DNA of 59,189 bases, taken from IMG/VR virus record IMGVR_UViG_3300044984_002334, positions 1 to 59,189 of that record; one strand, given 5' to 3'. A program made the position numbers and the translations under genes. Position 1 is the first letter of the stretch, and the number at the start of each line of letters is the position of its first letter. This stretch comes from a virus. Positions 1 through 59,189 of this stretch are shown piece after piece. The notes beneath the pieces are model-generated. The model did not search any database. It saw only the letters and a program-made list of their open reading frames with translations, and was not told where the DNA came from.

Positions 1-147
1 GATGACAGCACAGATGAAGTTATATTCAACGAAGTGAAAAGCTTCTTGAAGAAGGCACGAGCAGGACAGATGTTTAGCACCAGAGATAACGACTGTATTG
101 TCGTAAATACAATTTTCAAATCAAAAACAGAAGATAACGAGAATTAG
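1..147 (+). CDS. C-terminal end of an unknown protein (partial)
   Basis: The window opens inside a reading frame that ends at a TAG stop at 145-147, leaving 48 codons. The visible tail is charged (many Lys, Asp, Glu), contains a short stretch FLKKARAGQMFS and ends KTEDNEN. No domain can be named from it. It lies 11 bases upstream of the primase gene on the same strand, so it is probably part of the same replication operon. The TAG stop matters because some crAss-like phages read TAG as glutamine; its use here directly before another start argues for the standard code. Confidence 0.6.
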   Translation, partial: DDSTDEVIFNEVKSFLKKARAGQMFSTRDNDCIVVNTIFKSKTEDNEN

Positions 148-158
148 AATAAGAGAAA

Positions 159-1124
159 ATGTTTGACTCCGATTTTGACCCATTCAGATTTATCCTAGAG
201 AACCAAGAATCCATTATAGAACACTTCTTCAATATTAAACTTGACGGTAAGAATATTATTTGCTTGTTTAGGGAAGACAAAAACCCAACTTGTGGATTTT
301 ATTATGCTAAAACTGGTAGGCTCTACTACCACGATTTTAAGACTGGAGATAACTTTGATGCTGTGGGAATGGTGATGAACTTGAAAAAGATTAATCGTTC
401 CCAAGCATTAAAATTAATATTAGATAATAAACAAAGATATACTAAGAAAGAAAAGAAAGCAGTGGAAGAAAGAATTTATTCCTACTTAGAACACGAAAAC
501 TTTTCGTACTTTGAGAAATATTATATAAGTAAGAGAACTTTAAATTACTTTAGAGTAAAAGCAATTAAAACGCTGTATATCAATGGTAATGTATACAAGA
601 GATGGAGAGATTTAAACCCAATTTTTAGTTACGGGTATTCTTCTAAGCGACAAAAGTTCTATCGACCAATAACTAAAAATGATGATAAATGGTTTGGAGA
701 TTCTAACCATGATGACGTATTCGGATTAGAACGCTTGCCTTGGGTAGGGCAAACAGTCATTATTACCTCCTCCGCTAAAGATACGATGGTACTTAAAGAG
801 CTTGGCTTCAATGCTATTAACTTTGACTCCGAAACTATCTCTTTACGAAACACTACTATTAAGTCCACTCTCTCGTCTCTTAAACGGAGATTCAAGTATC
901 TATTTGTATATATGGATAATGATGCTGCAGGACTAGCTACTAACAAGAAAATATCCGAATTTATAGGAGCTATGCCTTTAGTCAATCCTTACTCATTTAA
1001 AGATGTATCTGACCACTGCAAGCATTACGGATTAAAAACCACAAAACGTATGGTAGAGAAAATGATATCTAAACAAGTGAGAAACTATGTCATTCCAAAC
1101 GTCACATTCGATGTCCCATTTTAA
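159..1124 (+). CDS. DnaG/TOPRIM-type DNA primase
   Basis: A 321-aa protein with the layout of phage DnaG-like primases. The N-terminus has a CHC2-like region (CLFREDKNPTCGFYY, residues 35-49; LYYHDF and TGDNFD after it), which in this family helps bind template DNA. A TOPRIM core follows: strand VIITSSAKDTM (about 200-210), then FVYMDNDAAG (249-258), whose D253 and D255 would bind metal. The acidic residue normally at the end of the first TOPRIM strand is absent (Ser-Ser-Ala-Lys-Asp instead). That form occurs in related phage TOPRIM proteins, but it leaves catalysis less certain. It is the first complete gene of the plus-strand block and is followed by the glycosylase and nucleases, consistent with a role in replication priming. 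A non-catalytic primase relative is possible. Confidence 0.75.
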   Translation: MFDSDFDPFRFILENQESIIEHFFNIKLDGKNIICLFREDKNPTCGFYYAKTGRLYYHDFKTGDNFDAVGMVMNLKKINRSQALKLILDNKQRYTKKEKKAVEERIYSYLEHENFSYFEKYYISKRTLNYFRVKAIKTLYINGNVYKRWRDLNPIFSYGYSSKRQKFYRPITKNDDKWFGDSNHDDVFGLERLPWVGQTVIITSSAKDTMVLKELGFNAINFDSETISLRNTTIKSTLSSLKRRFKYLFVYMDNDAAGLATNKKISEFIGAMPLVNPYSFKDVSDHCKHYGLKTTKRMVEKMISKQVRNYVIPNVTFDVPF

Positions 1125-1140
1125 TTATAATAAACTACGC

Positions 1141-1839
1141 ATGACAAAAACAGAAATATTAATAGATAGAAATATCATATCTCCGGATTGGGCTGAAGCA
1201 ATACCAGAAGCATTTACTTATTTCTACGATAACATCGCTCCCGAGATAAAAACAAAAGCCCAAAAAGCTCCAGTATACCCAGAAGCACTCAGTATATTCC
1301 GTGCGTTTAAAGAATGTTCAGAAGATAAGGTAAAAGTAGTTATCATTGGACAGGATCCATACCATGATGGTAGCGCAATAGGAGTGTGTTTCGATAATCC
1401 TGTAAAAAGTAAAAAGGTTTCCCCGTCTTTACGGAACATCTTAATAGAGTTAGAAAGTGATTTAAATGGCTACTTAGAAGGTATAAAAAGAAAAGTTTCT
1501 TCTTCTTATTTAGAACACTTGCCAGCACAAGGAGTATTGCTACTAAATACAGCACTAAGTGTAGAACATGGCAAACCAAACTCTCACTCTGAACTTTGGG
1601 CACCATTTACTAAACAGATCATAGAACACTTGAATACTAAAAATGATATCATTTGGGTAATGTGGGGAAATTATGCAAAAAGCTACAAGAAAGTGATAAC
1701 GAACACAACTCATCATTTTATTGAGGGCGCACACCCATCTCCACTCAGTGCAAATCGAGCTGGATTCTTTGGTGGTAAATACTTCTCTAAAACAAATGAG
1801 ATTCTCAAATCACTCAAAAAGAAAGAAATTGTATGGTGA
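1141..1839 (+). CDS. ung: family-1 uracil-DNA glycosylase
   Basis: The enzyme removes uracil from DNA as the first step of base-excision repair. From the chosen start the protein has 232 residues, the usual family-1 size. The water-activating motif GQDPYH is at residues 70-75, with catalytic D72. The DNA-intercalating motif HPSPLSANRAGFFGG begins near residue 198 with the expected His. Both hallmarks are intact, so it is probably active. An earlier ATG at 1087 lies inside the primase gene. The ATG at 1141 falls 16 bases after the primase stop and gives the normal family N-terminus, so it is preferred. Several crAss-like phages carry such a gene. Its presence suggests this phage uses thymine DNA and benefits from removing deaminated cytosine. 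Confidence 0.93.
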   Translation: MTKTEILIDRNIISPDWAEAIPEAFTYFYDNIAPEIKTKAQKAPVYPEALSIFRAFKECSEDKVKVVIIGQDPYHDGSAIGVCFDNPVKSKKVSPSLRNILIELESDLNGYLEGIKRKVSSSYLEHLPAQGVLLLNTALSVEHGKPNSHSELWAPFTKQIIEHLNTKNDIIWVMWGNYAKSYKKVITNTTHHFIEGAHPSPLSANRAGFFGGKYFSKTNEILKSLKKKEIVW

Positions 1840-2117
1840 TATGTATAATACCTTGGTATTTAGCAGTTGGTGTCATGGCGCTAACTATAATCTTTGCTTG
1901 GTGGGCAACTAAACCAAAGAAATATGAATATGATCTAACTCAGATCACAGAAGTAGATGAACTTCTTCTTCGTCTAGATGAACTAAATGGAGGTTTGTAT
2001 GAAACAACTCCTATTGTATTTATCAGTATTGATGTCGTTGCAAAACTACTTTCATCTAATTGTAGTTACAACAATATGAAAAATAGTTACCCAAAACTGC
2101 AAATAAAAATAACGTAA
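1833..2117 (+). CDS. small membrane-anchored protein of unknown function
   Basis: A 94-aa protein starting 7 bases inside the end of the glycosylase gene. Residues 4-25 (CIIPWYLAVGVMALTIIFAW) form one transmembrane helix, followed by a short basic stretch (KPKK), so the remaining 70 residues probably face the cytoplasm. The soluble part has Asp/Glu/Leu-rich segments (TEVDELLLRLDEL) and no motif I recognise. Its stop overlaps the next start as TAATG, a translational coupling seen throughout this operon. Function unknown; a host-takeover or membrane-tethering role is only a guess from its position among replication genes. Confidence 0.6.
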   Translation: MVICIIPWYLAVGVMALTIIFAWWATKPKKYEYDLTQITEVDELLLRLDELNGGLYETTPIVFISIDVVAKLLSSNCSYNNMKNSYPKLQIKIT

Positions 2118-2770
2118 TGGACGTTAAAGTACGAAGACGAGGAGCAGCAAAAGAGATAATCGTAGATGGTGTTAAGTATAAGTCTCTGTTAGAAGGAGCA
2201 GCTGCTACACTACTTAAAGAAGCAGGCCTTGAGTTTAAATACGAACCGACTAAGTACGTTCTCTTAGAAGGATTTAAAGGCCAAAACTTTTGCGTAGAAG
2301 AAGACAAATTATCCCCTACTAATATACAGGTAACATATACGCCTGACTTTGTAGGGCCGTATTGGATAATGGAGACTAAAGGAATGAAGACTCCTGACTT
2401 TATGATTAAGTGGAAGTTCTTCAAGCAGAAACTTGAGGAAGAAGGTGATAAGAAGATATTATTCATGCCGCGAAACAAAAAACAGATTATGGGCGCCATA
2501 AAGAAGATCAAGAACTTACGAGTGTTTCAAGAGTGCTTCATGATGATTGATGTGAGAATCGCTTATATCAATAAGTTGATACGAGAGGATAAGATATTTG
2601 CAGAGCGTATGAATGAAGACTATGCAACTGAGGAGCAGCGTAATACTCTAATGAAAGCTCACATGGATAACACTCTTACTTATGATGAAGCAGAAGAGCT
2701 TATTTACGAAGCATTCCCTGTTATGAGTAGCAGATTAACAAAACTTGAAAAATTAATTTCAGCAATATGA
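2117..2770 (+). CDS. PD-(D/E)XK phage endonuclease (DUF1064/T7 endonuclease I-like)
   Basis: A 217-aa protein with the ordered residues of small phage restriction-fold nucleases: E26 in the first helix (SLLEGAAATLL), YE at 42-43, YTPDF (74-78, metal-binding D77) and METKG (85-89, E86 and K88). Together these form the E-PD-(E)xK active site that holds Mg2+ and cuts DNA. Family members cut branched or flap DNA or process recombination intermediates. The 120-residue C-terminal part is helical and charged with no further motif. The start overlaps the previous stop by one base, and the stop overlaps the next start by four (ATGA). The exact substrate cannot be told from sequence. Confidence 0.75.
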   Translation: MDVKVRRRGAAKEIIVDGVKYKSLLEGAAATLLKEAGLEFKYEPTKYVLLEGFKGQNFCVEEDKLSPTNIQVTYTPDFVGPYWIMETKGMKTPDFMIKWKFFKQKLEEEGDKKILFMPRNKKQIMGAIKKIKNLRVFQECFMMIDVRIAYINKLIREDKIFAERMNEDYATEEQRNTLMKAHMDNTLTYDEAEELIYEAFPVMSSRLTKLEKLISAI

Positions 2771-3132
2771 AACAAGAAACATTAGAAGCTATCATGGAGA
2801 GAGAAGCTTTATGGGAGCTAGAAATAAGTATAAAGAACAACTGGTCACGTACAGAATTTGATAGTATTGATAATGCTATACTAGACAAGCTTAGAGAATC
2901 GCATTCAGAAGAAGCTATGGCTGAAGCTAGAATGTATCATCTTGTTTGTATAACAAAAAGCACGGTAGCTTTAAAAGCTGGTGAACAGACAAGTTTCATT
3001 GTATTACAAGATAACGAAACTGAAGCAATAGCTAGTTATGGAACCATAGTCGATACTGCAAATAGCAGCACAATGACGGCTTACGAAACACCTAAGCAAG
3101 TAAAAGAAGTAATTACATACAAAGAAATTTAG
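2767..3132 (+). CDS. hypothetical protein
   Basis: A 121-aa protein beginning on an ATGA overlap with the nuclease gene. The first 70 residues are rich in Glu, Leu and Arg and predicted helical. The C-terminal half carries beta-like, Thr-rich segments (TSFIVLQDNETEAIASYG). No signal peptide, membrane span, Cys cluster or known catalytic motif is visible. Its place between nuclease genes suggests a small accessory protein of the replication/recombination cluster, but I cannot assign a function. Confidence 0.55.
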   Translation: MKQETLEAIMEREALWELEISIKNNWSRTEFDSIDNAILDKLRESHSEEAMAEARMYHLVCITKSTVALKAGEQTSFIVLQDNETEAIASYGTIVDTANSSTMTAYETPKQVKEVITYKEI

Positions 3133-3136
3133 AAAA

Positions 3137-3610
3137 ATGGCAAACTTGACAAAAGACGAAGTAAATGTTCTTGCACAAAGAGCATATGATATTAAAGCAG
3201 CAGAGATAGTTCTTCATAATGAAGCTATCAAAGAATCTGAAAAATATAAAGAGTTTGTAAAAGATGTAGAACGCAAGCATATTTTAAAGTTAATTAAAGA
3301 CCGAGAAGAAATACAAGAACAGCACGCTGAAATGGTGGCTACAGGACTTGCTAAACTTGAAGTTCTACGACAAGAAATTAATGATCTTGATAAAGACCAA
3401 GAATATATCAATCATAGGTGGGGAATCCCTTCTTATGAAGCTGTAAAGAATCAAATCGTCGCTAACGAAGGTAAAGTGTTGTTCCCAACTAAGCACATTA
3501 GAAATAATGAGCGATTTGAAAACAAACTTAAGTCAGTAGCGGTAATGAACAAAACTAAGACACCAACAGAAGTGTTAGAGATATTACTAACAGTTAACGA
3601 AGATGAATAA
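3137..3610 (+). CDS. hypothetical coiled-coil protein
   Basis: A 157-aa soluble protein. Residues 1-95 are strongly helical and charged (many Lys/Glu with heptad-spaced Leu, Val and Ile, e.g. LAKLEVLRQEINDLDKDQEY), so a coiled coil is likely. The rest contains a short WGIPSYEAVKNQIV segment and a basic stretch. No nucleotide-binding or catalytic motif is seen. It follows the preceding stop by 4 bases and overlaps the next gene by 8. It could be a DNA- or protein-binding adaptor; this is inference from shape only. Confidence 0.55.
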   Translation: MANLTKDEVNVLAQRAYDIKAAEIVLHNEAIKESEKYKEFVKDVERKHILKLIKDREEIQEQHAEMVATGLAKLEVLRQEINDLDKDQEYINHRWGIPSYEAVKNQIVANEGKVLFPTKHIRNNERFENKLKSVAVMNKTKTPTEVLEILLTVNEDE

Positions 3611-3869
3611 AAAGACAGAAAACTTGTACAAAGAGCTTGAAGAGTTAGTCCCACTATACGTTAAATATATATTCTTAGGGCAGATCTTAGGTACAAAAGA
3701 AAGAGATATTATAGATCGCTACTCAGGTTTAGGCTTTACTGCTGAAGAACTTGAAGCTGCTTCTAAAGAAGTGTATGCTAAGTTAGTTGAAAAAGAAGCA
3801 ATACCACCATTACCAGAAATCACGGAAGTACTCCCAGGATCTAACTCAGAATTAATTACAGAACTATGA
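3603..3869 (+). CDS. hypothetical small acidic protein
   Basis: An 88-aa protein with a helical N-terminal half (NLYKELEELVPLYVKYIFLG), a middle segment RDIIDRYSGLGFTAEELEAASKEVY, and a Pro/Glu-rich end. The phrase GFTAEELEAA resembles a short helix-turn element but is not enough to call a DNA-binding domain. It overlaps the coiled-coil gene upstream by 8 bases, and its TGA stop overlaps the ATG of the 44-codon gene that follows. Function unknown. Confidence 0.5.
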   Translation: MNKKTENLYKELEELVPLYVKYIFLGQILGTKERDIIDRYSGLGFTAEELEAASKEVYAKLVEKEAIPPLPEITEVLPGSNSELITEL

Positions 3870-4000
3870 TAGCATTAGCAGCAATATTAGGAATTTTTGG
3901 ATTGTGTTTTCTCTTCGGGGAAGTTAAATTAAGCGTCACTTATAACGCTAAGACACGTGTATATACAAACAAGAGAACAGATGAAAAACTGCAAGAATAA
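3866..4000 (+). CDS. 44-aa single-span membrane peptide
   Basis: A short frame of 44 codons whose ATG overlaps the preceding stop (ATGA) and whose TAA overlaps the following ATG (TAATG). Such overlaps on both sides are strong evidence that it is translated. The first 19 residues (MIALAAILGIFGLCFLFGE) are hydrophobic and would make one membrane helix. The remaining 25 are basic and polar (VKLSVTYNAKTRVYTNKR). No cleavage site is obvious, so it is more likely an anchored than a secreted peptide. Function unknown; small phage membrane peptides often act in superinfection exclusion or lysis control, but nothing here shows that. Confidence 0.6.
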   Translation: MIALAAILGIFGLCFLFGEVKLSVTYNAKTRVYTNKRTDEKLQE

Positions 4001-5055
4001 TGGATACTAAAATAACGGATTACTTTAAGAGCAAGAGGGTGAGTAACTCTATGTTAAGTGGATTACACAATCCTCGATGGATAAAAATCAAGTTTAACAA
4101 CCCAGACACAGAAGATGAAGATCGAAAAGCATTTCGTATTGGCGGTGCCTTGGACTGCCTTCTCACTTCACCAGATCGTTGGGAAAATGATTACCATGTA
4201 AGTGATGCTATACGCCCATCAGGATACATGGGGAAATTTGTAGAGCATCTACCATGCGGACTCGACGAATCATCCGCATCTGAACTCTATCAAGTGGGAT
4301 ATGAAAAGTCCGGGTATAAAATGAAGATAGAACGTGTTATCGAAAACATGTGGAAGAATGAAGAAACAGCTAAATATTATAGGTCTGTATGCGAAGTTAC
4401 TGGAAAAGTAATCATAAGTAAAGATGAATATGAGTTAGTATTGAAATGTAAGGACCTGATTCTCGCTAATGAATTTACCCACCCCTACTTTGTTACTTGG
4501 GATGATTGGATGGATAACCATATAGAACTAATACACCAATACCCTATCTACTTTGATTATAACGGGTTTGAATGTAAAGGGTTGCTAGACGGCATACGAA
4601 TTGATCACAAGGAAAAGAAGATATACCCATTTGATTTGAAGACTACCTCAGGAGGTGTTTATAACTTTCATGAGAGTTTCTTAAAGTGGGGATATTACAG
4701 ACAATGCGCTTTTTACGAGCAAGCAATGCTTACTGATGAGCTAATTAGCAACTTAGTAGCAGATGGCTACACTATTGAAGATTTTGTATTTGTAGTTGTA
4801 GACTCTAAGCTAAGCTCATCGCAAGCTGCAGTGATCTATAAAACAAGTAAAAGGGATAGAGAGTGTGGTTTAACAGGTTGTTACGTAGGAAATAAGTATT
4901 ATAAAGGAATCAATGAATTAATGGAGGAACTTAGGTTCCATATCGAAACGGATTACTGGGACCTTCCTAAAGACGTGTACCTTAGTAACGGTGTAATTAA
5001 ACTAGACGTATTTAATGACGCAGAAAAGCAGATCGTTCATTCTCCCGATGCTTAA
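4000..5055 (+). CDS. RecE/Cas4-like PD-(D/E)XK exonuclease
   Basis: A 351-aa protein resembling the exonuclease VIII/YqaJ/Cas4 branch of the PD-(D/E)XK fold. Visible elements are an N-terminal 'SNSMLSGLHNPRW' entry helix (residues 15-27), a GGALDCLL helix (48-55) where the family has GxxxH/D, a metal-binding aspartate in KGLLDGI (D197), PFDLKTT (210-216) giving the D-x-K pair, and YYRQCAFYEQ (232-241) matching the conserved Y-x-x-Q helix. Such enzymes resect duplex ends to make single strands for recombination. No annealase is visible beside it. The start overlaps the 44-codon gene's stop, and the stop overlaps the next ATG by 8 bases. Confidence 0.78.
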   Translation: MDTKITDYFKSKRVSNSMLSGLHNPRWIKIKFNNPDTEDEDRKAFRIGGALDCLLTSPDRWENDYHVSDAIRPSGYMGKFVEHLPCGLDESSASELYQVGYEKSGYKMKIERVIENMWKNEETAKYYRSVCEVTGKVIISKDEYELVLKCKDLILANEFTHPYFVTWDDWMDNHIELIHQYPIYFDYNGFECKGLLDGIRIDHKEKKIYPFDLKTTSGGVYNFHESFLKWGYYRQCAFYEQAMLTDELISNLVADGYTIEDFVFVVVDSKLSSSQAAVIYKTSKRDRECGLTGCYVGNKYYKGINELMEELRFHIETDYWDLPKDVYLSNGVIKLDVFNDAEKQIVHSPDA

Positions 5056-5533
5056 ATTGGGAGTACCGCAGAACTACATTATCAACACCTACTTAGGTAA
5101 CTCAGAATATGAAAGTAACGAGGATTGGGGAAATTTCTTTTACGTAGAATTACGTGAGGACACCCCCACTATCTTACTGTCTAAAGCAAGAATTAATGAA
5201 GCATACCAACATGAATACGATACCTTAACAGGATCTATCATGCTAATATTTAGAATATCGGACTACCAAAAAGACCACATAGTTACTCCTTTTATTAAAG
5301 GCAAGTACTCTGAAATTGATCGCGCTTATGTTCGAGAACACTTCTCTCAATATATACAAGGCCAGCTATCATTCGATTATAGAATCCTCACCAAAGATAA
5401 ATATACCCCCTCAAGATTTATCCTTATCCGAGATTACTGGAAACGTCAGATTGGAATAGCGCTTCCTGAAGATGCTGAGATCTGGAGTATCCCGAGTAAG
5501 GAAGATGAAATATATTTGCACTTATCACTTTAA
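5048..5533 (+). CDS. hypothetical protein
   Basis: A 161-aa soluble protein from the ATG at 5048, which overlaps the exonuclease stop as ATGCTTAA. An alternative ATG at 5015 would extend it by 11 residues deeper into the upstream gene, and I consider it less likely. The sequence is mixed alpha/beta with many aromatic residues (NFFYVELRED, RDYWKRQIGIALPEDAEIW) and no recognisable motif, signal or membrane span. It is the second-to-last gene before the converging terminator. Function unknown. Confidence 0.55.
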   Translation: MLKLGVPQNYIINTYLGNSEYESNEDWGNFFYVELREDTPTILLSKARINEAYQHEYDTLTGSIMLIFRISDYQKDHIVTPFIKGKYSEIDRAYVREHFSQYIQGQLSFDYRILTKDKYTPSRFILIRDYWKRQIGIALPEDAEIWSIPSKEDEIYLHLSL

Positions 5534-5545
5534 ATTTTATATAAC

Positions 5546-5704
5546 ATGCGTTCTAAAAAAGGTCAGCTCACTAACACACAGATGAAGAATTCACTTAAAG
5601 CACAAGGCTTTACTAACACTAAGAAATCCTCATTGGGTTTTCAAAAGTGGGTACACGCAGATGGAAAGACTCTATTAGTAAATGGAATTCAGATCCTTAA
5701 GTAA
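5546..5704 (+). CDS. small basic protein, faintly HicA-like
   Basis: A 52-codon frame between the preceding gene and the terminator, starting 12 bases after the last stop. The protein is basic. It has a helix NTQMKNSLKAQGF, a turn NTKKSSLG, then strands FQKWVHADGKTLLVNGI. The order helix-GF-(K/R)-x-S-strand-'H-x-D-G-K-x-x-x-V' resembles the small HicA RNA-binding fold, but the catalytic His of the GSH motif is not present and no HicB partner lies nearby. I therefore call it only a small basic, possibly RNA-binding protein. It is the last gene of the plus-strand operon. Confidence 0.5.
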   Translation: MRSKKGQLTNTQMKNSLKAQGFTNTKKSSLGFQKWVHADGKTLLVNGIQILK

Positions 5705-5724
5705 ATAATCGAGATTAAACACAA

Positions 5725-5763
5725 AAGGGGGTACTTCGCTATGAAGTACCCCCTTATTTTTTT
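5725..5763. terminator. intrinsic terminator between convergent operons
   Basis: A perfect 13-bp inverted repeat (arms 5725-5737 and 5743-5755, loop GCTAT) is followed on the plus strand by seven T residues (5757-5763). On the minus strand the hairpin is followed by TTTTGTGTTT, a weaker U-rich tail. It sits 20 bases after the last plus-strand stop and 8 bases before the stop of the last minus-strand gene. It therefore probably ends transcription from both directions. Confidence 0.9.
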
Positions 5764-5771
5764 CCTAACGC

Positions 5772-8700
5772 TTAATAAGTTCTCACATCCAAAAACTGTT
5801 GAAAGTAAGAATCATTTTCCATCTTAGAATATAAATCGTGATATGCAGAAATAAAAGGAATACTTCTCTGAAGATCTTTACTCCCTCGGAAATTACCGTC
5901 TCGTGTTAATGCTTTATCATCCATACCAACTGTGTACATAAGCACACTCCAAAAAAACTTAGAAGATGAATCTAACATTGCAATTGACTTCTTAGCTGTA
6001 ACTGGAGCTGAAAGATTAATCGCATTCTTAAGAATCTCTATTGGAGAAACATACGAACCAAAATCATCAGTGATCCGGTAGAACATTTTCTTAGTAGTGT
6101 CTTTATCGTCATCATCCCACATACTCTTACCTGCAAGTATCATAAAGAAGTAGAGTGCTGAAGTAATGGCAAAGTCTTTAAGATCTTCTTTCTGTTGCTC
6201 AGAAAGCTTATCCCAATCGTAAGACTCATCAAACTGAAAACCAAAGAACTCACGTATTTTAGAACCTTTATCTCCTGGAGTAGAATTTTGTATAGCTAAC
6301 CTATTAAAAAGTAAACCTAACAACATTCTCCAACGGCCTTCTACAATAGATGCATCCCACTTAAGTATCTCCTTACCGTGGATATCAACTTCCTTCTTAA
6401 AAAAGCCTTCTCCTTGTCTCGTTCCACGCGATGCCCAAACATTTTTAAGTATTGAAGGAAGATAACGTTTTAACTGCATCATAAGTTCACCAAGTATATA
6501 ATACTCAGCAGCTACTCTTTCATCTAACCTATAACCTCCATGAATCTTCTCATAAAGAAATTTCATAGCATTTACTTCTTCTATTTCTAAGCCCAGTACT
6601 TCCTTATACGAAGGTTTGTCTGAGAAATTAGAGGTGCTACGCTGCCCACGAGATCCTCCTTGGTAAGTAATATTGCCATCTACAACTTCATAAGCATCCC
6701 ACATTGAGATCTCGTTACCATTCTTATCTACAGTTTTCATAGCTTTTAGTTGCGCTATAAACATAGAAGTCGCAAGTACTTCTTCAGGTAAAGAGTGAAA
6801 AAGTGTTAAAGTTTTAGTAGTGAATAAATTATTGTTAGCTGTCAACATTTCATTCTTAGATGAGTACCAATCCACATTATCAGGCATATATCCAAATTGT
6901 TCCATGAGTAACCAACCTTTAGTGGTGCGAAAGTTACCTGTAAATGCATCTCGACCAAACATGCCAATTGCTTCAGCATATCCTTCTCGAAGATGAGAAA
7001 GACCAAAAGACGCATTGCCTACCTTAGAACCAAAAGAGTTACGAGCTGCTTCTTTAAGAGTTACAAGATTAGCAAACACAGCGTTTACAGAACCTGAAAC
7101 AGGTTTTAACCACATAGTAACTCCACTAAAATAAGATTTAACTGAACGAAGAAACTTAACTCCACTAAACTGTTTATAACCTTCTTCTGTTACTTTGCCA
7201 AACGAACGGCCACTAAAATCAATTCCTGTAGATTTCTTACCTAAAATATGAAGATTAACTGAGTCTTCTATATATGCTTCAAGTCTTGGCTTTTCTGCAC
7301 CATTTTCCATTCGCTTATTAAAGTCAAGATATAACTTAAGACCTAACCCATAAGCATAAACCTCATCCATATGAAGCTTGTAAAAGTTCTGTTTTACAAA
7401 GTTATCTAACGAAAGCTCAAGGTTCAGTGTGTAGGCTTGTTGATCCATGATATGATCATTATCTAAATACTTCATAGGAATAGCTTCACGAGAAGCATCC
7501 CACTTGTCAAACACCATTTCGTAGTAATACGTGAAAGTACGATTGTAGATAAACTTTAACGTTTCTTTAGAGAAAGTGCTGTACCTTCTAGCTACATCAT
7601 ATAACTGAGGAGCATACTTAGGAAAGAATCCTTTATAGTAAGCAAACTCAGGACGAGAAGAGTTGGAGTACTTACCATTAAACAGGTCAAGGTTGGTCAC
7701 ATTAAGTTTGCGGCCAGCGCGCTCTGTAAATGTAACTACTCGATTAGCTAGTGCAGTGTTGCCTTTAGGAATATTCTCATAGTTAGCTAACTTGTCGTTA
7801 AAGAACATCTCAACAGAGTTGTTTACAAAGTTTAAAAAGTTCTGTTGCGCCTGAGAAAAACTCTTAAACTCAGAGTCATCAGCATGATATAACCGAGTTC
7901 CTTTATATGCCCATTCGAAAAGCTTTGTGCGATCTATTCCACCTATTACTTTAGAGTACGGCTTACCTGTACGCTCTTCTATTAGCGGGTTCAGTACATC
8001 ATCAAAAGCAGCTCTCCACTTACCATGCGCTGTCCTCGCATGCTGTTTCTTTTCAGAAAGTATCGAGTAATAAGCCTTGATATAAGGATTAGTAGAAGCT
8101 GTATTAGTTCCCATCCAACGATCCATCCAACCCATATCAGTATCCCAAGACTTGAGATCCATTTCAGGATCTCTCTTTAACTCGTTAATCTCTTTAATAA
8201 GCTCAGCTATCTGCACATATCTCTCCTTACCTGAGTGCTTACCTACTGTTATGTTCTTATATAGATTAGTATCAAACATAACTAAAGATTGAAGTTCTAA
8301 CATCTTAAGTTTAAGCACTTCTCCAGCTTCCTTGTTACCATACTTGTTAGCAGAGACATAGTTATATGTGGCTGTATCAAATATAGAAGGGGAAGCTTCT
8401 AACATAGCTTTGTAAGTAGAAGGACGCTCAGCCTGTAAATACGACTTAATCATCTTAAGGTAAGCGGGTGTGTTGATGAATCGTGCAGAGTCTATCTCAT
8501 CTATATTGTAACGATTAGTTACGTGCACCACTTCCAAATTCTTAAATCGCGCTTTAGGATTGTTCAGCTTAATCATCATAGCGTATAGCATGATCTGAAG
8601 CTTAGCCTTGTTACGAGGGTTTACGAAGATATCAGCATCTCCAGCTCTTCCATATTTAAAGAAATCAAGTTCAAAGTTTCTATCAAAATGCTTACCTGTC

Positions 8701-10082
8701 TTTAAATCAAACACACTAAAGATATCTCCACCATGATCTATTACTAAGTCAGGTGTTCCCCCTACGTTCATAATCTTACTTACCATAGAAGGTTCCGCAA
8801 TAAGCTTATCAGTTCGTAATGAAGGATTATCGTTATATGCATTTGTGCCTGTTCGACCAATAATACGCTTTATTGCTTCAGCATCTAACCAATCAAATTC
8901 TTTAGGCGCAATACCTGATACCGAATACATCTCAGATAAACCCGTGTTATCACCAGAAATAAAGTTAGAAATAATTTTGTGAAAGATTATTCCTTTGTAC
9001 TTACCTATCTCATAGGTCTCATCTACTAATCGTTTATATGTTTCATAATCTACTGCAGTAACGAACTGAGAGAACTTCTTCTTTTCAGTCTTGTCAGTAT
9101 CTTTCCAAAAGTTATCAGCTTGACGAGTTCCGAAAGTATCCACAAGAGTAAATGGTTTATGTTGCATAGCAGGCATAAACTCATTAGTCACTGTCTGGTA
9201 TTCTTCACCATCCATTGTATACACCTGTTTAATCTCATCTTTAACTGCATTAGACAACACAGAGTAAGAGGGAGAAACGGGGTACTTAAGAGTAAGGAAA
9301 TCTCTGAATGCTTTTACATCTTCAGGAGTGCCAATAAAATGTACCTGCTCTGGTTCATGTACTGCAATCTCATCGTACTCATCATTGTATACACCATCAT
9401 ATCCTTGATCCTTACCTAATGATGGGAGTATGTGTTTAGATCTCTGCTCTCTGAAATCGTCCATAATAGCAGGAAAATCATTAGACTTAGAAGTGAGAAG
9501 GTTCTTTATATTCACTAAGAATAGCCCAGGTTCTCCATATTCACTAACAGTACTTTCATAACCAAGACCAAAATAAAAACCAGCTCCTGAAGGGTATAGT
9601 CCTGAATACCCAGACAAACCTATAGCACTCTTGTCAAACTTCTTAGGTTGCTTTAAATATTCTTCCAGACTTTGTAATCTTTGCAGATCGAATCCTTCTA
9701 AAGTACCTTGTTGTTTTTGTAATCTGAGACTTTCTAATTCTCCATTACGAACATCCATGTATTCTGGAAATTGCGTATTAATTTGCCCAGCATGATAAAC
9801 AATATCTTTAATCGCTGATTTAGGGAAAATAGAATTTAAGTAAGCTGCATATTCTTGCTGGTTACCAACAGTACTTAACTGTGGATATTTTCTAAAGGCT
9901 ATATCAACTCCTGAAATTGAGGGGGCCGAAGCCCCTACTATCTCATTCGCATTTGGAAAATGATCCGCATTATTCTTATCCTGCCAGATAGCAACCTTAG
10001 CAGATAACAATGGTACTGAAAGGCCAGTTTGTTCTTGGAGGGCCTTAAACTCCGGATTATTAATATTTACGCATTTAGCCAT
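5772..10082 (-). CDS. 1436-aa polyvalent ejection protein: ADP-ribosyltransferase-like + PD-(D/E)XK nuclease
   Basis: Last gene of the late operon; its ATG overlaps the stop of the 5044-aa gene by 8 bases. Residues about 90-265 look like a toxin-type ADP-ribosyltransferase with the H-Y-E pattern: VYHAG (H97), GAGFYFGLGYESTVSEYG (167-183) and HEPEQVHFIG (E245). Residues about 360-510 look like a RecB/Cas4-type nuclease: H368, GGTPDLVID (D445), SVFDLKTGKH (D459, K461) and KLQIMLYAMM (Q496). The C-terminal ~900 residues lack a motif I know; they include amphipathic stretches and may be structural. This mix of effector domains fits the 'polyvalent protein' concept for phage proteins injected with DNA. 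Targets are unknown. Delivery with the virion is inferred from its place behind the virion polymerase. Confidence 0.7.
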   Translation of the reverse strand: MAKCVNINNPEFKALQEQTGLSVPLLSAKVAIWQDKNNADHFPNANEIVGASAPSISGVDIAFRKYPQLSTVGNQQEYAAYLNSIFPKSAIKDIVYHAGQINTQFPEYMDVRNGELESLRLQKQQGTLEGFDLQRLQSLEEYLKQPKKFDKSAIGLSGYSGLYPSGAGFYFGLGYESTVSEYGEPGLFLVNIKNLLTSKSNDFPAIMDDFREQRSKHILPSLGKDQGYDGVYNDEYDEIAVHEPEQVHFIGTPEDVKAFRDFLTLKYPVSPSYSVLSNAVKDEIKQVYTMDGEEYQTVTNEFMPAMQHKPFTLVDTFGTRQADNFWKDTDKTEKKKFSQFVTAVDYETYKRLVDETYEIGKYKGIIFHKIISNFISGDNTGLSEMYSVSGIAPKEFDWLDAEAIKRIIGRTGTNAYNDNPSLRTDKLIAEPSMVSKIMNVGGTPDLVIDHGGDIFSVFDLKTGKHFDRNFELDFFKYGRAGDADIFVNPRNKAKLQIMLYAMMIKLNNPKARFKNLEVVHVTNRYNIDEIDSARFINTPAYLKMIKSYLQAERPSTYKAMLEASPSIFDTATYNYVSANKYGNKEAGEVLKLKMLELQSLVMFDTNLYKNITVGKHSGKERYVQIAELIKEINELKRDPEMDLKSWDTDMGWMDRWMGTNTASTNPYIKAYYSILSEKKQHARTAHGKWRAAFDDVLNPLIEERTGKPYSKVIGGIDRTKLFEWAYKGTRLYHADDSEFKSFSQAQQNFLNFVNNSVEMFFNDKLANYENIPKGNTALANRVVTFTERAGRKLNVTNLDLFNGKYSNSSRPEFAYYKGFFPKYAPQLYDVARRYSTFSKETLKFIYNRTFTYYYEMVFDKWDASREAIPMKYLDNDHIMDQQAYTLNLELSLDNFVKQNFYKLHMDEVYAYGLGLKLYLDFNKRMENGAEKPRLEAYIEDSVNLHILGKKSTGIDFSGRSFGKVTEEGYKQFSGVKFLRSVKSYFSGVTMWLKPVSGSVNAVFANLVTLKEAARNSFGSKVGNASFGLSHLREGYAEAIGMFGRDAFTGNFRTTKGWLLMEQFGYMPDNVDWYSSKNEMLTANNNLFTTKTLTLFHSLPEEVLATSMFIAQLKAMKTVDKNGNEISMWDAYEVVDGNITYQGGSRGQRSTSNFSDKPSYKEVLGLEIEEVNAMKFLYEKIHGGYRLDERVAAEYYILGELMMQLKRYLPSILKNVWASRGTRQGEGFFKKEVDIHGKEILKWDASIVEGRWRMLLGLLFNRLAIQNSTPGDKGSKIREFFGFQFDESYDWDKLSEQQKEDLKDFAITSALYFFMILAGKSMWDDDDKDTTKKMFYRITDDFGSYVSPIEILKNAINLSAPVTAKKSIAMLDSSSKFFWSVLMYTVGMDDKALTRDGNFRGSKDLQRSIPFISAYHDLYSKMENDSYFQQFLDVRTY

Positions 10083-13000
10083 TGCAATCTAATAATTTTT
10101 GTTGCTCTTCTGGACTGTATTGTGAAAATTCCTCAAGACTTAAACCGAAGGCTCTTAACACGTTATCTACTGACTTAGGTACTCCGTCTTCATCCCAATC
10201 AGATAATACTGCTGTATCGGAGATGTCTTGAAACTTTATGATAATACCTGAACCTGTTGGGTTCTTAGTAACGCTTCCTACTTGTACTTTCCTACGTAAT
10301 GAGCGATCATAGTTATAACTAGGAGTTATAAAAATTATATCATCCTTTTTAACTCCGTTAATTAATTTAGAGTAAGTAAGTGCAGTAGTTGGAGACTCTT
10401 GAACTGTATGAACAGTAAGTTCTGTAGGAGTAAAGTTTGTTGCTATATTGTAGTTATCAGGAGTTTCTGTATAATAAACATCATTTATATTTCCCACTTT
10501 CTGGTAATACCCGTAATCTGGGGTAAAAAGAACAAGCTTAAACACAGTAGTTTTTTGCTTGTATGTATCCTTAATGTAAGGTGGGAAAGCTTTGGCTTCT
10601 CCTTTATCGTTCTTCTCAGGAGTAAACCTTTTATCAAAGAACACCTTAATACGAGTATCCGTGTTAGGTAATGTTATTATTTCATAACCAGCATCTATAG
10701 CTTTAGCCTGTGTAACTGGATCATATGGAATGAACGAAGCAGATCTATCGTAATAGATCTTAGGTAGCCTATTTGCATTTGTAATTACGTTAAACAACGC
10801 AAAGTGATTAAGCTGCGCACCTGTAACACCTTCAGAAGCGTTTGTCAACTTAGTTACATATCTATCTATAACGTTTTTAAACATTGTAGATGGAATATAT
10901 GCTGCGTAAGAAGAGGATGAGTTGTCCAAGCCAAGATTAAGTAGTGCGTACACTAAAAGATCTCGTTGTATTGGAGATACCTTAGACGAATCAAGAACTA
11001 AGGATCTTGTAACTTCACCATTGATGATTGTATACTGGTTAAGTTGTTTAAAACCTAATGCAAGTTTAGCAATATCTTCTGGTTGAATACCTATACCTGC
11101 TCTAAAACTAAGTGTACGAACTTTCTGATCATTAAACTGTATAGAAAGCGTGTTTAAGAATTCGTTACGTTCACCTAATGGGTGAGTTCTGTCATAAGCT
11201 TGTAACTTCTGAATAAACGTAGCAACTTCATCATTAAATGTTCTTTGTTTAGAAAGTACATATGAACCTCCATCAGAAAGAGTAACTGCTTTAGGAGTTA
11301 CTAAGGAAAGCCTCGACTTGATTAACGGGTCAGAAGCTAGCAGGTAATTAGAGAATGCACGGCGAATTTTAACATACTCTTCTCCAGTTTCATCTGCAGA
11401 GTTAAGCGTTACTGCTTTGTAAACTTCTTTAGACATATGTATCATAGGATCAGAGTGGAGTGACCACTTGTCTTTAATAAAGGAAATCAGATCCGTGTTT
11501 ACTTCGTAAGCAGCTTTTAAATGTGCCGCAGAGTTGAACATGTTAGGAATAATGAATGAGAAGTCTTGACGAGACTTAAGTACTCCATCTTTATATGTAC
11601 CTATCTTAGCTTCTAGCAACTCTTGGTTCTTAAAGATATTCTGAACAAACACTTCCTGCTCTTTAACAATGTTAAGGAACGTAGATAATGATCTCATATC
11701 CCCACCAATCTTAAAGCCTTTAGCGAAAAGATGAACCGCAGCTGCAGTGATTTCATCATTAGGAGTTGTTATATTATTTTTCAGATCTTCGAGAGACAAC
11801 ACCTTAGTACTTACTGGGTACTTCTTTAAAAGATCAGCTACAAACGTACTAGCGTTCTTAACTTTAGATTTAGTTAATGGTTTGAATACATCTTGATATA
11901 ATAACGCAATTATAGCTTCCATTGGCATACCTGTAGAAACAAGTCCTACTACTGCATTACCTATGTTCTGGTTAATACCAGCGCGATATAAATAACCAAG
12001 TTTCAAGTTATCTATCGCAGCATTAGTAAGTGTATCAAGAACTTGAGTAACTAAGTATTTGCCTTCAGCATCTTTAGTAGCGATCCTATCAAACAGTGTA
12101 TCTTCTCCGTTTATATTGAAGCGATAGCGAGTATCATAATTTAGAACCGGTGAACGGTACTCTTTAAACTCGAAAGTTTTATAATAGTCGTCCTTAGCTT
12201 TCTGTAAATTATCTATCTGTTTATTAAGCGCAGTTTTCTTATCAGCATCAGAAGTCATCAATAACTCTTGTTGAAGTTCTCCAATAGAAATATAAATTTT
12301 ATTTAAAGTTTCCTCCGCACCAGCAGTAGCTAAGTAACCAAATGATTTAGCTGCATTAGCAAAGGCACCAGTTAATACAACACCAGCTGTAAGCATTTCG
12401 AATGCTTGAAACTCATCTTCTAAGTTAGTTAAATCTAAGTCCTTACCTTGTTGAAACTGTTTGTAGAAATCATCATCAATGATGTCTGTAAGAGCAGTAA
12501 AGGCAATTGGGGTAGTCATACGATACTTATTGTTCTCGTCCGTAATAACATCTAACATAGTCTCTGTGACAGAGTTCTTAAGGTACTTAGCTTTGAGAGA
12601 CTTGAGAGATTTAATACTTTTAGAAATTAATCCTCCAAACCCAGCTTTTAACTCCTCTTGTAGAGAACCTTCTAAGCTTTCTAGTGCAGCTAAGTTATAT
12701 TTGATATAGTTTAGGTATTCTTTAGATAAAGAATACTTGTTGTTTACAACCTCATAACCTACTGGAGTATCGGCATTAGTATTTATCATCACATCTTCAG
12801 TAGAAACTATCTCAGTTATAAACTTAAGAACTGTCTCGAGATAAGGAATAAATGAAGGATTTAAGGTTGAGAAGTCTTCAATCTTAGTAATCATTTCTGA
12901 AAACGCACTTAATACAGTAGGTTCCATAATTTTATCTGGACCCATTACTATGTGATTACGTTTCATCCAAGATTTACGGAATGTAGCTTCATTAGGAGCT

Positions 13001-16000
13001 TTAGAAGCTATGAACGCCTCTTGGAACTTACGTTCTAACTCAAGTCCACTATCAGTAGTAGCTGTAGCAACTTCTACGGATAACTTAAATTGTTCTTTAA
13101 ACGTACGCTTTAATTCCTGCAGTTTTAATATGTCTTCTTGACTTTCAAGTGTATCTTCTAAACTTTTTAACTCATTAAACACTTGTCCAAGTTTAGATAT
13201 AAGTCCTGTTAACACAATTCCATCTACATAAGAAGCTTCAGAAATGCTTACAGTCTCACGCATAATTACAAAGAGACTATCTACGTCAAAGTCACTACCA
13301 TGAATAGGCACTAACTCTTTAGGAGCTATAATCACGTTTGTTTTACCACCAGGATATGTGTCTACAATACGAAATGCAATTGCAGAGTGGAGTTCAGTAG
13401 AAGGAATACGAAATGCCATACCATCAGGCATAGTATAAATACTCTGGCCGTTCTTAAGCGCCACACGCTGTTCTGTAGTAAGTAACTCAGCAGGAACTAC
13501 AACTTCAGCTACTAACATTTTTCTCCCATTTACTTCTTCATACTTGTAAGTAAGCGCATCTAGATTTGTTTTGTTAGTTGCAACTATATCTGTTCCTGTA
13601 TCCCAAGACACACCTTCTGCTGTTTGAAGTACAAGCTTACCACCTTTAAACTTAATCTTGGTAGTAGATTTTCCTAAACCAGAAGCAAGTGCAATGATAC
13701 CTTTCTTCTCAAGAATTGGGTGATTATGGTTTACACCATTATATATAAGGTCAAGAGCTCTTTCAGATCCTGAACCTCCCAAGTTCTTAGCTAAGTATTT
13801 ATTCAACCCTTCTTTAGTTAAAGTATCGAAGAACTCTTTCTTACCATCGTTTATTAACTCTGCTATCAAATCATACACCTGTCTTGCTGCAACTTGTGTA
13901 TTCTCGTAAGCAGGATTCTTAAGCTTGTCTCCATATACATTTAAGAAGTACATCAACTGAGAGTAAACTGAAACATCTTTCTCTACGTCTGTAGTAGCAT
14001 TGAACTGTAACCGATAATTGTGATTAGATAGCGTAAGAGATGGCAGTACTGGCGCAGAATCATATGCATCTGCAAAATCACTTAACATTCCAACAGCTCC
14101 TATTCCTTCTAAAGAAGATAAATCAGTATCCTTGCCAGCTACTTTTTTCATAATATTAGCCATCGTAGGATATTTCAAAGGCACACCTTCTTCAGAATAT
14201 AAAATAGGCAATCCAACTTTGACAGCGGATCTAAAGACAGCTTCATCATTACCCTGACTCTCCATCACTTCTCGTAACCTTGCAAGATACTTAAACTTAG
14301 CACATAACTCGTCAGTAAGGACTACTGTAGAGTTTTTAACATACCGAGCGATTGAAGTACTCATTACAGGGTTACCATCTTTATCATTGAAAGTATGTGG
14401 GTCTATACCGAAGTACACAGGCTTGTGGACATTACCTAATGTCCAAGATTTCTCAAAGCCTTTAGAAAGATCTGCTAAGCGAGCAGGAGTCATAAACCCT
14501 TGCGCATCTGTAGACTCAAACTCATCACCAAAAAATGTCATAAAGTTTTCGAACTCTTCTTTCTCATTCTCAGGTACTACGCCGCCGAAGAACAGCTCTG
14601 CAAACTTAGCTCGTGTAGTTTCTAATCCGACTACTGTATCAGCAAGGATAGCAAGTTTGTAGGTCTCTTTCATACCTATTATTGGGTCAACTAACCCACG
14701 AATACCAGGAGCTTTTGTCCCAGCAAAACGTTTAATAATCATATCTACAGAAGGAAACGCTGAGTAGTCACCTAAATATAATTGATTTAAATGATAAGAG
14801 TTAACAGTGTTATTTAAGTAAAAAAGAGTAAACAATGGTAAAATTAAATTTATATTGCCCTTATCACTAGATTTAAAATTAATAATTTCCTCACCTTTAG
14901 TAAAGTCATATTGAATAGTATCTAAAAGTTCATTAAACTCACCACTAAAGAGGTTCTTTTCTTTTTCAGCGTTTCGTAAAGAAAGCATGGTAGCGATCAT
15001 TCGTTTATCAAAAGAAGGTTCTAACTCTTTAATATTGTTCTCTAAGTAAGTAAGCGCTTCTTTCTTTAAGTAATCGTAAGCACGAGCTGCGAGTTCATCA
15101 GAAGGAATCTCTCTCCAATTAGGAAACTCAGTACTTACCTTTAAGCCAACTTTAAAGTTAGCGAATAGATTAGAACTAAGTGACTTCTCATACTTCTCGA
15201 TATCTATGATACCTCTTTCTAATAGATTTGCTTTCGCTTTTAAAGAATCAAACATTTCTGCTATACCATATTTTGTCTTGTCCATAGAAAGTAATCCTAA
15301 ACGAACTAATGGATGCTTAGGAGAGTCTGAAGGAACAAAAGAAAACTGGTGGTAAGAATTTCCATATTGACGAATGCCGTCTACAAATCCAGTAATAAAC
15401 TTACGCTGGAAGAAAAAGAACTTGTTCTCACGTAGGTACTCGGTTGAAGAGCCATTGTCTTTATTCTTAGCGCCAGCATACTCACCTACAGCATAGATTC
15501 TATTCGCAGCTCTTTTTGGAGACTGTATAAATATATTATGCTTATGTAAGTCGGTAAGTAGGTGATCGGGCACAACTCTAAATTTAGAATTCTTAGTTGA
15601 TTGTGAGTTGATTAAAGAAGAATCTATATCTATAATGTTGTTGAGTACATCATACATAAAGGAAGACTCGTGATACTTATAGAACTTATTACCATTAAGA
15701 TCGAGTACAGATGGGTTACGAATAAACTCATCAGATCTAGCCATTGGTTTATTGATCTCAGAGATATAACCATCGACACTCTCTAGCCATTCAGGGAAGT
15801 TAAACACCTTAACAGTATCATCTTCAGAAGTAACAATGTCAGAAGTGACTTTAGCAGTATGGCTAAGCAATCCTTTTATCTTCTCTGCAAGCTCAGCAAC
15901 CTCCTCATCTTTAATCGTCAGATTATTAGCTGGAAGATTCAGCATCTTATAGAAATATCGAATAGCCACTTTCTTAGCTTTTGGGTTACTACTTAGTGCA

Positions 16001-19000
16001 GCCCGTATTGTTGTAGGCTTGCCTTCTGACACGAACTTATGATCGTAATAAAGTGTGTGCAGACTTTTCAAAGTGCCGTTACCAAAACGCTCATACAATT
16101 CATTAGAGATAAACTCTTTAATAGTGACAGAAACGTCAGAAGAACGAGACTTAACCATACGGAATGTATTACCTTCTGCAGATGTACGTGTAGAGATAAA
16201 CAAATCTGTTTCCTTCATTGAAGCCATAGTATTATGAACACCTCGTAAGACGTTTATAGCATCTGCCTTGTGTAACATCTTATTGAACTGTGCAATCGTA
16301 AGAGCATTATTCTTCGCCTTAAGGAAAAGGAATAGTGAGTTAGATGTCATCTGCTTACCTGATGTAGGAAGCTTCTCTAACTCAGCAAGAGTTTTTATAC
16401 CGTCTGCTTCATAAGCAATGTAAGCATTTACGCCTGCAATAGAATTCACTGCTGTAATATGAAGATTCGTAGGGATGGTTACGCCATCTACAAAACTGTT
16501 ATTAGTAGCAAGGATTATATTGTTATATAAGTTATCTATGATTGCAAGATCTAACCCTGAAAGACCAGAATCAGATTTAAGTTTTAACAACTGCGCACTG
16601 ATAGAGTTCTTGGTACTCGAAAGACTTTGAGTCCAATCAAGAGTAGAAGCGAGCTGCATTGTCTTAATGTACACAAGTGCTGATGATAGATACCTATTAC
16701 CTACCTGCACAAAAGACAAGAAGTCCTTCATACTTTCAGAGAGTGTGGTCTCATAAGACTTGTTATATAACTTAAGATATTCTAAGATACCAGAAGACTC
16801 TTTTAACTCAGTATCACCTGAATAGAATTCCTCTTCTCCTAACTCAGCAAGCTCCAAGTTCACACGTCCAATAGCATTCTCATCAAAGTTTGTGTTAGGA
16901 TAGATATCCTTGATAATGTCCTTAAGAACTAAAGTGTTAGTTTTAGTATTGCTTGACGTAAGAGAATCAATACCAGCTAACATATCTTCGAGAGCAGGCA
17001 ATTCATTATATAGAATTTCAACTTTACGATTAGAATTCGCTGTTCCTAATTCAGCATACAACGCTTTGATTGCTTTAGCAGATCCTGAGCGAGTCAATCC
17101 ATTAGGGAAAACATATGCTGGATTAGAAAGATTAGTTTTAAGCTCTGCGAATAACTCATTCCTAATCTTCATCACTTCAGTTGTCTTAGCCATATTAGCA
17201 GAAACCGTATTAAGAACTAAGTTCTTAGCTACTATATAACGTGCAGCTGAACGATCTTCAACCTTCTGAATCGCGAGTGCAATCTCAGGCATAACCAAGT
17301 AACCTAATGCTTCAAACAGTTTGTTAAACTCTGGCAAGGTCATCATCTTAGTGAAGGCTTCACGATTAGTAGTCGAGTTAGTTTTTATAAGGAACTCTGA
17401 CTTGTCTTTGTTATTGAAGACTTGAGTAAACAGAATATCATATAACGCATCCCGGTCATTGGTAACTGCTTTAAGGATGTTAGGAATTAACTTAGTAGTT
17501 GGATTAGAAGCATCTAAGAATATGATAGACTTGATTAAGTTAATCTGTTCTTTAGTTAGTTCCTTACCAGCAAGTAGTGTGTCTAAGTACAAACCCATTG
17601 ATTTGGATGTGTAGATAGTTCCTAAGTGCGTGTATACCTGTTCCACATTCTGATTAACGTAGGCGAATGAAGATGTGCCTATACTACTAAGAATTCGTAA
17701 TTGCTCTTCTTCTGGGAGAAGCAAGAAGCTATCCCTGAACTTAAGGTTAGAAGTTTCACCATATGTAGGGATTCTCTCCAACATAGGAAAACTACTAGTT
17801 ACATTAGCTGCAAGTTCATCAAACTCATATTCATCTGCATCATTCAATTGTTTGTTCAGCCGGCCAAGAGTCTCAGCTTTCACTTCGGTAACAGATCTCG
17901 TTACTACAACTGGTGGAGCAGGCCGTAAGAATTGAGCCTTTGTGTCACCATAGAAGTTCTCAAGTACGGCAAGTGTTGCATCATAAACATTAGCATCCAG
18001 TCCTAAGATATCCGCTAAGTAATCTAAGATCGTTTGAAGTAACCGTTTTAGGATAGAGTCTTTAGACTTAGGTAACACTTCTATTGACTTAGCAAGTTCT
18101 CTAAACTTAGGATTAGATAACGATGCAACGAACTCAAAAATGTCAAGTTCAGAAGGTGTTGTTTCATATACCTCAGTTAGCTTATATTTACTTCCTGTGT
18201 CAGGATTAATTTTACCTTTGACAGCACCATCAAAACGTTTCTTAAGTGCTGCTATACGTTGATATAATAAGGCTTCAGGAGTATCTTTTTTAGATAACCT
18301 ATCCTTTTTTCCTTTCATTAATGAAGCTTTAGTAACAGCATGCAATCCTTCATGCAACATAAGATGAGACTCTATTTTACCCACGGGTAACCCAACACTA
18401 ATGGAAAATACTCCATTTTCATCTAAAGCTGTCATAGCTAAATCCTTACGGTACTCACCATTAAGATATATACCTTTAAGAGATTCATATACTTTAGCTT
18501 GCTCAGGTAATGCCGTTTCCACTAGCAAACGTATTCGCTCGAGTTCACCTACAACCTTCATTTCACTAAACAATTCCTTAGCTCCATAAGTTTTTCCTTT
18601 CTCAACTTCAGGCCCCACTACAATCGCATCTGTTAACTTGTAAGTAACAGTTGTAGGATTAACTTTAATGAAGCTAGACGAAAGTTGTTGAGATACAGTT
18701 TTGTGATCTTTCGCAAGATTAGTTCTGCTGATCTCTGACATCTTTAAAGGAGTGTTCAAATTTCCATTTGCTCCCTCTTCTAAGATAGGATTAACAATTG
18801 CTTGTAAGAATGGGAGTGTGGTCTCGGCAGAAGTAAAGAAGAAAATTACATTCTCTGCTTGTCCTCGTGCTGTAGCTGCATCACTGCCTCTATCTTGGTA
18901 CGCACGTTGTAGCGCAGTACGCAGATCAGAAAGTTTATCTTGGTCCGTAAACTGCACACCTTCTCCAAGTAATGCGATTACATCAGGATTAGCGTAGAGC

Positions 19001-22000
19001 CTATCATAATCAACAAACTCTTTTACGAAACTATCTCCAGTTTTCTCATCTGTTTCATAGTTAGTGAGCAACGAACCTGCCCGATACATACCAGACTGTT
19101 TCACATTCTTCTTTTGCACTGGATCCCACTTCATCAAGTTTCTCCGGAGCTGTTCTCCATTTACATTAGAGTTAGCTTTAGCTAGGTTGTTAAATTCATG
19201 CTGAGCTGGGCCCATACCTTCACGCATTTGCAACTGCTTATATGGGATTGTGTTCTCTTCTCGATTAGTTGCATCAGTAGAAGCTTCTAATCTGAATCGC
19301 TTATTCTTAGTCTCAGTAATAGCTACAATTACATCTCCATTTACTTTAAAGTAATCAGTGCCTTCGATGGTAGTTCCATTCTCATTTAGATACTCAACTG
19401 CTTCATCTTCAGTTTCGAACGTGACCATCCTACGAGTTCCACCAAACACACCTCTCACAACCTGATCCATTGCGGAAGAGATAGGAGGAGCAGTAGATTT
19501 CTTTTTAATTCCGTAAGTGTTTTCTCCAGTATGCGTATCAATATCTACTTCATAATGTTCAGAAGCAGAACGTACAGTATCACCAAACTCTTCTGAACCA
19601 AGTGGAATTCCAAGTTCTTGCTCTAACACTTCTGCAGCACGTGTGAACTCTATTAAATTAGAAACTGAAGATGCATCTAATGGTGAAGAGTTAAGAGGTA
19701 TTACAAAAGGTTTCTCTGAAGCTGTTACAATACCTTCCCTACCAACACGTTTAAGGTTGCTAAAGATTAAGTAAGGAAAGCCTGGAGCAGGCGTGACGTG
19801 AGCTAACTCCTTAGGGGGTTTGTTTTTATGCTTGTCAAAGATCTTAAGATTGATATCAGAAACAATCACATCATTACCTGATGGGTCTTTAACTGTACGC
19901 TGTATTGCTTTCCAGTTAACAGTGTACGTACCATCTGCATTTTTATTTACCCAACGTTCTTCCGGATTAAGAGATTGAATGAATTCTAAACCTGAAGGGT
20001 GTGTACCGTAGTAAGAAGTGTAGAACTTAATGATTACATCCTCGATTAACGAAGTAGCTCCATTGTCGTAAGCAGGCTGTGCTGTTTCAAATGCTCCAGG
20101 AATGTAAGAGATGGATAATGCATCAGCTCGTGTGATCTCAATTTCTCCAGCAGAGATTAAAGAGATATCTGGGATGACTTCAGTAAGTGCTGCTTCATTT
20201 AATACAGGCATTCCTTTAAGCGGAATAGTCTTCGCTTCCTCTTCGGAGAGAACCGCAACTCTATAGTACTTACCTTCGTTACCTTTCATTACTACCTGAT
20301 AGAAGTTTACTCCATTACGTGATAAAGGAATAATATGGCCAATACCTGAAGTAGGCACGTTTCCTCTTGAAAAAGCGTAGTTAGTAGGGTTGATAAGGAA
20401 AGCTTCTCCTTCTTGAAGTTCAGGAGTTGGAAGAACGACATCAGCTGGATCTATTGCAGCAAAGCTTTCGCTTGTTATAGCAACGTCTTCAGATGAGTTA
20501 GTTTCAACATCTTCCTCAGTAGCAGTAACCTCAGTTAGCGCACTAGGAGAAATAATCGTAACACCAGCTAAGATGTTTTGAAGATTCTTAGCAGAATTGA
20601 TATTAGAGTTAAAGTAATCCTTTGTCTTAGTAAGCTCTTCTACAGAGTTAGTGATCGTAGAACTCATGTCAGTATTAGGAGCACCATTCACAACAGAAGG
20701 AGAAGTAGTGACTAATAGAGACTTAGTTCGAGAATACGCTGTGTAGTAAACCTTATTCATTTCGAAAGGCTCTGCAGGTAAATCAAGTTCATTGATATCT
20801 ACAAACACTTCATCCCACTGATATCCTTGTGCTTCTGCTACTGTAAGGACAGTTACACCTGAATACTTAGCTTTATCTTCTTGTGAAGAAACTAAAACTA
20901 CTCTTGAACGTGTAGTAGGTGTAGACAAGAGTTTTTGAAACTCAGTATCTTTAGCACCTATTACTCCAAAGACTGCGGATGTGTCTGTGATAGAAGATAG
21001 TTCTTCTGAAGCAGTAGCAATTGGAGATTGTACCTCCTTAGCATTCAACTGGTACTTAGACATAAACGAAGCTATATAACCTACATTTGTGCGGTACGAA
21101 GTTGTAAGAGGAATAGTGTTATAAGCACGTAGCGATTTATCGAGTGAAGACTCAGCCTCAGCTTTAAGCTGTGAAGGGTCGCCTAAGGCAATAATCCTCT
21201 TAGACTTTATCTTAGCAGTGATAGCATCTAGTTCTTCCTTAGAAAAGGTATAGACCTCATCTATAACTATGTAATCATAAGGGGAGATATCTGCAGCCAT
21301 AAAGGCTTCAAACGAACCTTTAGTTTTATCTCCAAAGATTGCGTTATTGATATTCTCTGAAGTAAGTTTTGTCTTAGAGAATGCGTAGACTTTAGCTGCT
21401 GGGTTCAGCGACTTGTACATCTCATATAGCGAACTAGCTAGTAAGAATGTCTTACCGCTACCACCAATACCTTTAGATAGTAATACGTTATCTCCAGCAT
21501 GCGAAACAGTTAGCGGAGGATTAGTAAGGAACAACATCCCTTGAGTAAGAACAATGTTCTGTTGTAAGGAAGGCGGTTGTGCTAATTTCTCTTTAAGAGC
21601 AACAAACTTTACGTAATCTAAGTTCGAACCCATGAGCTTAGTAATTAACCCTAAAGCTAATGCTTGCTCATAGTAGTCTTTAATTTTAAGAGCGAACTTA
21701 TCGTCTACGGGCTTAGCAACTTTAGCTAAGTAGTTAAAGTCATAGTCGTTAGAGAACTTAGTGATGTACGGAGGCACATCATCTCCATAATGATCTCGTA
21801 TGAGATTGTCTATGACTGCTATAGGACCTGTTAAGGAGTAGGTATCCAACTCCTTTACACGAGCAGGTTTTAACCCAAACGCTTCAAAATCTTTTGAGAA
21901 CTTAATCTCTTTTAGTGAATCTAAGAACTCATGTTCTTGTTCTGCAGTAGAAAGATTTCTAAATGTAGAAACGATAGATAGAACACCATCAAAAGGAAGT

Positions 22001-25000
22001 ACATCATTTTCACCTTCATTAAGCTCCTCTTTAATTTTTGCCATTTTCTCAGCACCTATTACAGACTCAAACAACTTACTCATCTTGGGAGTAAAGATTG
22101 CCCTTACTAAATGTGCTGTCAATGCATTGTTTACCTCACGGTGTTTCTCAGAACGCTGATTCACATTCTTAATTAATGCAGGGAATATTTTATTCTCAAG
22201 CACATCTAAGAATGCATTTATCTGAGCGAGTTTCTTTGTGTCTTCATGTGCAGTAAAGTAAGCTTTGGCTGCAAGTAGATTAGAGTGCACTGCTTCGTAC
22301 GCAGTTTCATCTTCAATCAACTCTTCCCTAAACTCAGCAATGTATGCTTTTGTAGGTAATAAGATCTTTTCTTTATAGAACAGCTCATTAACAAATGCAT
22401 CTTGATCTTCAGCATCTAATGCTTTATAGTCTTTCAACACAGTAGCACTTTCATCTAACTGAGGATCGTACTCACCATCCATGAATCTATTGATGGTGGA
22501 TTGTCTTGCAGCGATATTTTCTAAAGCTCGAGTATGTTCTGCTATCTTACCTTGTATTAATAATGAACTATTGTTGTAAGCAGCGCTAGTCCAAGGCATG
22601 TCACGTAATCCGAAAGCTTCAATAGCTTCTGGTTCCATGATTTCAGATAACATCATAGGATCTTCATCATTTATATGATCTTGAAGAGCATCTAACTCAT
22701 TCACGTTTGCTTCAAAGTTCGCAGCAACTTCAGAAAGCTTGGCAGACTCTTCTGCTAACTTATTATCTAATGTTACTTTCAAAGCCCTTGTCTCATCATT
22801 GCTGTACGGAAGTCCTTTGTACATACCCATTAAGGAAGTGGCAGGTGCTCCCGCTGCTAACTTAGTTTTTATGTCTTCGATACGAATAAGATTATTCGCA
22901 GCTGCAGTTTCTAACGAGGCCTTCTTACCTATAGGTGCTCGTGCTAATCTAGTTTCTGTTGTATCAAAGGGACCATTTGCATAAGCATTCTGTGAAAGAC
23001 TGTATGCAAGTTCATTCAACCTTGCTATGTCCTCAGGAGTTTTGTTTGCTTTCTTACCTAGAGCCTTAGCTTCATTTCTAGCAGCTTCTACATCTAAGTA
23101 GAGTTCTTTAAAAGTCTTCTTAAGTTCTGCACGCTTTGAGGTTAGTTCAGTATCTAAACCGTCTAAGTCTTTAAGCATGTTATCTATTACTTCCTTCGCA
23201 CCATCAGTGGTTGCTTTGGATCTTGCAGATTCTAAGGCTTTCCGTTTAGTTGCGGAGTAGAATAAATTCTTCTTTACCCAAAGATCAAATTGACCATCGG
23301 CCATCTCTTTAGCTTTAGAAGATGTAGTACTAGATATGTTCTCGAATGTAGTGGCTAATGATTTGCCTAGAGCAATATTAGCTTTTATATCTGACTCAAT
23401 CCCTAAGGCAGACAGATCAGCATTCGCACCTTCTTCTAAGGAATCGAAGTAACTACCAATCTCTTCTTTAGAGTAGCCTTTGTTCATAAGTGTGTAGACA
23501 TGAGAAGCCATAGCTGTGTGCTTGTTCATCTCTGCCATAACAGGATCATTGTTAAAGGCTGCTACAGTCTGAGCATCCCAGAATCTTTTCTCACGCAATT
23601 GATTAGTTGTCACTTGAGTAACAGCTTCTGGGTCTACAATCGTATTACCATCCTCATCTAACTCGTAATTAGTTATCTCATGATCTTGATCTCCTAATTT
23701 AATAGTCTTTGTAGGTTCGGCCTTGCTAATTTTATTAATAGAGTTAGCATTCTCTCTAAAAGCTACGTGAGCAGCTTTAGAAAAAGAACCTCCGAAAAGA
23801 TCAGCTCTACGAGCTAACTCCTCAGTTCTCATTCCTTTCTCTTGCTTCTTATCTAACATAGCTCCATAAACACCAGACAGTCCGCCTATCGTAGCACCCA
23901 ATCCAATAGCTACACTACCTTCTATTTCATCAGCAGTTAGCTCAGCTCCAGGAACAAATGACTTTGCAAAACCTAGGATGTTTGATCCCATGTTAGAGAT
24001 GATCTGATCTATGTAATCATCCTCATCATCAAGTCTTCCTTTAGCAAGGTTCTTCTCATATTGCTGCATAGAGGTTTGAATGTTCTCTTCCCAGAAACCT
24101 TCTGAGAGAATACCTGTCCCAGCTTTAGACCAGAGCTTCGCTTTAACCGCAGCTTCTTCAACTGCTTTCGCTCCACCCTTAGCCCAGATCTTAGATCGTA
24201 AACTCTTTTGTGAAGAGCTCCACGCTCCGTGTAAGAAGGTGTTCTCTATGAAGTTAGGCACTATAAGCGCACCTACGTTTGTTTTAAATACACGAGCAGC
24301 TGCTTGTCCCGCTTGGAACTTAGCTGTTTCTTCATCTACGCCTTTCTCAATAAGAATCTCATATACATCCTTACGTGTACCGTACGCTTCAGCTGCAGCC
24401 TCTGCTACAGTATTGTAACCTGTGCTTGTAGCAAGCTTAATCTGTTGTCCTGTAGGCGCAACACTCTTTAAGAACTCAGCAGTATTCTTTACGAGGTCAC
24501 GAGTACCAAGTATTGTCTTAGCAACCGGACGTGCAAATCCTTTTAGGATAGCATCATCTACAGCTTGTAGGCCGGCATCAGCGAGTCTAGATACAGGCAC
24601 GGCTCCTTCTAATTGTCCAAATGCTTTTGTAGCAGCTACTAAGGATTCATCAAGCGCACCAAACTTAGAGCCTATGGTTAATGCCCTAGCTCCTGTTCCA
24701 ACTGCTCCACCCACTTTACCAATCACGGCACCGGGTACATACGCAGATGCTACGTACGCTATTCCATCTGCAAGGTCAGTTGTCCAGAACTTAGCAGTTC
24801 CCATCTTACCGATCCAACCGGAGTCATTGTATTGTGCGGAAGAGTATGTAGGTAATACATCACGTAACTTCTCATCAGCTTCTTGGCCCCACTTAGTAAT
24901 AGAGTTATCCCATAACGGAGAGAGATCTTGGTCAGCTATAGCTTTGGGAATGCTAAGTACAGAACCAAATCCTCCTACTACTTTAGGGATAATAGATAAG

Positions 25001-25209
25001 GAACGTGAGAGTAGCCCACTACCTGCTGCATCCCAGAAGCTCTGGTTCTCAGCTCGGTTTTCTTCTTGATTATAATCTGGGCGATAGTTCCTATCGTACG
25101 AATTAGAGTTAGCTGCTAATGGTACGGTTACATCTCGTCTAAGATCTATTCGTGTTAATTTAGGAACTCCAAGTTCAGCTAAACTTTTTCCTTTTACGAC
25201 CTCTGGCAT
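10075..25209 (-). CDS. 5044-aa giant virion protein: SF1 helicase + zincin protease + crAss-type RNA polymerase
   Basis: One uninterrupted 15.1-kb frame. The N-terminal ~500 residues contain several hydrophobic Gly/Ala-rich stretches (e.g. VASAYVPGAVIGKVGGAVG), possibly for membrane passage. An SF1 helicase follows: Walker A GIGGSGKT at 1247-1254, Walker B YIVIDEVY at 1313-1320, GDPSQL, and a C-terminal VAEAQGYQWDEVFV...YTAYSRTK motif near 1455-1500. A zincin protease motif, HEGLH, is at 2286-2290. The RNA polymerase signature GSDFDVDSLF has its metal-binding aspartates at 3973, 3975 and 3977, preceded by RIPSTELHS and PKELVPI as in the phi14:2-type crAss virion polymerase. In that phage the enzyme is injected to transcribe early genes. 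Here polymerase, unwinding and proteolysis are in one chain, perhaps matured by self-cleavage. Its ATG lies 1 base after the cargo-gene stop. Confidence 0.9.
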   Translation of the reverse strand: MPEVVKGKSLAELGVPKLTRIDLRRDVTVPLAANSNSYDRNYRPDYNQEENRAENQSFWDAAGSGLLSRSLSIIPKVVGGFGSVLSIPKAIADQDLSPLWDNSITKWGQEADEKLRDVLPTYSSAQYNDSGWIGKMGTAKFWTTDLADGIAYVASAYVPGAVIGKVGGAVGTGARALTIGSKFGALDESLVAATKAFGQLEGAVPVSRLADAGLQAVDDAILKGFARPVAKTILGTRDLVKNTAEFLKSVAPTGQQIKLATSTGYNTVAEAAAEAYGTRKDVYEILIEKGVDEETAKFQAGQAAARVFKTNVGALIVPNFIENTFLHGAWSSSQKSLRSKIWAKGGAKAVEEAAVKAKLWSKAGTGILSEGFWEENIQTSMQQYEKNLAKGRLDDEDDYIDQIISNMGSNILGFAKSFVPGAELTADEIEGSVAIGLGATIGGLSGVYGAMLDKKQEKGMRTEELARRADLFGGSFSKAAHVAFRENANSINKISKAEPTKTIKLGDQDHEITNYELDEDGNTIVDPEAVTQVTTNQLREKRFWDAQTVAAFNNDPVMAEMNKHTAMASHVYTLMNKGYSKEEIGSYFDSLEEGANADLSALGIESDIKANIALGKSLATTFENISSTTSSKAKEMADGQFDLWVKKNLFYSATKRKALESARSKATTDGAKEVIDNMLKDLDGLDTELTSKRAELKKTFKELYLDVEAARNEAKALGKKANKTPEDIARLNELAYSLSQNAYANGPFDTTETRLARAPIGKKASLETAAANNLIRIEDIKTKLAAGAPATSLMGMYKGLPYSNDETRALKVTLDNKLAEESAKLSEVAANFEANVNELDALQDHINDEDPMMLSEIMEPEAIEAFGLRDMPWTSAAYNNSSLLIQGKIAEHTRALENIAARQSTINRFMDGEYDPQLDESATVLKDYKALDAEDQDAFVNELFYKEKILLPTKAYIAEFREELIEDETAYEAVHSNLLAAKAYFTAHEDTKKLAQINAFLDVLENKIFPALIKNVNQRSEKHREVNNALTAHLVRAIFTPKMSKLFESVIGAEKMAKIKEELNEGENDVLPFDGVLSIVSTFRNLSTAEQEHEFLDSLKEIKFSKDFEAFGLKPARVKELDTYSLTGPIAVIDNLIRDHYGDDVPPYITKFSNDYDFNYLAKVAKPVDDKFALKIKDYYEQALALGLITKLMGSNLDYVKFVALKEKLAQPPSLQQNIVLTQGMLFLTNPPLTVSHAGDNVLLSKGIGGSGKTFLLASSLYEMYKSLNPAAKVYAFSKTKLTSENINNAIFGDKTKGSFEAFMAADISPYDYIVIDEVYTFSKEELDAITAKIKSKRIIALGDPSQLKAEAESSLDKSLRAYNTIPLTTSYRTNVGYIASFMSKYQLNAKEVQSPIATASEELSSITDTSAVFGVIGAKDTEFQKLLSTPTTRSRVVLVSSQEDKAKYSGVTVLTVAEAQGYQWDEVFVDINELDLPAEPFEMNKVYYTAYSRTKSLLVTTSPSVVNGAPNTDMSSTITNSVEELTKTKDYFNSNINSAKNLQNILAGVTIISPSALTEVTATEEDVETNSSEDVAITSESFAAIDPADVVLPTPELQEGEAFLINPTNYAFSRGNVPTSGIGHIIPLSRNGVNFYQVVMKGNEGKYYRVAVLSEEEAKTIPLKGMPVLNEAALTEVIPDISLISAGEIEITRADALSISYIPGAFETAQPAYDNGATSLIEDVIIKFYTSYYGTHPSGLEFIQSLNPEERWVNKNADGTYTVNWKAIQRTVKDPSGNDVIVSDINLKIFDKHKNKPPKELAHVTPAPGFPYLIFSNLKRVGREGIVTASEKPFVIPLNSSPLDASSVSNLIEFTRAAEVLEQELGIPLGSEEFGDTVRSASEHYEVDIDTHTGENTYGIKKKSTAPPISSAMDQVVRGVFGGTRRMVTFETEDEAVEYLNENGTTIEGTDYFKVNGDVIVAITETKNKRFRLEASTDATNREENTIPYKQLQMREGMGPAQHEFNNLAKANSNVNGEQLRRNLMKWDPVQKKNVKQSGMYRAGSLLTNYETDEKTGDSFVKEFVDYDRLYANPDVIALLGEGVQFTDQDKLSDLRTALQRAYQDRGSDAATARGQAENVIFFFTSAETTLPFLQAIVNPILEEGANGNLNTPLKMSEISRTNLAKDHKTVSQQLSSSFIKVNPTTVTYKLTDAIVVGPEVEKGKTYGAKELFSEMKVVGELERIRLLVETALPEQAKVYESLKGIYLNGEYRKDLAMTALDENGVFSISVGLPVGKIESHLMLHEGLHAVTKASLMKGKKDRLSKKDTPEALLYQRIAALKKRFDGAVKGKINPDTGSKYKLTEVYETTPSELDIFEFVASLSNPKFRELAKSIEVLPKSKDSILKRLLQTILDYLADILGLDANVYDATLAVLENFYGDTKAQFLRPAPPVVVTRSVTEVKAETLGRLNKQLNDADEYEFDELAANVTSSFPMLERIPTYGETSNLKFRDSFLLLPEEEQLRILSSIGTSSFAYVNQNVEQVYTHLGTIYTSKSMGLYLDTLLAGKELTKEQINLIKSIIFLDASNPTTKLIPNILKAVTNDRDALYDILFTQVFNNKDKSEFLIKTNSTTNREAFTKMMTLPEFNKLFEALGYLVMPEIALAIQKVEDRSAARYIVAKNLVLNTVSANMAKTTEVMKIRNELFAELKTNLSNPAYVFPNGLTRSGSAKAIKALYAELGTANSNRKVEILYNELPALEDMLAGIDSLTSSNTKTNTLVLKDIIKDIYPNTNFDENAIGRVNLELAELGEEEFYSGDTELKESSGILEYLKLYNKSYETTLSESMKDFLSFVQVGNRYLSSALVYIKTMQLASTLDWTQSLSSTKNSISAQLLKLKSDSGLSGLDLAIIDNLYNNIILATNNSFVDGVTIPTNLHITAVNSIAGVNAYIAYEADGIKTLAELEKLPTSGKQMTSNSLFLFLKAKNNALTIAQFNKMLHKADAINVLRGVHNTMASMKETDLFISTRTSAEGNTFRMVKSRSSDVSVTIKEFISNELYERFGNGTLKSLHTLYYDHKFVSEGKPTTIRAALSSNPKAKKVAIRYFYKMLNLPANNLTIKDEEVAELAEKIKGLLSHTAKVTSDIVTSEDDTVKVFNFPEWLESVDGYISEINKPMARSDEFIRNPSVLDLNGNKFYKYHESSFMYDVLNNIIDIDSSLINSQSTKNSKFRVVPDHLLTDLHKHNIFIQSPKRAANRIYAVGEYAGAKNKDNGSSTEYLRENKFFFFQRKFITGFVDGIRQYGNSYHQFSFVPSDSPKHPLVRLGLLSMDKTKYGIAEMFDSLKAKANLLERGIIDIEKYEKSLSSNLFANFKVGLKVSTEFPNWREIPSDELAARAYDYLKKEALTYLENNIKELEPSFDKRMIATMLSLRNAEKEKNLFSGEFNELLDTIQYDFTKGEEIINFKSSDKGNINLILPLFTLFYLNNTVNSYHLNQLYLGDYSAFPSVDMIIKRFAGTKAPGIRGLVDPIIGMKETYKLAILADTVVGLETTRAKFAELFFGGVVPENEKEEFENFMTFFGDEFESTDAQGFMTPARLADLSKGFEKSWTLGNVHKPVYFGIDPHTFNDKDGNPVMSTSIARYVKNSTVVLTDELCAKFKYLARLREVMESQGNDEAVFRSAVKVGLPILYSEEGVPLKYPTMANIMKKVAGKDTDLSSLEGIGAVGMLSDFADAYDSAPVLPSLTLSNHNYRLQFNATTDVEKDVSVYSQLMYFLNVYGDKLKNPAYENTQVAARQVYDLIAELINDGKKEFFDTLTKEGLNKYLAKNLGGSGSERALDLIYNGVNHNHPILEKKGIIALASGLGKSTTKIKFKGGKLVLQTAEGVSWDTGTDIVATNKTNLDALTYKYEEVNGRKMLVAEVVVPAELLTTEQRVALKNGQSIYTMPDGMAFRIPSTELHSAIAFRIVDTYPGGKTNVIIAPKELVPIHGSDFDVDSLFVIMRETVSISEASYVDGIVLTGLISKLGQVFNELKSLEDTLESQEDILKLQELKRTFKEQFKLSVEVATATTDSGLELERKFQEAFIASKAPNEATFRKSWMKRNHIVMGPDKIMEPTVLSAFSEMITKIEDFSTLNPSFIPYLETVLKFITEIVSTEDVMINTNADTPVGYEVVNNKYSLSKEYLNYIKYNLAALESLEGSLQEELKAGFGGLISKSIKSLKSLKAKYLKNSVTETMLDVITDENNKYRMTTPIAFTALTDIIDDDFYKQFQQGKDLDLTNLEDEFQAFEMLTAGVVLTGAFANAAKSFGYLATAGAEETLNKIYISIGELQQELLMTSDADKKTALNKQIDNLQKAKDDYYKTFEFKEYRSPVLNYDTRYRFNINGEDTLFDRIATKDAEGKYLVTQVLDTLTNAAIDNLKLGYLYRAGINQNIGNAVVGLVSTGMPMEAIIALLYQDVFKPLTKSKVKNASTFVADLLKKYPVSTKVLSLEDLKNNITTPNDEITAAAVHLFAKGFKIGGDMRSLSTFLNIVKEQEVFVQNIFKNQELLEAKIGTYKDGVLKSRQDFSFIIPNMFNSAAHLKAAYEVNTDLISFIKDKWSLHSDPMIHMSKEVYKAVTLNSADETGEEYVKIRRAFSNYLLASDPLIKSRLSLVTPKAVTLSDGGSYVLSKQRTFNDEVATFIQKLQAYDRTHPLGERNEFLNTLSIQFNDQKVRTLSFRAGIGIQPEDIAKLALGFKQLNQYTIINGEVTRSLVLDSSKVSPIQRDLLVYALLNLGLDNSSSSYAAYIPSTMFKNVIDRYVTKLTNASEGVTGAQLNHFALFNVITNANRLPKIYYDRSASFIPYDPVTQAKAIDAGYEIITLPNTDTRIKVFFDKRFTPEKNDKGEAKAFPPYIKDTYKQKTTVFKLVLFTPDYGYYQKVGNINDVYYTETPDNYNIATNFTPTELTVHTVQESPTTALTYSKLINGVKKDDIIFITPSYNYDRSLRRKVQVGSVTKNPTGSGIIIKFQDISDTAVLSDWDEDGVPKSVDNVLRAFGLSLEEFSQYSPEEQQKLLDCNG

Positions 25210-25210
25210 A

Positions 25211-27136
25211 TTATTTTAATTTTTTGTAAATTCCGTTTTTGTAACTAGGAATATTATTAATTAGTTCACTTACGGGTAAGTCGTATTGAATCGGTTCCTG
25301 CTTACCTGTTTCCTTATTGAACTGAGTATCTTGTACACCATTGCGGTATAAGAAGTAAGTAAGTTGAAGATCTTTTCCTGAGCGCTCTCGTGAGTTTTCT
25401 ATGTTTAAATTTGGAGCAGCACTAACACCATCCCCTATTTGAAATTGTCTTCCCGTAGTTTTACCTCTTGTATAAATGTCTTGGTATGATTCACCCATTG
25501 CTTTGTTTTGTGTATATCGCTCTTGGTCCTGATCCACAATTACGTATTGCTTACCATTTTTAGGTATAGTAAGTCCTCCTCTTGGAACAAAAGGTTGCGG
25601 CACTATGTATTTAACATCTTGAGATACTTCAGTGCCATTAGAAGATGATGTCTTATTCATTAATAGATCACTGCCTTCTATTCCAGCTGCTTCAGCAGTC
25701 ATTTGATTACCAGTGCCTAACTCATATACTTGTACTGATTTAGGAGATTGCACTAACGCCGAGTACGCAGAAGTCATAAGTTCTTTACCGCCATTATCAT
25801 AAGGAATAGTAAGTGCTATAGGTTCAGCTCTTTGATGGTTCTTAATATCGGTATTGTAATCATTGATTACACCAGCATCAAAATTCTTTGTCCAGGTCGC
25901 ATCCTTACCATACTTAGTGTCATAGATTGCTTTTGCTTGCGATGGGTCTTTATGTAAGCCCGCTATATGATCCTGTATAAAAGCTTGAGCTAATTGTGGC
26001 ATAATACCTCTCTCACGAACTAACTCAGGATCAGCTAGTACTTTAGAAAGATTTTGTTGGCGCTTGTAACGTTCTGATGAGCTTTCTTCGATTTGGTAGT
26101 TAAATAGATTGCCATACGAAGATCCTGATAAAGCAGTGTTATTAGGTCTGTAGTTTACGTCTTTAAACATAGCGTCTTGGTCTAGTGGTTTATACGGCGT
26201 TACATTTTCTACTGTAGATAGAAAATTATATCTCGGAGTAAAATCTTCTTTTAATCTAGCATCTTGACGATCTTGATTGTACTTAGCAAGTGAGAGTGGA
26301 TCACGCTCTGATTTTTGAAGATCCTCTACTTCATCAGTTGCAAGTTCTTTACCTCGTGCAGCAGCGTACGCTGAAAGATAAGTTCCTACAGCTGCAGGAT
26401 CTTGACCATTAAATCTAAGCTTCTGCTCTAAGTAACCAGTAAGTTTTTGGTTCCCGTTTAATCCTTGTTCAAATGCAGCAGTAAGTCGTTCAGCACTTAC
26501 TTGCTTATGTGATTCAGTTACTTCAGTTTGTAATCCATTCTTAAAGACAGTTCGTGTTTTCTTATATGAGTTAGGGCCCACAGTGGGTTTAACTATTTGA
26601 ATAATATCGTTAGGATTAACATACTCAGCTATTTCTTCTAGGCCATTAGAGATATCATTGTAAGTGCCATATTCATTTTTTTGACCTGTTCCTTGAAATC
26701 CTTGTAAGAAATAATTTCGTGCAACATCGTAATCCTCAGCAAGTATTTCTTTCTTCTCTAAGCGTTTTTGTTGACGCTCATTCCAACCTAAATAACTATC
26801 ATAGTTAGATTGTATAGCAGAAGCTTCTCCACCTTTGCCAAAGTCACGCTTCATTGCAGACTGCACTTCGTACAATGCATTTGTAGCTTTGGAGTAATCT
26901 CCTTTGTAAGCAGCAACAGTATTATCAATCTGTTTAGCATACTTTTCTTGTAACTCATTTGCACGTGCACGATCTTGTGGCAGTGCGTCTATAAGAGTAT
27001 TTTTTAGTTGGTCTGCTAGTAACTTGTTAGCATCATGCCGTTTCTGCAATACTGCAAGTACTGATGATAAAGCTGGAATGTTTGGCTTATCTAAATCAAA
27101 CGTGTAGGGAGTAAAATTAGTATATCTATTTACCAT
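25211..27136 (-). CDS. crAss-type cargo/ejection protein
   Basis: A 641-aa protein with N-terminus VNRYTNFTPYTFDLDKPNI. The first 170 residues are strongly helical and charged, typical of proteins stored inside the head or tail of crAss-like virions. The remainder is Gln/Asn/Tyr-rich with beta-like segments. No catalytic motif, Cys cluster or membrane span is evident. It lies directly before the virion polymerase gene (gap of 1 base) and 3 bases after the 1047-aa gene. This matches the position of the small cargo protein ahead of the polymerase in crAss-like genomes. Assignment rests on position and general character. Confidence 0.6.
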   Translation of the reverse strand: MVNRYTNFTPYTFDLDKPNIPALSSVLAVLQKRHDANKLLADQLKNTLIDALPQDRARANELQEKYAKQIDNTVAAYKGDYSKATNALYEVQSAMKRDFGKGGEASAIQSNYDSYLGWNERQQKRLEKKEILAEDYDVARNYFLQGFQGTGQKNEYGTYNDISNGLEEIAEYVNPNDIIQIVKPTVGPNSYKKTRTVFKNGLQTEVTESHKQVSAERLTAAFEQGLNGNQKLTGYLEQKLRFNGQDPAAVGTYLSAYAAARGKELATDEVEDLQKSERDPLSLAKYNQDRQDARLKEDFTPRYNFLSTVENVTPYKPLDQDAMFKDVNYRPNNTALSGSSYGNLFNYQIEESSSERYKRQQNLSKVLADPELVRERGIMPQLAQAFIQDHIAGLHKDPSQAKAIYDTKYGKDATWTKNFDAGVINDYNTDIKNHQRAEPIALTIPYDNGGKELMTSAYSALVQSPKSVQVYELGTGNQMTAEAAGIEGSDLLMNKTSSSNGTEVSQDVKYIVPQPFVPRGGLTIPKNGKQYVIVDQDQERYTQNKAMGESYQDIYTRGKTTGRQFQIGDGVSAAPNLNIENSRERSGKDLQLTYFLYRNGVQDTQFNKETGKQEPIQYDLPVSELINNIPSYKNGIYKKLK

Positions 27137-27139
27137 AAT

Positions 27140-30100
27140 TTAATAAACTTTTCCTCCTGTTTTCTTTTTTACTGTATTGCCATACACATTAGGGTACAAT
27201 GCTTTAAGTAATTCAAGTTGATCAATTGCACTCTTACGTTCATCCATAGCACGTCCGAAATTAGAAAGAGTGTTAAAAGCTGTATCCTTAGCATTGTTTT
27301 GTGCTCCAAGATCTCTTGCATCTAACTCATTCTTATATTGAGCAAGTTGTACGTTTTGCCCTTGACGTTGCGCTAACCGATTCTCATAATCTATGTTAGC
27401 AGTTCTGTTCATATCACTCGTCTGAGAGATAACTTGGTTATCTGCGCTAAGCTTAGAAGCATATAAAGAATTATTAATAGCACGTCTAGTGTTAACAGAT
27501 CCAGCATCAATAGAGTTCCGAGCTTGTGCATAATTTGATTGATTTTGTTGTAATGCTTGATCTGCTGCGTAATAGTTCTTAGATATCGGAGTTGTAATTT
27601 GATAGTCCTTATTAGCTGGAGATTTTCCCATAGAGCGAATCATTTGAGAAGCAGCCGAAATACCTTGTAACGCAGTTCCTGCTGAGACACCTAATCCTCT
27701 ATCAGTAGTGTTGACATCTTTAGATGCATTTGGAACTACAGGAATAGTAATGCCTTTAATATTAGGAACCCCATTAGCATTTAAATTACGTCTTCTATTA
27801 TTTTGTAATTCAAAAGCTCCAGTGACTGAGGCAGGATCTATAATTTGCCCTGTAAGTGGATCTCGTTCTGAAACAGGTAATCTTTGATTTAACGACGTAA
27901 GAGATGGGATTGTTGGAGTTACTCTCGAAGCAAGCGCTCTACTACTCTGTGTGTAACCACTTATTTTTTGTCCAGCGGAGTTATTCCAAGTAGTTAAATT
28001 AGCATTATCTTTATTAATATTTCTAGCCGGTAAAGACAGATTGTAAGTGTTACCAATAGCTTTATAAGCAGCTTCTGTTTTTGATCCCCATTTACCATCA
28101 GGAGTGATAGCAAAACCATTGTTAGAAGCCCATGTTTGAAACTTTTTAAGTTCTTCCCCATTAGGAATTGGGCCCCCAGCAGCCATTGCTACTTCATTAT
28201 TTTGCGGCTGTCTTAGTCCCATCTGAGTCGCCATTTCTTCTTGTATTTGGGTTATTGTATCTAGATCTTTATTTAATCTGGTAATAGTTGCTTTATCTAC
28301 GGGTGTTCCACGTTTACTAAGTTTTTCTATAAGCTTTTCAGACTTAGAAGCATCTTGTGCAAATGTCTTACCTGTAAGAGGGTTAGTGAGTTTATTAGAT
28401 AACACCATATTACCGCGCACTACTTCACCATCATCTAAGTGAACTTTAGTATCACCCATTTGATATTGATTACCATCAGTCATATGCGCATTACCATTTA
28501 CTTGCACTGCATTATTAGATAACCTAGTATCAGTATCTCCAACCATTTTAGTACCAGACATGTGTGATAATGCACCGCCAGACGCAGCATAATTATCATA
28601 GTTCTTAGTCCCAACTTGTTGAAAAGCCTCGCTAATATCTTGTCCAGGCAATGCTTGCTTAGGAGCCATCGCCCTACCAGAAGCATTAATTGCCATACTT
28701 CCTAATGCGCCTATCCCAGGTATCATGCCTGCGATACCTTGAACAACTGGATTAGAAGCAAACTTTCCTAACTGTTGCCCAAATGAAGTTTCTGAAGCTT
28801 TCTTTTGTGCTGCTATTGCTTCAGGAGTAACTGGTAATCCTACTGGGGAGTAAGGAAGTTCTCCACCTGCAGCCTGCTTACGGTACATATTTGGGTATGC
28901 TTGACGAGGCTTTCCTGTAGTAGAGTCAAATATCATTTTTTGACCCTTGTAATCTTCAGTGTTCCATGAAGGTAGACTTACAGGATTTAGTGAACCACCA
29001 GTTTTATATTTTTTTGTTTTCATTTGTTCGTTGTCTAAATAAATTCTATCATATATTTCAAAAGGTTTTCCCATAATGTTAACATCATTAACTAGTCCTT
29101 TTGGGTTTAAGTCGTATTTGTCATAATAGGAAACATAGTCGCCTTTTGCATCTTTTCCTCTAGAAACAGTGAAATTGCCTAAAGCCATAGCAGGATCATC
29201 GCCAGCAGTTGAGTTTTTTATAGAAGCTTCTGCAAATCTTGCATTAGGGATACTATCGCCTGTTACATAATCTGCTGATCCTATTATTGCGTTTTTTCCA
29301 AGTGGCAAATCTTTACCCGCAGCTAAAATACTTTTTTGAAAATTAGGGTCTTTAATATTGTAATAAAAATCTATCTGTTCTTTTGATACACTAGGTTTAT
29401 AATCAGACACACCAAACTTTTTATTTTCTCCTGGGAGCCCTAAAAATAAATTTAATGCATCTTCTTCACTTGGTTCTCGTTTACCATAAAGTGTGGTGTT
29501 TAAACCTGTGCCATTATTATTATAATAAGATGCGTGATCTGCTGAAGCTTTACGTAATTCAGGATTCCCTAAAACGTCTGTTAAATGGGAAGCATCTCCT
29601 GTAGGAATTAATGTTCTACCACCTGAGCTTTTTAAGCTTTCCGAATAAGCATCTAATAGATCAAGTTTTTGAAAAGAATTTAAGTCTTCAACTCTAGAAA
29701 CTTTTGGTATTCCAACAGCGCGTAACCCTATATCACCTTGATCTTTTTTGAAAGCTTGAAAAGCTTCATAAATTTCATTTGTATATTTGTCATTTAACTC
29801 TTTAACTTTAGGAGAAGCATTAAGATTTTTATCTAAACCAGATTCAAATTCTTTACTATTAAACCTATTATGTCCTTCAGCAATACGTTTTAGTGTGCCA
29901 AAATTTACATCGTATTCGGCAACATCCTTAGGCGTTATACTATTAAATAATGATTTTGCTAAAGTTTTTTCTTTTTTTCCTTGTGCCGCTTGTTTTGGAA
30001 GAATCCCATTTTTTTCCATATACATATTTGCATATTCAGATCCGCCTGTATCTCCCATACTTGCTCTATTAATAGAACCATTTGTTACTGTAGGTGAATA

Positions 30101-30283
30101 GGTAGAAGAGGCTGGGATCCTATTTTCAGCTTCAACAGCCTTCTTAGTAAGTGGCCCATAGATTCCATCTATCTTACCTTTGTAAAGTCCTTGTTCTTTC
30201 AACTGCTTTTGCAATGCTTTAGTCTCTTCAATAGGCCCGCCCTTCGCATACTTAGACATCTTCTTATCTATTCCTATTTTCAT
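27140..30283 (-). CDS. 1047-aa virion protein with two peptidoglycan-binding-like modules and recurrent GG motifs
   Basis: Residues about 20-55 (ALQKQLKEQGLYKGKIDGIY then GPLTKKAVEA) and 706-742 (LKKFQTWASNNGF, ITPDGKWGSKTEAAY) each match the PG_binding_1 pattern 'LQ..L...G.....DG.WG..T..A'. Both follow an A-x-GGPI motif (KYAKGGPI near 11; MAAGGPI near 700), so the modules seem duplicated. Further K/A-x-GG motifs occur near 424 (KYKTGG), 471 (KQAAGGEL) and at the C-terminus (KKTGGKVY). A middle segment HLDDGEVVRGNMVLS followed by TGKTFA recurs in Bacteroidota phage proteins. It overlaps the muzzle gene by 20 bases. Likely role: a tail or cargo protein touching the cell wall during DNA entry. 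No hydrolase active site was found. Confidence 0.65.
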   Translation of the reverse strand: MKIGIDKKMSKYAKGGPIEETKALQKQLKEQGLYKGKIDGIYGPLTKKAVEAENRIPASSTYSPTVTNGSINRASMGDTGGSEYANMYMEKNGILPKQAAQGKKEKTLAKSLFNSITPKDVAEYDVNFGTLKRIAEGHNRFNSKEFESGLDKNLNASPKVKELNDKYTNEIYEAFQAFKKDQGDIGLRAVGIPKVSRVEDLNSFQKLDLLDAYSESLKSSGGRTLIPTGDASHLTDVLGNPELRKASADHASYYNNNGTGLNTTLYGKREPSEEDALNLFLGLPGENKKFGVSDYKPSVSKEQIDFYYNIKDPNFQKSILAAGKDLPLGKNAIIGSADYVTGDSIPNARFAEASIKNSTAGDDPAMALGNFTVSRGKDAKGDYVSYYDKYDLNPKGLVNDVNIMGKPFEIYDRIYLDNEQMKTKKYKTGGSLNPVSLPSWNTEDYKGQKMIFDSTTGKPRQAYPNMYRKQAAGGELPYSPVGLPVTPEAIAAQKKASETSFGQQLGKFASNPVVQGIAGMIPGIGALGSMAINASGRAMAPKQALPGQDISEAFQQVGTKNYDNYAASGGALSHMSGTKMVGDTDTRLSNNAVQVNGNAHMTDGNQYQMGDTKVHLDDGEVVRGNMVLSNKLTNPLTGKTFAQDASKSEKLIEKLSKRGTPVDKATITRLNKDLDTITQIQEEMATQMGLRQPQNNEVAMAAGGPIPNGEELKKFQTWASNNGFAITPDGKWGSKTEAAYKAIGNTYNLSLPARNINKDNANLTTWNNSAGQKISGYTQSSRALASRVTPTIPSLTSLNQRLPVSERDPLTGQIIDPASVTGAFELQNNRRRNLNANGVPNIKGITIPVVPNASKDVNTTDRGLGVSAGTALQGISAASQMIRSMGKSPANKDYQITTPISKNYYAADQALQQNQSNYAQARNSIDAGSVNTRRAINNSLYASKLSADNQVISQTSDMNRTANIDYENRLAQRQGQNVQLAQYKNELDARDLGAQNNAKDTAFNTLSNFGRAMDERKSAIDQLELLKALYPNVYGNTVKKKTGGKVY

Positions 30284-33200
30284 AATTAGTAGTTATTAAA
30301 TCTGTTGTTAATTTTATATTCATTGGGTTAGTAAAAAAGAAGCGAAGCCCTAAGTAATAATCTCGTAATCGTGCTTGCTCAAACTCTGAGGTAAAAGGAT
30401 CTATATTTGAAATGTTTACTACTTTATCTATATAAGGAGTGTTTTTTACATCGTCCCACGAATAGGACCATATAGGATTGTTCTTATCTATCACTAAGTC
30501 ACGGAGATCGTTGATTCGATACAAATTATCTATCTTAGATACATAAGCATTAGAAGTATTAGATATTGAAAAAGCTTCTGCTAATGTAAGATCCTTATAT
30601 CCAGTAGATTGGTAATCATTGTAGCCAATGAGGCCGGAGAAGGTAGCCGGATAATTTTTATAAGTAAGTTTGTTGCCATCGTACAGTTTAGCTTTTGAAG
30701 AATAATAAATAGAAGAAAACACCTTAGCATTTATTGGATCATGCTTAGCAATTATATCTACAATGTGTGGATACTTAATCCCATAGAATGTTTGAAAATT
30801 TCCAGTATTGTGTTTATAAATTCCATTAGAATAAAACGTGTTGTAATCATTCATCATATAATAAGGCGAGTAAGAATGGAAAGATACCCAAGAATTTGTA
30901 ATGAATGAATACGAGATAGTGAAAGAATGATCTTCAAAATAAAGTGAATTATCTAAAAATACTTCAGTAGGAGTGCCGGATGAATTATTGTAATAGAATT
31001 TCTCACCATCACTCCAGAGTGTAAGCGGAGTAATTATTGAGGTAGTAGTAGAAGTCTGGAATAAAGACACATACTTACTAGCAATCTTATAATCTTTTTT
31101 GTGAACAATTACTCTTTTAAATCGAGGGTCGTATGCCATAGTATAACCAATAGTATGAATAGGACTATACGGAGTGTAACTATAACCAGTAAGTTCTTTG
31201 ACTTGTGTTTTTAATTTAAAGCTTCCATTTTCTTCCCAAAAGTTTCTCATTGATTGCAACGCAAGATCATTAATGTTAGAAGTAAGCAAGAATGGGCGAC
31301 CTGAGAGAGAGTCAATATAGAAAAGCCCAAACTCTGTTTGTACGCGATCTTTAAAAGCTTGTATACCACCAAGTGCGAAGTCAGGTGATTTAAGAGACTT
31401 AAAAGGAAGAGAAAGAATATCTCCTGTTCCTAAGTAAGTAGTGTTTCCTGATGCTTGGATTGTCTGTGGGCGAAGAAAAGCTTTATATAGTGTTTGCGGA
31501 GTTCCTACATATGCCTCATCAAAAGCAATAAATAAATCTGTTATACCACCTGTAACGGCTGGGATATCTCGATAGTTGTTTATTTTAAATTGCCTTAATA
31601 AGTCAGTTACATTTTCTGTATTATCTTCTTGAGAATATGCGATTCTAAATGGTGTGTCTTCTATGCAAAGATTACAAAAATCGTAAGTTGCATCCATAGG
31701 AAAGTATGGTCGATCTGATAAAATATTAGAATACTTTTTATCTAATACATAACTTTCTGGATAAAACAATGGAAACGATGCTTCTAATTCATAATACTTT
31801 GTAGGAACATATTTACGTATAATTCTATAATCATGTCCAGTAAAGTTAATATACTTATACTTACCTTCATTATTAGTAGATCTGGCTTCTATGTTTAAAC
31901 GATAGTCAAACTTACCAGTTACAAAATCAGCCCATGTATCAAATGCAGTTGGAGGAGAGCCATCAGGAGTCCAATAGTTTTCTATTGTATCAAAAAAAAC
32001 GCCATAAGCATTTCCACCGTTAAGTGTTACAGGGGATTCCGTAAAGTTAGGAGTTGCACATAATCTTTTGTACGTAATAATATTCAAGTCTGTAAATACT
32101 TCTTTTGTTGTTTTCAGTGAAGCTAAAATAGTCACACCGTTAAAATTAGCCGGGTAAGGCAATCCAGGAGATGCAGGTGTAGAAAGTCCTTCTAATTGCG
32201 CTGCTAACTTAAATACGTTTATATTATGATTCTTAGATCTATTTTGAATAGCTATGTTAGGAGCTGGTAATACTTGAGATACCGCATTAGACTGGTCTGT
32301 AAAGTCTGCTGGTGTATTAGAATCATTTGCAGCTATAGAACGATCCAAGTAATAAGAATCTAATATGTTATAATTTAATCTTGTAAGCGGTCGACCGTAA
32401 ACTGTATAATTATTAATATAACTAGTAATAGTCATATCAGCATCATAAGTAGTTTCATGGAATGTAGATCCTATCTCAGTTCTAGGAGCAACTGGATCTA
32501 AGAATATTTTATCAATAGATACATACGTCCCTTCTAATTTCTTAGAGTTGTACACTCCTTCTGGAGAAATAAACGCATAATAAGGAACTGGGCCAATATC
32601 CCAATAATCTCCATCTGGAGATGGGCTACCTGATAAACTAGTTTGAAAATTAATGCCGTCCATTTCTGTATAATTGTAAAGATATACATCTTCAAGATTA
32701 GATTGCTTGACAGCTACGTCACGTGTTAATAACCGAAGATAACCTTTATCAACTATTGTGGACTCTCCTTCCCCTATTACAATAGAGTAAGCTAGTGCAT
32801 TTTCTGGCAACTCTACATTGTCTAATTCTAAGAGTATATCATAATGCAAGTTTGCTGATTTATTTGCAGAAGCTGCTACGAATAAAAAGTTTGGCGGTAT
32901 TTTATGGTGACGTATAGGAGTACTGTCTACAGGAGTTCCCCAATAATCTAGTCCCCAATAAGAAGCCCCATCACAAGCTATCTTAGAAGGATATGTTTGT
33001 GATACTTCATAATAACCTAAATGCCCTTTAGAAAGAGAAGTAGTAGATCCTGGAGCTATAGATGCAGTATTAAACACTTGCCATCTTTTATTACCTGCTA
33101 CTGCATTAACATTTGAAATCGTATCTGTATCCCAATTAGTTACACCCGTCACATAAGGATTAGTGTGCGTGTTTGGAACAATATTAGCTTTACGTCCAGG

Positions 33201-34391
33201 TATGTGATATACTGGAGAATCAGTACCATTATCAAAGTGATATACAATTCCAAGAGCTACCACATCATCTTTAAGAAAATTAGTAGGTAGTACATATGTG
33301 TTAGGTTTCAAACCTTCTCTAGAATTATTTGGCGTCATCTTATACGTAACTAATAACTTAGTTGCTAGTCTTTGATACAAAGAATAATCACGAGTTGTAT
33401 AAGATAAGTTTCCTAAATAGAGTCGATCTTTATCTATAATATGAGAGTTAACTTTCTCAATCTTTAAACGGTCAATGAGTATTTCATCTATCTCTGTAGA
33501 ATAATCTATATTCTCACCAGTATCTAAATAGTTATTAGTAGCTTTACGTTCAATTGGCAAAGTAATATCAACTCCAGTAATTGTATCTGCAATACCTTCT
33601 TTCTTTACAATAGCTAACCTGTAATAAGGAAAAGAAGTATCAATGTTTTCGATACTTAGTTGAATAGCTTTATTAGAAGGACTTCTGTAATATGGAGAGG
33701 AAATTTCATTATCTTGGCCATGTCTGTTTTCAAAACTGATAGGTATGTAATTAGTAAGTGGTATCCATCTATTAATAGGATTCCTGTCTACATCAAGATG
33801 TTGGAAGTAATAAGATCTTGCTCCATACGGTAGTGAACCTTTTCCATCTACAACAAAAGTATTACCTAAACTAATGGCTGGATAAGAGTGATCTGGAGTA
33901 ATTGAAATCTTAGTTATATCTGTGATTGCTTTAGTAGTTGGATTTACCCAAGCTCTAGTATCAGTAATGTTGATAACCCGATAAGGATTAGCGTTATCAG
34001 TAAAGTAAATAATTCGATCACAACCATTACGTACTCTGAATAACGCATTAACAGGATTGTAAAAATTAAGATCAGGAGATTTTGCAATTAATGAATAAGT
34101 GCACGCAGTAGGATTAAATATACCTATCTGGTGATCTGGTCTAACTGGTGCTGGATCATACAGGAACACAACAATATCTTCTGTATCAGTTAGTGTATGT
34201 CCTATGATCTTTAATCCTGATGGAAAATTAGTTGCACAGATTGCATTTCCAAGTTCATTAGAAATGCTTCCAAGTTCTCCTTCTGTAGTCTCGAGTACTG
34301 CGTTAAGTGCGTAACGATATGTTCCATCAGGCTGGTATTTGGGATCAATATCTTGATTCATCCCTAACCTCATATTATTAGAAATTTGCAT
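30264..34391 (-). CDS. tail 'muzzle'/stabilization protein of crAss-like phages
   Basis: A 1375-aa protein whose N-terminus (RLGMNQDIDPKYQPDGTYRY, then ALNAVLETTEGELGSISNELGN) is the recognisable start of the crAss-like tail stabilization protein. The long body is rich in Tyr, Asn, Thr and Pro and looks mostly beta, as expected for a beta-propeller-like structural protein. In crAss001 the comparable large protein forms the muzzle at the tip of the short tail. It follows the gp4-like ring gene (14-base overlap) and precedes the cargo-type genes, the usual order. No enzymatic motif is visible. Confidence 0.85.
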   Translation of the reverse strand: MQISNNMRLGMNQDIDPKYQPDGTYRYALNAVLETTEGELGSISNELGNAICATNFPSGLKIIGHTLTDTEDIVVFLYDPAPVRPDHQIGIFNPTACTYSLIAKSPDLNFYNPVNALFRVRNGCDRIIYFTDNANPYRVINITDTRAWVNPTTKAITDITKISITPDHSYPAISLGNTFVVDGKGSLPYGARSYYFQHLDVDRNPINRWIPLTNYIPISFENRHGQDNEISSPYYRSPSNKAIQLSIENIDTSFPYYRLAIVKKEGIADTITGVDITLPIERKATNNYLDTGENIDYSTEIDEILIDRLKIEKVNSHIIDKDRLYLGNLSYTTRDYSLYQRLATKLLVTYKMTPNNSREGLKPNTYVLPTNFLKDDVVALGIVYHFDNGTDSPVYHIPGRKANIVPNTHTNPYVTGVTNWDTDTISNVNAVAGNKRWQVFNTASIAPGSTTSLSKGHLGYYEVSQTYPSKIACDGASYWGLDYWGTPVDSTPIRHHKIPPNFLFVAASANKSANLHYDILLELDNVELPENALAYSIVIGEGESTIVDKGYLRLLTRDVAVKQSNLEDVYLYNYTEMDGINFQTSLSGSPSPDGDYWDIGPVPYYAFISPEGVYNSKKLEGTYVSIDKIFLDPVAPRTEIGSTFHETTYDADMTITSYINNYTVYGRPLTRLNYNILDSYYLDRSIAANDSNTPADFTDQSNAVSQVLPAPNIAIQNRSKNHNINVFKLAAQLEGLSTPASPGLPYPANFNGVTILASLKTTKEVFTDLNIITYKRLCATPNFTESPVTLNGGNAYGVFFDTIENYWTPDGSPPTAFDTWADFVTGKFDYRLNIEARSTNNEGKYKYINFTGHDYRIIRKYVPTKYYELEASFPLFYPESYVLDKKYSNILSDRPYFPMDATYDFCNLCIEDTPFRIAYSQEDNTENVTDLLRQFKINNYRDIPAVTGGITDLFIAFDEAYVGTPQTLYKAFLRPQTIQASGNTTYLGTGDILSLPFKSLKSPDFALGGIQAFKDRVQTEFGLFYIDSLSGRPFLLTSNINDLALQSMRNFWEENGSFKLKTQVKELTGYSYTPYSPIHTIGYTMAYDPRFKRVIVHKKDYKIASKYVSLFQTSTTTSIITPLTLWSDGEKFYYNNSSGTPTEVFLDNSLYFEDHSFTISYSFITNSWVSFHSYSPYYMMNDYNTFYSNGIYKHNTGNFQTFYGIKYPHIVDIIAKHDPINAKVFSSIYYSSKAKLYDGNKLTYKNYPATFSGLIGYNDYQSTGYKDLTLAEAFSISNTSNAYVSKIDNLYRINDLRDLVIDKNNPIWSYSWDDVKNTPYIDKVVNISNIDPFTSEFEQARLRDYYLGLRFFFTNPMNIKLTTDLITTNYENRNR

Positions 34392-35085
34392 GTGATGAAG
34401 AACCTAATGAAGTAAACAAGTTATCGAATGACCTGGAACGAGGCATAAGAGAATTGTGTTGGTTTTTAATTTTTTCCATAGTAGAAAGTGAAGGCATGTT
34501 AAGATTTCCTACTGCTTTAGTAGAAAGTGTGTTCCACATATCAAGATAAAACCTCATACGACTATCTGAACCTTCTTCCATCATATTATATTTCTTTTGC
34601 CAGTACTTGTAAAGAATAAAGTTGTAAATAGCTTCCTTTAAATCTTCAGAGTCTGGTATAGTTATGTTGCCTTCTTCATCACAAGGGTAAGATCGGTATG
34701 CAACATAGATCTCTCCATCAGCAAGTGTTGTAGTCATGATAAGATTATCATCTATTGCAAAAGTGTGTCGGCACCCAGAACAGATCTTAAGATCATTGTT
34801 ACACTTGTCATTAAAAAATGGAGAAGAGTTAATTTGTAATGGGAGGTACATGCCATTGTCATAGTATGCTACCATAAGTAAGAATTTAAGATCCTCAGGA
34901 AGCACTGCTTTATGAGCATTAACTTTTAGCACAATTGCTTTATCTACAAGCAACATTTCAGCTTTTAGATTCATTAATGCTTTGAGAGCGTATTCCATAA
35001 TATCTCTTTCATTATAATATCTCTCGTCCAATCCCATGCTTACGTCGTAAACAATAGATTTTAAGGATGTATAATTAGTAATCAT
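34378..35085 (-). CDS. tail ring/tubular protein, P22 gp4-like
   Basis: A 235-aa protein with the pattern of the P22 gp4/T7 gp11 head-tail connector family as found in crAss-like phages. It has an N-terminal helix bundle (KSIVYDVSMGLDERYYNERD, IMEYALKALMNLKAEML), then beta strands carrying 'HKAVLPEDLKFLLMVAYYD', then a helical stretch EAIYNFILYKYWQKKYNMME. A CSGCRH pair and CNND/CDEE give several Cys residues. It is placed between the HU-like gene and the muzzle gene, exactly as in crAss-like genomes, where it makes a ring below the portal. Confidence 0.75.
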   Translation of the reverse strand: MITNYTSLKSIVYDVSMGLDERYYNERDIMEYALKALMNLKAEMLLVDKAIVLKVNAHKAVLPEDLKFLLMVAYYDNGMYLPLQINSSPFFNDKCNNDLKICSGCRHTFAIDDNLIMTTTLADGEIYVAYRSYPCDEEGNITIPDSEDLKEAIYNFILYKYWQKKYNMMEEGSDSRMRFYLDMWNTLSTKAVGNLNMPSLSTMEKIKNQHNSLMPRSRSFDNLFTSLGSSSHANF

Positions 35086-35509
35086 AGTAATTGTGTATTA
35101 CATTATTTTTTAAAATGTATTGTCCGAGTTCTCGAGCGCTATCGCGTGCAAGTTTGAATTTGAATATAGCGACTTCTGAATAATGTTGCACTTTAGGATA
35201 ACGTGTATCCCATCTACCTTGTGCTGCATATCCATGAGTATGAAGATTTTTCTTCCATCGCTTTAGTCCTTCTTTCTTCCAGAGATCCCAATCAAAATAA
35301 CCTCGACCAATAGTTTTTCTTTTATATATGCCCAAATGCCCCAGCCCGTAGGGGAGCTTATAGATTTTGTAGTCGTATATCATACTTCTTACCATAATAA
35401 AAAAGAAAGTCTTTACAATTAATACAAAATCTTTAGAAGTTATTTCGTATTTATTAGGGTAAGCTTTGAACATATCATGTTCAGCTACAAAATATTTTTT
35501 TGGGATCAT
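35075..35509 (-). CDS. HU/IHF-like DNA-binding protein of the crAss tail cluster
   Basis: A 144-aa very basic and aromatic protein. Residues about 23-75 have the order helix-helix-'YKLPYGLGHLGIYKRKTIG', resembling the HU/IHF layout in which two helices are followed by 'gfGxfxvrxR'. crAss-like genomes carry IHF-like genes just before the tail tubular gene, which is the position here. The C-terminal part (FDWDLWKKEGLKRWKKNL, PKVQHYSEVAIFKFK) is not typical HU and may be family specific. It could bind phage DNA in the virion or during packaging. The match is by eye and moderate. Confidence 0.5.
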   Translation of the reverse strand: MIPKKYFVAEHDMFKAYPNKYEITSKDFVLIVKTFFFIMVRSMIYDYKIYKLPYGLGHLGIYKRKTIGRGYFDWDLWKKEGLKRWKKNLHTHGYAAQGRWDTRYPKVQHYSEVAIFKFKLARDSARELGQYILKNNVIHNYYDY

Positions 35510-36168
35510 AAATCAGAAGCGTCATTTTCTTTATCTGGTGGTAATTGGCGAGATTGTAAAAGATAATTAAGTACCATCTTGTACATAGGATCAATAAGAT
35601 CTGGGTCAATTGGAAATTCTGTATCCATTTCATCCACACAAACTCCACCATTAGTGGAATTGCAATTGATAGCTGCTATTTCAGAAGGTTTATCAAAAAG
35701 TCCATTAAGTAATATTAAAGCAAGTTCTTTATTATTTACGACATACAGATGATTATCATGAATAAACCAACCAGTTAACTTCTTTTTAGAACGTCCGTAT
35801 TTTTGAAGTTTAGATTGATTAAGAGAAATGGCTGGTAGAACTTCACCTTCCATATCCATTACTTTAATAAATGCTCCCCAACGAGTGCTGAGAAACTTAG
35901 GTATTGTAATTGTAGATTTAAGTATCTTACATATATCTGTTGGACCATCGCAACAGTTATGAAAAGAGCCTAACTCGAGTGGAACACAAAGAGATTGAAA
36001 AGTTTGTTCAGATATGTAGCGATACTTATCTGCTTTTTGCTCAGTAAGAAGTGCTCGCGTTACTTGTAAATAATGTGCTATTAAACGATTAGAGAATCCT
36101 AAGTCATCAGAAGATGGTCCTTGAGAAATAAGATTCTTAAGCGCGTAAATATGATTGCGTATTGTCAT
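35506..36168 (-). CDS. conserved tail-connector region protein
   Basis: A 220-aa protein, first gene after the promoter at 36219-36186, overlapping the HU-like gene by ATGA. The N-terminal 60 residues are helical (NRLIAHYLQVTRALLTEQKA). The middle has beta strands with Cys residues (FHNCCDGPTDICKI) and a segment YVVNNKELALILLNGLFDKP. The C-terminus is acidic. No catalytic or membrane motif is seen. Proteins of this size and place in crAss-like phages are virion components of the tail connector. The exact role is not assigned. Confidence 0.55.
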   Translation of the reverse strand: MTIRNHIYALKNLISQGPSSDDLGFSNRLIAHYLQVTRALLTEQKADKYRYISEQTFQSLCVPLELGSFHNCCDGPTDICKILKSTITIPKFLSTRWGAFIKVMDMEGEVLPAISLNQSKLQKYGRSKKKLTGWFIHDNHLYVVNNKELALILLNGLFDKPSEIAAINCNSTNGGVCVDEMDTEFPIDPDLIDPMYKMVLNYLLQSRQLPPDKENDASDL

Positions 36169-36185
36169 TTTCGAAAAAGTTTTAA

Positions 36186-36219
36186 CAAAGGTAATGTATA
36201 ACTTGGTAAGAGTACAAAA
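36186..36219 (-). promoter_or_regulatory. Bacteroidota-type promoter for the tail/ejection operon
   Basis: Read on the minus strand there is TTTTG (36219-36215), 21 bases, then TACCTTTG (36193-36186). The second element is an exact match to the Bacteroidota primary-sigma -7 consensus TAnnTTTG, and the first fits the TTTG -33 element at nearly standard spacing. The predicted start of transcription is near 36180, leaving a leader of about 10 bases before the ATG at 36168. It would drive the 220-aa gene through the 1436-aa gene, including the 15-kb polymerase gene. Confidence 0.75.
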
Positions 36220-36258
36220 TAAATAAGGGAGAACAGTTAGTTATAACCATTCCCCCTT
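36215..36258 (-). terminator. intrinsic terminator after the lysis enzyme gene
   Basis: On the minus strand, 6 bases after the stop at 36265, a 9-bp stem with one G-U pair (arms 36258-36250 and 36233-36225) encloses a 16-base loop. The tail is TTATTTATTTTG. Its U-rich tail overlaps the -33 element of the next promoter, so the two units are packed head to tail. Confidence 0.65.
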
Positions 36259-36264
36259 AAATTA

Positions 36265-36693
36265 TCATGTAGTGATTTCAATATATATTTTCTCCTTTAA
36301 TAGTGTAGCCAGTAACAGTTTATACAACTTATTAAAGGTGCTTTTTGAGTTTATAATTTTAGACCCTACTTTATTACCTACAAGCAAGCAGCCAGATGAA
36401 TCAGCTTCAGTATTGCCAGGATGAATTCGAATTCCTTCAAACACAGGTACATTAAGTAAAAGTGGAAGAGCTCGTTTAAATCGGGGAGAGTGAGAAATGA
36501 TTACCTCATATACCCCGTAAGGAATAGCAGTTTCATGCTTTATTTTTAAAGACATTAACTGTTCTTTACTTTGCAACTTATTTAACCCTCTATCCTTATC
36601 TTCTAACACATCACAATAGAATTCGTTGTTTATATATAACTGACCTATTGTGTTTGTCTGGTTAAACTCAGTTCTTTTTAATGTTAACTCCAT
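36265..36693 (-). CDS. DUF5675 lysis-type protein (L,D-transpeptidase-like fold)
   Basis: A 142-aa protein with the hallmarks of DUF5675: an N-terminal ELTLKRTEFNQTNTIGQLYI, then FYCDVLEDKDRG, AIPYGVYEV, SPRFKRALPLL and the signature GIRIHPGNTEADSSGCLLVG (His...Gly-Cys, as in the YkuD catalytic centre). Family members are common in Bacteroidota phages and thought to act on the cell wall, but biochemical proof is limited. It starts inside the end of the 430-aa gene (10-base overlap) and is followed by a terminator, so it ends the fibre/lysis unit. No signal peptide, so a holin or other export route would be needed. Confidence 0.8.
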   Translation of the reverse strand: MELTLKRTEFNQTNTIGQLYINNEFYCDVLEDKDRGLNKLQSKEQLMSLKIKHETAIPYGVYEVIISHSPRFKRALPLLLNVPVFEGIRIHPGNTEADSSGCLLVGNKVGSKIINSKSTFNKLYKLLLATLLKEKIYIEITT

Positions 36694-37976
36694 GTGTACG
36701 TGTAATATTTAGAAACCGTACACCCATTTGCAAGTGTCGCTACAAATGTATATAAGCCTTGAGAAGTAAGATTTGCTGTATCGGTATAAGAGATATTATC
36801 ATTATCTCCATTTAACCAAGCTACTGAAACTACATTAACAGGATTGTAAACTGCTGTAACTGTATTGAAAGAACAACTATTAGTAGTTGTCCCATATAAG
36901 GTTAGAGGTATATCACCATAATTATCAATTAAAGTTATCACATTAAAATTAGAAGCTCCTCCATTTATCTTTGGACGACTTATACCATCTACTATTCCTA
37001 CAACAGTTCCACAGTTTGTGGTTATGACATTATTAGAGTAGAAATTTGTAGATGTTATACTTACAGCACTTGTATCTAATAAAGCTGTTTCTTTCCCAGT
37101 TGACGGTATAAATACATAAGCGGCACCATTAGATTTATTTACCCCAAATAATCTAGTAGTTGGGTTATGCACCATTGTAGTATTGATAGAAATTCTTCTA
37201 AAAGAAGCTCCAACGAAAACCTTATTAAAAGTTAATTTGTGCTTACCTGTAACTCCATATCTATAAATAGATACATTATTCATAAGAGTAACCATGTTAC
37301 CAGTCCAAGAAGCATTTGAGAAAACAACATCAGAAGCTGTAAGAGTAGTAAGTCCTGCTCCTGAGTAATATGGTGAGGTAGTTGGATTTAAGTCTAATTC
37401 AATTTGAGAATTTATAAAATTTCCATTTTGATCAGTTTCATAAACATACAACCTGCTAAGATACCCATTAGTAGGTAATGTAGTATTAGTATCAGTTAAC
37501 GAAAAAGAAGTTGTGCTTTTAAGCAAATTTGAGCACCCTACAACTAAACAACCTCCATTTATTTCTACTGTGGAAGGATTGCATAGAGAAGTGTTAACTA
37601 AATTTATAGCTGAGTTAAGATACTCTGAATTAGTTGTTGTATAAAATCTTGGGTAGTTACTTCCATTAGAAAGATTCTTAAGTACTAAAGTATCGGTACA
37701 AGATCCTTGGGCACGAGTAAAAGTGATATTCAATTGTTGAGAACAAGGTATTGTGGTCACATCGTCATTATAATCTAAATTATCCGCAATGTTACTCAAC
37801 TCACATTGAGTTATAGTATCAATGCAACTATTATTAGACAATAACCAATTGTAGTAACTTTCGTAAGTTGAATCAAGACAAAGATTTATAAAGTACTTTT
37901 TATTTTTATGGTACTGTAATATATCTTTAGTAAACTTAGTTGCAAGTTGCGCAAGTTGTGCATTTGAAATCATCAC
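36684..37976 (-). CDS. 430-aa beta-rich tail protein
   Basis: A Thr/Asn/Ser-rich protein with repeated beta-strand patterns. The C-terminus (SQGLYTFVATLANGCTVSKY) looks like an Ig-like or PKD-like module, often found on phage surface proteins. The N-terminal 45 residues are helical and contain Leu-Cys-Leu. About eight Cys residues are spread through the first 160 residues. Only two adjacent start codons fit (37976 and 37973), so it must overlap the upstream gene by about 40 bases in another frame, suggesting coupled translation. Probably a tail-fibre accessory or adhesin-like part; no enzyme motif. Confidence 0.6.
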   Translation of the reverse strand: MMISNAQLAQLATKFTKDILQYHKNKKYFINLCLDSTYESYYNWLLSNNSCIDTITQCELSNIADNLDYNDDVTTIPCSQQLNITFTRAQGSCTDTLVLKNLSNGSNYPRFYTTTNSEYLNSAINLVNTSLCNPSTVEINGGCLVVGCSNLLKSTTSFSLTDTNTTLPTNGYLSRLYVYETDQNGNFINSQIELDLNPTTSPYYSGAGLTTLTASDVVFSNASWTGNMVTLMNNVSIYRYGVTGKHKLTFNKVFVGASFRRISINTTMVHNPTTRLFGVNKSNGAAYVFIPSTGKETALLDTSAVSITSTNFYSNNVITTNCGTVVGIVDGISRPKINGGASNFNVITLIDNYGDIPLTLYGTTTNSCSFNTVTAVYNPVNVVSVAWLNGDNDNISYTDTANLTSQGLYTFVATLANGCTVSKYYTYTWS

Positions 37977-38382
37977 AAGTAGTGTTATAAAGGTCTGTAT
38001 AGAGCGCGCACAGGTCTACACAAGAACAAGCGATACAAGAATTAGATGCAAGCAATGCTTGGTAATATAAAGTTTTTTCTAAGTCTTTAGTTTTATACCA
38101 AGTGACTGCGTCACAAATTGCCTCTCTTCCTACAAAATAGCAAACCTGCTCTACAATAATTGCACCTGTTGATGTAACGATAGTGAGTTTGAAAGAATAG
38201 ACAGAATCTACGTGCGGAGTAACTGAAGTAACGGCATACGTAGTTACATTTGTGCTGATTGTATAATTAGTGGGCACTGCTCCACAAGCATTAACTTCTA
38301 ACTTAACACTTTGATTTTCAGAGTTCATATTAGTAGAAGTTACTGTGAAGATAGTTCCGGCATTATTTAGAGTTACGACCAT
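37936..38382 (-). CDS. 148-aa tail protein with Cys-rich C-terminus
   Basis: Residues 1-85 form a beta-rich Ig-like module (VVTLNNAGTIFTVTSTNMN, VDSVYSFKLTIVTSTG). The last 36 residues contain nine Cys (SNSCIACSCVDLCALYTDLY followed by NTTCDDFKCTTCATCN), dense enough for a metal site or disulfide knot. It overlaps the 156-aa gene by 20 bases upstream and the 430-aa gene by 41 downstream. The two proteins share the 'Ig-like + Cys' flavour and may work as a pair on the tail. Function not known. Confidence 0.6.
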   Translation of the reverse strand: MVVTLNNAGTIFTVTSTNMNSENQSVKLEVNACGAVPTNYTISTNVTTYAVTSVTPHVDSVYSFKLTIVTSTGAIIVEQVCYFVGREAICDAVTWYKTKDLEKTLYYQALLASNSCIACSCVDLCALYTDLYNTTCDDFKCTTCATCN

Positions 38383-38833
38383 TTTTAATTTTCTTTGTTA
38401 TTAAGTACTGCGCAAGTAACGATACATATTCTATGAACTCCTCAGATTCTGTGTAAGCTCCTACGATATCTTTAATTTGTGCAACGTTATCTGTATTGTC
38501 ATCAGCCAAAACTTTAAAGATTTCTAAACGCAATCCTTCAGTACCGATCAAGATTTTAGACAAATTCTCATCTTTAATCATAAGAACTAACTGTGCAGTA
38601 GCTTCTTTTTCTAAAGTTATAAATGCTTCAGATGTAAGTGTTTGCTTTAAAATTTCTTTGATTTGCTCTTCATTATTAGGATTGCTATCAAGCAACGCAT
38701 CTGTAATTAAGCTAGCGCGATCAAATATAAGTTGAGTGGTTACAACAGCTGAAGTATTGTGTATGTGAGAAAGTATTTCGTTCTGAAATTTACCTATGCA
38801 GAACTTAAGAAGTTTTAAAAATAATTTTTTCAT
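38363..38833 (-). CDS. hypothetical helical protein in the lysis region
   Basis: A 156-aa protein with a basic amphipathic start (MKKLFLKLLKFCIGKFQNE) and an otherwise helical, acidic body (EEQIKEILKQTLTSEAF, DNVAQIKDIVGAYTESEEF). The ending IKNGRNSK is basic. The N-terminal helix might associate with membrane but is not a clean transmembrane segment. It overlaps the PAS-protein gene by 4 bases and lies in the same unit as the lysis-type enzyme. A role in lysis control is possible but unsupported by a motif. Confidence 0.5.
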   Translation of the reverse strand: MKKLFLKLLKFCIGKFQNEILSHIHNTSAVVTTQLIFDRASLITDALLDSNPNNEEQIKEILKQTLTSEAFITLEKEATAQLVLMIKDENLSKILIGTEGLRLEIFKVLADDNTDNVAQIKDIVGAYTESEEFIEYVSLLAQYLITKKIKNGRNSK

Positions 38834-39399
38834 TTTATGTGTGTTTTATTTATTGCAATACCACCTATTCCAACTATCTCTCCACCAACTTTACGTGGAT
38901 ACCTTATTACGTATAGATCTATTGTTTGATCTTTAATTTTAATCGTCTCTGTCAAAAATACAATTTCTTTGTGCGCTAATAAATCATTGACTTTAAAAGT
39001 TTCAGCTTCTTCTTTAGACCACAACTCTTCGTCTTTCTTACCTATGTAATCAGAAGATATTTTACCACGAGGTATAAGGAAAGCACTTTCATATGCTCGG
39101 TTTAAGGAAAGCATTGTTCCATCTCTATCTTTAATCCACATAGGAATTGGTAATTCCATATGAGCTGTTTCAAGTAAAACAAGTTTCACTTTAAATTCAT
39201 TTAGCATGTCTTCTAGATGATCTATCTTAATTTTTAAAGCTGTTTCTAAGTCTCTTAATCTTTGATTGTCATCTCTCCACAATTGTATGATAGCACTAAA
39301 ATCTTCCCTGCCTTCTTTTCGTTTTGCTAAATAAAGATTTACTATGGCTGCTAAACCCCCTCCACCTATAAATAGAAGTATATCTTTAAATACATCCAT
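38830..39399 (-). CDS. membrane-anchored coiled-coil protein with a PAS sensor domain
   Basis: A 189-aa protein in three parts. Residues 7-26 (ILLFIGGGGLAAIVNLYLAK) form one membrane helix. Residues about 40-80 are a coiled coil (QRLRDLETALKIKIDHLEDM). Residues about 80-189 read as a PAS domain: PIPMWIKDRDGTMLSLNRAY, YIGKKDEELWSKEEAE, FLTETIKIKDQT, YVIRYPRKVGGEIVGIGGIA and a final 'INKTHIK', matching the '...kD.dG.i..vN.a...', 'GK.d.el' and 'P..d..G.viGi.gia.DIT' blocks. PAS domains sense small ligands, redox state or light. Lying between fibre genes and a lysis-type enzyme, it could be a holin-like or regulatory sensor; that is inference. No kinase or other output domain is attached. Confidence 0.75.
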   Translation of the reverse strand: MDVFKDILLFIGGGGLAAIVNLYLAKRKEGREDFSAIIQLWRDDNQRLRDLETALKIKIDHLEDMLNEFKVKLVLLETAHMELPIPMWIKDRDGTMLSLNRAYESAFLIPRGKISSDYIGKKDEELWSKEEAETFKVNDLLAHKEIVFLTETIKIKDQTIDLYVIRYPRKVGGEIVGIGGIAINKTHIK

Positions 39400-39400
39400 G

Positions 39401-40042
39401 TTAATTTAAAACTTTTACCGTGTAAACACCTGAAGGAATAGTGGGAGTAGTACTCGAAGTAGAATTTGCTATACGAATTGTAACTACATTTTCATTTAAA
39501 ACAAAGGCACTGATAGTCAAACCAGTTAAATAACTAGTAGTGGGTGCGGAAACGAGTACCATGCTTCCAACAGTAGCGCCAGTAACATTGATTGTTAAAT
39601 CTTTACTTGTGTTAGCAGCTATTGTTGTAAATGCTAAAGTATCACTAGCTGATAAAATAGAAGAAAATGTTTGTGAAGTTAAAGCAATAACACCGCTAGC
39701 ATCTGGAAAAGTGATTTGTTGTGTAGCTGTTAAACTACTAAATTCTAATTTAAGTTGAACACTGTTGTTACTAGCATAGTCATAAAAATTAATGTATGGT
39801 TGTCCAGTAGAAGTATTAGCAAGTTTTAATGTGTGATTTCCGCCAAAATCGAGAGTGACTGGTCCAGTAGTAAGTGCGCCTACTTGAGGATCGTAATTTC
39901 CTGCCATTGTTATGGTTTGAAAATTTAATTCTTCTGGAAAAGTTGAAATGTATTGTTTTATAATTGGAACTGCTGCAATATTTAAAGAGGTAGTGGCGTC
40001 TGAATTCCCTCTCATTATGGAAATAGGTAAATATAAACTCAT
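39401..40042 (-). CDS. 213-aa fibre-like beta protein
   Basis: A Thr/Ser/Asn-rich protein with tail-fibre style segments: KLANTSTGQPYINFYDYASN, QQITFPDASGVIALTSQTF and a C-terminal 'VVTIRIANSTSSTTPTIPSG' strand block resembling the end domain of Bacteroidota phage fibres. Its base composition is AT-rich like the rest of the phage, unlike the neighbouring GC-rich fibre part. It lies 51 bases after the preceding fibre gene and 1 base before the PAS gene. Likely an additional short fibre or fibre tip. Confidence 0.6.
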   Translation of the reverse strand: MSLYLPISIMRGNSDATTSLNIAAVPIIKQYISTFPEELNFQTITMAGNYDPQVGALTTGPVTLDFGGNHTLKLANTSTGQPYINFYDYASNNSVQLKLEFSSLTATQQITFPDASGVIALTSQTFSSILSASDTLAFTTIAANTSKDLTINVTGATVGSMVLVSAPTTSYLTGLTISAFVLNENVVTIRIANSTSSTTPTIPSGVYTVKVLN

Positions 40043-40093
40043 CTTATTTTTGTAGTTTTTACCAGAAAAAGCTGGTCAATTTGTATTTCATAT

Positions 40094-41749
40094 TTAAAAA
40101 GTTGAAAGTGCTACTCGTTTCCATCCGGTGGACGCTTTGAAATAAATATAATCGTCATCTACGGACACGTCGCCCGCCGCGCCGTTTGCGTCTGCCGATC
40201 CAGTTGGGGTGTATTGAGTTACTAATCTTAACTGTGTATATCCGTTTGTACCTGTAATGGTGACGTTGGAAGTAGGGACCGTTGTGCTGCCAAATGCGGA
40301 TTTACCAACAAAATTATTTACCGCCGTCGTACCTGTTTGATATATTGCTTTTCTTGCAGTACCGCCTGTATTTGTTCCATCTGCTGAAATTTCTAAGGCC
40401 CGAAAGTCTGCCGATGCTGTTAGGATCGGATTTATAAATACGTTTCTAACTATACCCGATGCGCCACCGGTTTGATTTGTGGTTGTCGTTAATTGAATTT
40501 CACTGAAAGTACACGTGCCGGATGTTGGAGCAAAAATATTTGAAAAAAGTGTTCCGTATTTTGTGCCCGACGTTGTTGAAAAACTACTGTTTCCAATTCT
40601 TATACCAGTACCCGACGCGTTGTTACTTGAATTTAACACAATTGCCTGTGTGCTTGCGGCGCTCGTTGATATTGATATTGTGCCCGAACTATTGCCTAAT
40701 GTCAATGCTTGCGCACTATTCCCGATCGTAAAGCCTGCCGTTGTTGTGATACCTGTGTTAAGATATGATGCTGCGGATACTCCCGCGCTGCTGAATACCC
40801 TTAACCCTGATCCCGGACTAAAATTAAATTGTTCGACCAATGCTCCTGCATTATTAACAAGACTTATTCCAAGGTTACCCGTACGGCTCGCGTGTGTCGC
40901 TGTGCCCCATTTTGCAGATATTTGCGCGGCATCCTGATTGTCTGTTGTTGTTGTTTCCAGTTCAAACAGTAGCCCGGCTCCAAAATTATCGGCTGTGGTA
41001 CCGGTGCTATTTGCTTGAATAGTTAATGCCTCTTGCACCGTTGCCGTGTTTGCTGTGACAACCGTTTGCGTAATTGCACCGCCTGTTGTTGCCGCTCCTG
41101 CAATTGTTTGCCGAACCACGCCGTTTGTCTCAAACGAAAGTGCATTTGCATCGTTGGTTCCGATTAATACGGTTGTGCCTGTTGTGTTACCTCCGTTAAT
41201 AATATCCCCGGCCCCGCCTGTTATCGTCGTATTGGTTACGCTTGTTATACGCCCGTCCGCATCTACGGCAAAAACAGGCACCTGTGTTGCGCTTCCGTAT
41301 GTGGCGGCTGTTACCGTTGTGCTTTCCAATTCCGAACTTCCCACTGCGTTTGCTGCGATCTTTGCCGCTGTTACCGCGTCGTTTGCAATTGCCCAAGTTG
41401 TGCCTCCATCATTTACTGTAATATCACCTTTGCTACCATCGGTAATACCCCCACCAGATACTGTTGTATTAGTTACTGAAGTAATCTGGCCTTTAGCATT
41501 TACTGCGAACACAGGAATTTGAGAAGCTGAACCATAAGTGTTAGCTGTAACAGAAGTATTAGCTAACATTGTTGAAGAAACCCCATTAGACTTAATAGAA
41601 AGAATCTGACTATCAGTACCATTTCCTGAGAATATAGTTGTGTCTACGGTTATAGAATCGCTTTTAATTAAGTTTATTAACTCACTGTAAGATTGCGAAT
41701 AAACATTTGCTCCAAATAAAATGAAGCTGCATAAAATATAATTTTTCAT
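40094..41749 (-). CDS. mosaic tail-fibre/adhesin with signal peptide
   Basis: The start at 41749, two bases after the previous gene's stop, yields MKNYILCSFILFGANVYSQS, a Sec-type signal peptide with the Bacteroidota-like 'S-Q' cleavage region. An ATG at 41773 would bury it. The body is a beta-repeat fibre. It contains two copies of the fibre repeat 'VTAxTYGSAxQ(I/V)PVFAVxAxGxITSVTNTT', the first AT-rich at about 41550-41461, the second GC-rich at about 41313-41221. The C-terminus (YTQLRLVTQYTPTGSADANG, then a DDYIYFKASTGWKRVAL ending) is a common end of Bacteroidota fibres. From about 41400 down to the stop the DNA is clearly more GC-rich than the phage average. Likely receptor-binding or surface-binding protein. 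Confidence 0.75.
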   Translation of the reverse strand: MKNYILCSFILFGANVYSQSYSELINLIKSDSITVDTTIFSGNGTDSQILSIKSNGVSSTMLANTSVTANTYGSASQIPVFAVNAKGQITSVTNTTVSGGGITDGSKGDITVNDGGTTWAIANDAVTAAKIAANAVGSSELESTTVTAATYGSATQVPVFAVDADGRITSVTNTTITGGAGDIINGGNTTGTTVLIGTNDANALSFETNGVVRQTIAGAATTGGAITQTVVTANTATVQEALTIQANSTGTTADNFGAGLLFELETTTTDNQDAAQISAKWGTATHASRTGNLGISLVNNAGALVEQFNFSPGSGLRVFSSAGVSAASYLNTGITTTAGFTIGNSAQALTLGNSSGTISISTSAASTQAIVLNSSNNASGTGIRIGNSSFSTTSGTKYGTLFSNIFAPTSGTCTFSEIQLTTTTNQTGGASGIVRNVFINPILTASADFRALEISADGTNTGGTARKAIYQTGTTAVNNFVGKSAFGSTTVPTSNVTITGTNGYTQLRLVTQYTPTGSADANGAAGDVSVDDDYIYFKASTGWKRVALSTF

Positions 41750-41751
41750 AG

Positions 41752-44700
41752 TTATAATATTAAACGATACCATCTTAACCCATTTGTATTGTAAACATAA
41801 GAATACGTATCTCCTCCTTTTGCTGGGGAAGCAGGAACGCTGGCTTGATAAATAGTTTTACCTGCGCTAGCATTTATAGTTAAGGTGGTAATAAGGTTAG
41901 AACCTGTAGGTATAGTGCCACCAAAAACAATAGTAACAACTTGTCCTTCGTAAGGATTCGCTGGTAAGACAAATGTATGTGATGCTATAAGTGTTGGTAT
42001 ATTTATCACTACTCTTGAAATGTTATTTGCAAGTGACGTAGTTGCAGCTGAGGTTAAAGATGTGGCATAAAATGTAGTTCCTAAACTAACACCACTAGGT
42101 ATAGTTGCTATTCCTGTAGTTCCAGCTACTGTGACATATGGTGTTATAGTTCCAGTTCCAGATTGATATGACATTACCAAATTATCTAAGTTGTCATGTA
42201 AAAGACTCCAAGTATCTCCAGCACCATTAGTATTCAATAACAAAAGATTAGAGGCTGTATCAGCAACTGCATTACCCCGACCATCAATACGTATTGCTCC
42301 AGCAAATCTTGCATTTCCTTCTACACGTAATTTAACCGCAGCTAATACTGCAGCACCTATTGCAACATTAGTATTGTTAGTAACTATAGCGCTACTTCCT
42401 GCTATTGAAGTTCCGTTATAATATAACATTTGAGACGAACTACCGCCAATTAACGACGCTAAATTCGCATTCGTTGCGTTACTTATTGTAGCAACACCTG
42501 CTGTAACATTATTATATAAAAAACCTGAACTTAAAGCTCCTAGGTTTTGCTCATTAGTTAAAGTAGGTTCTGAAGTAGAAGTAACAAAAGATAATCCTGT
42601 ACCTACACCACCTCCTGTAGGATTTTTAGGTTCCCAGATAGAAGTTGTATTATTCCATGCAATTACTTGACCGTCTGTAGGAAGAACTGTACTGAGTGCT
42701 CTTGTAGCTAACCTAGTATCTACATAACCTTTATCAGTTAAAGATCTATTTGTGTAACCAGTTTTATAATCAGCTGCATATTGTAATCCTTTAGAAGTAG
42801 CCCTATTATCTGTTACAATCATATCTCCTGTACTATTATTCAATTCTAGTTGGATGTTATCACCAAATACATTCCAACTAGCTGTGCCAGTTAGTGAAAA
42901 TGATGTTACTCCACCTGTTATCGTATTTACTGTGATACCATTTCCATAATCATTTATAGATCCATCTTCTAAGGAGTTGCCACCTAAAGCAACTTTTGGT
43001 ATTCTATTTACCGTAAGTGTTGAAGTTTTACCAATTTTATTATTGAACGTTGACCAATCTGTGCTGTTTAATGCACCACGAGCAGTTGCCGATGCAGTTG
43101 GTAAATTAAATGTATGTGAATTGGATGCAGAATTAATTACAAAATCTGTTCCAGAAGTACCTGTAACTAATGTTTGCGCGTTTCCAGTTAAGGAATTCAA
43201 AGAAGTTAAGGCATTAGCACTAACAGTTAATGTGTTAGAAGCTGCAAAATAAGTTGTTCCAATAATACCAGATCCGTTAACAGTTAAAGTTTGCCCACCT
43301 AAATTCTCAGAATTAGTGCCATCTGTTAGTGTAAGATTTTCATTTGTTACACTACCATCCACCTCTGTACCAGTTACAATTATAGTACCAGCCGATTGAG
43401 TAACTGCATTAATGCCAGCCCCTGCAATTGTAGCAGTACCGCCTCCAGTTCCTGATATTGCGTTAAGTGACAGTATTCCGGTTGCTACACCTGTTACTGT
43501 CAGCGTTTGTGCCTCATTTGTTATGCTACCATCTACTTCCGTTGCCGTTATGGTAATCGTGCCTCCATTTGCAGATATTGTTTCTGCAATAGCATTAATG
43601 CCAGCGGCGTTGATTGTTACACCTGTTGCACCCGACGTGTTGGAGGTAATTACCGAAGAAGCGGCACCACCAGCGCCTACTCCTATTAATCCCTCGTTAG
43701 TTACGCTACCATCTACCTCCGTTCCTGTTATGGTGAAATTAGGATACGTGCCGGTTGCTACATTAATACCAGCCCCTGTAATTGCGACTGTTTGGTCGGG
43801 TGCTGTATTTGTTATTGTTGCAATACCGTCTAATGTTGTTCCTGTTGTTGCAATTCCTATTCCGGTGCCCTCGGCTAACTGTAGAGAACCTCCGGTATTG
43901 CTAAGTGTAACAGTATGAGTAGTTGCGTTTGAGGTGTTTGCAAGTGTTTGCAGTTCCAGTGTGGCCGGGTCGAGTGTGGAGCGCACTGCTATGCCGGAAG
44001 CGTCGAGTTGTAGCAGGCGGTTTCCTGTGCCGGATAGGTTGTCGAAGATTACGGCGCGGTCGTCTCTGACGGAAAAGGCTAATTGACTACTGCTATTCCG
44101 CATGCGAACGGAATAAGTAGACGAGGTACTACCAGTGCCTGTTACAGTCATCTTATTATTACTGTTGGGAGTGCTTCCTACGCCTGTATTACCTTTTAGG
44201 TAGTTATTATTCGTAGATACATCTGAATATAAAAAGTATTTGCTCCCTGTTACAGACGATAAGTTAAGGTTATCAAATACGCCATACTGATTCACAACAG
44301 ACCCTCCAGAATTTGTCGCGCCTTCCAATAGTAACCCGTATAAATTTGATGTTGTTGTACCCGCTCCGTTGGTTGCCATATATGCCCTATATCCTGTTTG
44401 TGTATTTCCAGTTAGCCGCGAATTAATTATAAGCGCATTAATGCCGTAAGCGGTTTTTGACTCCTTAACCTCTAACTCTATACCATATCCGGTGTTCCAT
44501 CTGCCTGTACTATTATCGAGCACACGCGCATTTATGCCGCGCGCTGTATGAGCATCCCGCGTATCACTATATCTGTTAACGTCGAACTGTAGTCCATTGC
44601 AATACTGAACATCGCCCGTCGTTGCAAAGTTATTAATAACGCCAAACACTCCTCTAATACCTAATGCTGTACCGGAATTATTTGTAGTAGTACTTTGGAA

Positions 44701-46620
44701 TCCAGCTGTGTTGATGTTTACGGTTTCAACTGGAATTATAACGTCTGATTTCATTCCGTATGCAAACAAAGATGACGGTGCGCCAGTAGAGCCTAATGTT
44801 ATACTGCTGTTATATCCATTTATATTTGTATTACTCGTGGACGATGTTCCTGAATATACTACTCTGTTAAGATATGTATTAGCACTTATAATGCCTGAAC
44901 TTTGGTGAACGTAGGTGCCGTCCGTGTAAATGGAATTGTTGCCTAATCCCGGAGTTATCCGTAGCCCCGTACCGTTATAAGTGAAATTTGCATTACTTGT
45001 AATAGAATTAACATTATTCCAGTACGCCACACGTTCATTGCTCCCGCTGCCCGTTACCCCTCCGCCAGCCGTAATATCTGCCGCCACCAACCCCCGAAAC
45101 GCCGGAGTAGCAAGACCACCAGAAGTTGGCCCAGCGAATACTGTATTGGCCGACTGCGTGAATAGTGCCGTTGCTAACGTGCCGGAGCCTGTAACAGGCG
45201 AACCTGACACCGAAAAAATGGACGGCATGGTAAGTCCCACACTTGTAACTGTACCAACCGGTGCAGTAATCCATGAAGGAGAGGTCCCGTTAGTGGATAG
45301 TATTTTCCCAGTGTTGCCAGTCTGGGTGGGCAATTCTATTTCGTTGGTGATACTGCTATCTGCAACTGTACTATTTTGCCACCACTTACTAGCACTATTA
45401 TATGTCAAAACCTGCCCATTGGTCGGACTTGTCAACTTAACGTCGTGTAACTCGTTTAACCCTTCGCCGTTTTGCACATTTGCGTATATGATACCTACAG
45501 CCGCATGCTGTCTAACACAATACCCTACTATCACCTCATGATTAGGCGCTGTTGGAAGGGTAGCGGTTATGCCGCCGGGAACGGTTGGTGAAAGATACAA
45601 AGGTGCGCCCTCCGGGAATGCCGACGTATTAAGACCTCTTACCAGCCCCTCCGTTGTTACATATCCCTCCTGATTATTTGCAATATTTTCTGTTGCAATA
45701 CCCAATACAGTATTGGTTGTGCTGTCACTGCTTGCGCTTGCAATTCTGACCGCTATTCGATTACCCTGCGCCCCTGATACGTAAACTACCTGGCCATTAT
45801 TTATCGTTGTACCGGATTTATTGACCACCCGTGCAAGTGATTCCTGACCGACCTGCAATGTAACATTTCCGCCTTTCATACCCAAGTCAAGGGTGCCGTC
45901 TGTATCGTTCCATCGAAAAGTGCCGATACCGCCGGGCAAAGTTGGTAACGTGTTGAATGATAATCGGTCGAGCGTGTCAATCCTGATAACAGTACCGTCT
46001 ATTGCAATTCCTTCACCGGCCGTGTAAGAAGTGCCGCCCCCGCTACCACTGGCTATCCAAATAGTTCCATTAGATCTATAAATTTGTCCAAAAGAGTTTT
46101 TCCAAAGTTCTCCTTGTTTGCCAACTGCTGTTACAGCTGGCTGCACTCCTTCCGCTCCTATATAGTCAGTTATCTCTTTTGCATCTTTTATATATTTATC
46201 GACTTGAATAACTAATCTGTTCCGTATAAGAGAAGCTAAGTCGTTCCTCAAAGAAGAAGGAAAAGAAGGAAGTTTATAAAATGTAGATGGATGTATAATT
46301 GCTGCCTCTCCATATGGGACATCTGGAGCAATATCAGAAAACACTTCCATTTCTAGTATAGAACCAGAAGCAAGTATAATACTTGTGACTGTGAATATAG
46401 AAAGATTAGGTCCGTCTAATGTATATAAAGAATCATTAATAGAAACTGAAGTGGCATCAAAAGCACCTAAGTCATCTCCAGTAATTCCAGTAATGTTAAA
46501 ATAACCTCCTCCTGTGCGAGCCACAGTAGTAATTTCATATCTCATTATAGGATTAATGGGAACTTGAGCATTTGTTGAAAATATACAAAAAATCCCAAAT
46601 ACTAAAAGTAAAACTCTCAT
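41752..46620 (-). CDS. 1622-aa mosaic tail fibre with signal peptide
   Basis: N-terminal MRVLLLVFGIFCIFSTNAQ is a canonical Bacteroidota signal peptide ending NAQ. The chain then shows fibre modules: GELWKNSFGQIYRSNGTIWI, a 'NNGQVVYVSGAQGN...GIATENIANNQEGYVTTEG' domain known from phage tail proteins, then VTSVGLTMPSIFSVSGSPVT and AFRGLVAADI repeats, and three TEVDGS(V/I)TNE units about 59 residues apart. The C-terminus (about 41760-42600) is a surface-protein type beta domain (KTIYQASVPASPAKGGDTYS, YNTNGLRWYRLIL). DNA is AT-rich at both ends and GC-rich between about 43440 and 46070. Probably the main receptor-binding fibre, or a host surface protein captured by the phage. Confidence 0.8.
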   Translation of the reverse strand: MRVLLLVFGIFCIFSTNAQVPINPIMRYEITTVARTGGGYFNITGITGDDLGAFDATSVSINDSLYTLDGPNLSIFTVTSIILASGSILEMEVFSDIAPDVPYGEAAIIHPSTFYKLPSFPSSLRNDLASLIRNRLVIQVDKYIKDAKEITDYIGAEGVQPAVTAVGKQGELWKNSFGQIYRSNGTIWIASGSGGGTSYTAGEGIAIDGTVIRIDTLDRLSFNTLPTLPGGIGTFRWNDTDGTLDLGMKGGNVTLQVGQESLARVVNKSGTTINNGQVVYVSGAQGNRIAVRIASASSDSTTNTVLGIATENIANNQEGYVTTEGLVRGLNTSAFPEGAPLYLSPTVPGGITATLPTAPNHEVIVGYCVRQHAAVGIIYANVQNGEGLNELHDVKLTSPTNGQVLTYNSASKWWQNSTVADSSITNEIELPTQTGNTGKILSTNGTSPSWITAPVGTVTSVGLTMPSIFSVSGSPVTGSGTLATALFTQSANTVFAGPTSGGLATPAFRGLVAADITAGGGVTGSGSNERVAYWNNVNSITSNANFTYNGTGLRITPGLGNNSIYTDGTYVHQSSGIISANTYLNRVVYSGTSSTSNTNINGYNSSITLGSTGAPSSLFAYGMKSDVIIPVETVNINTAGFQSTTTNNSGTALGIRGVFGVINNFATTGDVQYCNGLQFDVNRYSDTRDAHTARGINARVLDNSTGRWNTGYGIELEVKESKTAYGINALIINSRLTGNTQTGYRAYMATNGAGTTTSNLYGLLLEGATNSGGSVVNQYGVFDNLNLSSVTGSKYFLYSDVSTNNNYLKGNTGVGSTPNSNNKMTVTGTGSTSSTYSVRMRNSSSQLAFSVRDDRAVIFDNLSGTGNRLLQLDASGIAVRSTLDPATLELQTLANTSNATTHTVTLSNTGGSLQLAEGTGIGIATTGTTLDGIATITNTAPDQTVAITGAGINVATGTYPNFTITGTEVDGSVTNEGLIGVGAGGAASSVITSNTSGATGVTINAAGINAIAETISANGGTITITATEVDGSITNEAQTLTVTGVATGILSLNAISGTGGGTATIAGAGINAVTQSAGTIIVTGTEVDGSVTNENLTLTDGTNSENLGGQTLTVNGSGIIGTTYFAASNTLTVSANALTSLNSLTGNAQTLVTGTSGTDFVINSASNSHTFNLPTASATARGALNSTDWSTFNNKIGKTSTLTVNRIPKVALGGNSLEDGSINDYGNGITVNTITGGVTSFSLTGTASWNVFGDNIQLELNNSTGDMIVTDNRATSKGLQYAADYKTGYTNRSLTDKGYVDTRLATRALSTVLPTDGQVIAWNNTTSIWEPKNPTGGGVGTGLSFVTSTSEPTLTNEQNLGALSSGFLYNNVTAGVATISNATNANLASLIGGSSSQMLYYNGTSIAGSSAIVTNNTNVAIGAAVLAAVKLRVEGNARFAGAIRIDGRGNAVADTASNLLLLNTNGAGDTWSLLHDNLDNLVMSYQSGTGTITPYVTVAGTTGIATIPSGVSLGTTFYATSLTSAATTSLANNISRVVINIPTLIASHTFVLPANPYEGQVVTIVFGGTIPTGSNLITTLTINASAGKTIYQASVPASPAKGGDTYSYVYNTNGLRWYRLIL

Positions 46621-46621
46621 G

Positions 46622-48007
46622 TTAAAAATTAAATTTAAGTGCCCAACTAGTTCCTATACCATTTAAATTTAAGATTCTAATTGATAAATGACTAGTACTA
46701 TCTATACATTGGATTTGTGGAGTATTATCTATGTCATAGATGTGTGGAACTCCCGCTGAAGCAGGCCCACCTAAAATCATATTTATTTTAGTTACTGAAG
46801 GATAATCAGCTGCTTCCGTGAGTGGGAAAGTAACAGTGAAATTATTAGCAGCTAGATCAGAACTTCTGCCGATAATTCTTGCCGATATAAGAATTACTCC
46901 TAAAGGAATATTAAAAGTACCTTCTCCTACAACTTTAGAAAAAGTAATGCCAGTTCCAGTAGCCATTACATATGCATTATTACCAGCGCTATATTTGACG
47001 ATTCCAGATCCGCCTCCGCCTGCAGGAGCATCTCCCTTATAAAGTTTTCCTGTAATATCTTCTATATAGAGAACTTTGTCTGTAGTTCCCGTATCAAGAT
47101 TATTGATAAAATGCCCAGAATTATTTATTGTTAAATTTCTATTATAGGTTCCATCAAACTGCTCCATTGTGATTGAGTTTTCGGAAACCATAGATATAGC
47201 AGCTTTTATATTACCATTTACTTGTCGAAGAGAAGTAAGCGTACCATCTGGGTCAACACGCATTTCTGCATATCTATTTGAGTTATTATTTGTTTCAGAA
47301 CGTAACGCTCCACCAGCTATTAAACTAGAAGTTAGATAAAGTGTGGTTCTAGCATTAGTACCTATATTGTTGTCTGCTTCTAAAGTAATAGACGTTGTAT
47401 CATTTATAGTTAAATATTTTGAGAACGCTCCGTTTATAATAGTATTTTGATTAAGAGTTCCTCCTAATCTATACTTATCTAAAGGAGCTCCTGTACCAGA
47501 AATACCATTTTCAGAAAAGCCAGAACCTATAGATGTTTCAAGAGCTTGAAGTGCTGCTTTAATAGTTGAATTATCTGGAATTGTATTACCTGTAAATATT
47601 CCTAAATTAGTTGAATTTGAGGCTACCCCAGTAAGGGTCGTAAGATCTTCTACATCTAACTCAAGATTATCTAAGTTAACTGGTTGAGTAATTGTAATAA
47701 ATGATTCTTTTGTTTTACCAGCTGCTGTTTGTAATCCAGCAAGTAAGTTGGTAGCTGCAGGAAGTGTTACATCTGCGCCACTAGATGAGTTTACGTCTAT
47801 TGTAGAGGCAGTATTATTAGCAAGTGAAAGATTAGTAATTCCTGAACCTGAACCGGCGTAAGTAATTGCGTCTAGCACGTAATTAAATAATGAGATAGCG
47901 TCATTAGGTATATTTAACCCATGAGCTGCGTCATTAGCATTGTTCCGTGAAACAGTAGTATTTTTAGGGATATAAACTCCCTTTAGTTGTTCTAAAGTAT
48001 ATGCCAT
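46622..48007 (-). CDS. 461-aa tail-fibre protein
   Basis: Starts at the ATG at 48007 (AYTLEQLKGVYIPKNTT). A GTG further upstream would fall inside a terminator hairpin and is rejected. The protein is Ser/Thr/Asn/Gly-rich with fibre-type strands, e.g. 'NLSLANNTASTIDVNSSSGA', 'LTTLTGVASNSTNLGIF' and 'DNSTIKAALQALETSIG', then a triple-Gly linker DAPAGGGGSGIV before a compact C-terminal beta domain. This pattern of capsid/tail anchor plus fibre repeats plus tip is typical of Bacteroidota phage fibres. It is the first gene of the fibre cassette, AT-rich throughout, and has no signal peptide. Likely the fibre that joins the virion. Confidence 0.7.
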   Translation of the reverse strand: MAYTLEQLKGVYIPKNTTVSRNNANDAAHGLNIPNDAISLFNYVLDAITYAGSGSGITNLSLANNTASTIDVNSSSGADVTLPAATNLLAGLQTAAGKTKESFITITQPVNLDNLELDVEDLTTLTGVASNSTNLGIFTGNTIPDNSTIKAALQALETSIGSGFSENGISGTGAPLDKYRLGGTLNQNTIINGAFSKYLTINDTTSITLEADNNIGTNARTTLYLTSSLIAGGALRSETNNNSNRYAEMRVDPDGTLTSLRQVNGNIKAAISMVSENSITMEQFDGTYNRNLTINNSGHFINNLDTGTTDKVLYIEDITGKLYKGDAPAGGGGSGIVKYSAGNNAYVMATGTGITFSKVVGEGTFNIPLGVILISARIIGRSSDLAANNFTVTFPLTEAADYPSVTKINMILGGPASAGVPHIYDIDNTPQIQCIDSTSHLSIRILNLNGIGTSWALKFNF

Positions 48008-48013
48008 AGGTGT

Positions 48014-48046
48014 AAAAAAAAAGGGGATGCGGAATCCCACACCCCC
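48014..48046 (-). terminator. intrinsic terminator ahead of the fibre cassette
   Basis: On the minus strand a 10-bp stem with two wobble pairs (arms 48046-48037 and 48032-48023, 4-base loop) is followed by nine T residues (48022-48014). It starts 12 bases after the stop of the 453-aa gene and ends 7 bases before the ATG of the fibre gene. It should cut expression of the fibre cassette relative to the capsid genes unless read through. No separate promoter fits in the gap. Confidence 0.85.
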
Positions 48047-48057
48047 TGATATATTTC

Positions 48058-49419
48058 TTAATCGAGATTGACAATTGATCCTTGAGAACCTGAAGTAAGG
48101 TAAGAAGCAAGTGCTGTGTCCATCAAAGCAATAGCTGGATTAACAGTTACGCCAGAGGAGAACGCTGGAATTAATACTCGTGAAAGTTTATTGAAACCAA
48201 TACTTGATCCGAAACCATTCTGGACTTTTACATCGTGACGAATGTTGTATGTGACATACTTTTCGTTTGCTACAATTGGAGAATCATATTTAGTTTGTGG
48301 AATCAAGTCATGTTCTAAGTTATACTTAGTCTGAGCAGCTGATTGGTATTGGATTTCCAATGCACGTGCGATACCTTGACCTTCGTTAGCAAAAGTGTAC
48401 TTAACATTACCTACAGTCTGGTAATTGAAACCAAGTGGAAGGTTTACTTTAATGTCAGTTTTAACTTGTGGGATACGATCGTCATAACCTGTACGAGCAT
48501 CAAGAGCTACAATCATGATCATTTCTGTAGCAGAAGAACCACCGTTAGCTACGTTAGCATTCTCAATAGTCCAAGTAACGGAAGCAATCGCTACAGCTTG
48601 TGCTGCAACAGCAGCTGCTTTGATAGCAGTAGCCATATCGTCAGTAACAGTGATCTGTTTTGCAACACCATTAATAGTAGTTACAGTAACAACATCACCA
48701 GCAGCGATTGGAGTAACACCACCAATCGCTTTACCAGAACCACCAACGTTCTTAATTAAAAGAGCGACAAATGGACCGTTGTTAGCAAAACGTGAATTGT
48801 AACCAAAAGCAGCAGATTTCTTATTTAAATCAACTACAAATTGTGTAGTCAGATAAGAAGTAGCTTGGGTGTTAGTATAGTTAAGACCAGTAGCAGAGAA
48901 ATCAGGAGAAATGATGTTAGAACGGATATAAGCCGATTCTTGTACAGACAAATCTTCTTCGATACGACGACCGCGAAGTGAAAGAGCAATTTCATACTCT
49001 GTGTTAGAAAGTACGTTGACAGCAGCAGCGTTACCAATGATATTACCTATTACAGTAATAGCGTGTGAAGGTGCGCGGTATGCTTGCTTAGTAATAGTAA
49101 CTGGTTGAGCCCAGTCGATTATCTCAGTTTGCTCGTAAGAACGTACAGACAGTGGGTATGCCACATTAGCAGTGTTTACACTAGCAGAGTAAGGAGTACC
49201 TTGTACGATACGTGATTTAGTAGAAGCTGCAAGAGTGGGAGATGCTCCAAGAAAGTTATTTAAAGCAACAGATCCGTTAAGACCTGCAGCCATGAAAGCT
49301 AACTGACCGTCATTTAAGTTTACAGTTGCGCCAGTAATAAGGCCGCCTGTGGTCTTAATGGTACCTTGAGTTGCTTTACTAACTACAAAAGTTTCAAGAG
49401 GTTTTGAATTAATGTTCAT
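48058..49419 (-). CDS. crAss-type tail hub / major tail structural protein
   Basis: A 453-aa Ala/Val/Thr-rich protein with beta-structure character (TQGTIKTTGGLITGATVNLN, DDMATAIKAAAVAAQAVAIA). It begins at a start overlapping the previous stop (TAATG), and a strong terminator follows. Position after capsid and ring-2-like gene, and the size, match the conserved structural protein that builds the tail hub in crAss-like virions. A central helix-rich insert with a run of Ala residues (about 260-285) could be an inserted domain. No enzyme motif. Assignment is by context and composition. Confidence 0.55.
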   Translation of the reverse strand: MNINSKPLETFVVSKATQGTIKTTGGLITGATVNLNDGQLAFMAAGLNGSVALNNFLGASPTLAASTKSRIVQGTPYSASVNTANVAYPLSVRSYEQTEIIDWAQPVTITKQAYRAPSHAITVIGNIIGNAAAVNVLSNTEYEIALSLRGRRIEEDLSVQESAYIRSNIISPDFSATGLNYTNTQATSYLTTQFVVDLNKKSAAFGYNSRFANNGPFVALLIKNVGGSGKAIGGVTPIAAGDVVTVTTINGVAKQITVTDDMATAIKAAAVAAQAVAIASVTWTIENANVANGGSSATEMIMIVALDARTGYDDRIPQVKTDIKVNLPLGFNYQTVGNVKYTFANEGQGIARALEIQYQSAAQTKYNLEHDLIPQTKYDSPIVANEKYVTYNIRHDVKVQNGFGSSIGFNKLSRVLIPAFSSGVTVNPAIALMDTALASYLTSGSQGSIVNLD

Positions 49420-50141
49420 TATTCGTTAATTTGTAATTTACTGTTTTTTAGTTGAATATACTCAGAACTTTCTATATTAGTTGCTGCCAATGTAACTGCA
49501 ATATCTATAATCTCAGTGTGAGTATGTTCAGGGAATTCAAGTGTTTGTTCAGGGTAAATTACCCCGTCAATATATTTATAATCCCCAAATGAAACTTTAT
49601 TCGGATATTTCAAGTACTCAATATATACTTTAGATATACTCGAATTCAACGGATATATATAAATAGACTGAGCATTTGTAGTAGACGACTTCCCAAAATT
49701 ATAAGGAAAAAAGTCTTCAGAAGGAGAATTGAATGGATCTTTTAACATGTCGTTAAAGTCATCTGATTGAATAAACTTTAAGGCAACTGTTTTAACACAG
49801 CCGTTTATAGTAGCTTCGCAGTAGATACGAGTTAACGCATAGTAATTATATTCTAGGGTACTTAAGTCAATCTCGTATATGTTAGTGTCCACTAATGTGG
49901 GAACTAAATACGGTTGCTCCGGAAACTTTATGACTAATGTAGAAAGATCGTCAATACGTTTTTGTGTATTTTCAAATCCCTTTCTTTTAGAATTGTTTGT
50001 ACCGCTTCTTTGTTTCAAAAAGACTAAACCAGCTTCATTAATCAACCAGTCTTTCTCTGCTTTTAAAAAATTTGTCTGGCTATGAGAATTAATACGATCC
50101 ATTTTAATATCAAAATCGTAATGAAGTTCTCTAATATCCAT
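49419..50141 (-). CDS. conserved crAss-like ring/connector protein
   Basis: A 240-aa protein with an N-terminal helical part (IKMDRINSHSQTNFLKAEKD) followed by beta strands rich in Tyr and Asn (YEIDLSTLEYNYYALTRIYC) and a short helical end (THTEIIDIAVTLAATNIESS). This is the helix-beta-helix layout of small head-tail connector proteins, and the gene sits between the 325-aa and hub genes, as the second ring protein does in crAss-like phages. It overlaps the hub gene by 1 base. Role inferred from place and shape. Confidence 0.55.
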   Translation of the reverse strand: MDIRELHYDFDIKMDRINSHSQTNFLKAEKDWLINEAGLVFLKQRSGTNNSKRKGFENTQKRIDDLSTLVIKFPEQPYLVPTLVDTNIYEIDLSTLEYNYYALTRIYCEATINGCVKTVALKFIQSDDFNDMLKDPFNSPSEDFFPYNFGKSSTTNAQSIYIYPLNSSISKVYIEYLKYPNKVSFGDYKYIDGVIYPEQTLEFPEHTHTEIIDIAVTLAATNIESSEYIQLKNSKLQINE

Positions 50142-50142
50142 T

Positions 50143-51120
50143 TTATTGCTTAGCTTTTATCATCTCTGTAATAAGATCTACATCAGAAGATTTCTTAGGA
50201 TTTAAGATAAATGAAATTGCTTCATCTAAGTTATTTCCTATCTCTAAGGGGCCTACAGGGTTTAAGAATGTATAAGTTCCTGCTTTTTCTGTAAGAACAC
50301 GAGTGTCGACACCTTGTTTGATTAAGTATCTTGCTTCAAAGTTTTCACGTCCATCAGGAGTATTTAACATCTTAGTGTTGTTTAAGAACTTATCTATATT
50401 TGAATTAGGTTCAAATGTAGATTTATCTATATATTCGTAGAGCGCGTTTGTGACCTGCTCTTGAGTCATAGATGCTTTAGTATTAGCTATATCTAATAAC
50501 GAAACAAGTTTTCGTTTGATTATATCTGTTAAGTCATTAGAACCTAACGTACGCACAGCTTTGATCTTAAGATCATTACGCTTGTATTTAATTTCCTCGG
50601 ATTCATTCTCGAGTGCTATATAATATTGCGCTTTAGGCCACACATGTTGCCTCCATTCTTTTTCAGAATTTGCAATTCTTGGAGAAGCAAGTGCCATGTA
50701 GTAGCCCATCTCGCCTTCCATTGTATTAAGATCGAAAATAGTGCAACCATCATTCAATCTCCACGTTGATCTTTGGAAGTAAGAAAGATCGGAGTCTTTT
50801 AACGAATCTCCTTTCATGTAAGCTCTGTTGGTAAAAAAGCCTTTCGGTTTGTTCCACTTAATTTCAAGCTTATCTTGTAACATTAAAGGTTGTTTAGTAA
50901 CCTCATCATATTTTTGAACTCCTTCTTCTATCCAAGGTGTGTAAGAAATGTAGTTTGCTAACCCGCCTACTTTAGGTGAGTAGAGGCAACAGAGTGTATC
51001 TGTTGCCCGTCCCACTTTATTCTTCTTTAATTTATTACCTGCATCGGAAGTCCAATCGTGCATCCCGAAAGCTGACTCACGGGGGATTGAATATACGAAT
51101 ACTAATCGTTTGTTATTCAT
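50143..51120 (-). CDS. conserved virion/assembly protein of unknown function
   Basis: A 325-aa protein starting at the ATG at 51120 (MNNKRLVFVYSIPRESAFGM). An upstream TTG at 51144 would add 8 residues and overlaps a small hairpin, so it is less likely. The sequence is mixed alpha/beta with many Lys and Trp (EKEWRQHVWPKAQYYIALEN, TFLNPVGPLEIGNNLDEAIS). No membrane span or catalytic motif is seen. It sits directly in the capsid-tail gene string, so it is probably structural or an assembly factor. Confidence 0.55.
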   Translation of the reverse strand: MNNKRLVFVYSIPRESAFGMHDWTSDAGNKLKKNKVGRATDTLCCLYSPKVGGLANYISYTPWIEEGVQKYDEVTKQPLMLQDKLEIKWNKPKGFFTNRAYMKGDSLKDSDLSYFQRSTWRLNDGCTIFDLNTMEGEMGYYMALASPRIANSEKEWRQHVWPKAQYYIALENESEEIKYKRNDLKIKAVRTLGSNDLTDIIKRKLVSLLDIANTKASMTQEQVTNALYEYIDKSTFEPNSNIDKFLNNTKMLNTPDGRENFEARYLIKQGVDTRVLTEKAGTYTFLNPVGPLEIGNNLDEAISFILNPKKSSDVDLITEMIKAKQ

Positions 51121-51129
51121 TTTAGTTGA

Positions 51130-51150
51130 TTTTTTAGTCCGCAATACGGA
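51130..51150 (-). promoter_or_regulatory. small hairpin in the leader of the 325-aa gene
   Basis: Between the 65-aa gene and the next ATG is a 50-base gap. It holds an inverted repeat GTCCG-TATTG-CGGAC (minus strand) with a 5 to 6 bp stem. No U-run follows, so it is not a terminator. It could be an RNA-processing or translation-control element, or chance. Confidence 0.25.
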
Positions 51151-51170
51151 CCTCGTTAGAATTTATCTAA

Positions 51171-51368
51171 CTATTTATCTGAATATAAATGCGCCATAAT
51201 GTTAGCGCCCTTATTTATTGCTGCAATTAAAATACCTTGCAGCATTGTTTTTTCTGGAGTATGTTGCCCATAATATTCTACAGCTGCAATAACTACGCCT
51301 GAGACTAAAAAAGCAATGTCGCTCCAAAAGTTTGGTGATTTTCGAGATTTTTTAAGTCTTTCACCCAT
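51171..51368 (-). CDS. 65-aa membrane protein, holin-like in shape
   Basis: A basic N-terminus (GERLKKSRKSPNFW), a clear membrane helix (DIAFLVSGVVIAAVEYYG, residues about 17-34), a short polar loop, and a second weaker hydrophobic stretch (LQGILIAAINKGANIMAHLY). Small size, two hydrophobic parts and a charged N-terminus resemble phage holins, but the gene lies beside the capsid gene rather than the lysis enzyme. A minor virion membrane-interacting protein is equally possible. Confidence 0.5.
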   Translation of the reverse strand: MGERLKKSRKSPNFWSDIAFLVSGVVIAAVEYYGQHTPEKTMLQGILIAAINKGANIMAHLYSDK

Positions 51369-51376
51369 AATGATTA

Positions 51377-51973
51377 CTAATATTTTTCTATATTTCTATA
51401 AGAAGTTAAACGCTTTAACCAAGCTTCGAACTCAGTTATAGTAGAAGCATTTTTAGCCCAATTGCAATGTTTACAACAAGTAACGATGTTATTAACAGAA
51501 TAACTCTTTGCAGAATCTACCCTATCTAAACCATTGTAATTAAAATTACAAGCGTAGTTAGCTTTAAAGCAATTTGAAGGTGGCGAACCACAATAGTGAC
51601 AAGATTTACTGGTATAATCTAAGAAGACATCTTTTGTAATTTCTACATTAATCCTTCTTCGGTTAGCCCCAGCTAAAAATTTTTGATACAGATTATTTTT
51701 AAATCCTCCACAATCAGGAAGTGTATTTCCAGAACCTGTTTTAGATGTCGTTTCTTTTCTGTAGCATCCGCATGATGTTATTAAACCAGCCTTTACATCT
51801 TTAGGTCTCAACACCACTTTTCTCCCGCAATCACAAGTAAACTCATAAGCTGTGCGTTTTCTACTTCCTTCTATAAAATACCCTACTAAATTATTAACTG
51901 TTAATCTACCGTATTTAGAATTACCCCAGATAATCCTATCTTGGTATGACGGATCTCTAACTAGCTTTGTCAT
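51377..51973 (-). CDS. free-standing HNH homing endonuclease
   Basis: A 198-aa protein with two zinc-binding parts. Residues about 46-72 (FTCDCGRKVVLRPKDVKAGL then ITSCGCYRK) are the Cys-rich N-terminal module found in many phage HNH proteins. Residues about 122-185 hold the HNH nuclease: CHYCG, GLDRVDSAKSYSVNNIV and CCKHCNWAK, where the DRVD/N/H-type residues and the paired CxxC sites build the beta-beta-alpha-metal core. It lies 3 bases after the major capsid gene and before the 65-aa gene, so it interrupts the structural string without breaking any gene. Such enzymes cut near-identical sites in rival phages and spread with their flanks. Confidence 0.88.
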   Translation of the reverse strand: MTKLVRDPSYQDRIIWGNSKYGRLTVNNLVGYFIEGSRKRTAYEFTCDCGRKVVLRPKDVKAGLITSCGCYRKETTSKTGSGNTLPDCGGFKNNLYQKFLAGANRRRINVEITKDVFLDYTSKSCHYCGSPPSNCFKANYACNFNYNGLDRVDSAKSYSVNNIVTCCKHCNWAKNASTITEFEAWLKRLTSYRNIEKY

Positions 51974-51976
51974 AAC

Positions 51977-53446
51977 TTAATAGTCGAAGTCATATATAAA
52001 TTCCCCCATAGTGGTTGGGTCTTGTACCCAAAGTCCTGCAGTACCTTCACAGAAAACGTCATAACCTGCAACTAAAGAAGAAACACCTGCACCTTTAACA
52101 GGGCCAGTTGGCGAGTGTGTGCCACTCTGGAAACCCCAACGGAAAGTATCTTTAACTTTAAGAACAGAGATATTACCTTTACCTTCTTTCTCGCCTACAT
52201 TAAGGAATGTCATACGGGCAGAATCAACTGGAAGGTTAGGGTAGAGTGGGTGCATCCGTTTAGAATACTTTCTATCGTCATTCATTGGATTCAACATAAG
52301 ATCTAATTGAAGTCCGTGTGGTCCATGATAACGAGTAAACTGTGCGCCAAAAGCAAGATGTGGAGTACTTACGTCAGAAGCAACTGCATTAATAAAGTGG
52401 CTATCTACAGTCAAATAACCATTAGCAATAGATACCAAACTATCGTGAAATAACTGAGCACCAAGTGTTCCTGTTACAGGGACCAATTTGCGTGACTCTT
52501 CACCTACGCGAGTAATTTGAATGTCAAGAATGAAATCTTTAAGTTGGGAAATAGAAAGTGCACCATTGTAGTATTGAACCCAAGAGTCTTTCATATACTC
52601 ACGAAGACCGCTACCTGTTTTCTTCCAAAAACCATTAGTAGCTACAGAAGTGTGCTTTTTACCATATACTAACTGAGCTTCAATAGAGGAATATAAAGCA
52701 TCCCACATTTTAGCTTCGGCATAAGGAAGGAACCGATTAGCTACGCTAGTCTTTCCATCACGGTCAGTATACATGAATTTAACTTCCAAACGACCATCTT
52801 CTCTCCAAGCTTTGTCAGTTACAGAATAACGTTGTGCGAAAGCGCCAACTTGAGATTCAAGTTTAAATGAGCTAGAGTACTGTTGAGTACCGAACTCACC
52901 ATTGCCTTCAGAAGCAACAGAAGACCAAACTTTATTCCACTCAGCACCTACTTCGAAAAGAGAAGCTGGAGCGTAGATAGCTGGATTGTCTGTCTGAAGT
53001 TTCAGTGTGTAGATAGTGCCAGTACCGTCAGTTATTTTATCAATAACCATCCAAGGATACTCATTGTCAATACCGAATAATACGTCAGGGGAAGAGTAAT
53101 AGTCAAGGTCAAGTTTAACCTTAACAGTAGTCAGGTTTATACCTGGAGTTGTGTTAGAAGACTCAAGGTTTTCTACAACCCGTGCAATACGTTCTTCAGC
53201 ACCTGCAAGTGTCCAACGGTAAACTTCAGTTGGAATTTCAATAGTGCGATCAGCTTTACCCATTGTCATATTAGCAAGCAATTTGCCTGTGTATAGATTA
53301 GATGTAGCGGAGAAGATACGTGTGATTTGATTTTCAAAAACGTGTGGGCGGATGTCGTATGAAGTAGCAAGATATTTGCTATTGATATCACTACCACCGA
53401 AACCATCACGTCTTTGGATAATTGTACTTAATGTTGGAACTGCCAT
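51977..53446 (-). CDS. major capsid protein (crAss-like, HK97 fold)
   Basis: A 489-aa protein with the N-terminus AVPTLSTIIQRRDGFGGSDI and body typical of the crAss-like major capsid family (about 490 residues). It has no signal or membrane span, and includes regions such as LPYAEAKMWDALYSSIEAQL that fit the long helix of HK97-type capsids, and 'SARMTFLNVGEKEGKGNISV'. It follows the portal and scaffold-like genes in the expected order and is followed by the HNH gene. Codon use is ordinary for this phage. The family call comes from sequence character plus context, not from a structure. Confidence 0.85.
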   Translation of the reverse strand: MAVPTLSTIIQRRDGFGGSDINSKYLATSYDIRPHVFENQITRIFSATSNLYTGKLLANMTMGKADRTIEIPTEVYRWTLAGAEERIARVVENLESSNTTPGINLTTVKVKLDLDYYSSPDVLFGIDNEYPWMVIDKITDGTGTIYTLKLQTDNPAIYAPASLFEVGAEWNKVWSSVASEGNGEFGTQQYSSSFKLESQVGAFAQRYSVTDKAWREDGRLEVKFMYTDRDGKTSVANRFLPYAEAKMWDALYSSIEAQLVYGKKHTSVATNGFWKKTGSGLREYMKDSWVQYYNGALSISQLKDFILDIQITRVGEESRKLVPVTGTLGAQLFHDSLVSIANGYLTVDSHFINAVASDVSTPHLAFGAQFTRYHGPHGLQLDLMLNPMNDDRKYSKRMHPLYPNLPVDSARMTFLNVGEKEGKGNISVLKVKDTFRWGFQSGTHSPTGPVKGAGVSSLVAGYDVFCEGTAGLWVQDPTTMGEFIYDFDY

Positions 53447-53452
53447 TTATAA

Positions 53453-54466
53453 TTATTTTCCAAAAACTGTGTCCCAATCAAGTTCTTCAGCAACGTTTTG
53501 CCGCTGTTCATTTCCTTTAATTGGGCTCCTTTGTAACTTAGAATCTAGCAGTTCCCTAAAGGATTTTGCTGATTCCGATTTTAATTGTTTCTTTATGCGA
53601 TCAAAGCTGAAACCTGTATTAGGATTGTAATCCGCAAGGATATCAGCTAATTGAATCAAATGGGTATGATTTTTCTCTATGTTAGAGAGGACTTTAGAGA
53701 ACTCTGTAGTAGTAGAATTGTTCTCACGTATTGGGGTAAATATAAAATGTTTCAACCGATCAACTCTTTTGGAGTCATCAGTATATGAAGTTACTGCATC
53801 TTCTAATGCTCGAGTGGAGGCAGCTATTGCTGCTTTCTCAGAAGCTACTGCTTCAGCTTGCCTAGAAAGGAATTCATTTCTTCGTGTCTCTTTAAATTCT
53901 TTAAGATCAACTAAAGCTTCTTCAGCCGATTCCCGCAAAGAATCTGACCTCTCTAATTTAGAGATCATATTTGCAATTTTCTCATCAGTATAGTTAGAAT
54001 GCTGTTTCCAATATTCCGTAATAACTTGTTTCTGAGATATCGTATCTTCGATATCTACATTATCATAATCTATCGGTGTAAAAGCTGAAAGATATGATTC
54101 GAGCGAGTTACCACCGCTTAACCCATACTCTAGAAGCGGTTTAAAGTCTTCGGGGAGTGAATTCCATATCTCATCTCGCACCTGCTTAACAGTGTTCTCT
54201 CTAGTTTGGTTTAAAGCTTTTTCAATAGCATCTGAAGAACCATCGAACTCAAAATCATCATTCGTGTTCAAAACTTTATATTCTTTAAGAAAATTAAAAT
54301 AAGACACTGCTGTCTCATCTATTTCCTCAATAGAGTTAGGTTTTTCTTCTGTAGTAAGTTGTTCAAGTTCTGTATGTGGGGGAGCTGGTTCATCAGATGT
54401 AATCTCATCTATTACATCTGGGGTATTATCTAACTCATCTGGTTCGAAAAAATCATCAATATTCAT
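53453..54466 (-). CDS. scaffold-like capsid assembly protein
   Basis: A 337-aa acidic protein. Residues 1-60 are nearly all acidic or polar (MNIDDFFEPDELDNTPDVID). The middle (about 165-225) is a coiled coil (EEALVDLKEFKETRRNEFLS, SRQAEAVASEKAAIAASTRA). The C-terminus is basic and ends near NVAEELDWDTVFGK. Acidic head, long coil and position between portal and major capsid gene are the marks of a scaffolding protein. The final short motif may bind capsid protein. Sequence identity to a named scaffold was not tested. Confidence 0.65.
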   Translation of the reverse strand: MNIDDFFEPDELDNTPDVIDEITSDEPAPPHTELEQLTTEEKPNSIEEIDETAVSYFNFLKEYKVLNTNDDFEFDGSSDAIEKALNQTRENTVKQVRDEIWNSLPEDFKPLLEYGLSGGNSLESYLSAFTPIDYDNVDIEDTISQKQVITEYWKQHSNYTDEKIANMISKLERSDSLRESAEEALVDLKEFKETRRNEFLSRQAEAVASEKAAIAASTRALEDAVTSYTDDSKRVDRLKHFIFTPIRENNSTTTEFSKVLSNIEKNHTHLIQLADILADYNPNTGFSFDRIKKQLKSESAKSFRELLDSKLQRSPIKGNEQRQNVAEELDWDTVFGK

Positions 54467-54467
54467 G

Positions 54468-54475
54468 CAAAGGTA
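54468..54475 (-). promoter_or_regulatory. possible -7 element at the start of the scaffold-like gene
   Basis: On the minus strand the bases TACCTTTG (54475-54468) match the Bacteroidota TAnnTTTG -7 element, within the same longer ATTACCTTTG as at the 36.2-kb promoter. They lie one base before the ATG at 54466. No clear -33 TTTG is seen about 20 bases upstream. If used, it would give a nearly leaderless or internally started transcript, so it may be chance. Confidence 0.35.
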
Positions 54476-54498
54476 ATTTTAATTAAAGTGGATATTTT

Positions 54499-56871
54499 TT
54501 ACTTAGCGGGTTTATTTCGGAGCTTAATAGCTTTCTCTTCGAGATCGAGCTTTCGTTCCTTAAGTTCTACTTCTTTTTGCCATTTTTCAACCTCGAATTG
54601 ATCTGGGATCCCATTATCATTAGAGTCTTGATCTTTAACAAAACTAAAAGACTGAATTTCTGCAACTTTGATTTTTGCTTCAAGTTCCATGTTTTTAAGA
54701 ATAATCTCATGTTGACGGGCAGCGGCAAGTTGTTCTGCATTAGATTGCATTTGAGCTTGTGATTGAGCTTGATCGTTTTTGTTGCGAGCTTCCTCAGAAT
54801 GAATAATCTCAGCTTTAAGAGAAGCGATAGAATTAGCATCAAACATTTTGATAATATCAGAGAAAGATGCACGATCACTTTGAAGTAAAGACAACGAAAG
54901 ATTTTCAAGCTTTTCGAATTTTTTAACGTCTTGATAATTGTTAGAAACAAATAATCCAAAGTCAGAATTTACAACATCATCTGGAGTAAGCTCTAAAACT
55001 TGAATAGAACCGTCATCTAGGATAGCTTGTTTAATAACAGATTTATTCTTAATAGTAAACTGAGCTATTTGTATGAAAGAGTTTAAGATTTCTTCCCACA
55101 ATTTCTCATGTGTGGAATGATACACTTCGGTAACAAGTGATGAATTGTTCGCATTAGATTGGGCATTAGTTACAGCTTGATCAGAAGCAATTCGACCTTC
55201 ACGCTCACGTGCAACACCAGAAACATCACTTAACTGCTGGTCTATATCTTGAAGTAACATGATATAATTATTAATGTCCGAAGCAGTAGACATATTCGTA
55301 ACGCCTGCTATCTTACCTCTTTGAGCAGCTCCAGGTTGCTGAGCGTTCTGAAGTGGATTAAAAAAGTCAATATTTAACTCAGTTAAGTAATAAAGAGTTT
55401 TCTCTAAACCAATTTGAGGATCTACCATTGATGTATCAAAATGGTAAATAGGTCCTTTGTCTTGCGCTATGAGTTTCCTAAGTTTATTACTTACTATAAA
55501 ATAGAGATATAAAAAAGGTTTCATACGATCCATAACACTTACTGGCCGAGCGTTCATAGAAGAGTAAGTGGTTCCGTGATAGCCTAACTTAACCTTAGTT
55601 GGATTATCCATAGAACGAAACTGTATTTCCTTAGGTCCAATTTTGCAGTAAACAGATCTTCCAATTTTAGTAGTTTCCCATACTTCATCTATCCAAGAAT
55701 ACTTAATCTTAAATGGGCTTTTTGTAATAGGGTCCATCCAGTAATAATATTCGCACTTTCGATTAAATGCTTCTGTTACAACTTCTTTTTGAGCATTTTT
55801 AGGCACTGGGTATTCTTCCGCTACAATCTCTATTTCTTCTTCTCCAAATTCATTAACAAACGTAAGGAAGCCAACTTTCTTTTGAGTTTTCCATTCTACG
55901 TGTTGTACGGCAACCATGTTAATGTCATTACCAGAAGAATACTGCCCTTCAGTATTACCTTGATTAAAAGAAGCTAAGTAGTTATCATAATTATATTTCA
56001 TATGATTCTCCCACTTTAAAGAAGAACCTGAAGAAGAAAACTTACTTTGAAGTTCTTCAACTTGCTCATCAGATAAATAATCTTGGTAAGTATCGAGAAC
56101 ATCAGAAAGAGTCATGTATGTTTTATATCCTGCGTACGTACCATCTTGAATATACTTTACATCAGGAGATTTATAGTAAATCATTCCAAGTGGATTAAGT
56201 ACTTGAATAATAGGAGCATTTTCTACATAAGTAACATAAGCAAATTCTTCTCCAGCGATTAGCCCATGCTTAAACCCATCGTTCTTAATTATAGGAATAT
56301 TTAGCATTCGATAATAATAACTAAGTAACTTATTAGCTGCAATTTCTCGTTTGTCCAAGTACTTAGAAGACATATACTTATCAGCTTCGCTTGGGTCTAC
56401 TATTGGAATTTCAGGGTCTATCATCTCCTTGCCAAAAGTTTCGGTAACAGCTTGGATAGCTGTTTGAAGTGAGTTAAGAACAAACTGTTGCACTAACTTG
56501 TCTTTGTAAAGAAGTTTGGAGCGTATACCTGCAGTATCGGTAAGCACAATTTTCCAATCAAATGCACGAGTCATTTCATCAGATAATAAGGAATTAATTT
56601 TATTAGCAGCTTTATTATAAGCTTTAATTTCTTCTTTAAAAGAATCGACTTGAAGACCTAGAGGATTACATTCTTTTTCGAAATCTGCTTGATTAACAAT
56701 ATCATTATATAATTGGTAGTTAACGAGTTTACGTTTATATTCTTCAGAATAAGGTCTAGAGATTGTAGAACTGAAATCTGTAAGTATGTAATCGGTTACT
56801 CTTTTTGCCCATTCAAAATCGTTCGTAGTCTTCTCCCGATATGATAGGCGTTGTCTTAAAAATTTTTGCAT
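54499..56871 (-). CDS. portal protein
   Basis: A 790-aa protein in the position of the crAss-like portal, directly after the terminase. The N-terminal ~480 residues are alpha/beta (e.g. GEEFAYVTYVENAPIIQVLN, GMIYYKSPDVKYIQDGTYAG). A central segment 'SDVSGVAREREGRIASDQAV' resembles the conserved GxxxxREG region of portal families. From about 690 a long coiled coil begins (AQSQAQMQSNAEQLAAARQH) and continues to the end. Residues about 746-758 (QDSNDNGIPDQFE) look like a calcium-binding DxDxNGxxD loop inside that coil. It starts 59 bases inside the terminase gene and no other start fits. It forms the ring through which DNA enters and leaves the head. Confidence 0.88.
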   Translation of the reverse strand: MQKFLRQRLSYREKTTNDFEWAKRVTDYILTDFSSTISRPYSEEYKRKLVNYQLYNDIVNQADFEKECNPLGLQVDSFKEEIKAYNKAANKINSLLSDEMTRAFDWKIVLTDTAGIRSKLLYKDKLVQQFVLNSLQTAIQAVTETFGKEMIDPEIPIVDPSEADKYMSSKYLDKREIAANKLLSYYYRMLNIPIIKNDGFKHGLIAGEEFAYVTYVENAPIIQVLNPLGMIYYKSPDVKYIQDGTYAGYKTYMTLSDVLDTYQDYLSDEQVEELQSKFSSSGSSLKWENHMKYNYDNYLASFNQGNTEGQYSSGNDINMVAVQHVEWKTQKKVGFLTFVNEFGEEEIEIVAEEYPVPKNAQKEVVTEAFNRKCEYYYWMDPITKSPFKIKYSWIDEVWETTKIGRSVYCKIGPKEIQFRSMDNPTKVKLGYHGTTYSSMNARPVSVMDRMKPFLYLYFIVSNKLRKLIAQDKGPIYHFDTSMVDPQIGLEKTLYYLTELNIDFFNPLQNAQQPGAAQRGKIAGVTNMSTASDINNYIMLLQDIDQQLSDVSGVAREREGRIASDQAVTNAQSNANNSSLVTEVYHSTHEKLWEEILNSFIQIAQFTIKNKSVIKQAILDDGSIQVLELTPDDVVNSDFGLFVSNNYQDVKKFEKLENLSLSLLQSDRASFSDIIKMFDANSIASLKAEIIHSEEARNKNDQAQSQAQMQSNAEQLAAARQHEIILKNMELEAKIKVAEIQSFSFVKDQDSNDNGIPDQFEVEKWQKEVELKERKLDLEEKAIKLRNKPAK

Positions 56872-59029
56872 TCTGTGTGATAAATTTAGATATATCTTGT
56901 TCGTATTGTGAAGCTTGAGTTTTTTCTATTGCTGTAAGTGTAAATGAAGCCATGTCTTCTAATCCTATAATACATCCTACAAAAGCCATTACAGCATCAA
57001 AGTTGCCTTTAAGATTAAAAGCTTTCAACTGTTTTAGTAAGTAACGGTCCATTATAAGATCTATATTCTTAATATTATCTCCTCGATCTTCTAGCAACCA
57101 TGACCGTGCGTACTGTAAAGCTTCCCATTTTATCTTATCATTAGACATTGGGTAACCATAAACAAGATTCGAAGATGTCATAGTTTTCTTAGAGAGCACT
57201 AACCTAGGCTGAACCGCTAAGAGATCGAGTCTTTTAAGCCGTTGAAAATAATCTTTCGTGTTACCTGCAGTATTTTCAAAATAGATTTTTGCATTCCCGT
57301 AAAAAAGTGAAAGCTTATAAAGTATTTCGTTTACTGCGTCTATACCCATATAAGGACGTCCATAGTAAACAGCTACAATTTCACTAAAACCTTGCGTAGG
57401 ATATTTGTTTGTTTTCATCACTATAATTGCAGCTAATGAAGATCCAGTATTAGTGTTTGCTTTAAATGCGTCATAAGCGATAATATAGGAATCGGAACGA
57501 ATAGCTTCTCCTTGATAGATTGGAAGTTCATATATTACAGGGGCACCTTCAATATCAGGAGATGTATATGGAAAGTCATTAATCGCATTTAACTTATTAT
57601 TAACTTTATATCCGACACCGTATGGTTCAGAAGGGTCAAAGTAAAGTTCTACTTTCTTTTCGAATAGTTCAAGGATCTTCTTATTGTTAACTTCTGTTAA
57701 TCTATTCTGAATTTCTCCAGAAGGAAAAATAACAGATTCACGTGAAAGAAATATTTCAGAAGGTACCATTGGTCGATATTGAATTTCTTTATTCAATGCA
57801 TCAGAAGATGTTCCTGACTTAGTTAAAGATGTTCGTACTCGAGTAAGATAAGCAGTGGCTTCCTCATACTTGGTAGTTAAATTATCATCTTTGTACTGAT
57901 TCATTGCTTCTTGAGCAGGAATAAAGTAAGCAATGGCACCTGAATTCTCCCAAGTATCCGGCATTTCAAAAATCTGATAGTGCCCAGGGTTATAAAACAT
58001 TTCTTGTGCTGGCAGAGTACCTCCTTCCATATCACCACCAGTACCTAGCATCCATAGAATACCTGTTTTATCAGGACCACTCTTGAGGTTGTCTTTAGTG
58101 TTTGCATGTACTTCTTTTAGCAACTTAAAAAGACCTATTTCCTCAAGTACTAAAATCAAGTTACGTGCACCCTGATCTTTAAACGCATCATCTTTAAATG
58201 ATCTATGTTTTATCACAGACCCAGAACCAGCGTCTTTCCAACCTCCATCATACTTCTTTTGGTAAGTAGCTTCTATATTAGAGCCGGTATTAAAAGAACC
58301 TTTATACCGTTTCCGTAACGGAGAAGGCTTGAGGGACTTATTAAAGAATCGTTCTCCGGGAAGACGATCTAACATATCTTTTACTTTGGCGAGTAAAAGC
58401 GCTGACTTAGAGGATTCTTCTGCGCCTACTGTAATATCTACTGAAGTAATTTCCTCAGCAGGCATGTCTAAGCGATCTTGTCCATCTAGCAACCATTCTT
58501 TAGCTACAATTCCTGCAGTAAGATATGACTTACCTGAGTCTCGAGATCCAAGTACCATGCCATTCCACATGTTATTCTGAAACAACGCAGCTCCCATGCT
58601 CACTTCTTTGCGTTCTTGTAACAGAGTGATCGGGTGCCTAAAGATCTTGCGTTCTCCATCGGAATTAATAACATCTGGAAATTCAATTCTTAATTTCTCG
58701 ATAGGCCAGAACAAATCATCCAGTACACGATAATTAGCAGTGAAAGTATCATCATTCTTAAAACCAGAAAATCCTCTGCAAGCATTATAATAGTGATGGA
58801 CTTTCCAGTCTAAATCTCTAAGTAATGGTCTCGCAAAGGATTTGATGTTCGAGTTGCTTTTGTTCAGTTTAATAGTGCCCATATTACCATAAAAAAAGAG
58901 TGAAGGGGGAATAAATTCCCCCTGAACCCAATCTCCTACAATAGAGGACTCTTTTATCCATTGCCAGTAGTTAATCCATTCTAATGAGAGTGGATGCACA
59001 TCTGGCACATCTCGTACAAATTTACTCAT
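56813..59029 (-). CDS. terL: terminase large subunit
   Basis: A 738-aa DNA-packaging motor. The ATPase has Walker A VLGSRDSGKS (about 159-168) and Walker B NLILVLEEIG (about 291-299, catalytic Glu). The C-terminal RNase H-like nuclease shows SYIIAYDAFKANTNTG (Asp near 516), KIYFENTAGN (Glu) and GNFDAVMAFVG (Asp), the usual D-E-D metal triad. The ATG at 59029 is chosen over a TTG at 59038 because it overlaps the GroEL-like stop by 8 bases (ATGAGTAA), in the same coupling style as elsewhere. Length is normal for crAss-like terminases and no intein is present. Confidence 0.96.
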   Translation of the reverse strand: MSKFVRDVPDVHPLSLEWINYWQWIKESSIVGDWVQGEFIPPSLFFYGNMGTIKLNKSNSNIKSFARPLLRDLDWKVHHYYNACRGFSGFKNDDTFTANYRVLDDLFWPIEKLRIEFPDVINSDGERKIFRHPITLLQERKEVSMGAALFQNNMWNGMVLGSRDSGKSYLTAGIVAKEWLLDGQDRLDMPAEEITSVDITVGAEESSKSALLLAKVKDMLDRLPGERFFNKSLKPSPLRKRYKGSFNTGSNIEATYQKKYDGGWKDAGSGSVIKHRSFKDDAFKDQGARNLILVLEEIGLFKLLKEVHANTKDNLKSGPDKTGILWMLGTGGDMEGGTLPAQEMFYNPGHYQIFEMPDTWENSGAIAYFIPAQEAMNQYKDDNLTTKYEEATAYLTRVRTSLTKSGTSSDALNKEIQYRPMVPSEIFLSRESVIFPSGEIQNRLTEVNNKKILELFEKKVELYFDPSEPYGVGYKVNNKLNAINDFPYTSPDIEGAPVIYELPIYQGEAIRSDSYIIAYDAFKANTNTGSSLAAIIVMKTNKYPTQGFSEIVAVYYGRPYMGIDAVNEILYKLSLFYGNAKIYFENTAGNTKDYFQRLKRLDLLAVQPRLVLSKKTMTSSNLVYGYPMSNDKIKWEALQYARSWLLEDRGDNIKNIDLIMDRYLLKQLKAFNLKGNFDAVMAFVGCIIGLEDMASFTLTAIEKTQASQYEQDISKFITQNAKIFKTTPIISGEDYERF

Positions 59030-59189
59030 AAGCTTCAACTGGAGGCGGAGAATATTTTGGTAGAGTGTCGTATATGGTTACTTCTGAAAGTATAATCATA
59101 TTAGCTGCAGAAACTGCATTAGTAATCGCTTCTTCTACTACTAAGGTCGGATCGACAATACCAGCAGAGATGAAATCACATTCTTGCCC
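59022..59189 (-). CDS. C-terminal end of a phage-encoded GroEL-type chaperonin (partial)
   Basis: The last 55 codons before the stop at 59024-59022 read, in the minus-strand frame open to the window edge, SAGIVDPTLVVEEAITNAVS, then AANMIILSEVTIYDTLPK and a short acidic Pro-rich end (PPPVEAYE). This lines up with the end of GroEL, where 'GIxDPTKVxRxALxNAASVAxLxLTTE' precedes the last residues; the GGM tail of bacterial GroEL is missing. The frame overlaps the terminase start by 8 bases, so the gene belongs to the phage late operon. A phage chaperonin could fold capsid or giant virion proteins. Everything upstream lies outside the window, so ring residues cannot be checked. Confidence 0.85.
   Translation of the reverse strand, partial: GQECDFISAGIVDPTLVVEEAITNAVSAANMIILSEVTIYDTLPKYSPPPVEAYE

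Follow-up and report, generated by a model that had tools for sequence, protein, structure and literature searches.

A membrane-anchored PAS protein recurrently encoded near lysis genes in Crassvirales and other Bacteroidota phages

A viral DNA stretch of 59,189 nucleotides (IMG/VR record IMGVR_UViG_3300044984_002334, positions 1 to 59,189, called the window below) encodes a small protein that joins a membrane helix and a coiled coil to a PAS domain. What could such a protein do in a phage? The window is a fragment of a Crassvirales genome. It contains CrAss_Ring_1 and CrAss_Ring_2 (Pfam), and its capsid protein, a 489-aa ORF, is 54% identical to a protein of contig L008 that matches Crass_capsid.

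The PAS gene starts with ATG (Table 1). The initial annotation had described a membrane helix, a coiled coil and a PAS domain without output domain in 189 residues. This was confirmed by hydropathy, AlphaFold2, PAS_4 matches and fold searches, and the gene was placed on the minus strand. A single strong membrane helix is found. The AlphaFold2 model, based on 16 relatives, consists of helix 3-26, helix 32-81 and a PAS domain with a five-stranded antiparallel sheet and flanking helices. The pLDDT is about 90 over residues 81-180; the membrane helix is modelled with low confidence (about 50). The PAS domain is the last part of the protein, and no kinase, cyclase, HTH or other output domain was found by domain searches or in the model. 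Lysine and arginine are more frequent after the helix than before it in all 15 helix-bearing members, and thus the PAS domain should face the cytoplasm. The predicted topology is therefore N-terminus outside, C-terminus and PAS domain inside.

Table 1. Positions of the PAS gene, the parts of its product and the neighbouring genes in the window
Feature	Position	Strand	Basis or remark
TM - coiled coil - PAS protein, 189 aa	38830..39399	-	ORF and translation, relatives, model
Gly-rich membrane helix, residues 7-25	39325..39381	-	mean hydropathy 2.03; positive-inside count
Long coiled-coil-type helix, residues 32-81	39157..39306	-	AlphaFold2; profile resembles many solved coiled coils
PAS domain, residues 84-185	38845..39150	-	PAS_4 in 14/16 members; fold searches
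Helical ORF, 156 aa, 4-bp overlap with PAS ORF	38363..38833	-	unit membership uncertain
DUF5675 protein	36265..36693	-	Pfam E 4.6e-31; probable endolysin by position in relatives

The window protein taken alone matches Pfam PAS_4 (PF08448) with E 3.8e-4 and 21.1 bits, under the curated cut-off of 23.1; the best match among the aligned members has E 8e-11. The matches of both Foldseek and VIA-align are PAS domains, with the solved domains of BvgS, VqmA, NifL and PYP filling the searches. The best Foldseek match is BvgS (6zj8, E 1.7e-7), and VIA-align Z-scores reach 13.8. Judging by the model, residues ~84-185 are a genuine PAS fold, in agreement with the PAS-like structure that the initial annotation had expected. 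Fourteen positions are invariant in the aligned set, nearly all of them inside the PAS domain. However, no Cys-rich column that could provide the flavin-binding cysteine of LOV domains was observed within the PAS domain of the aligned members (at most 6%). Nor was a heme-binding histidine observed there, as the sole His-rich column, residue 80, precedes the domain. The absence of conserved Cys or His in the PAS core argues against a LOV or heme PAS domain, but the domain may bind a ligand of another kind. The match to VqmA is no argument for or against the autoinducer DPO as a ligand, since the shared motif looks general to PAS_4.

Relatives were found in 17 viral contigs and several isolated phages, nearly all of the same layout. 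The contigs were collected from IMG/VR by an alignment scan, and one of them, L021, is phage phi14:2 itself. The alignment was needed, as a scan of viral contigs with the single protein gave no relative; repeat scans with other alignments gave no additional contigs. No relatives were found in the bacterial genome collection, in scans resting on a few short patterns. Tblastn against phage records identified g078 of phi14:2 (E 1e-17), proteins of two Chryseobacterium jumbo phages and, weakly, of Brevundimonas jumbo phages. The record of phi14:2, itself a Crassvirales phage, annotates g078 only as 'PAS fold protein'; it is homologous to the window protein along the membrane helix, coiled coil and PAS domain (30% identity). 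The N-terminal membrane helix is present in 15 of the 16 aligned sequences. The exception is L022, where the PAS domain has an ORF of its own and the small protein encoded next to it has a C-terminus that is hydrophobic and rich in Gly. In the Brevundimonas jumbo phages (L005, 5941-6871; L006, 5875-6790) an ORF that encodes only PAS overlaps one that encodes a coiled coil and a C-terminal membrane helix: the same parts are split between two genes, far from the lysins. The N-terminal half without PAS, used as a query, retrieved only phi14:2 itself and one weak match in an Enterococcus phage, and thus a PAS-less sister family is not demonstrated.

A fold search of predicted viral structures added diverged forms in the Cellulophaga phages phi18:3 and phi19:1, whose genes were assigned to the fold matches from their length and the character of their sequence. 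The phi18:3 protein, used as a tblastn query, then gave Ingeline and phiSM/phi38:2. Homology of the diverged Cellulophaga forms is supported by profile comparison along the entire PAS domain (E 2e-8, 4e-10 for the pair). Much of their PAS_4 signature is gone, while the position in the cassette is kept.

The genes around the PAS gene were compared in loci recruited by the PAS protein alone. At nine independent loci the PAS gene has a gene for a wall hydrolase (GH19, GH108, M15) or a DUF5675 protein at most two genes away: GH19 in phi14:2, DUF5675 in L019, L020 and Ingeline, GH108 in L022, L023, phi18:3 and MA9V, and M15 in phiSM/phi38:2. These phages are unrelated, and the homologues next to endolysins of Bacteroidota phages that the initial annotation had proposed to look for do exist. 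A truncated M15-like start lies near the PAS gene of L012. A GH19 search of the contigs produced no matches, and neither did its control. Ranking of the distance between the PAS and endolysin genes in seven complete genomes gave Fisher's combined P = 7e-5, for a set of not fully independent genomes that includes one Brevundimonas phage and, at a distance of five genes, phi19:1.

Other candidate lysis genes are found at the same loci. In the four Cellulophaga phages reached via the fold search, the PAS protein is encoded amid holin-like proteins and an endolysin, with spanin-like genes in three of them. Multi-TM holin-like genes adjoin the PAS gene or lie near it in phiSM, phi18:3, phi19:1 and Ingeline. 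An overlapping i-/o-spanin-like pair follows in phiSM and phi18:3; its place in Ingeline is taken by a lipobox-plus-TM protein, listed as a unimolecular spanin in a published survey that names no endolysin there (PMC8776804). In L007, a relative of the window, the PAS gene is directly followed by a two-TM gene weakly similar to Phage_holin_1 (E 0.0075, below the cut-off). Related TM proteins of the phrog_3342 kind are encoded next to the PAS gene in L015 and L017, and in Flavobacterium phage lillamy a phrog_3342-like protein precedes a gene annotated as PF05105 (holin family) and an amidase. The PAS gene overlaps the next gene by 4 bp in the window and in phi14:2, by 14 bp in phiSM and by 17 bp in L020, suggesting coupled translation.

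However, there are counter-examples. The PAS gene adjoins the major capsid gene in L008 and L009, which are closely related to the window, and in L010 and L013/L016/L018 it lies among head genes. No hydrolase is encoded beside it in L011, L014 and L015. The amidase-like gene of the L007 contig is far from the PAS gene, and some 39 kb separate the Brevundimonas PAS ORFs from the lysins. The lysis link is thus a strong tendency, not a rule.

In phi14:2 g078 is directly upstream of the GH19 endolysin, whereas in the window the 156-aa ORF, for which no relatives were found, comes next. This is the basic helical protein noticed initially. The DUF5675 gene, reported with it as a near neighbour, is present; however, it is the fourth gene downstream and not adjacent. 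No other hydrolase-like gene is nearer. Between identical flanks in phi14:2 and L019 (PAS before, phrog_25644 after) GH19 is swapped for DUF5675, and thus DUF5675 is probably an endolysin. The gene positions in Ingeline, L019 and L020 agree with the DUF5675 family probably being a wall hydrolase. A structure prediction for DUF5675 from three sequences had pLDDT 40, and its profile matched no relative among solved structures. Apart from the PAS protein, no small membrane protein is encoded in the window's late block, which makes it the only small holin-type candidate of this fragment; the argument is weak given that the fragment is incomplete.

Several other ORFs of the window deserve mention. 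Two fibre-like ORFs, 41752-46620 (-) and 40094-41773 (-), have Sec-signal-like hydrophobic N-termini, which is odd for tail fibres. A Cys-rich, HNH-like ORF, 51377-51973 (-), between the capsid gene and a 333-aa gene, occupies the exact spot of the PAS gene in the sister phages L008 and L009. The product of 1087-1839 (+) is presumably a uracil-DNA glycosylase, from its GQDPYHDG motif.

The best explanation seems to be that the PAS protein is the membrane protein of a Bacteroidota phage lysis cassette, gated by the PAS domain and coiled coil: it would be the holin or else, like an antiholin, a partner that regulates the holin. We consider the chances of this to be about even. Of the holin traits, the membrane helix is present in the protein, and adjacency to an endolysin is seen in many relatives and absent in the window. 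The PAS protein matches no holin profile in Pfam or PHROGs, which says little since holins are so diverse. The argument for lysis is one of synteny only; sensing, a ligand and a direction of control are inferred. The initial annotation had proposed a sensor of host energy, redox or ligand state that times lysis or controls superinfection. This proposal is supported in part, for the membrane-anchored architecture and the link to lysis genes, while such sensing and either kind of control would be hypothetical.

Such a protein could work as follows. Its gene sits in the late block. The product would insert so that its short N-terminus is outside and its other two parts, coiled coil and PAS domain, are cytoplasmic, and it would dimerise via these two parts. 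The glycine-rich membrane helices would pack against each other, with the PAS domain and coiled coil gating their assembly. The state of the PAS domain, set by a bound small molecule or by mechanical strain, could reach the membrane helix via the coiled coil, shifting the moment at which the membrane opens for the endolysin. The more specific version, in which the cytoplasmic PAS domain of a holin or antiholin binds a host metabolite or signal and sets the lysis time directly, without transcription, in lytic and temperate Bacteroidota phages, is a tentative possibility.

The PAS domain might instead be a mere oligomerisation module of a lysis membrane protein that senses nothing, such as a holin or a tether of the endolysin or spanin. 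This is doubtful, but it is a serious rival, as no ligand is known for the PAS domain of BvgS, the closest structure by Foldseek, and a mechanical mode of action has been proposed for it (PMC3726324). An oligomerisation module would fit the PAS core, in which neither His nor Cys is conserved, and also the Cellulophaga forms, which remain in the cassette despite the erosion of the PAS_4 signature. However, so many invariant positions within the PAS domain seem excessive for a dimer interface.

Two further possibilities place the protein outside lysis. The location of the gene differs between sister phages, the fibre region in the window and the capsid region in L008, and the Brevundimonas PAS ORFs are away from the lysins, as might be expected of a membrane-anchored host-takeover or superinfection-exclusion protein merely travelling in the late region. 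That the gene is found time and again near endolysins, which belong to four unrelated classes, makes this improbable. Still less probable is a minor virion or ejection protein. Indeed, the PAS gene is located among structural genes in the window, L008, L010 and L013, but g078 of phi14:2 has no mass-spectrometry note, whereas g071, g072, g074, g080, g081, g083 and g085 have one.

Individual aspects of a PAS-gated holin or antiholin have known parallels. Control of lysis by a phage PAS domain is known from VqmA of vibriophage VP882, a quorum-sensing receptor (PMC8284805, PMC10426928). The VqmA PAS fold is similar to that of the window protein (7dwm, VIA-align Z 12.2), and among solved structures V. 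cholerae VqmA is the one that the profile matches best in sequence (E 1e-3). However, VqmA is a cytosolic DNA-binding protein with an HTH domain following PAS, whereas the window protein lacks an HTH and carries a membrane helix. The PAS domain of BvgS is cytoplasmic, with flanking helices that stabilise the dimer, and relays the signal to a kinase; the window protein lacks an output domain. Sensing-based lysis timing is known as well: the antiholin RI of T4, acting with the holin T, is a membrane-associated sensor that shifts the lysis time (PMC11413866). The window protein would be similar in working if the holin or antiholin reading is right. However, RI is periplasmic and unrelated in sequence, whereas the soluble part of the window protein has a PAS fold and is predicted to be cytoplasmic from positive-inside counts.

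In the openly accessible papers searched, we found no description of this PAS family or of a membrane-anchored PAS protein in a lysis cassette. To our knowledge, the sensing by which phages set lysis takes place at the membrane or in the periplasm (T4 RI with T) or works through transcription (VqmA, arbitrium). If a PAS domain is indeed part of the lysis machinery, it would be a direct post-translational sensor. The PAS reading is testable in the cultured phages phi14:2, phiSM and phi18:3, and for the DUF5675 family, so far unassigned, gene order suggests that the proteins are likely endolysins. Judging from gene content and order, Bacteroidota phages may tune the moment of lysis through a built-in PAS switch. 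If so, this would offer a way into the control of lysis in Crassvirales, a group for which neither the timing of lysis nor the long persistence in the gut is well understood.

Follow-up and report, generated by a model that had tools for sequence, protein, structure and literature searches.

Two adjacent genes of a crAss-like phage encode large fiber-like proteins whose N-termini look like signals for export from the cell, which raises the question of what such a signal is for in a protein of this type. The usual view is that the fibers of tailed phages are made and attached in the cytoplasm. The first-pass annotation of this locus read both N-termini as Bacteroidota-type Sec signal peptides and, on the premise that virion proteins should not be exported, took the genes for either host surface-protein genes captured whole or adhesins exported to the surface of the infected cell.

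The phage and its two signal-bearing genes

The stretch of DNA analyzed here (the window) is a viral record of 59,189 bases, and the phage is known here from sequence alone. Its terminase, portal, and major capsid protein are of crAss-like type and order, with PHROG matches to portal, terminase, and capsid, which places the phage in the Crassvirales. Relatives of the capsid and terminase were found in the Fpv-group phages of Flavobacterium psychrophilum, in Cellulophaga phage phi14:2, and in crAss001, the closest relative being L089 (49% capsid identity). Positions 10075-25209 form a single ORF of 5044 aa that adjoins one of 1436 aa, and this is where crAss-like phages have their giant virion cargo/RNA-polymerase genes. 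The two signal-bearing genes (Table 1) are flanked by one fiber-like gene and, beyond another fiber-like gene, by the lysis genes. Signal peptides thus sit on large fiber genes between the tail or head genes and the lysis genes, which is the layout of Cellulophaga phage phi10:1. The lysis genes begin with a PAS-like domain fused to an N-terminal transmembrane segment, a combination that is kept in phi14:2; a sensor domain on a holin-like protein would be unusual.

Table 1. Features of the fiber and lysis region of the window.
Feature	Position	Strand	Remark
472-aa fiber-like protein without signal peptide, directly upstream of the 1622-aa gene	46622..48040	-	ATG at 48007 is a possible start
1622-aa fiber-like protein with N-terminal signal peptide	41752..46620	-	ORF and fiber homology
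Signal peptide MRVLLLVFGIFCIFSTNA of the 1622-aa protein	46567..46620	-	predicted cleavage before Q19
Tail-fiber domain, residues 217-420 of the 1622-aa protein	45361..45972	-	occurs in fibers with and without signal peptides
551-aa fiber-like protein with N-terminal signal peptide	40094..41749	-	start corrected from 41773
Signal peptide MKNYILCSFILFGANVYS of the 551-aa protein	41696..41749	-	predicted cleavage before Q19
C-terminal tip (residues 482-551) of the 551-aa protein	40097..40306	-	56% identity to a chromosomal signal-bearing Bacteroidia protein
213-aa fiber-like protein without signal peptide, downstream of the 551-aa gene	39401..40042	-
N-terminal transmembrane segment and PAS-like domain; lysis genes begin here	38830..39399	-	homologue of the phi14:2 PAS-fold protein beside the endolysin
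DUF5675 protein, lysis module	36265..36693	-	homologue of crAss001 gp30 (L,D-carboxypeptidase/transpeptidase)

In both proteins, residues 1-18 comprise a basic start and an uncharged hydrophobic core, with best 9-residue Kyte-Doolittle means of 3.28 (1622-aa protein) and 2.61 (551-aa protein). The residues at -3/-1 of the cleavage sites are, loosely, small (T/A and V/S, respectively) and are followed by Q at +1. The sequences MRVLLLVFGIFCIFSTNA and MKNYILCSFILFGANVYS, each followed by Q, are present as the first-pass annotation had quoted them, and its reading of them as Sec signals held up, as both N-termini passed a filter for the basic n-region, hydrophobic h-region, and small -3/-1 residues of Sec/SPase I substrates. 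The filter is crude and hand-made, with cut-offs that are not calibrated on a reference set; it passed 88 of 19,800 shuffled N-termini (0.44%) and 3 of 3,911 internal Met-started 45-mers (0.08%), rates too low for a chance hydrophobic start, which was ruled out on this basis. Among the ORFs of related crAss-like contigs, 10 of 608 with at least 100 aa passed, as did four of the 286 with at least 300 aa, the window's own 1622-aa protein being one of them. Because these pass rates are low, it is not accidental that two neighboring large fiber genes both pass, and with host-type Sec N-termini such as these, export would be the natural inference.

The position of the starts supports the presence of the signals in the products. 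The ORF of the 1622-aa protein starts at 46620, one base past the upstream stop, and its frame is open for just 11 codons further upstream. The earliest in-frame ATG of the second gene is at 41773, but the ATG at 41749, from which the first-pass annotation quoted the N-terminus, sits two bases past the stop codon (TAA) of the preceding gene (TATAACTATGAAA), so that the product is probably 551 aa long. The gaps between genes in this operon are mostly a few bases. Met26 of the 1622-aa protein might be used as a start, which would leave the signal untranslated, but it would also create an atypical gap of ~76 bases; moreover, the second gene has no nearby downstream alternative and the upstream codons spell a textbook signal. 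Wrong starts were therefore rejected on gene spacing, and we attach hardly any credence to them.

Residues ~217-420 of the 1622-aa protein share 33-51% identity with tail-fiber proteins of many phages. No Pfam or PHROG family matched this protein, and neither it nor the 551-aa protein had any above-cut-off Pfam match, a T9SS C-terminal sorting domain included. The N-terminal domain of the larger protein had no relatives in viral contigs except in one identical contig. Among the signal-bearing proteins compared, the homology links found for the 1622-aa protein were to fiber A of a siphophage family (44% over 204 residues) and to L073 (76% over 58 residues), and for the 551-aa protein to a 512-aa protein of L267 (29% over 256 residues). 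Most phage proteins related to the 1622-aa protein through the 217-420 domain have other N-terminal parts and no signal. In the tree of this domain, which needs two label changes, the window sequence falls in no well-supported set; a single origin of the signal-bearing fibers is compatible with this tree but was not adopted.

Signal-bearing fibers in other phages of Bacteroidota

Ten signal-bearing fiber or pectate-lyase proteins of Cellulophaga phages (phi10:1 gp091-094, phi19:1 gp101-104, and phi39:1 gp25-26) all carry the GenBank note “experimental MS/MS proteomics analysis” and are thus annotated virion proteins, a status taken here from the annotation notes. These notes indicate that signal-bearing fibers can be virion proteins, which contradicts, as a general rule, the premise that virion proteins should not bear export signals. 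The choice between a host gene and an exported adhesin also omits a third option, namely export followed by incorporation into the particle. In phi10:1 and phi39:1, those MS/MS-annotated proteins of head, portal, and tail tube that were checked had no signals, and neither had any of the MS/MS-annotated proteins of phi14:2. The predicted mature N-terminal peptides are QTTDVVK for phi10:1 gp091, QTVEGTVGSDGSLIPYNVSGGLDETAVDTK for phi10:1 gp094, and QVEQVEAVVLAK for phi39:1 gp25. The pectate lyase phi10:1 gp095 also has a signal and, unlike its neighbors, has no MS/MS note.

One spike domain has a signal-bearing N-terminus in phi10:1, phi19:1, phi19:3, and phi13:2 and a signal-less one in phi17:2. 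Likewise, the pectate-lyase spike of phi10:1 recurs with signals in phi19:3, phi13:2, phi46:3, and Ingeline, the phi17:2 version being on a different N-terminal part. As the annotation calls both forms, with and without a signal, structural or pectate lyase, the signal is compatible with a virion role. The signal-bearing cassette is common to Assiduviridae, Pachyviridae, and Duneviridae. In phi10:1, phi19:1, and phi39:1 it resembles the window in that large fiber/spike genes end the tail genes, the host belongs to Bacteroidota, and the signals mostly have Q at +1. It differs in that the phage backbones are unrelated and the proteins have no detectable sequence similarity, the window's two proteins having no BLASTP match to the virion-annotated Cellulophaga proteins at E 0.01. 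The GenBank notes shown for this cassette make no mention of signal peptides. In their passages on the lyases, Bartlau et al. 2021 (PMC8776804) place the pectin and alginate lyase domains of Ingeline and Nekkels in larger proteins “also carrying signaling peptides” and treat these lyases as tail-borne; the same passages leave the signal itself undiscussed, propose no mechanism for it, and show no virion location. These phages, unlike that of the window, are siphoviruses, and the Ingeline cassette was confirmed in our analysis.

A small, signal-less, MS/MS-annotated protein precedes the cassette in phi10:1 (gp090) and phi39:1 (gp24), and small signal-less genes also precede it in L073, L020, and L125. 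These small proteins may be adaptors. The window's corresponding candidate, though larger, is the 472-aa protein, which is also a candidate for an ordinary virion fiber.

Similar proteins were found in the fiber/lysis region of another crAss-like contig, of uncultured siphophages, and of Ingeline. The crAss-like contig L125 encodes, in its fiber region, a spike-like protein of 968 aa with a signal. The same signal stands on a fiber of 1294 aa in siphophage contig L073 and on one of 1278 aa in L080, and in a large family of siphophages two consecutive fiber genes, A and B, bear signals, B having a Peptidase_S74 chaperone. In the siphophages L020, L172, L242, and L073, signal-bearing genes are the sole large fiber genes between the tail and lysis genes. 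Fiber A of the siphophage family (L168-L247) is like the 1622-aa protein in having the 217-420 domain (~44-47% identity in the nearest members) and a preceding signal-like segment. Unlike the window phage, these are siphophages with a tape-measure protein, and ~50 conserved basic residues (MEEIKAPKKERKFLKAIGNIGKVLAEEL...) come before the hydrophobic segment (L020:7569-11246, L172:4365-7985, L184, and relatives). This stretch may be an n-region of exceptional length, may reflect a dual start, or may anchor the protein in the virion. Across 56 distinct N-termini of fiber B, changes in the core mostly replace one hydrophobic residue by another and the cleavage region is constant, which is the pattern a functional signal should show; the retrieval pattern included some of the cleavage region, which biases the invariance there and leaves the hydrophobic core unaffected. 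Not all phages of Bacteroidota have the feature, as no ORF of at least 300 aa passed the filter in seven isolates (6H, P12002L, RAP44, B124-14, FCL-2, Fpv3, and phi14:2).

Several further observations were made on these contigs. In the siphophages, two signal-bearing fibers, a third small signal-bearing protein, a holin-like gene, and a lysis enzyme form a cassette, and the genes upstream of it differ between L184/L193/L198 and L020/L172/L242, as if it had been swapped as a unit. A 12,465-base contig from a Saprospiraceae MAG (L267) has a run of signal-bearing proteins, including that of 512 aa, near lysis-like genes; the other genes tested had no PHROG match, and the contig is possibly an undescribed small phage or plasmid. 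Flavobacterium columnare phage FCL-2 (L272:45363-45806) encodes a signal-bearing protein of 147 aa with the cellular fiber motif GIATTTPTETLDVNG, and other crAss-like contigs have, upstream of the terminase, a gene for a small signal-bearing protein (160-163 aa) that resembles an outer-membrane barrel (L102:3167-3658, L101:3169-3660, and L137:3585-4067). The compared set did not have a generic hairpin pattern downstream of the signal in common. The motif D-S/T-[AILMVT], which we take to be the Bacteroidota O-glycosylation sequon, exceeded its shuffled expectation in L125:13671-16577 (z 4.2), L020:7569-11246 (z 5.8), and L020:11255-12706 (z 2.7), values that repeats may confound. It was not enriched in the window's two fibers (4 vs 6.4 expected in the 1622-aa protein and 2 vs 2.9 in the 551-aa protein), so that O-glycosylation is without support there.

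Relation to host genes

Of the proposed host origin, the capture of whole genes was rejected, because a scan of genome contigs and searches of 395 Bacteroidia genomes yielded partial matches only and no full-length cellular homologue with the same N- and C-terminal parts. In those 395 genomes the N-terminal domain of the 1622-aa protein had no match beyond a short generic stretch, and the 551-aa protein had partial matches in two genomes only. The chromosomal match to the last 70 residues of the latter (56% identity) has Rho, a Mur ligase, and UvrA as neighbors. Signal-bearing fiber/S74 proteins do exist in cellular Bacteroidia, as 49 of the 395 genomes match one such phage protein, many with signals. 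These cellular proteins are like the window's in their signal peptide, their fiber-like repeats, and sometimes their C-terminal tip, and unlike them in being chromosomal, the one inspected in context having no phage neighbors. Their existence and the tip identity make exchange with host secreted genes plausible, and to that extent the suggestion stands; a host origin of parts of the window's proteins is likewise plausible.

Roles of the signal-bearing fibers

We favor the reading, to which we give a probability of roughly 0.48, that the window's two proteins are Sec-exported tail-fiber components that are joined to particles at or after lysis. Both would be made late with a cleavable signal peptide and be exported by Sec to the periplasm, where they would fold, presumably as trimers. 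The fibers would then attach to finished particles when, or after, the host cell lyses, the new N-terminus probably docking on an adaptor that has no signal and is already part of the particle. We infer signal cleavage, export before lysis, incorporation at or after lysis, and the likeness of the window to the Cellulophaga phages. If the signals work, this is the simplest account that covers both them and the annotation of comparable proteins as virion components, and it is supported by signals that are above chance and in the right frame and place, and by the recurrence of this arrangement in several phages of Bacteroidota that are not related. Late attachment is plausible on chemical grounds, since the fibers of T4 and the tailspikes of P22 can join particles in vitro.

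Several points count against this reading. The evidence for a place in the virion consists of annotation notes on other phages, whose proteins have no detectable homology to those of the window, and an exported fiber could co-purify with, or contaminate, Cellulophaga particles. The window phage has the signal-less 472-aa and 213-aa fibers as well, so the exported ones may be dispensable, and its nearest relatives (L089, phi14:2, Fpv3, and crAss001) use fibers without signal peptides. The fibers of crAss001 (gp22) and phi14:2 are, like the window's, Crassvirales fiber/spike proteins, and theirs are virion proteins; unlike the window's they have no signal, and the first 26 residues of gp22 dock in the tail hub (PMC10172136), where a signal would be an obstruction.

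It is also conceivable, though unlikely in our judgment, that the two proteins are non-virion adhesins or decoys exported to the cell surface or into the medium, and that the 472-aa and 213-aa proteins are the true virion fibers. Such decoys, an idea that goes back to the first-pass annotation, might mask receptors, exclude superinfection, loosen capsules, or affect biofilms. The signal peptides on both proteins would fit, as would phi10:1 gp095, which bears a signal and lacks the MS/MS note of its neighbors, and the signal-less fiber genes in the window and in L125 leave room for a purely secreted role. However, ten comparable proteins in three isolates are annotated virion components, some siphophages would have no large fiber left, and no Pfam secretion or anchoring domain for crossing the outer membrane was found.

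A rather improbable reading is that assembly is the ordinary cytoplasmic one and the hydrophobic N-terminus stays unprocessed and acts in the particle as a helix for docking or membrane contact. The docking of crAss001 fiber N-termini in the tail hub (PMC10172136) and the ~50-residue conserved basic stretch before the hydrophobic segment in one siphophage family are in keeping with this, but the docking N-terminus of crAss001 (MFFTQEDYRKIEKW) is not hydrophobic, such segments should be recognized by the host Sec system, and the basic start, small cleavage-site residues, and Bacteroidota +1 Q recur in unrelated families. It is very unlikely that the genes are recently gained, host-type secreted genes whose phage role is accidental or transitional. 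Signal-bearing fiber/S74 proteins in cellular Bacteroidia, the tip of the 551-aa protein, and the absence of the genes from close relatives would agree with such a gain; however, a full-length host counterpart was not found, and the signals are intact in two adjacent genes and in several independent phage groups.

In term searches, the word “signal” was absent from the crAss001 structure paper (PMC10172136) and “signal peptide” from a Crassvirales review (PMC10136315). We found no account of a Sec route for phage fibers in the open-licence literature searched. PblA and PblB of Streptococcus mitis phage SM1 offer a parallel, as they are tail proteins of a phage and are displayed on the cell surface; unlike the window's proteins, they are not known to bear signal peptides, and it is lysis that brings them to the surface.

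Export by Sec before attachment may extend beyond this phage. We tentatively suggest that in many Bacteroidota phages the whole set of receptor-binding fibers is exported by Sec, matured in the periplasm (perhaps with glycosylation by the host), and joined to particles upon or after lysis by means of an adaptor of cytoplasmic origin, an arrangement under which the cassette could move between unrelated tails. If Sec-routed fibers are real, assembly would be divided by the inner membrane, and periplasmic folding and modification would be open to fibers. One gene would then supply both free and particle-bound fibers, which would bear on host range and decoy effects in the phages of Bacteroidota.
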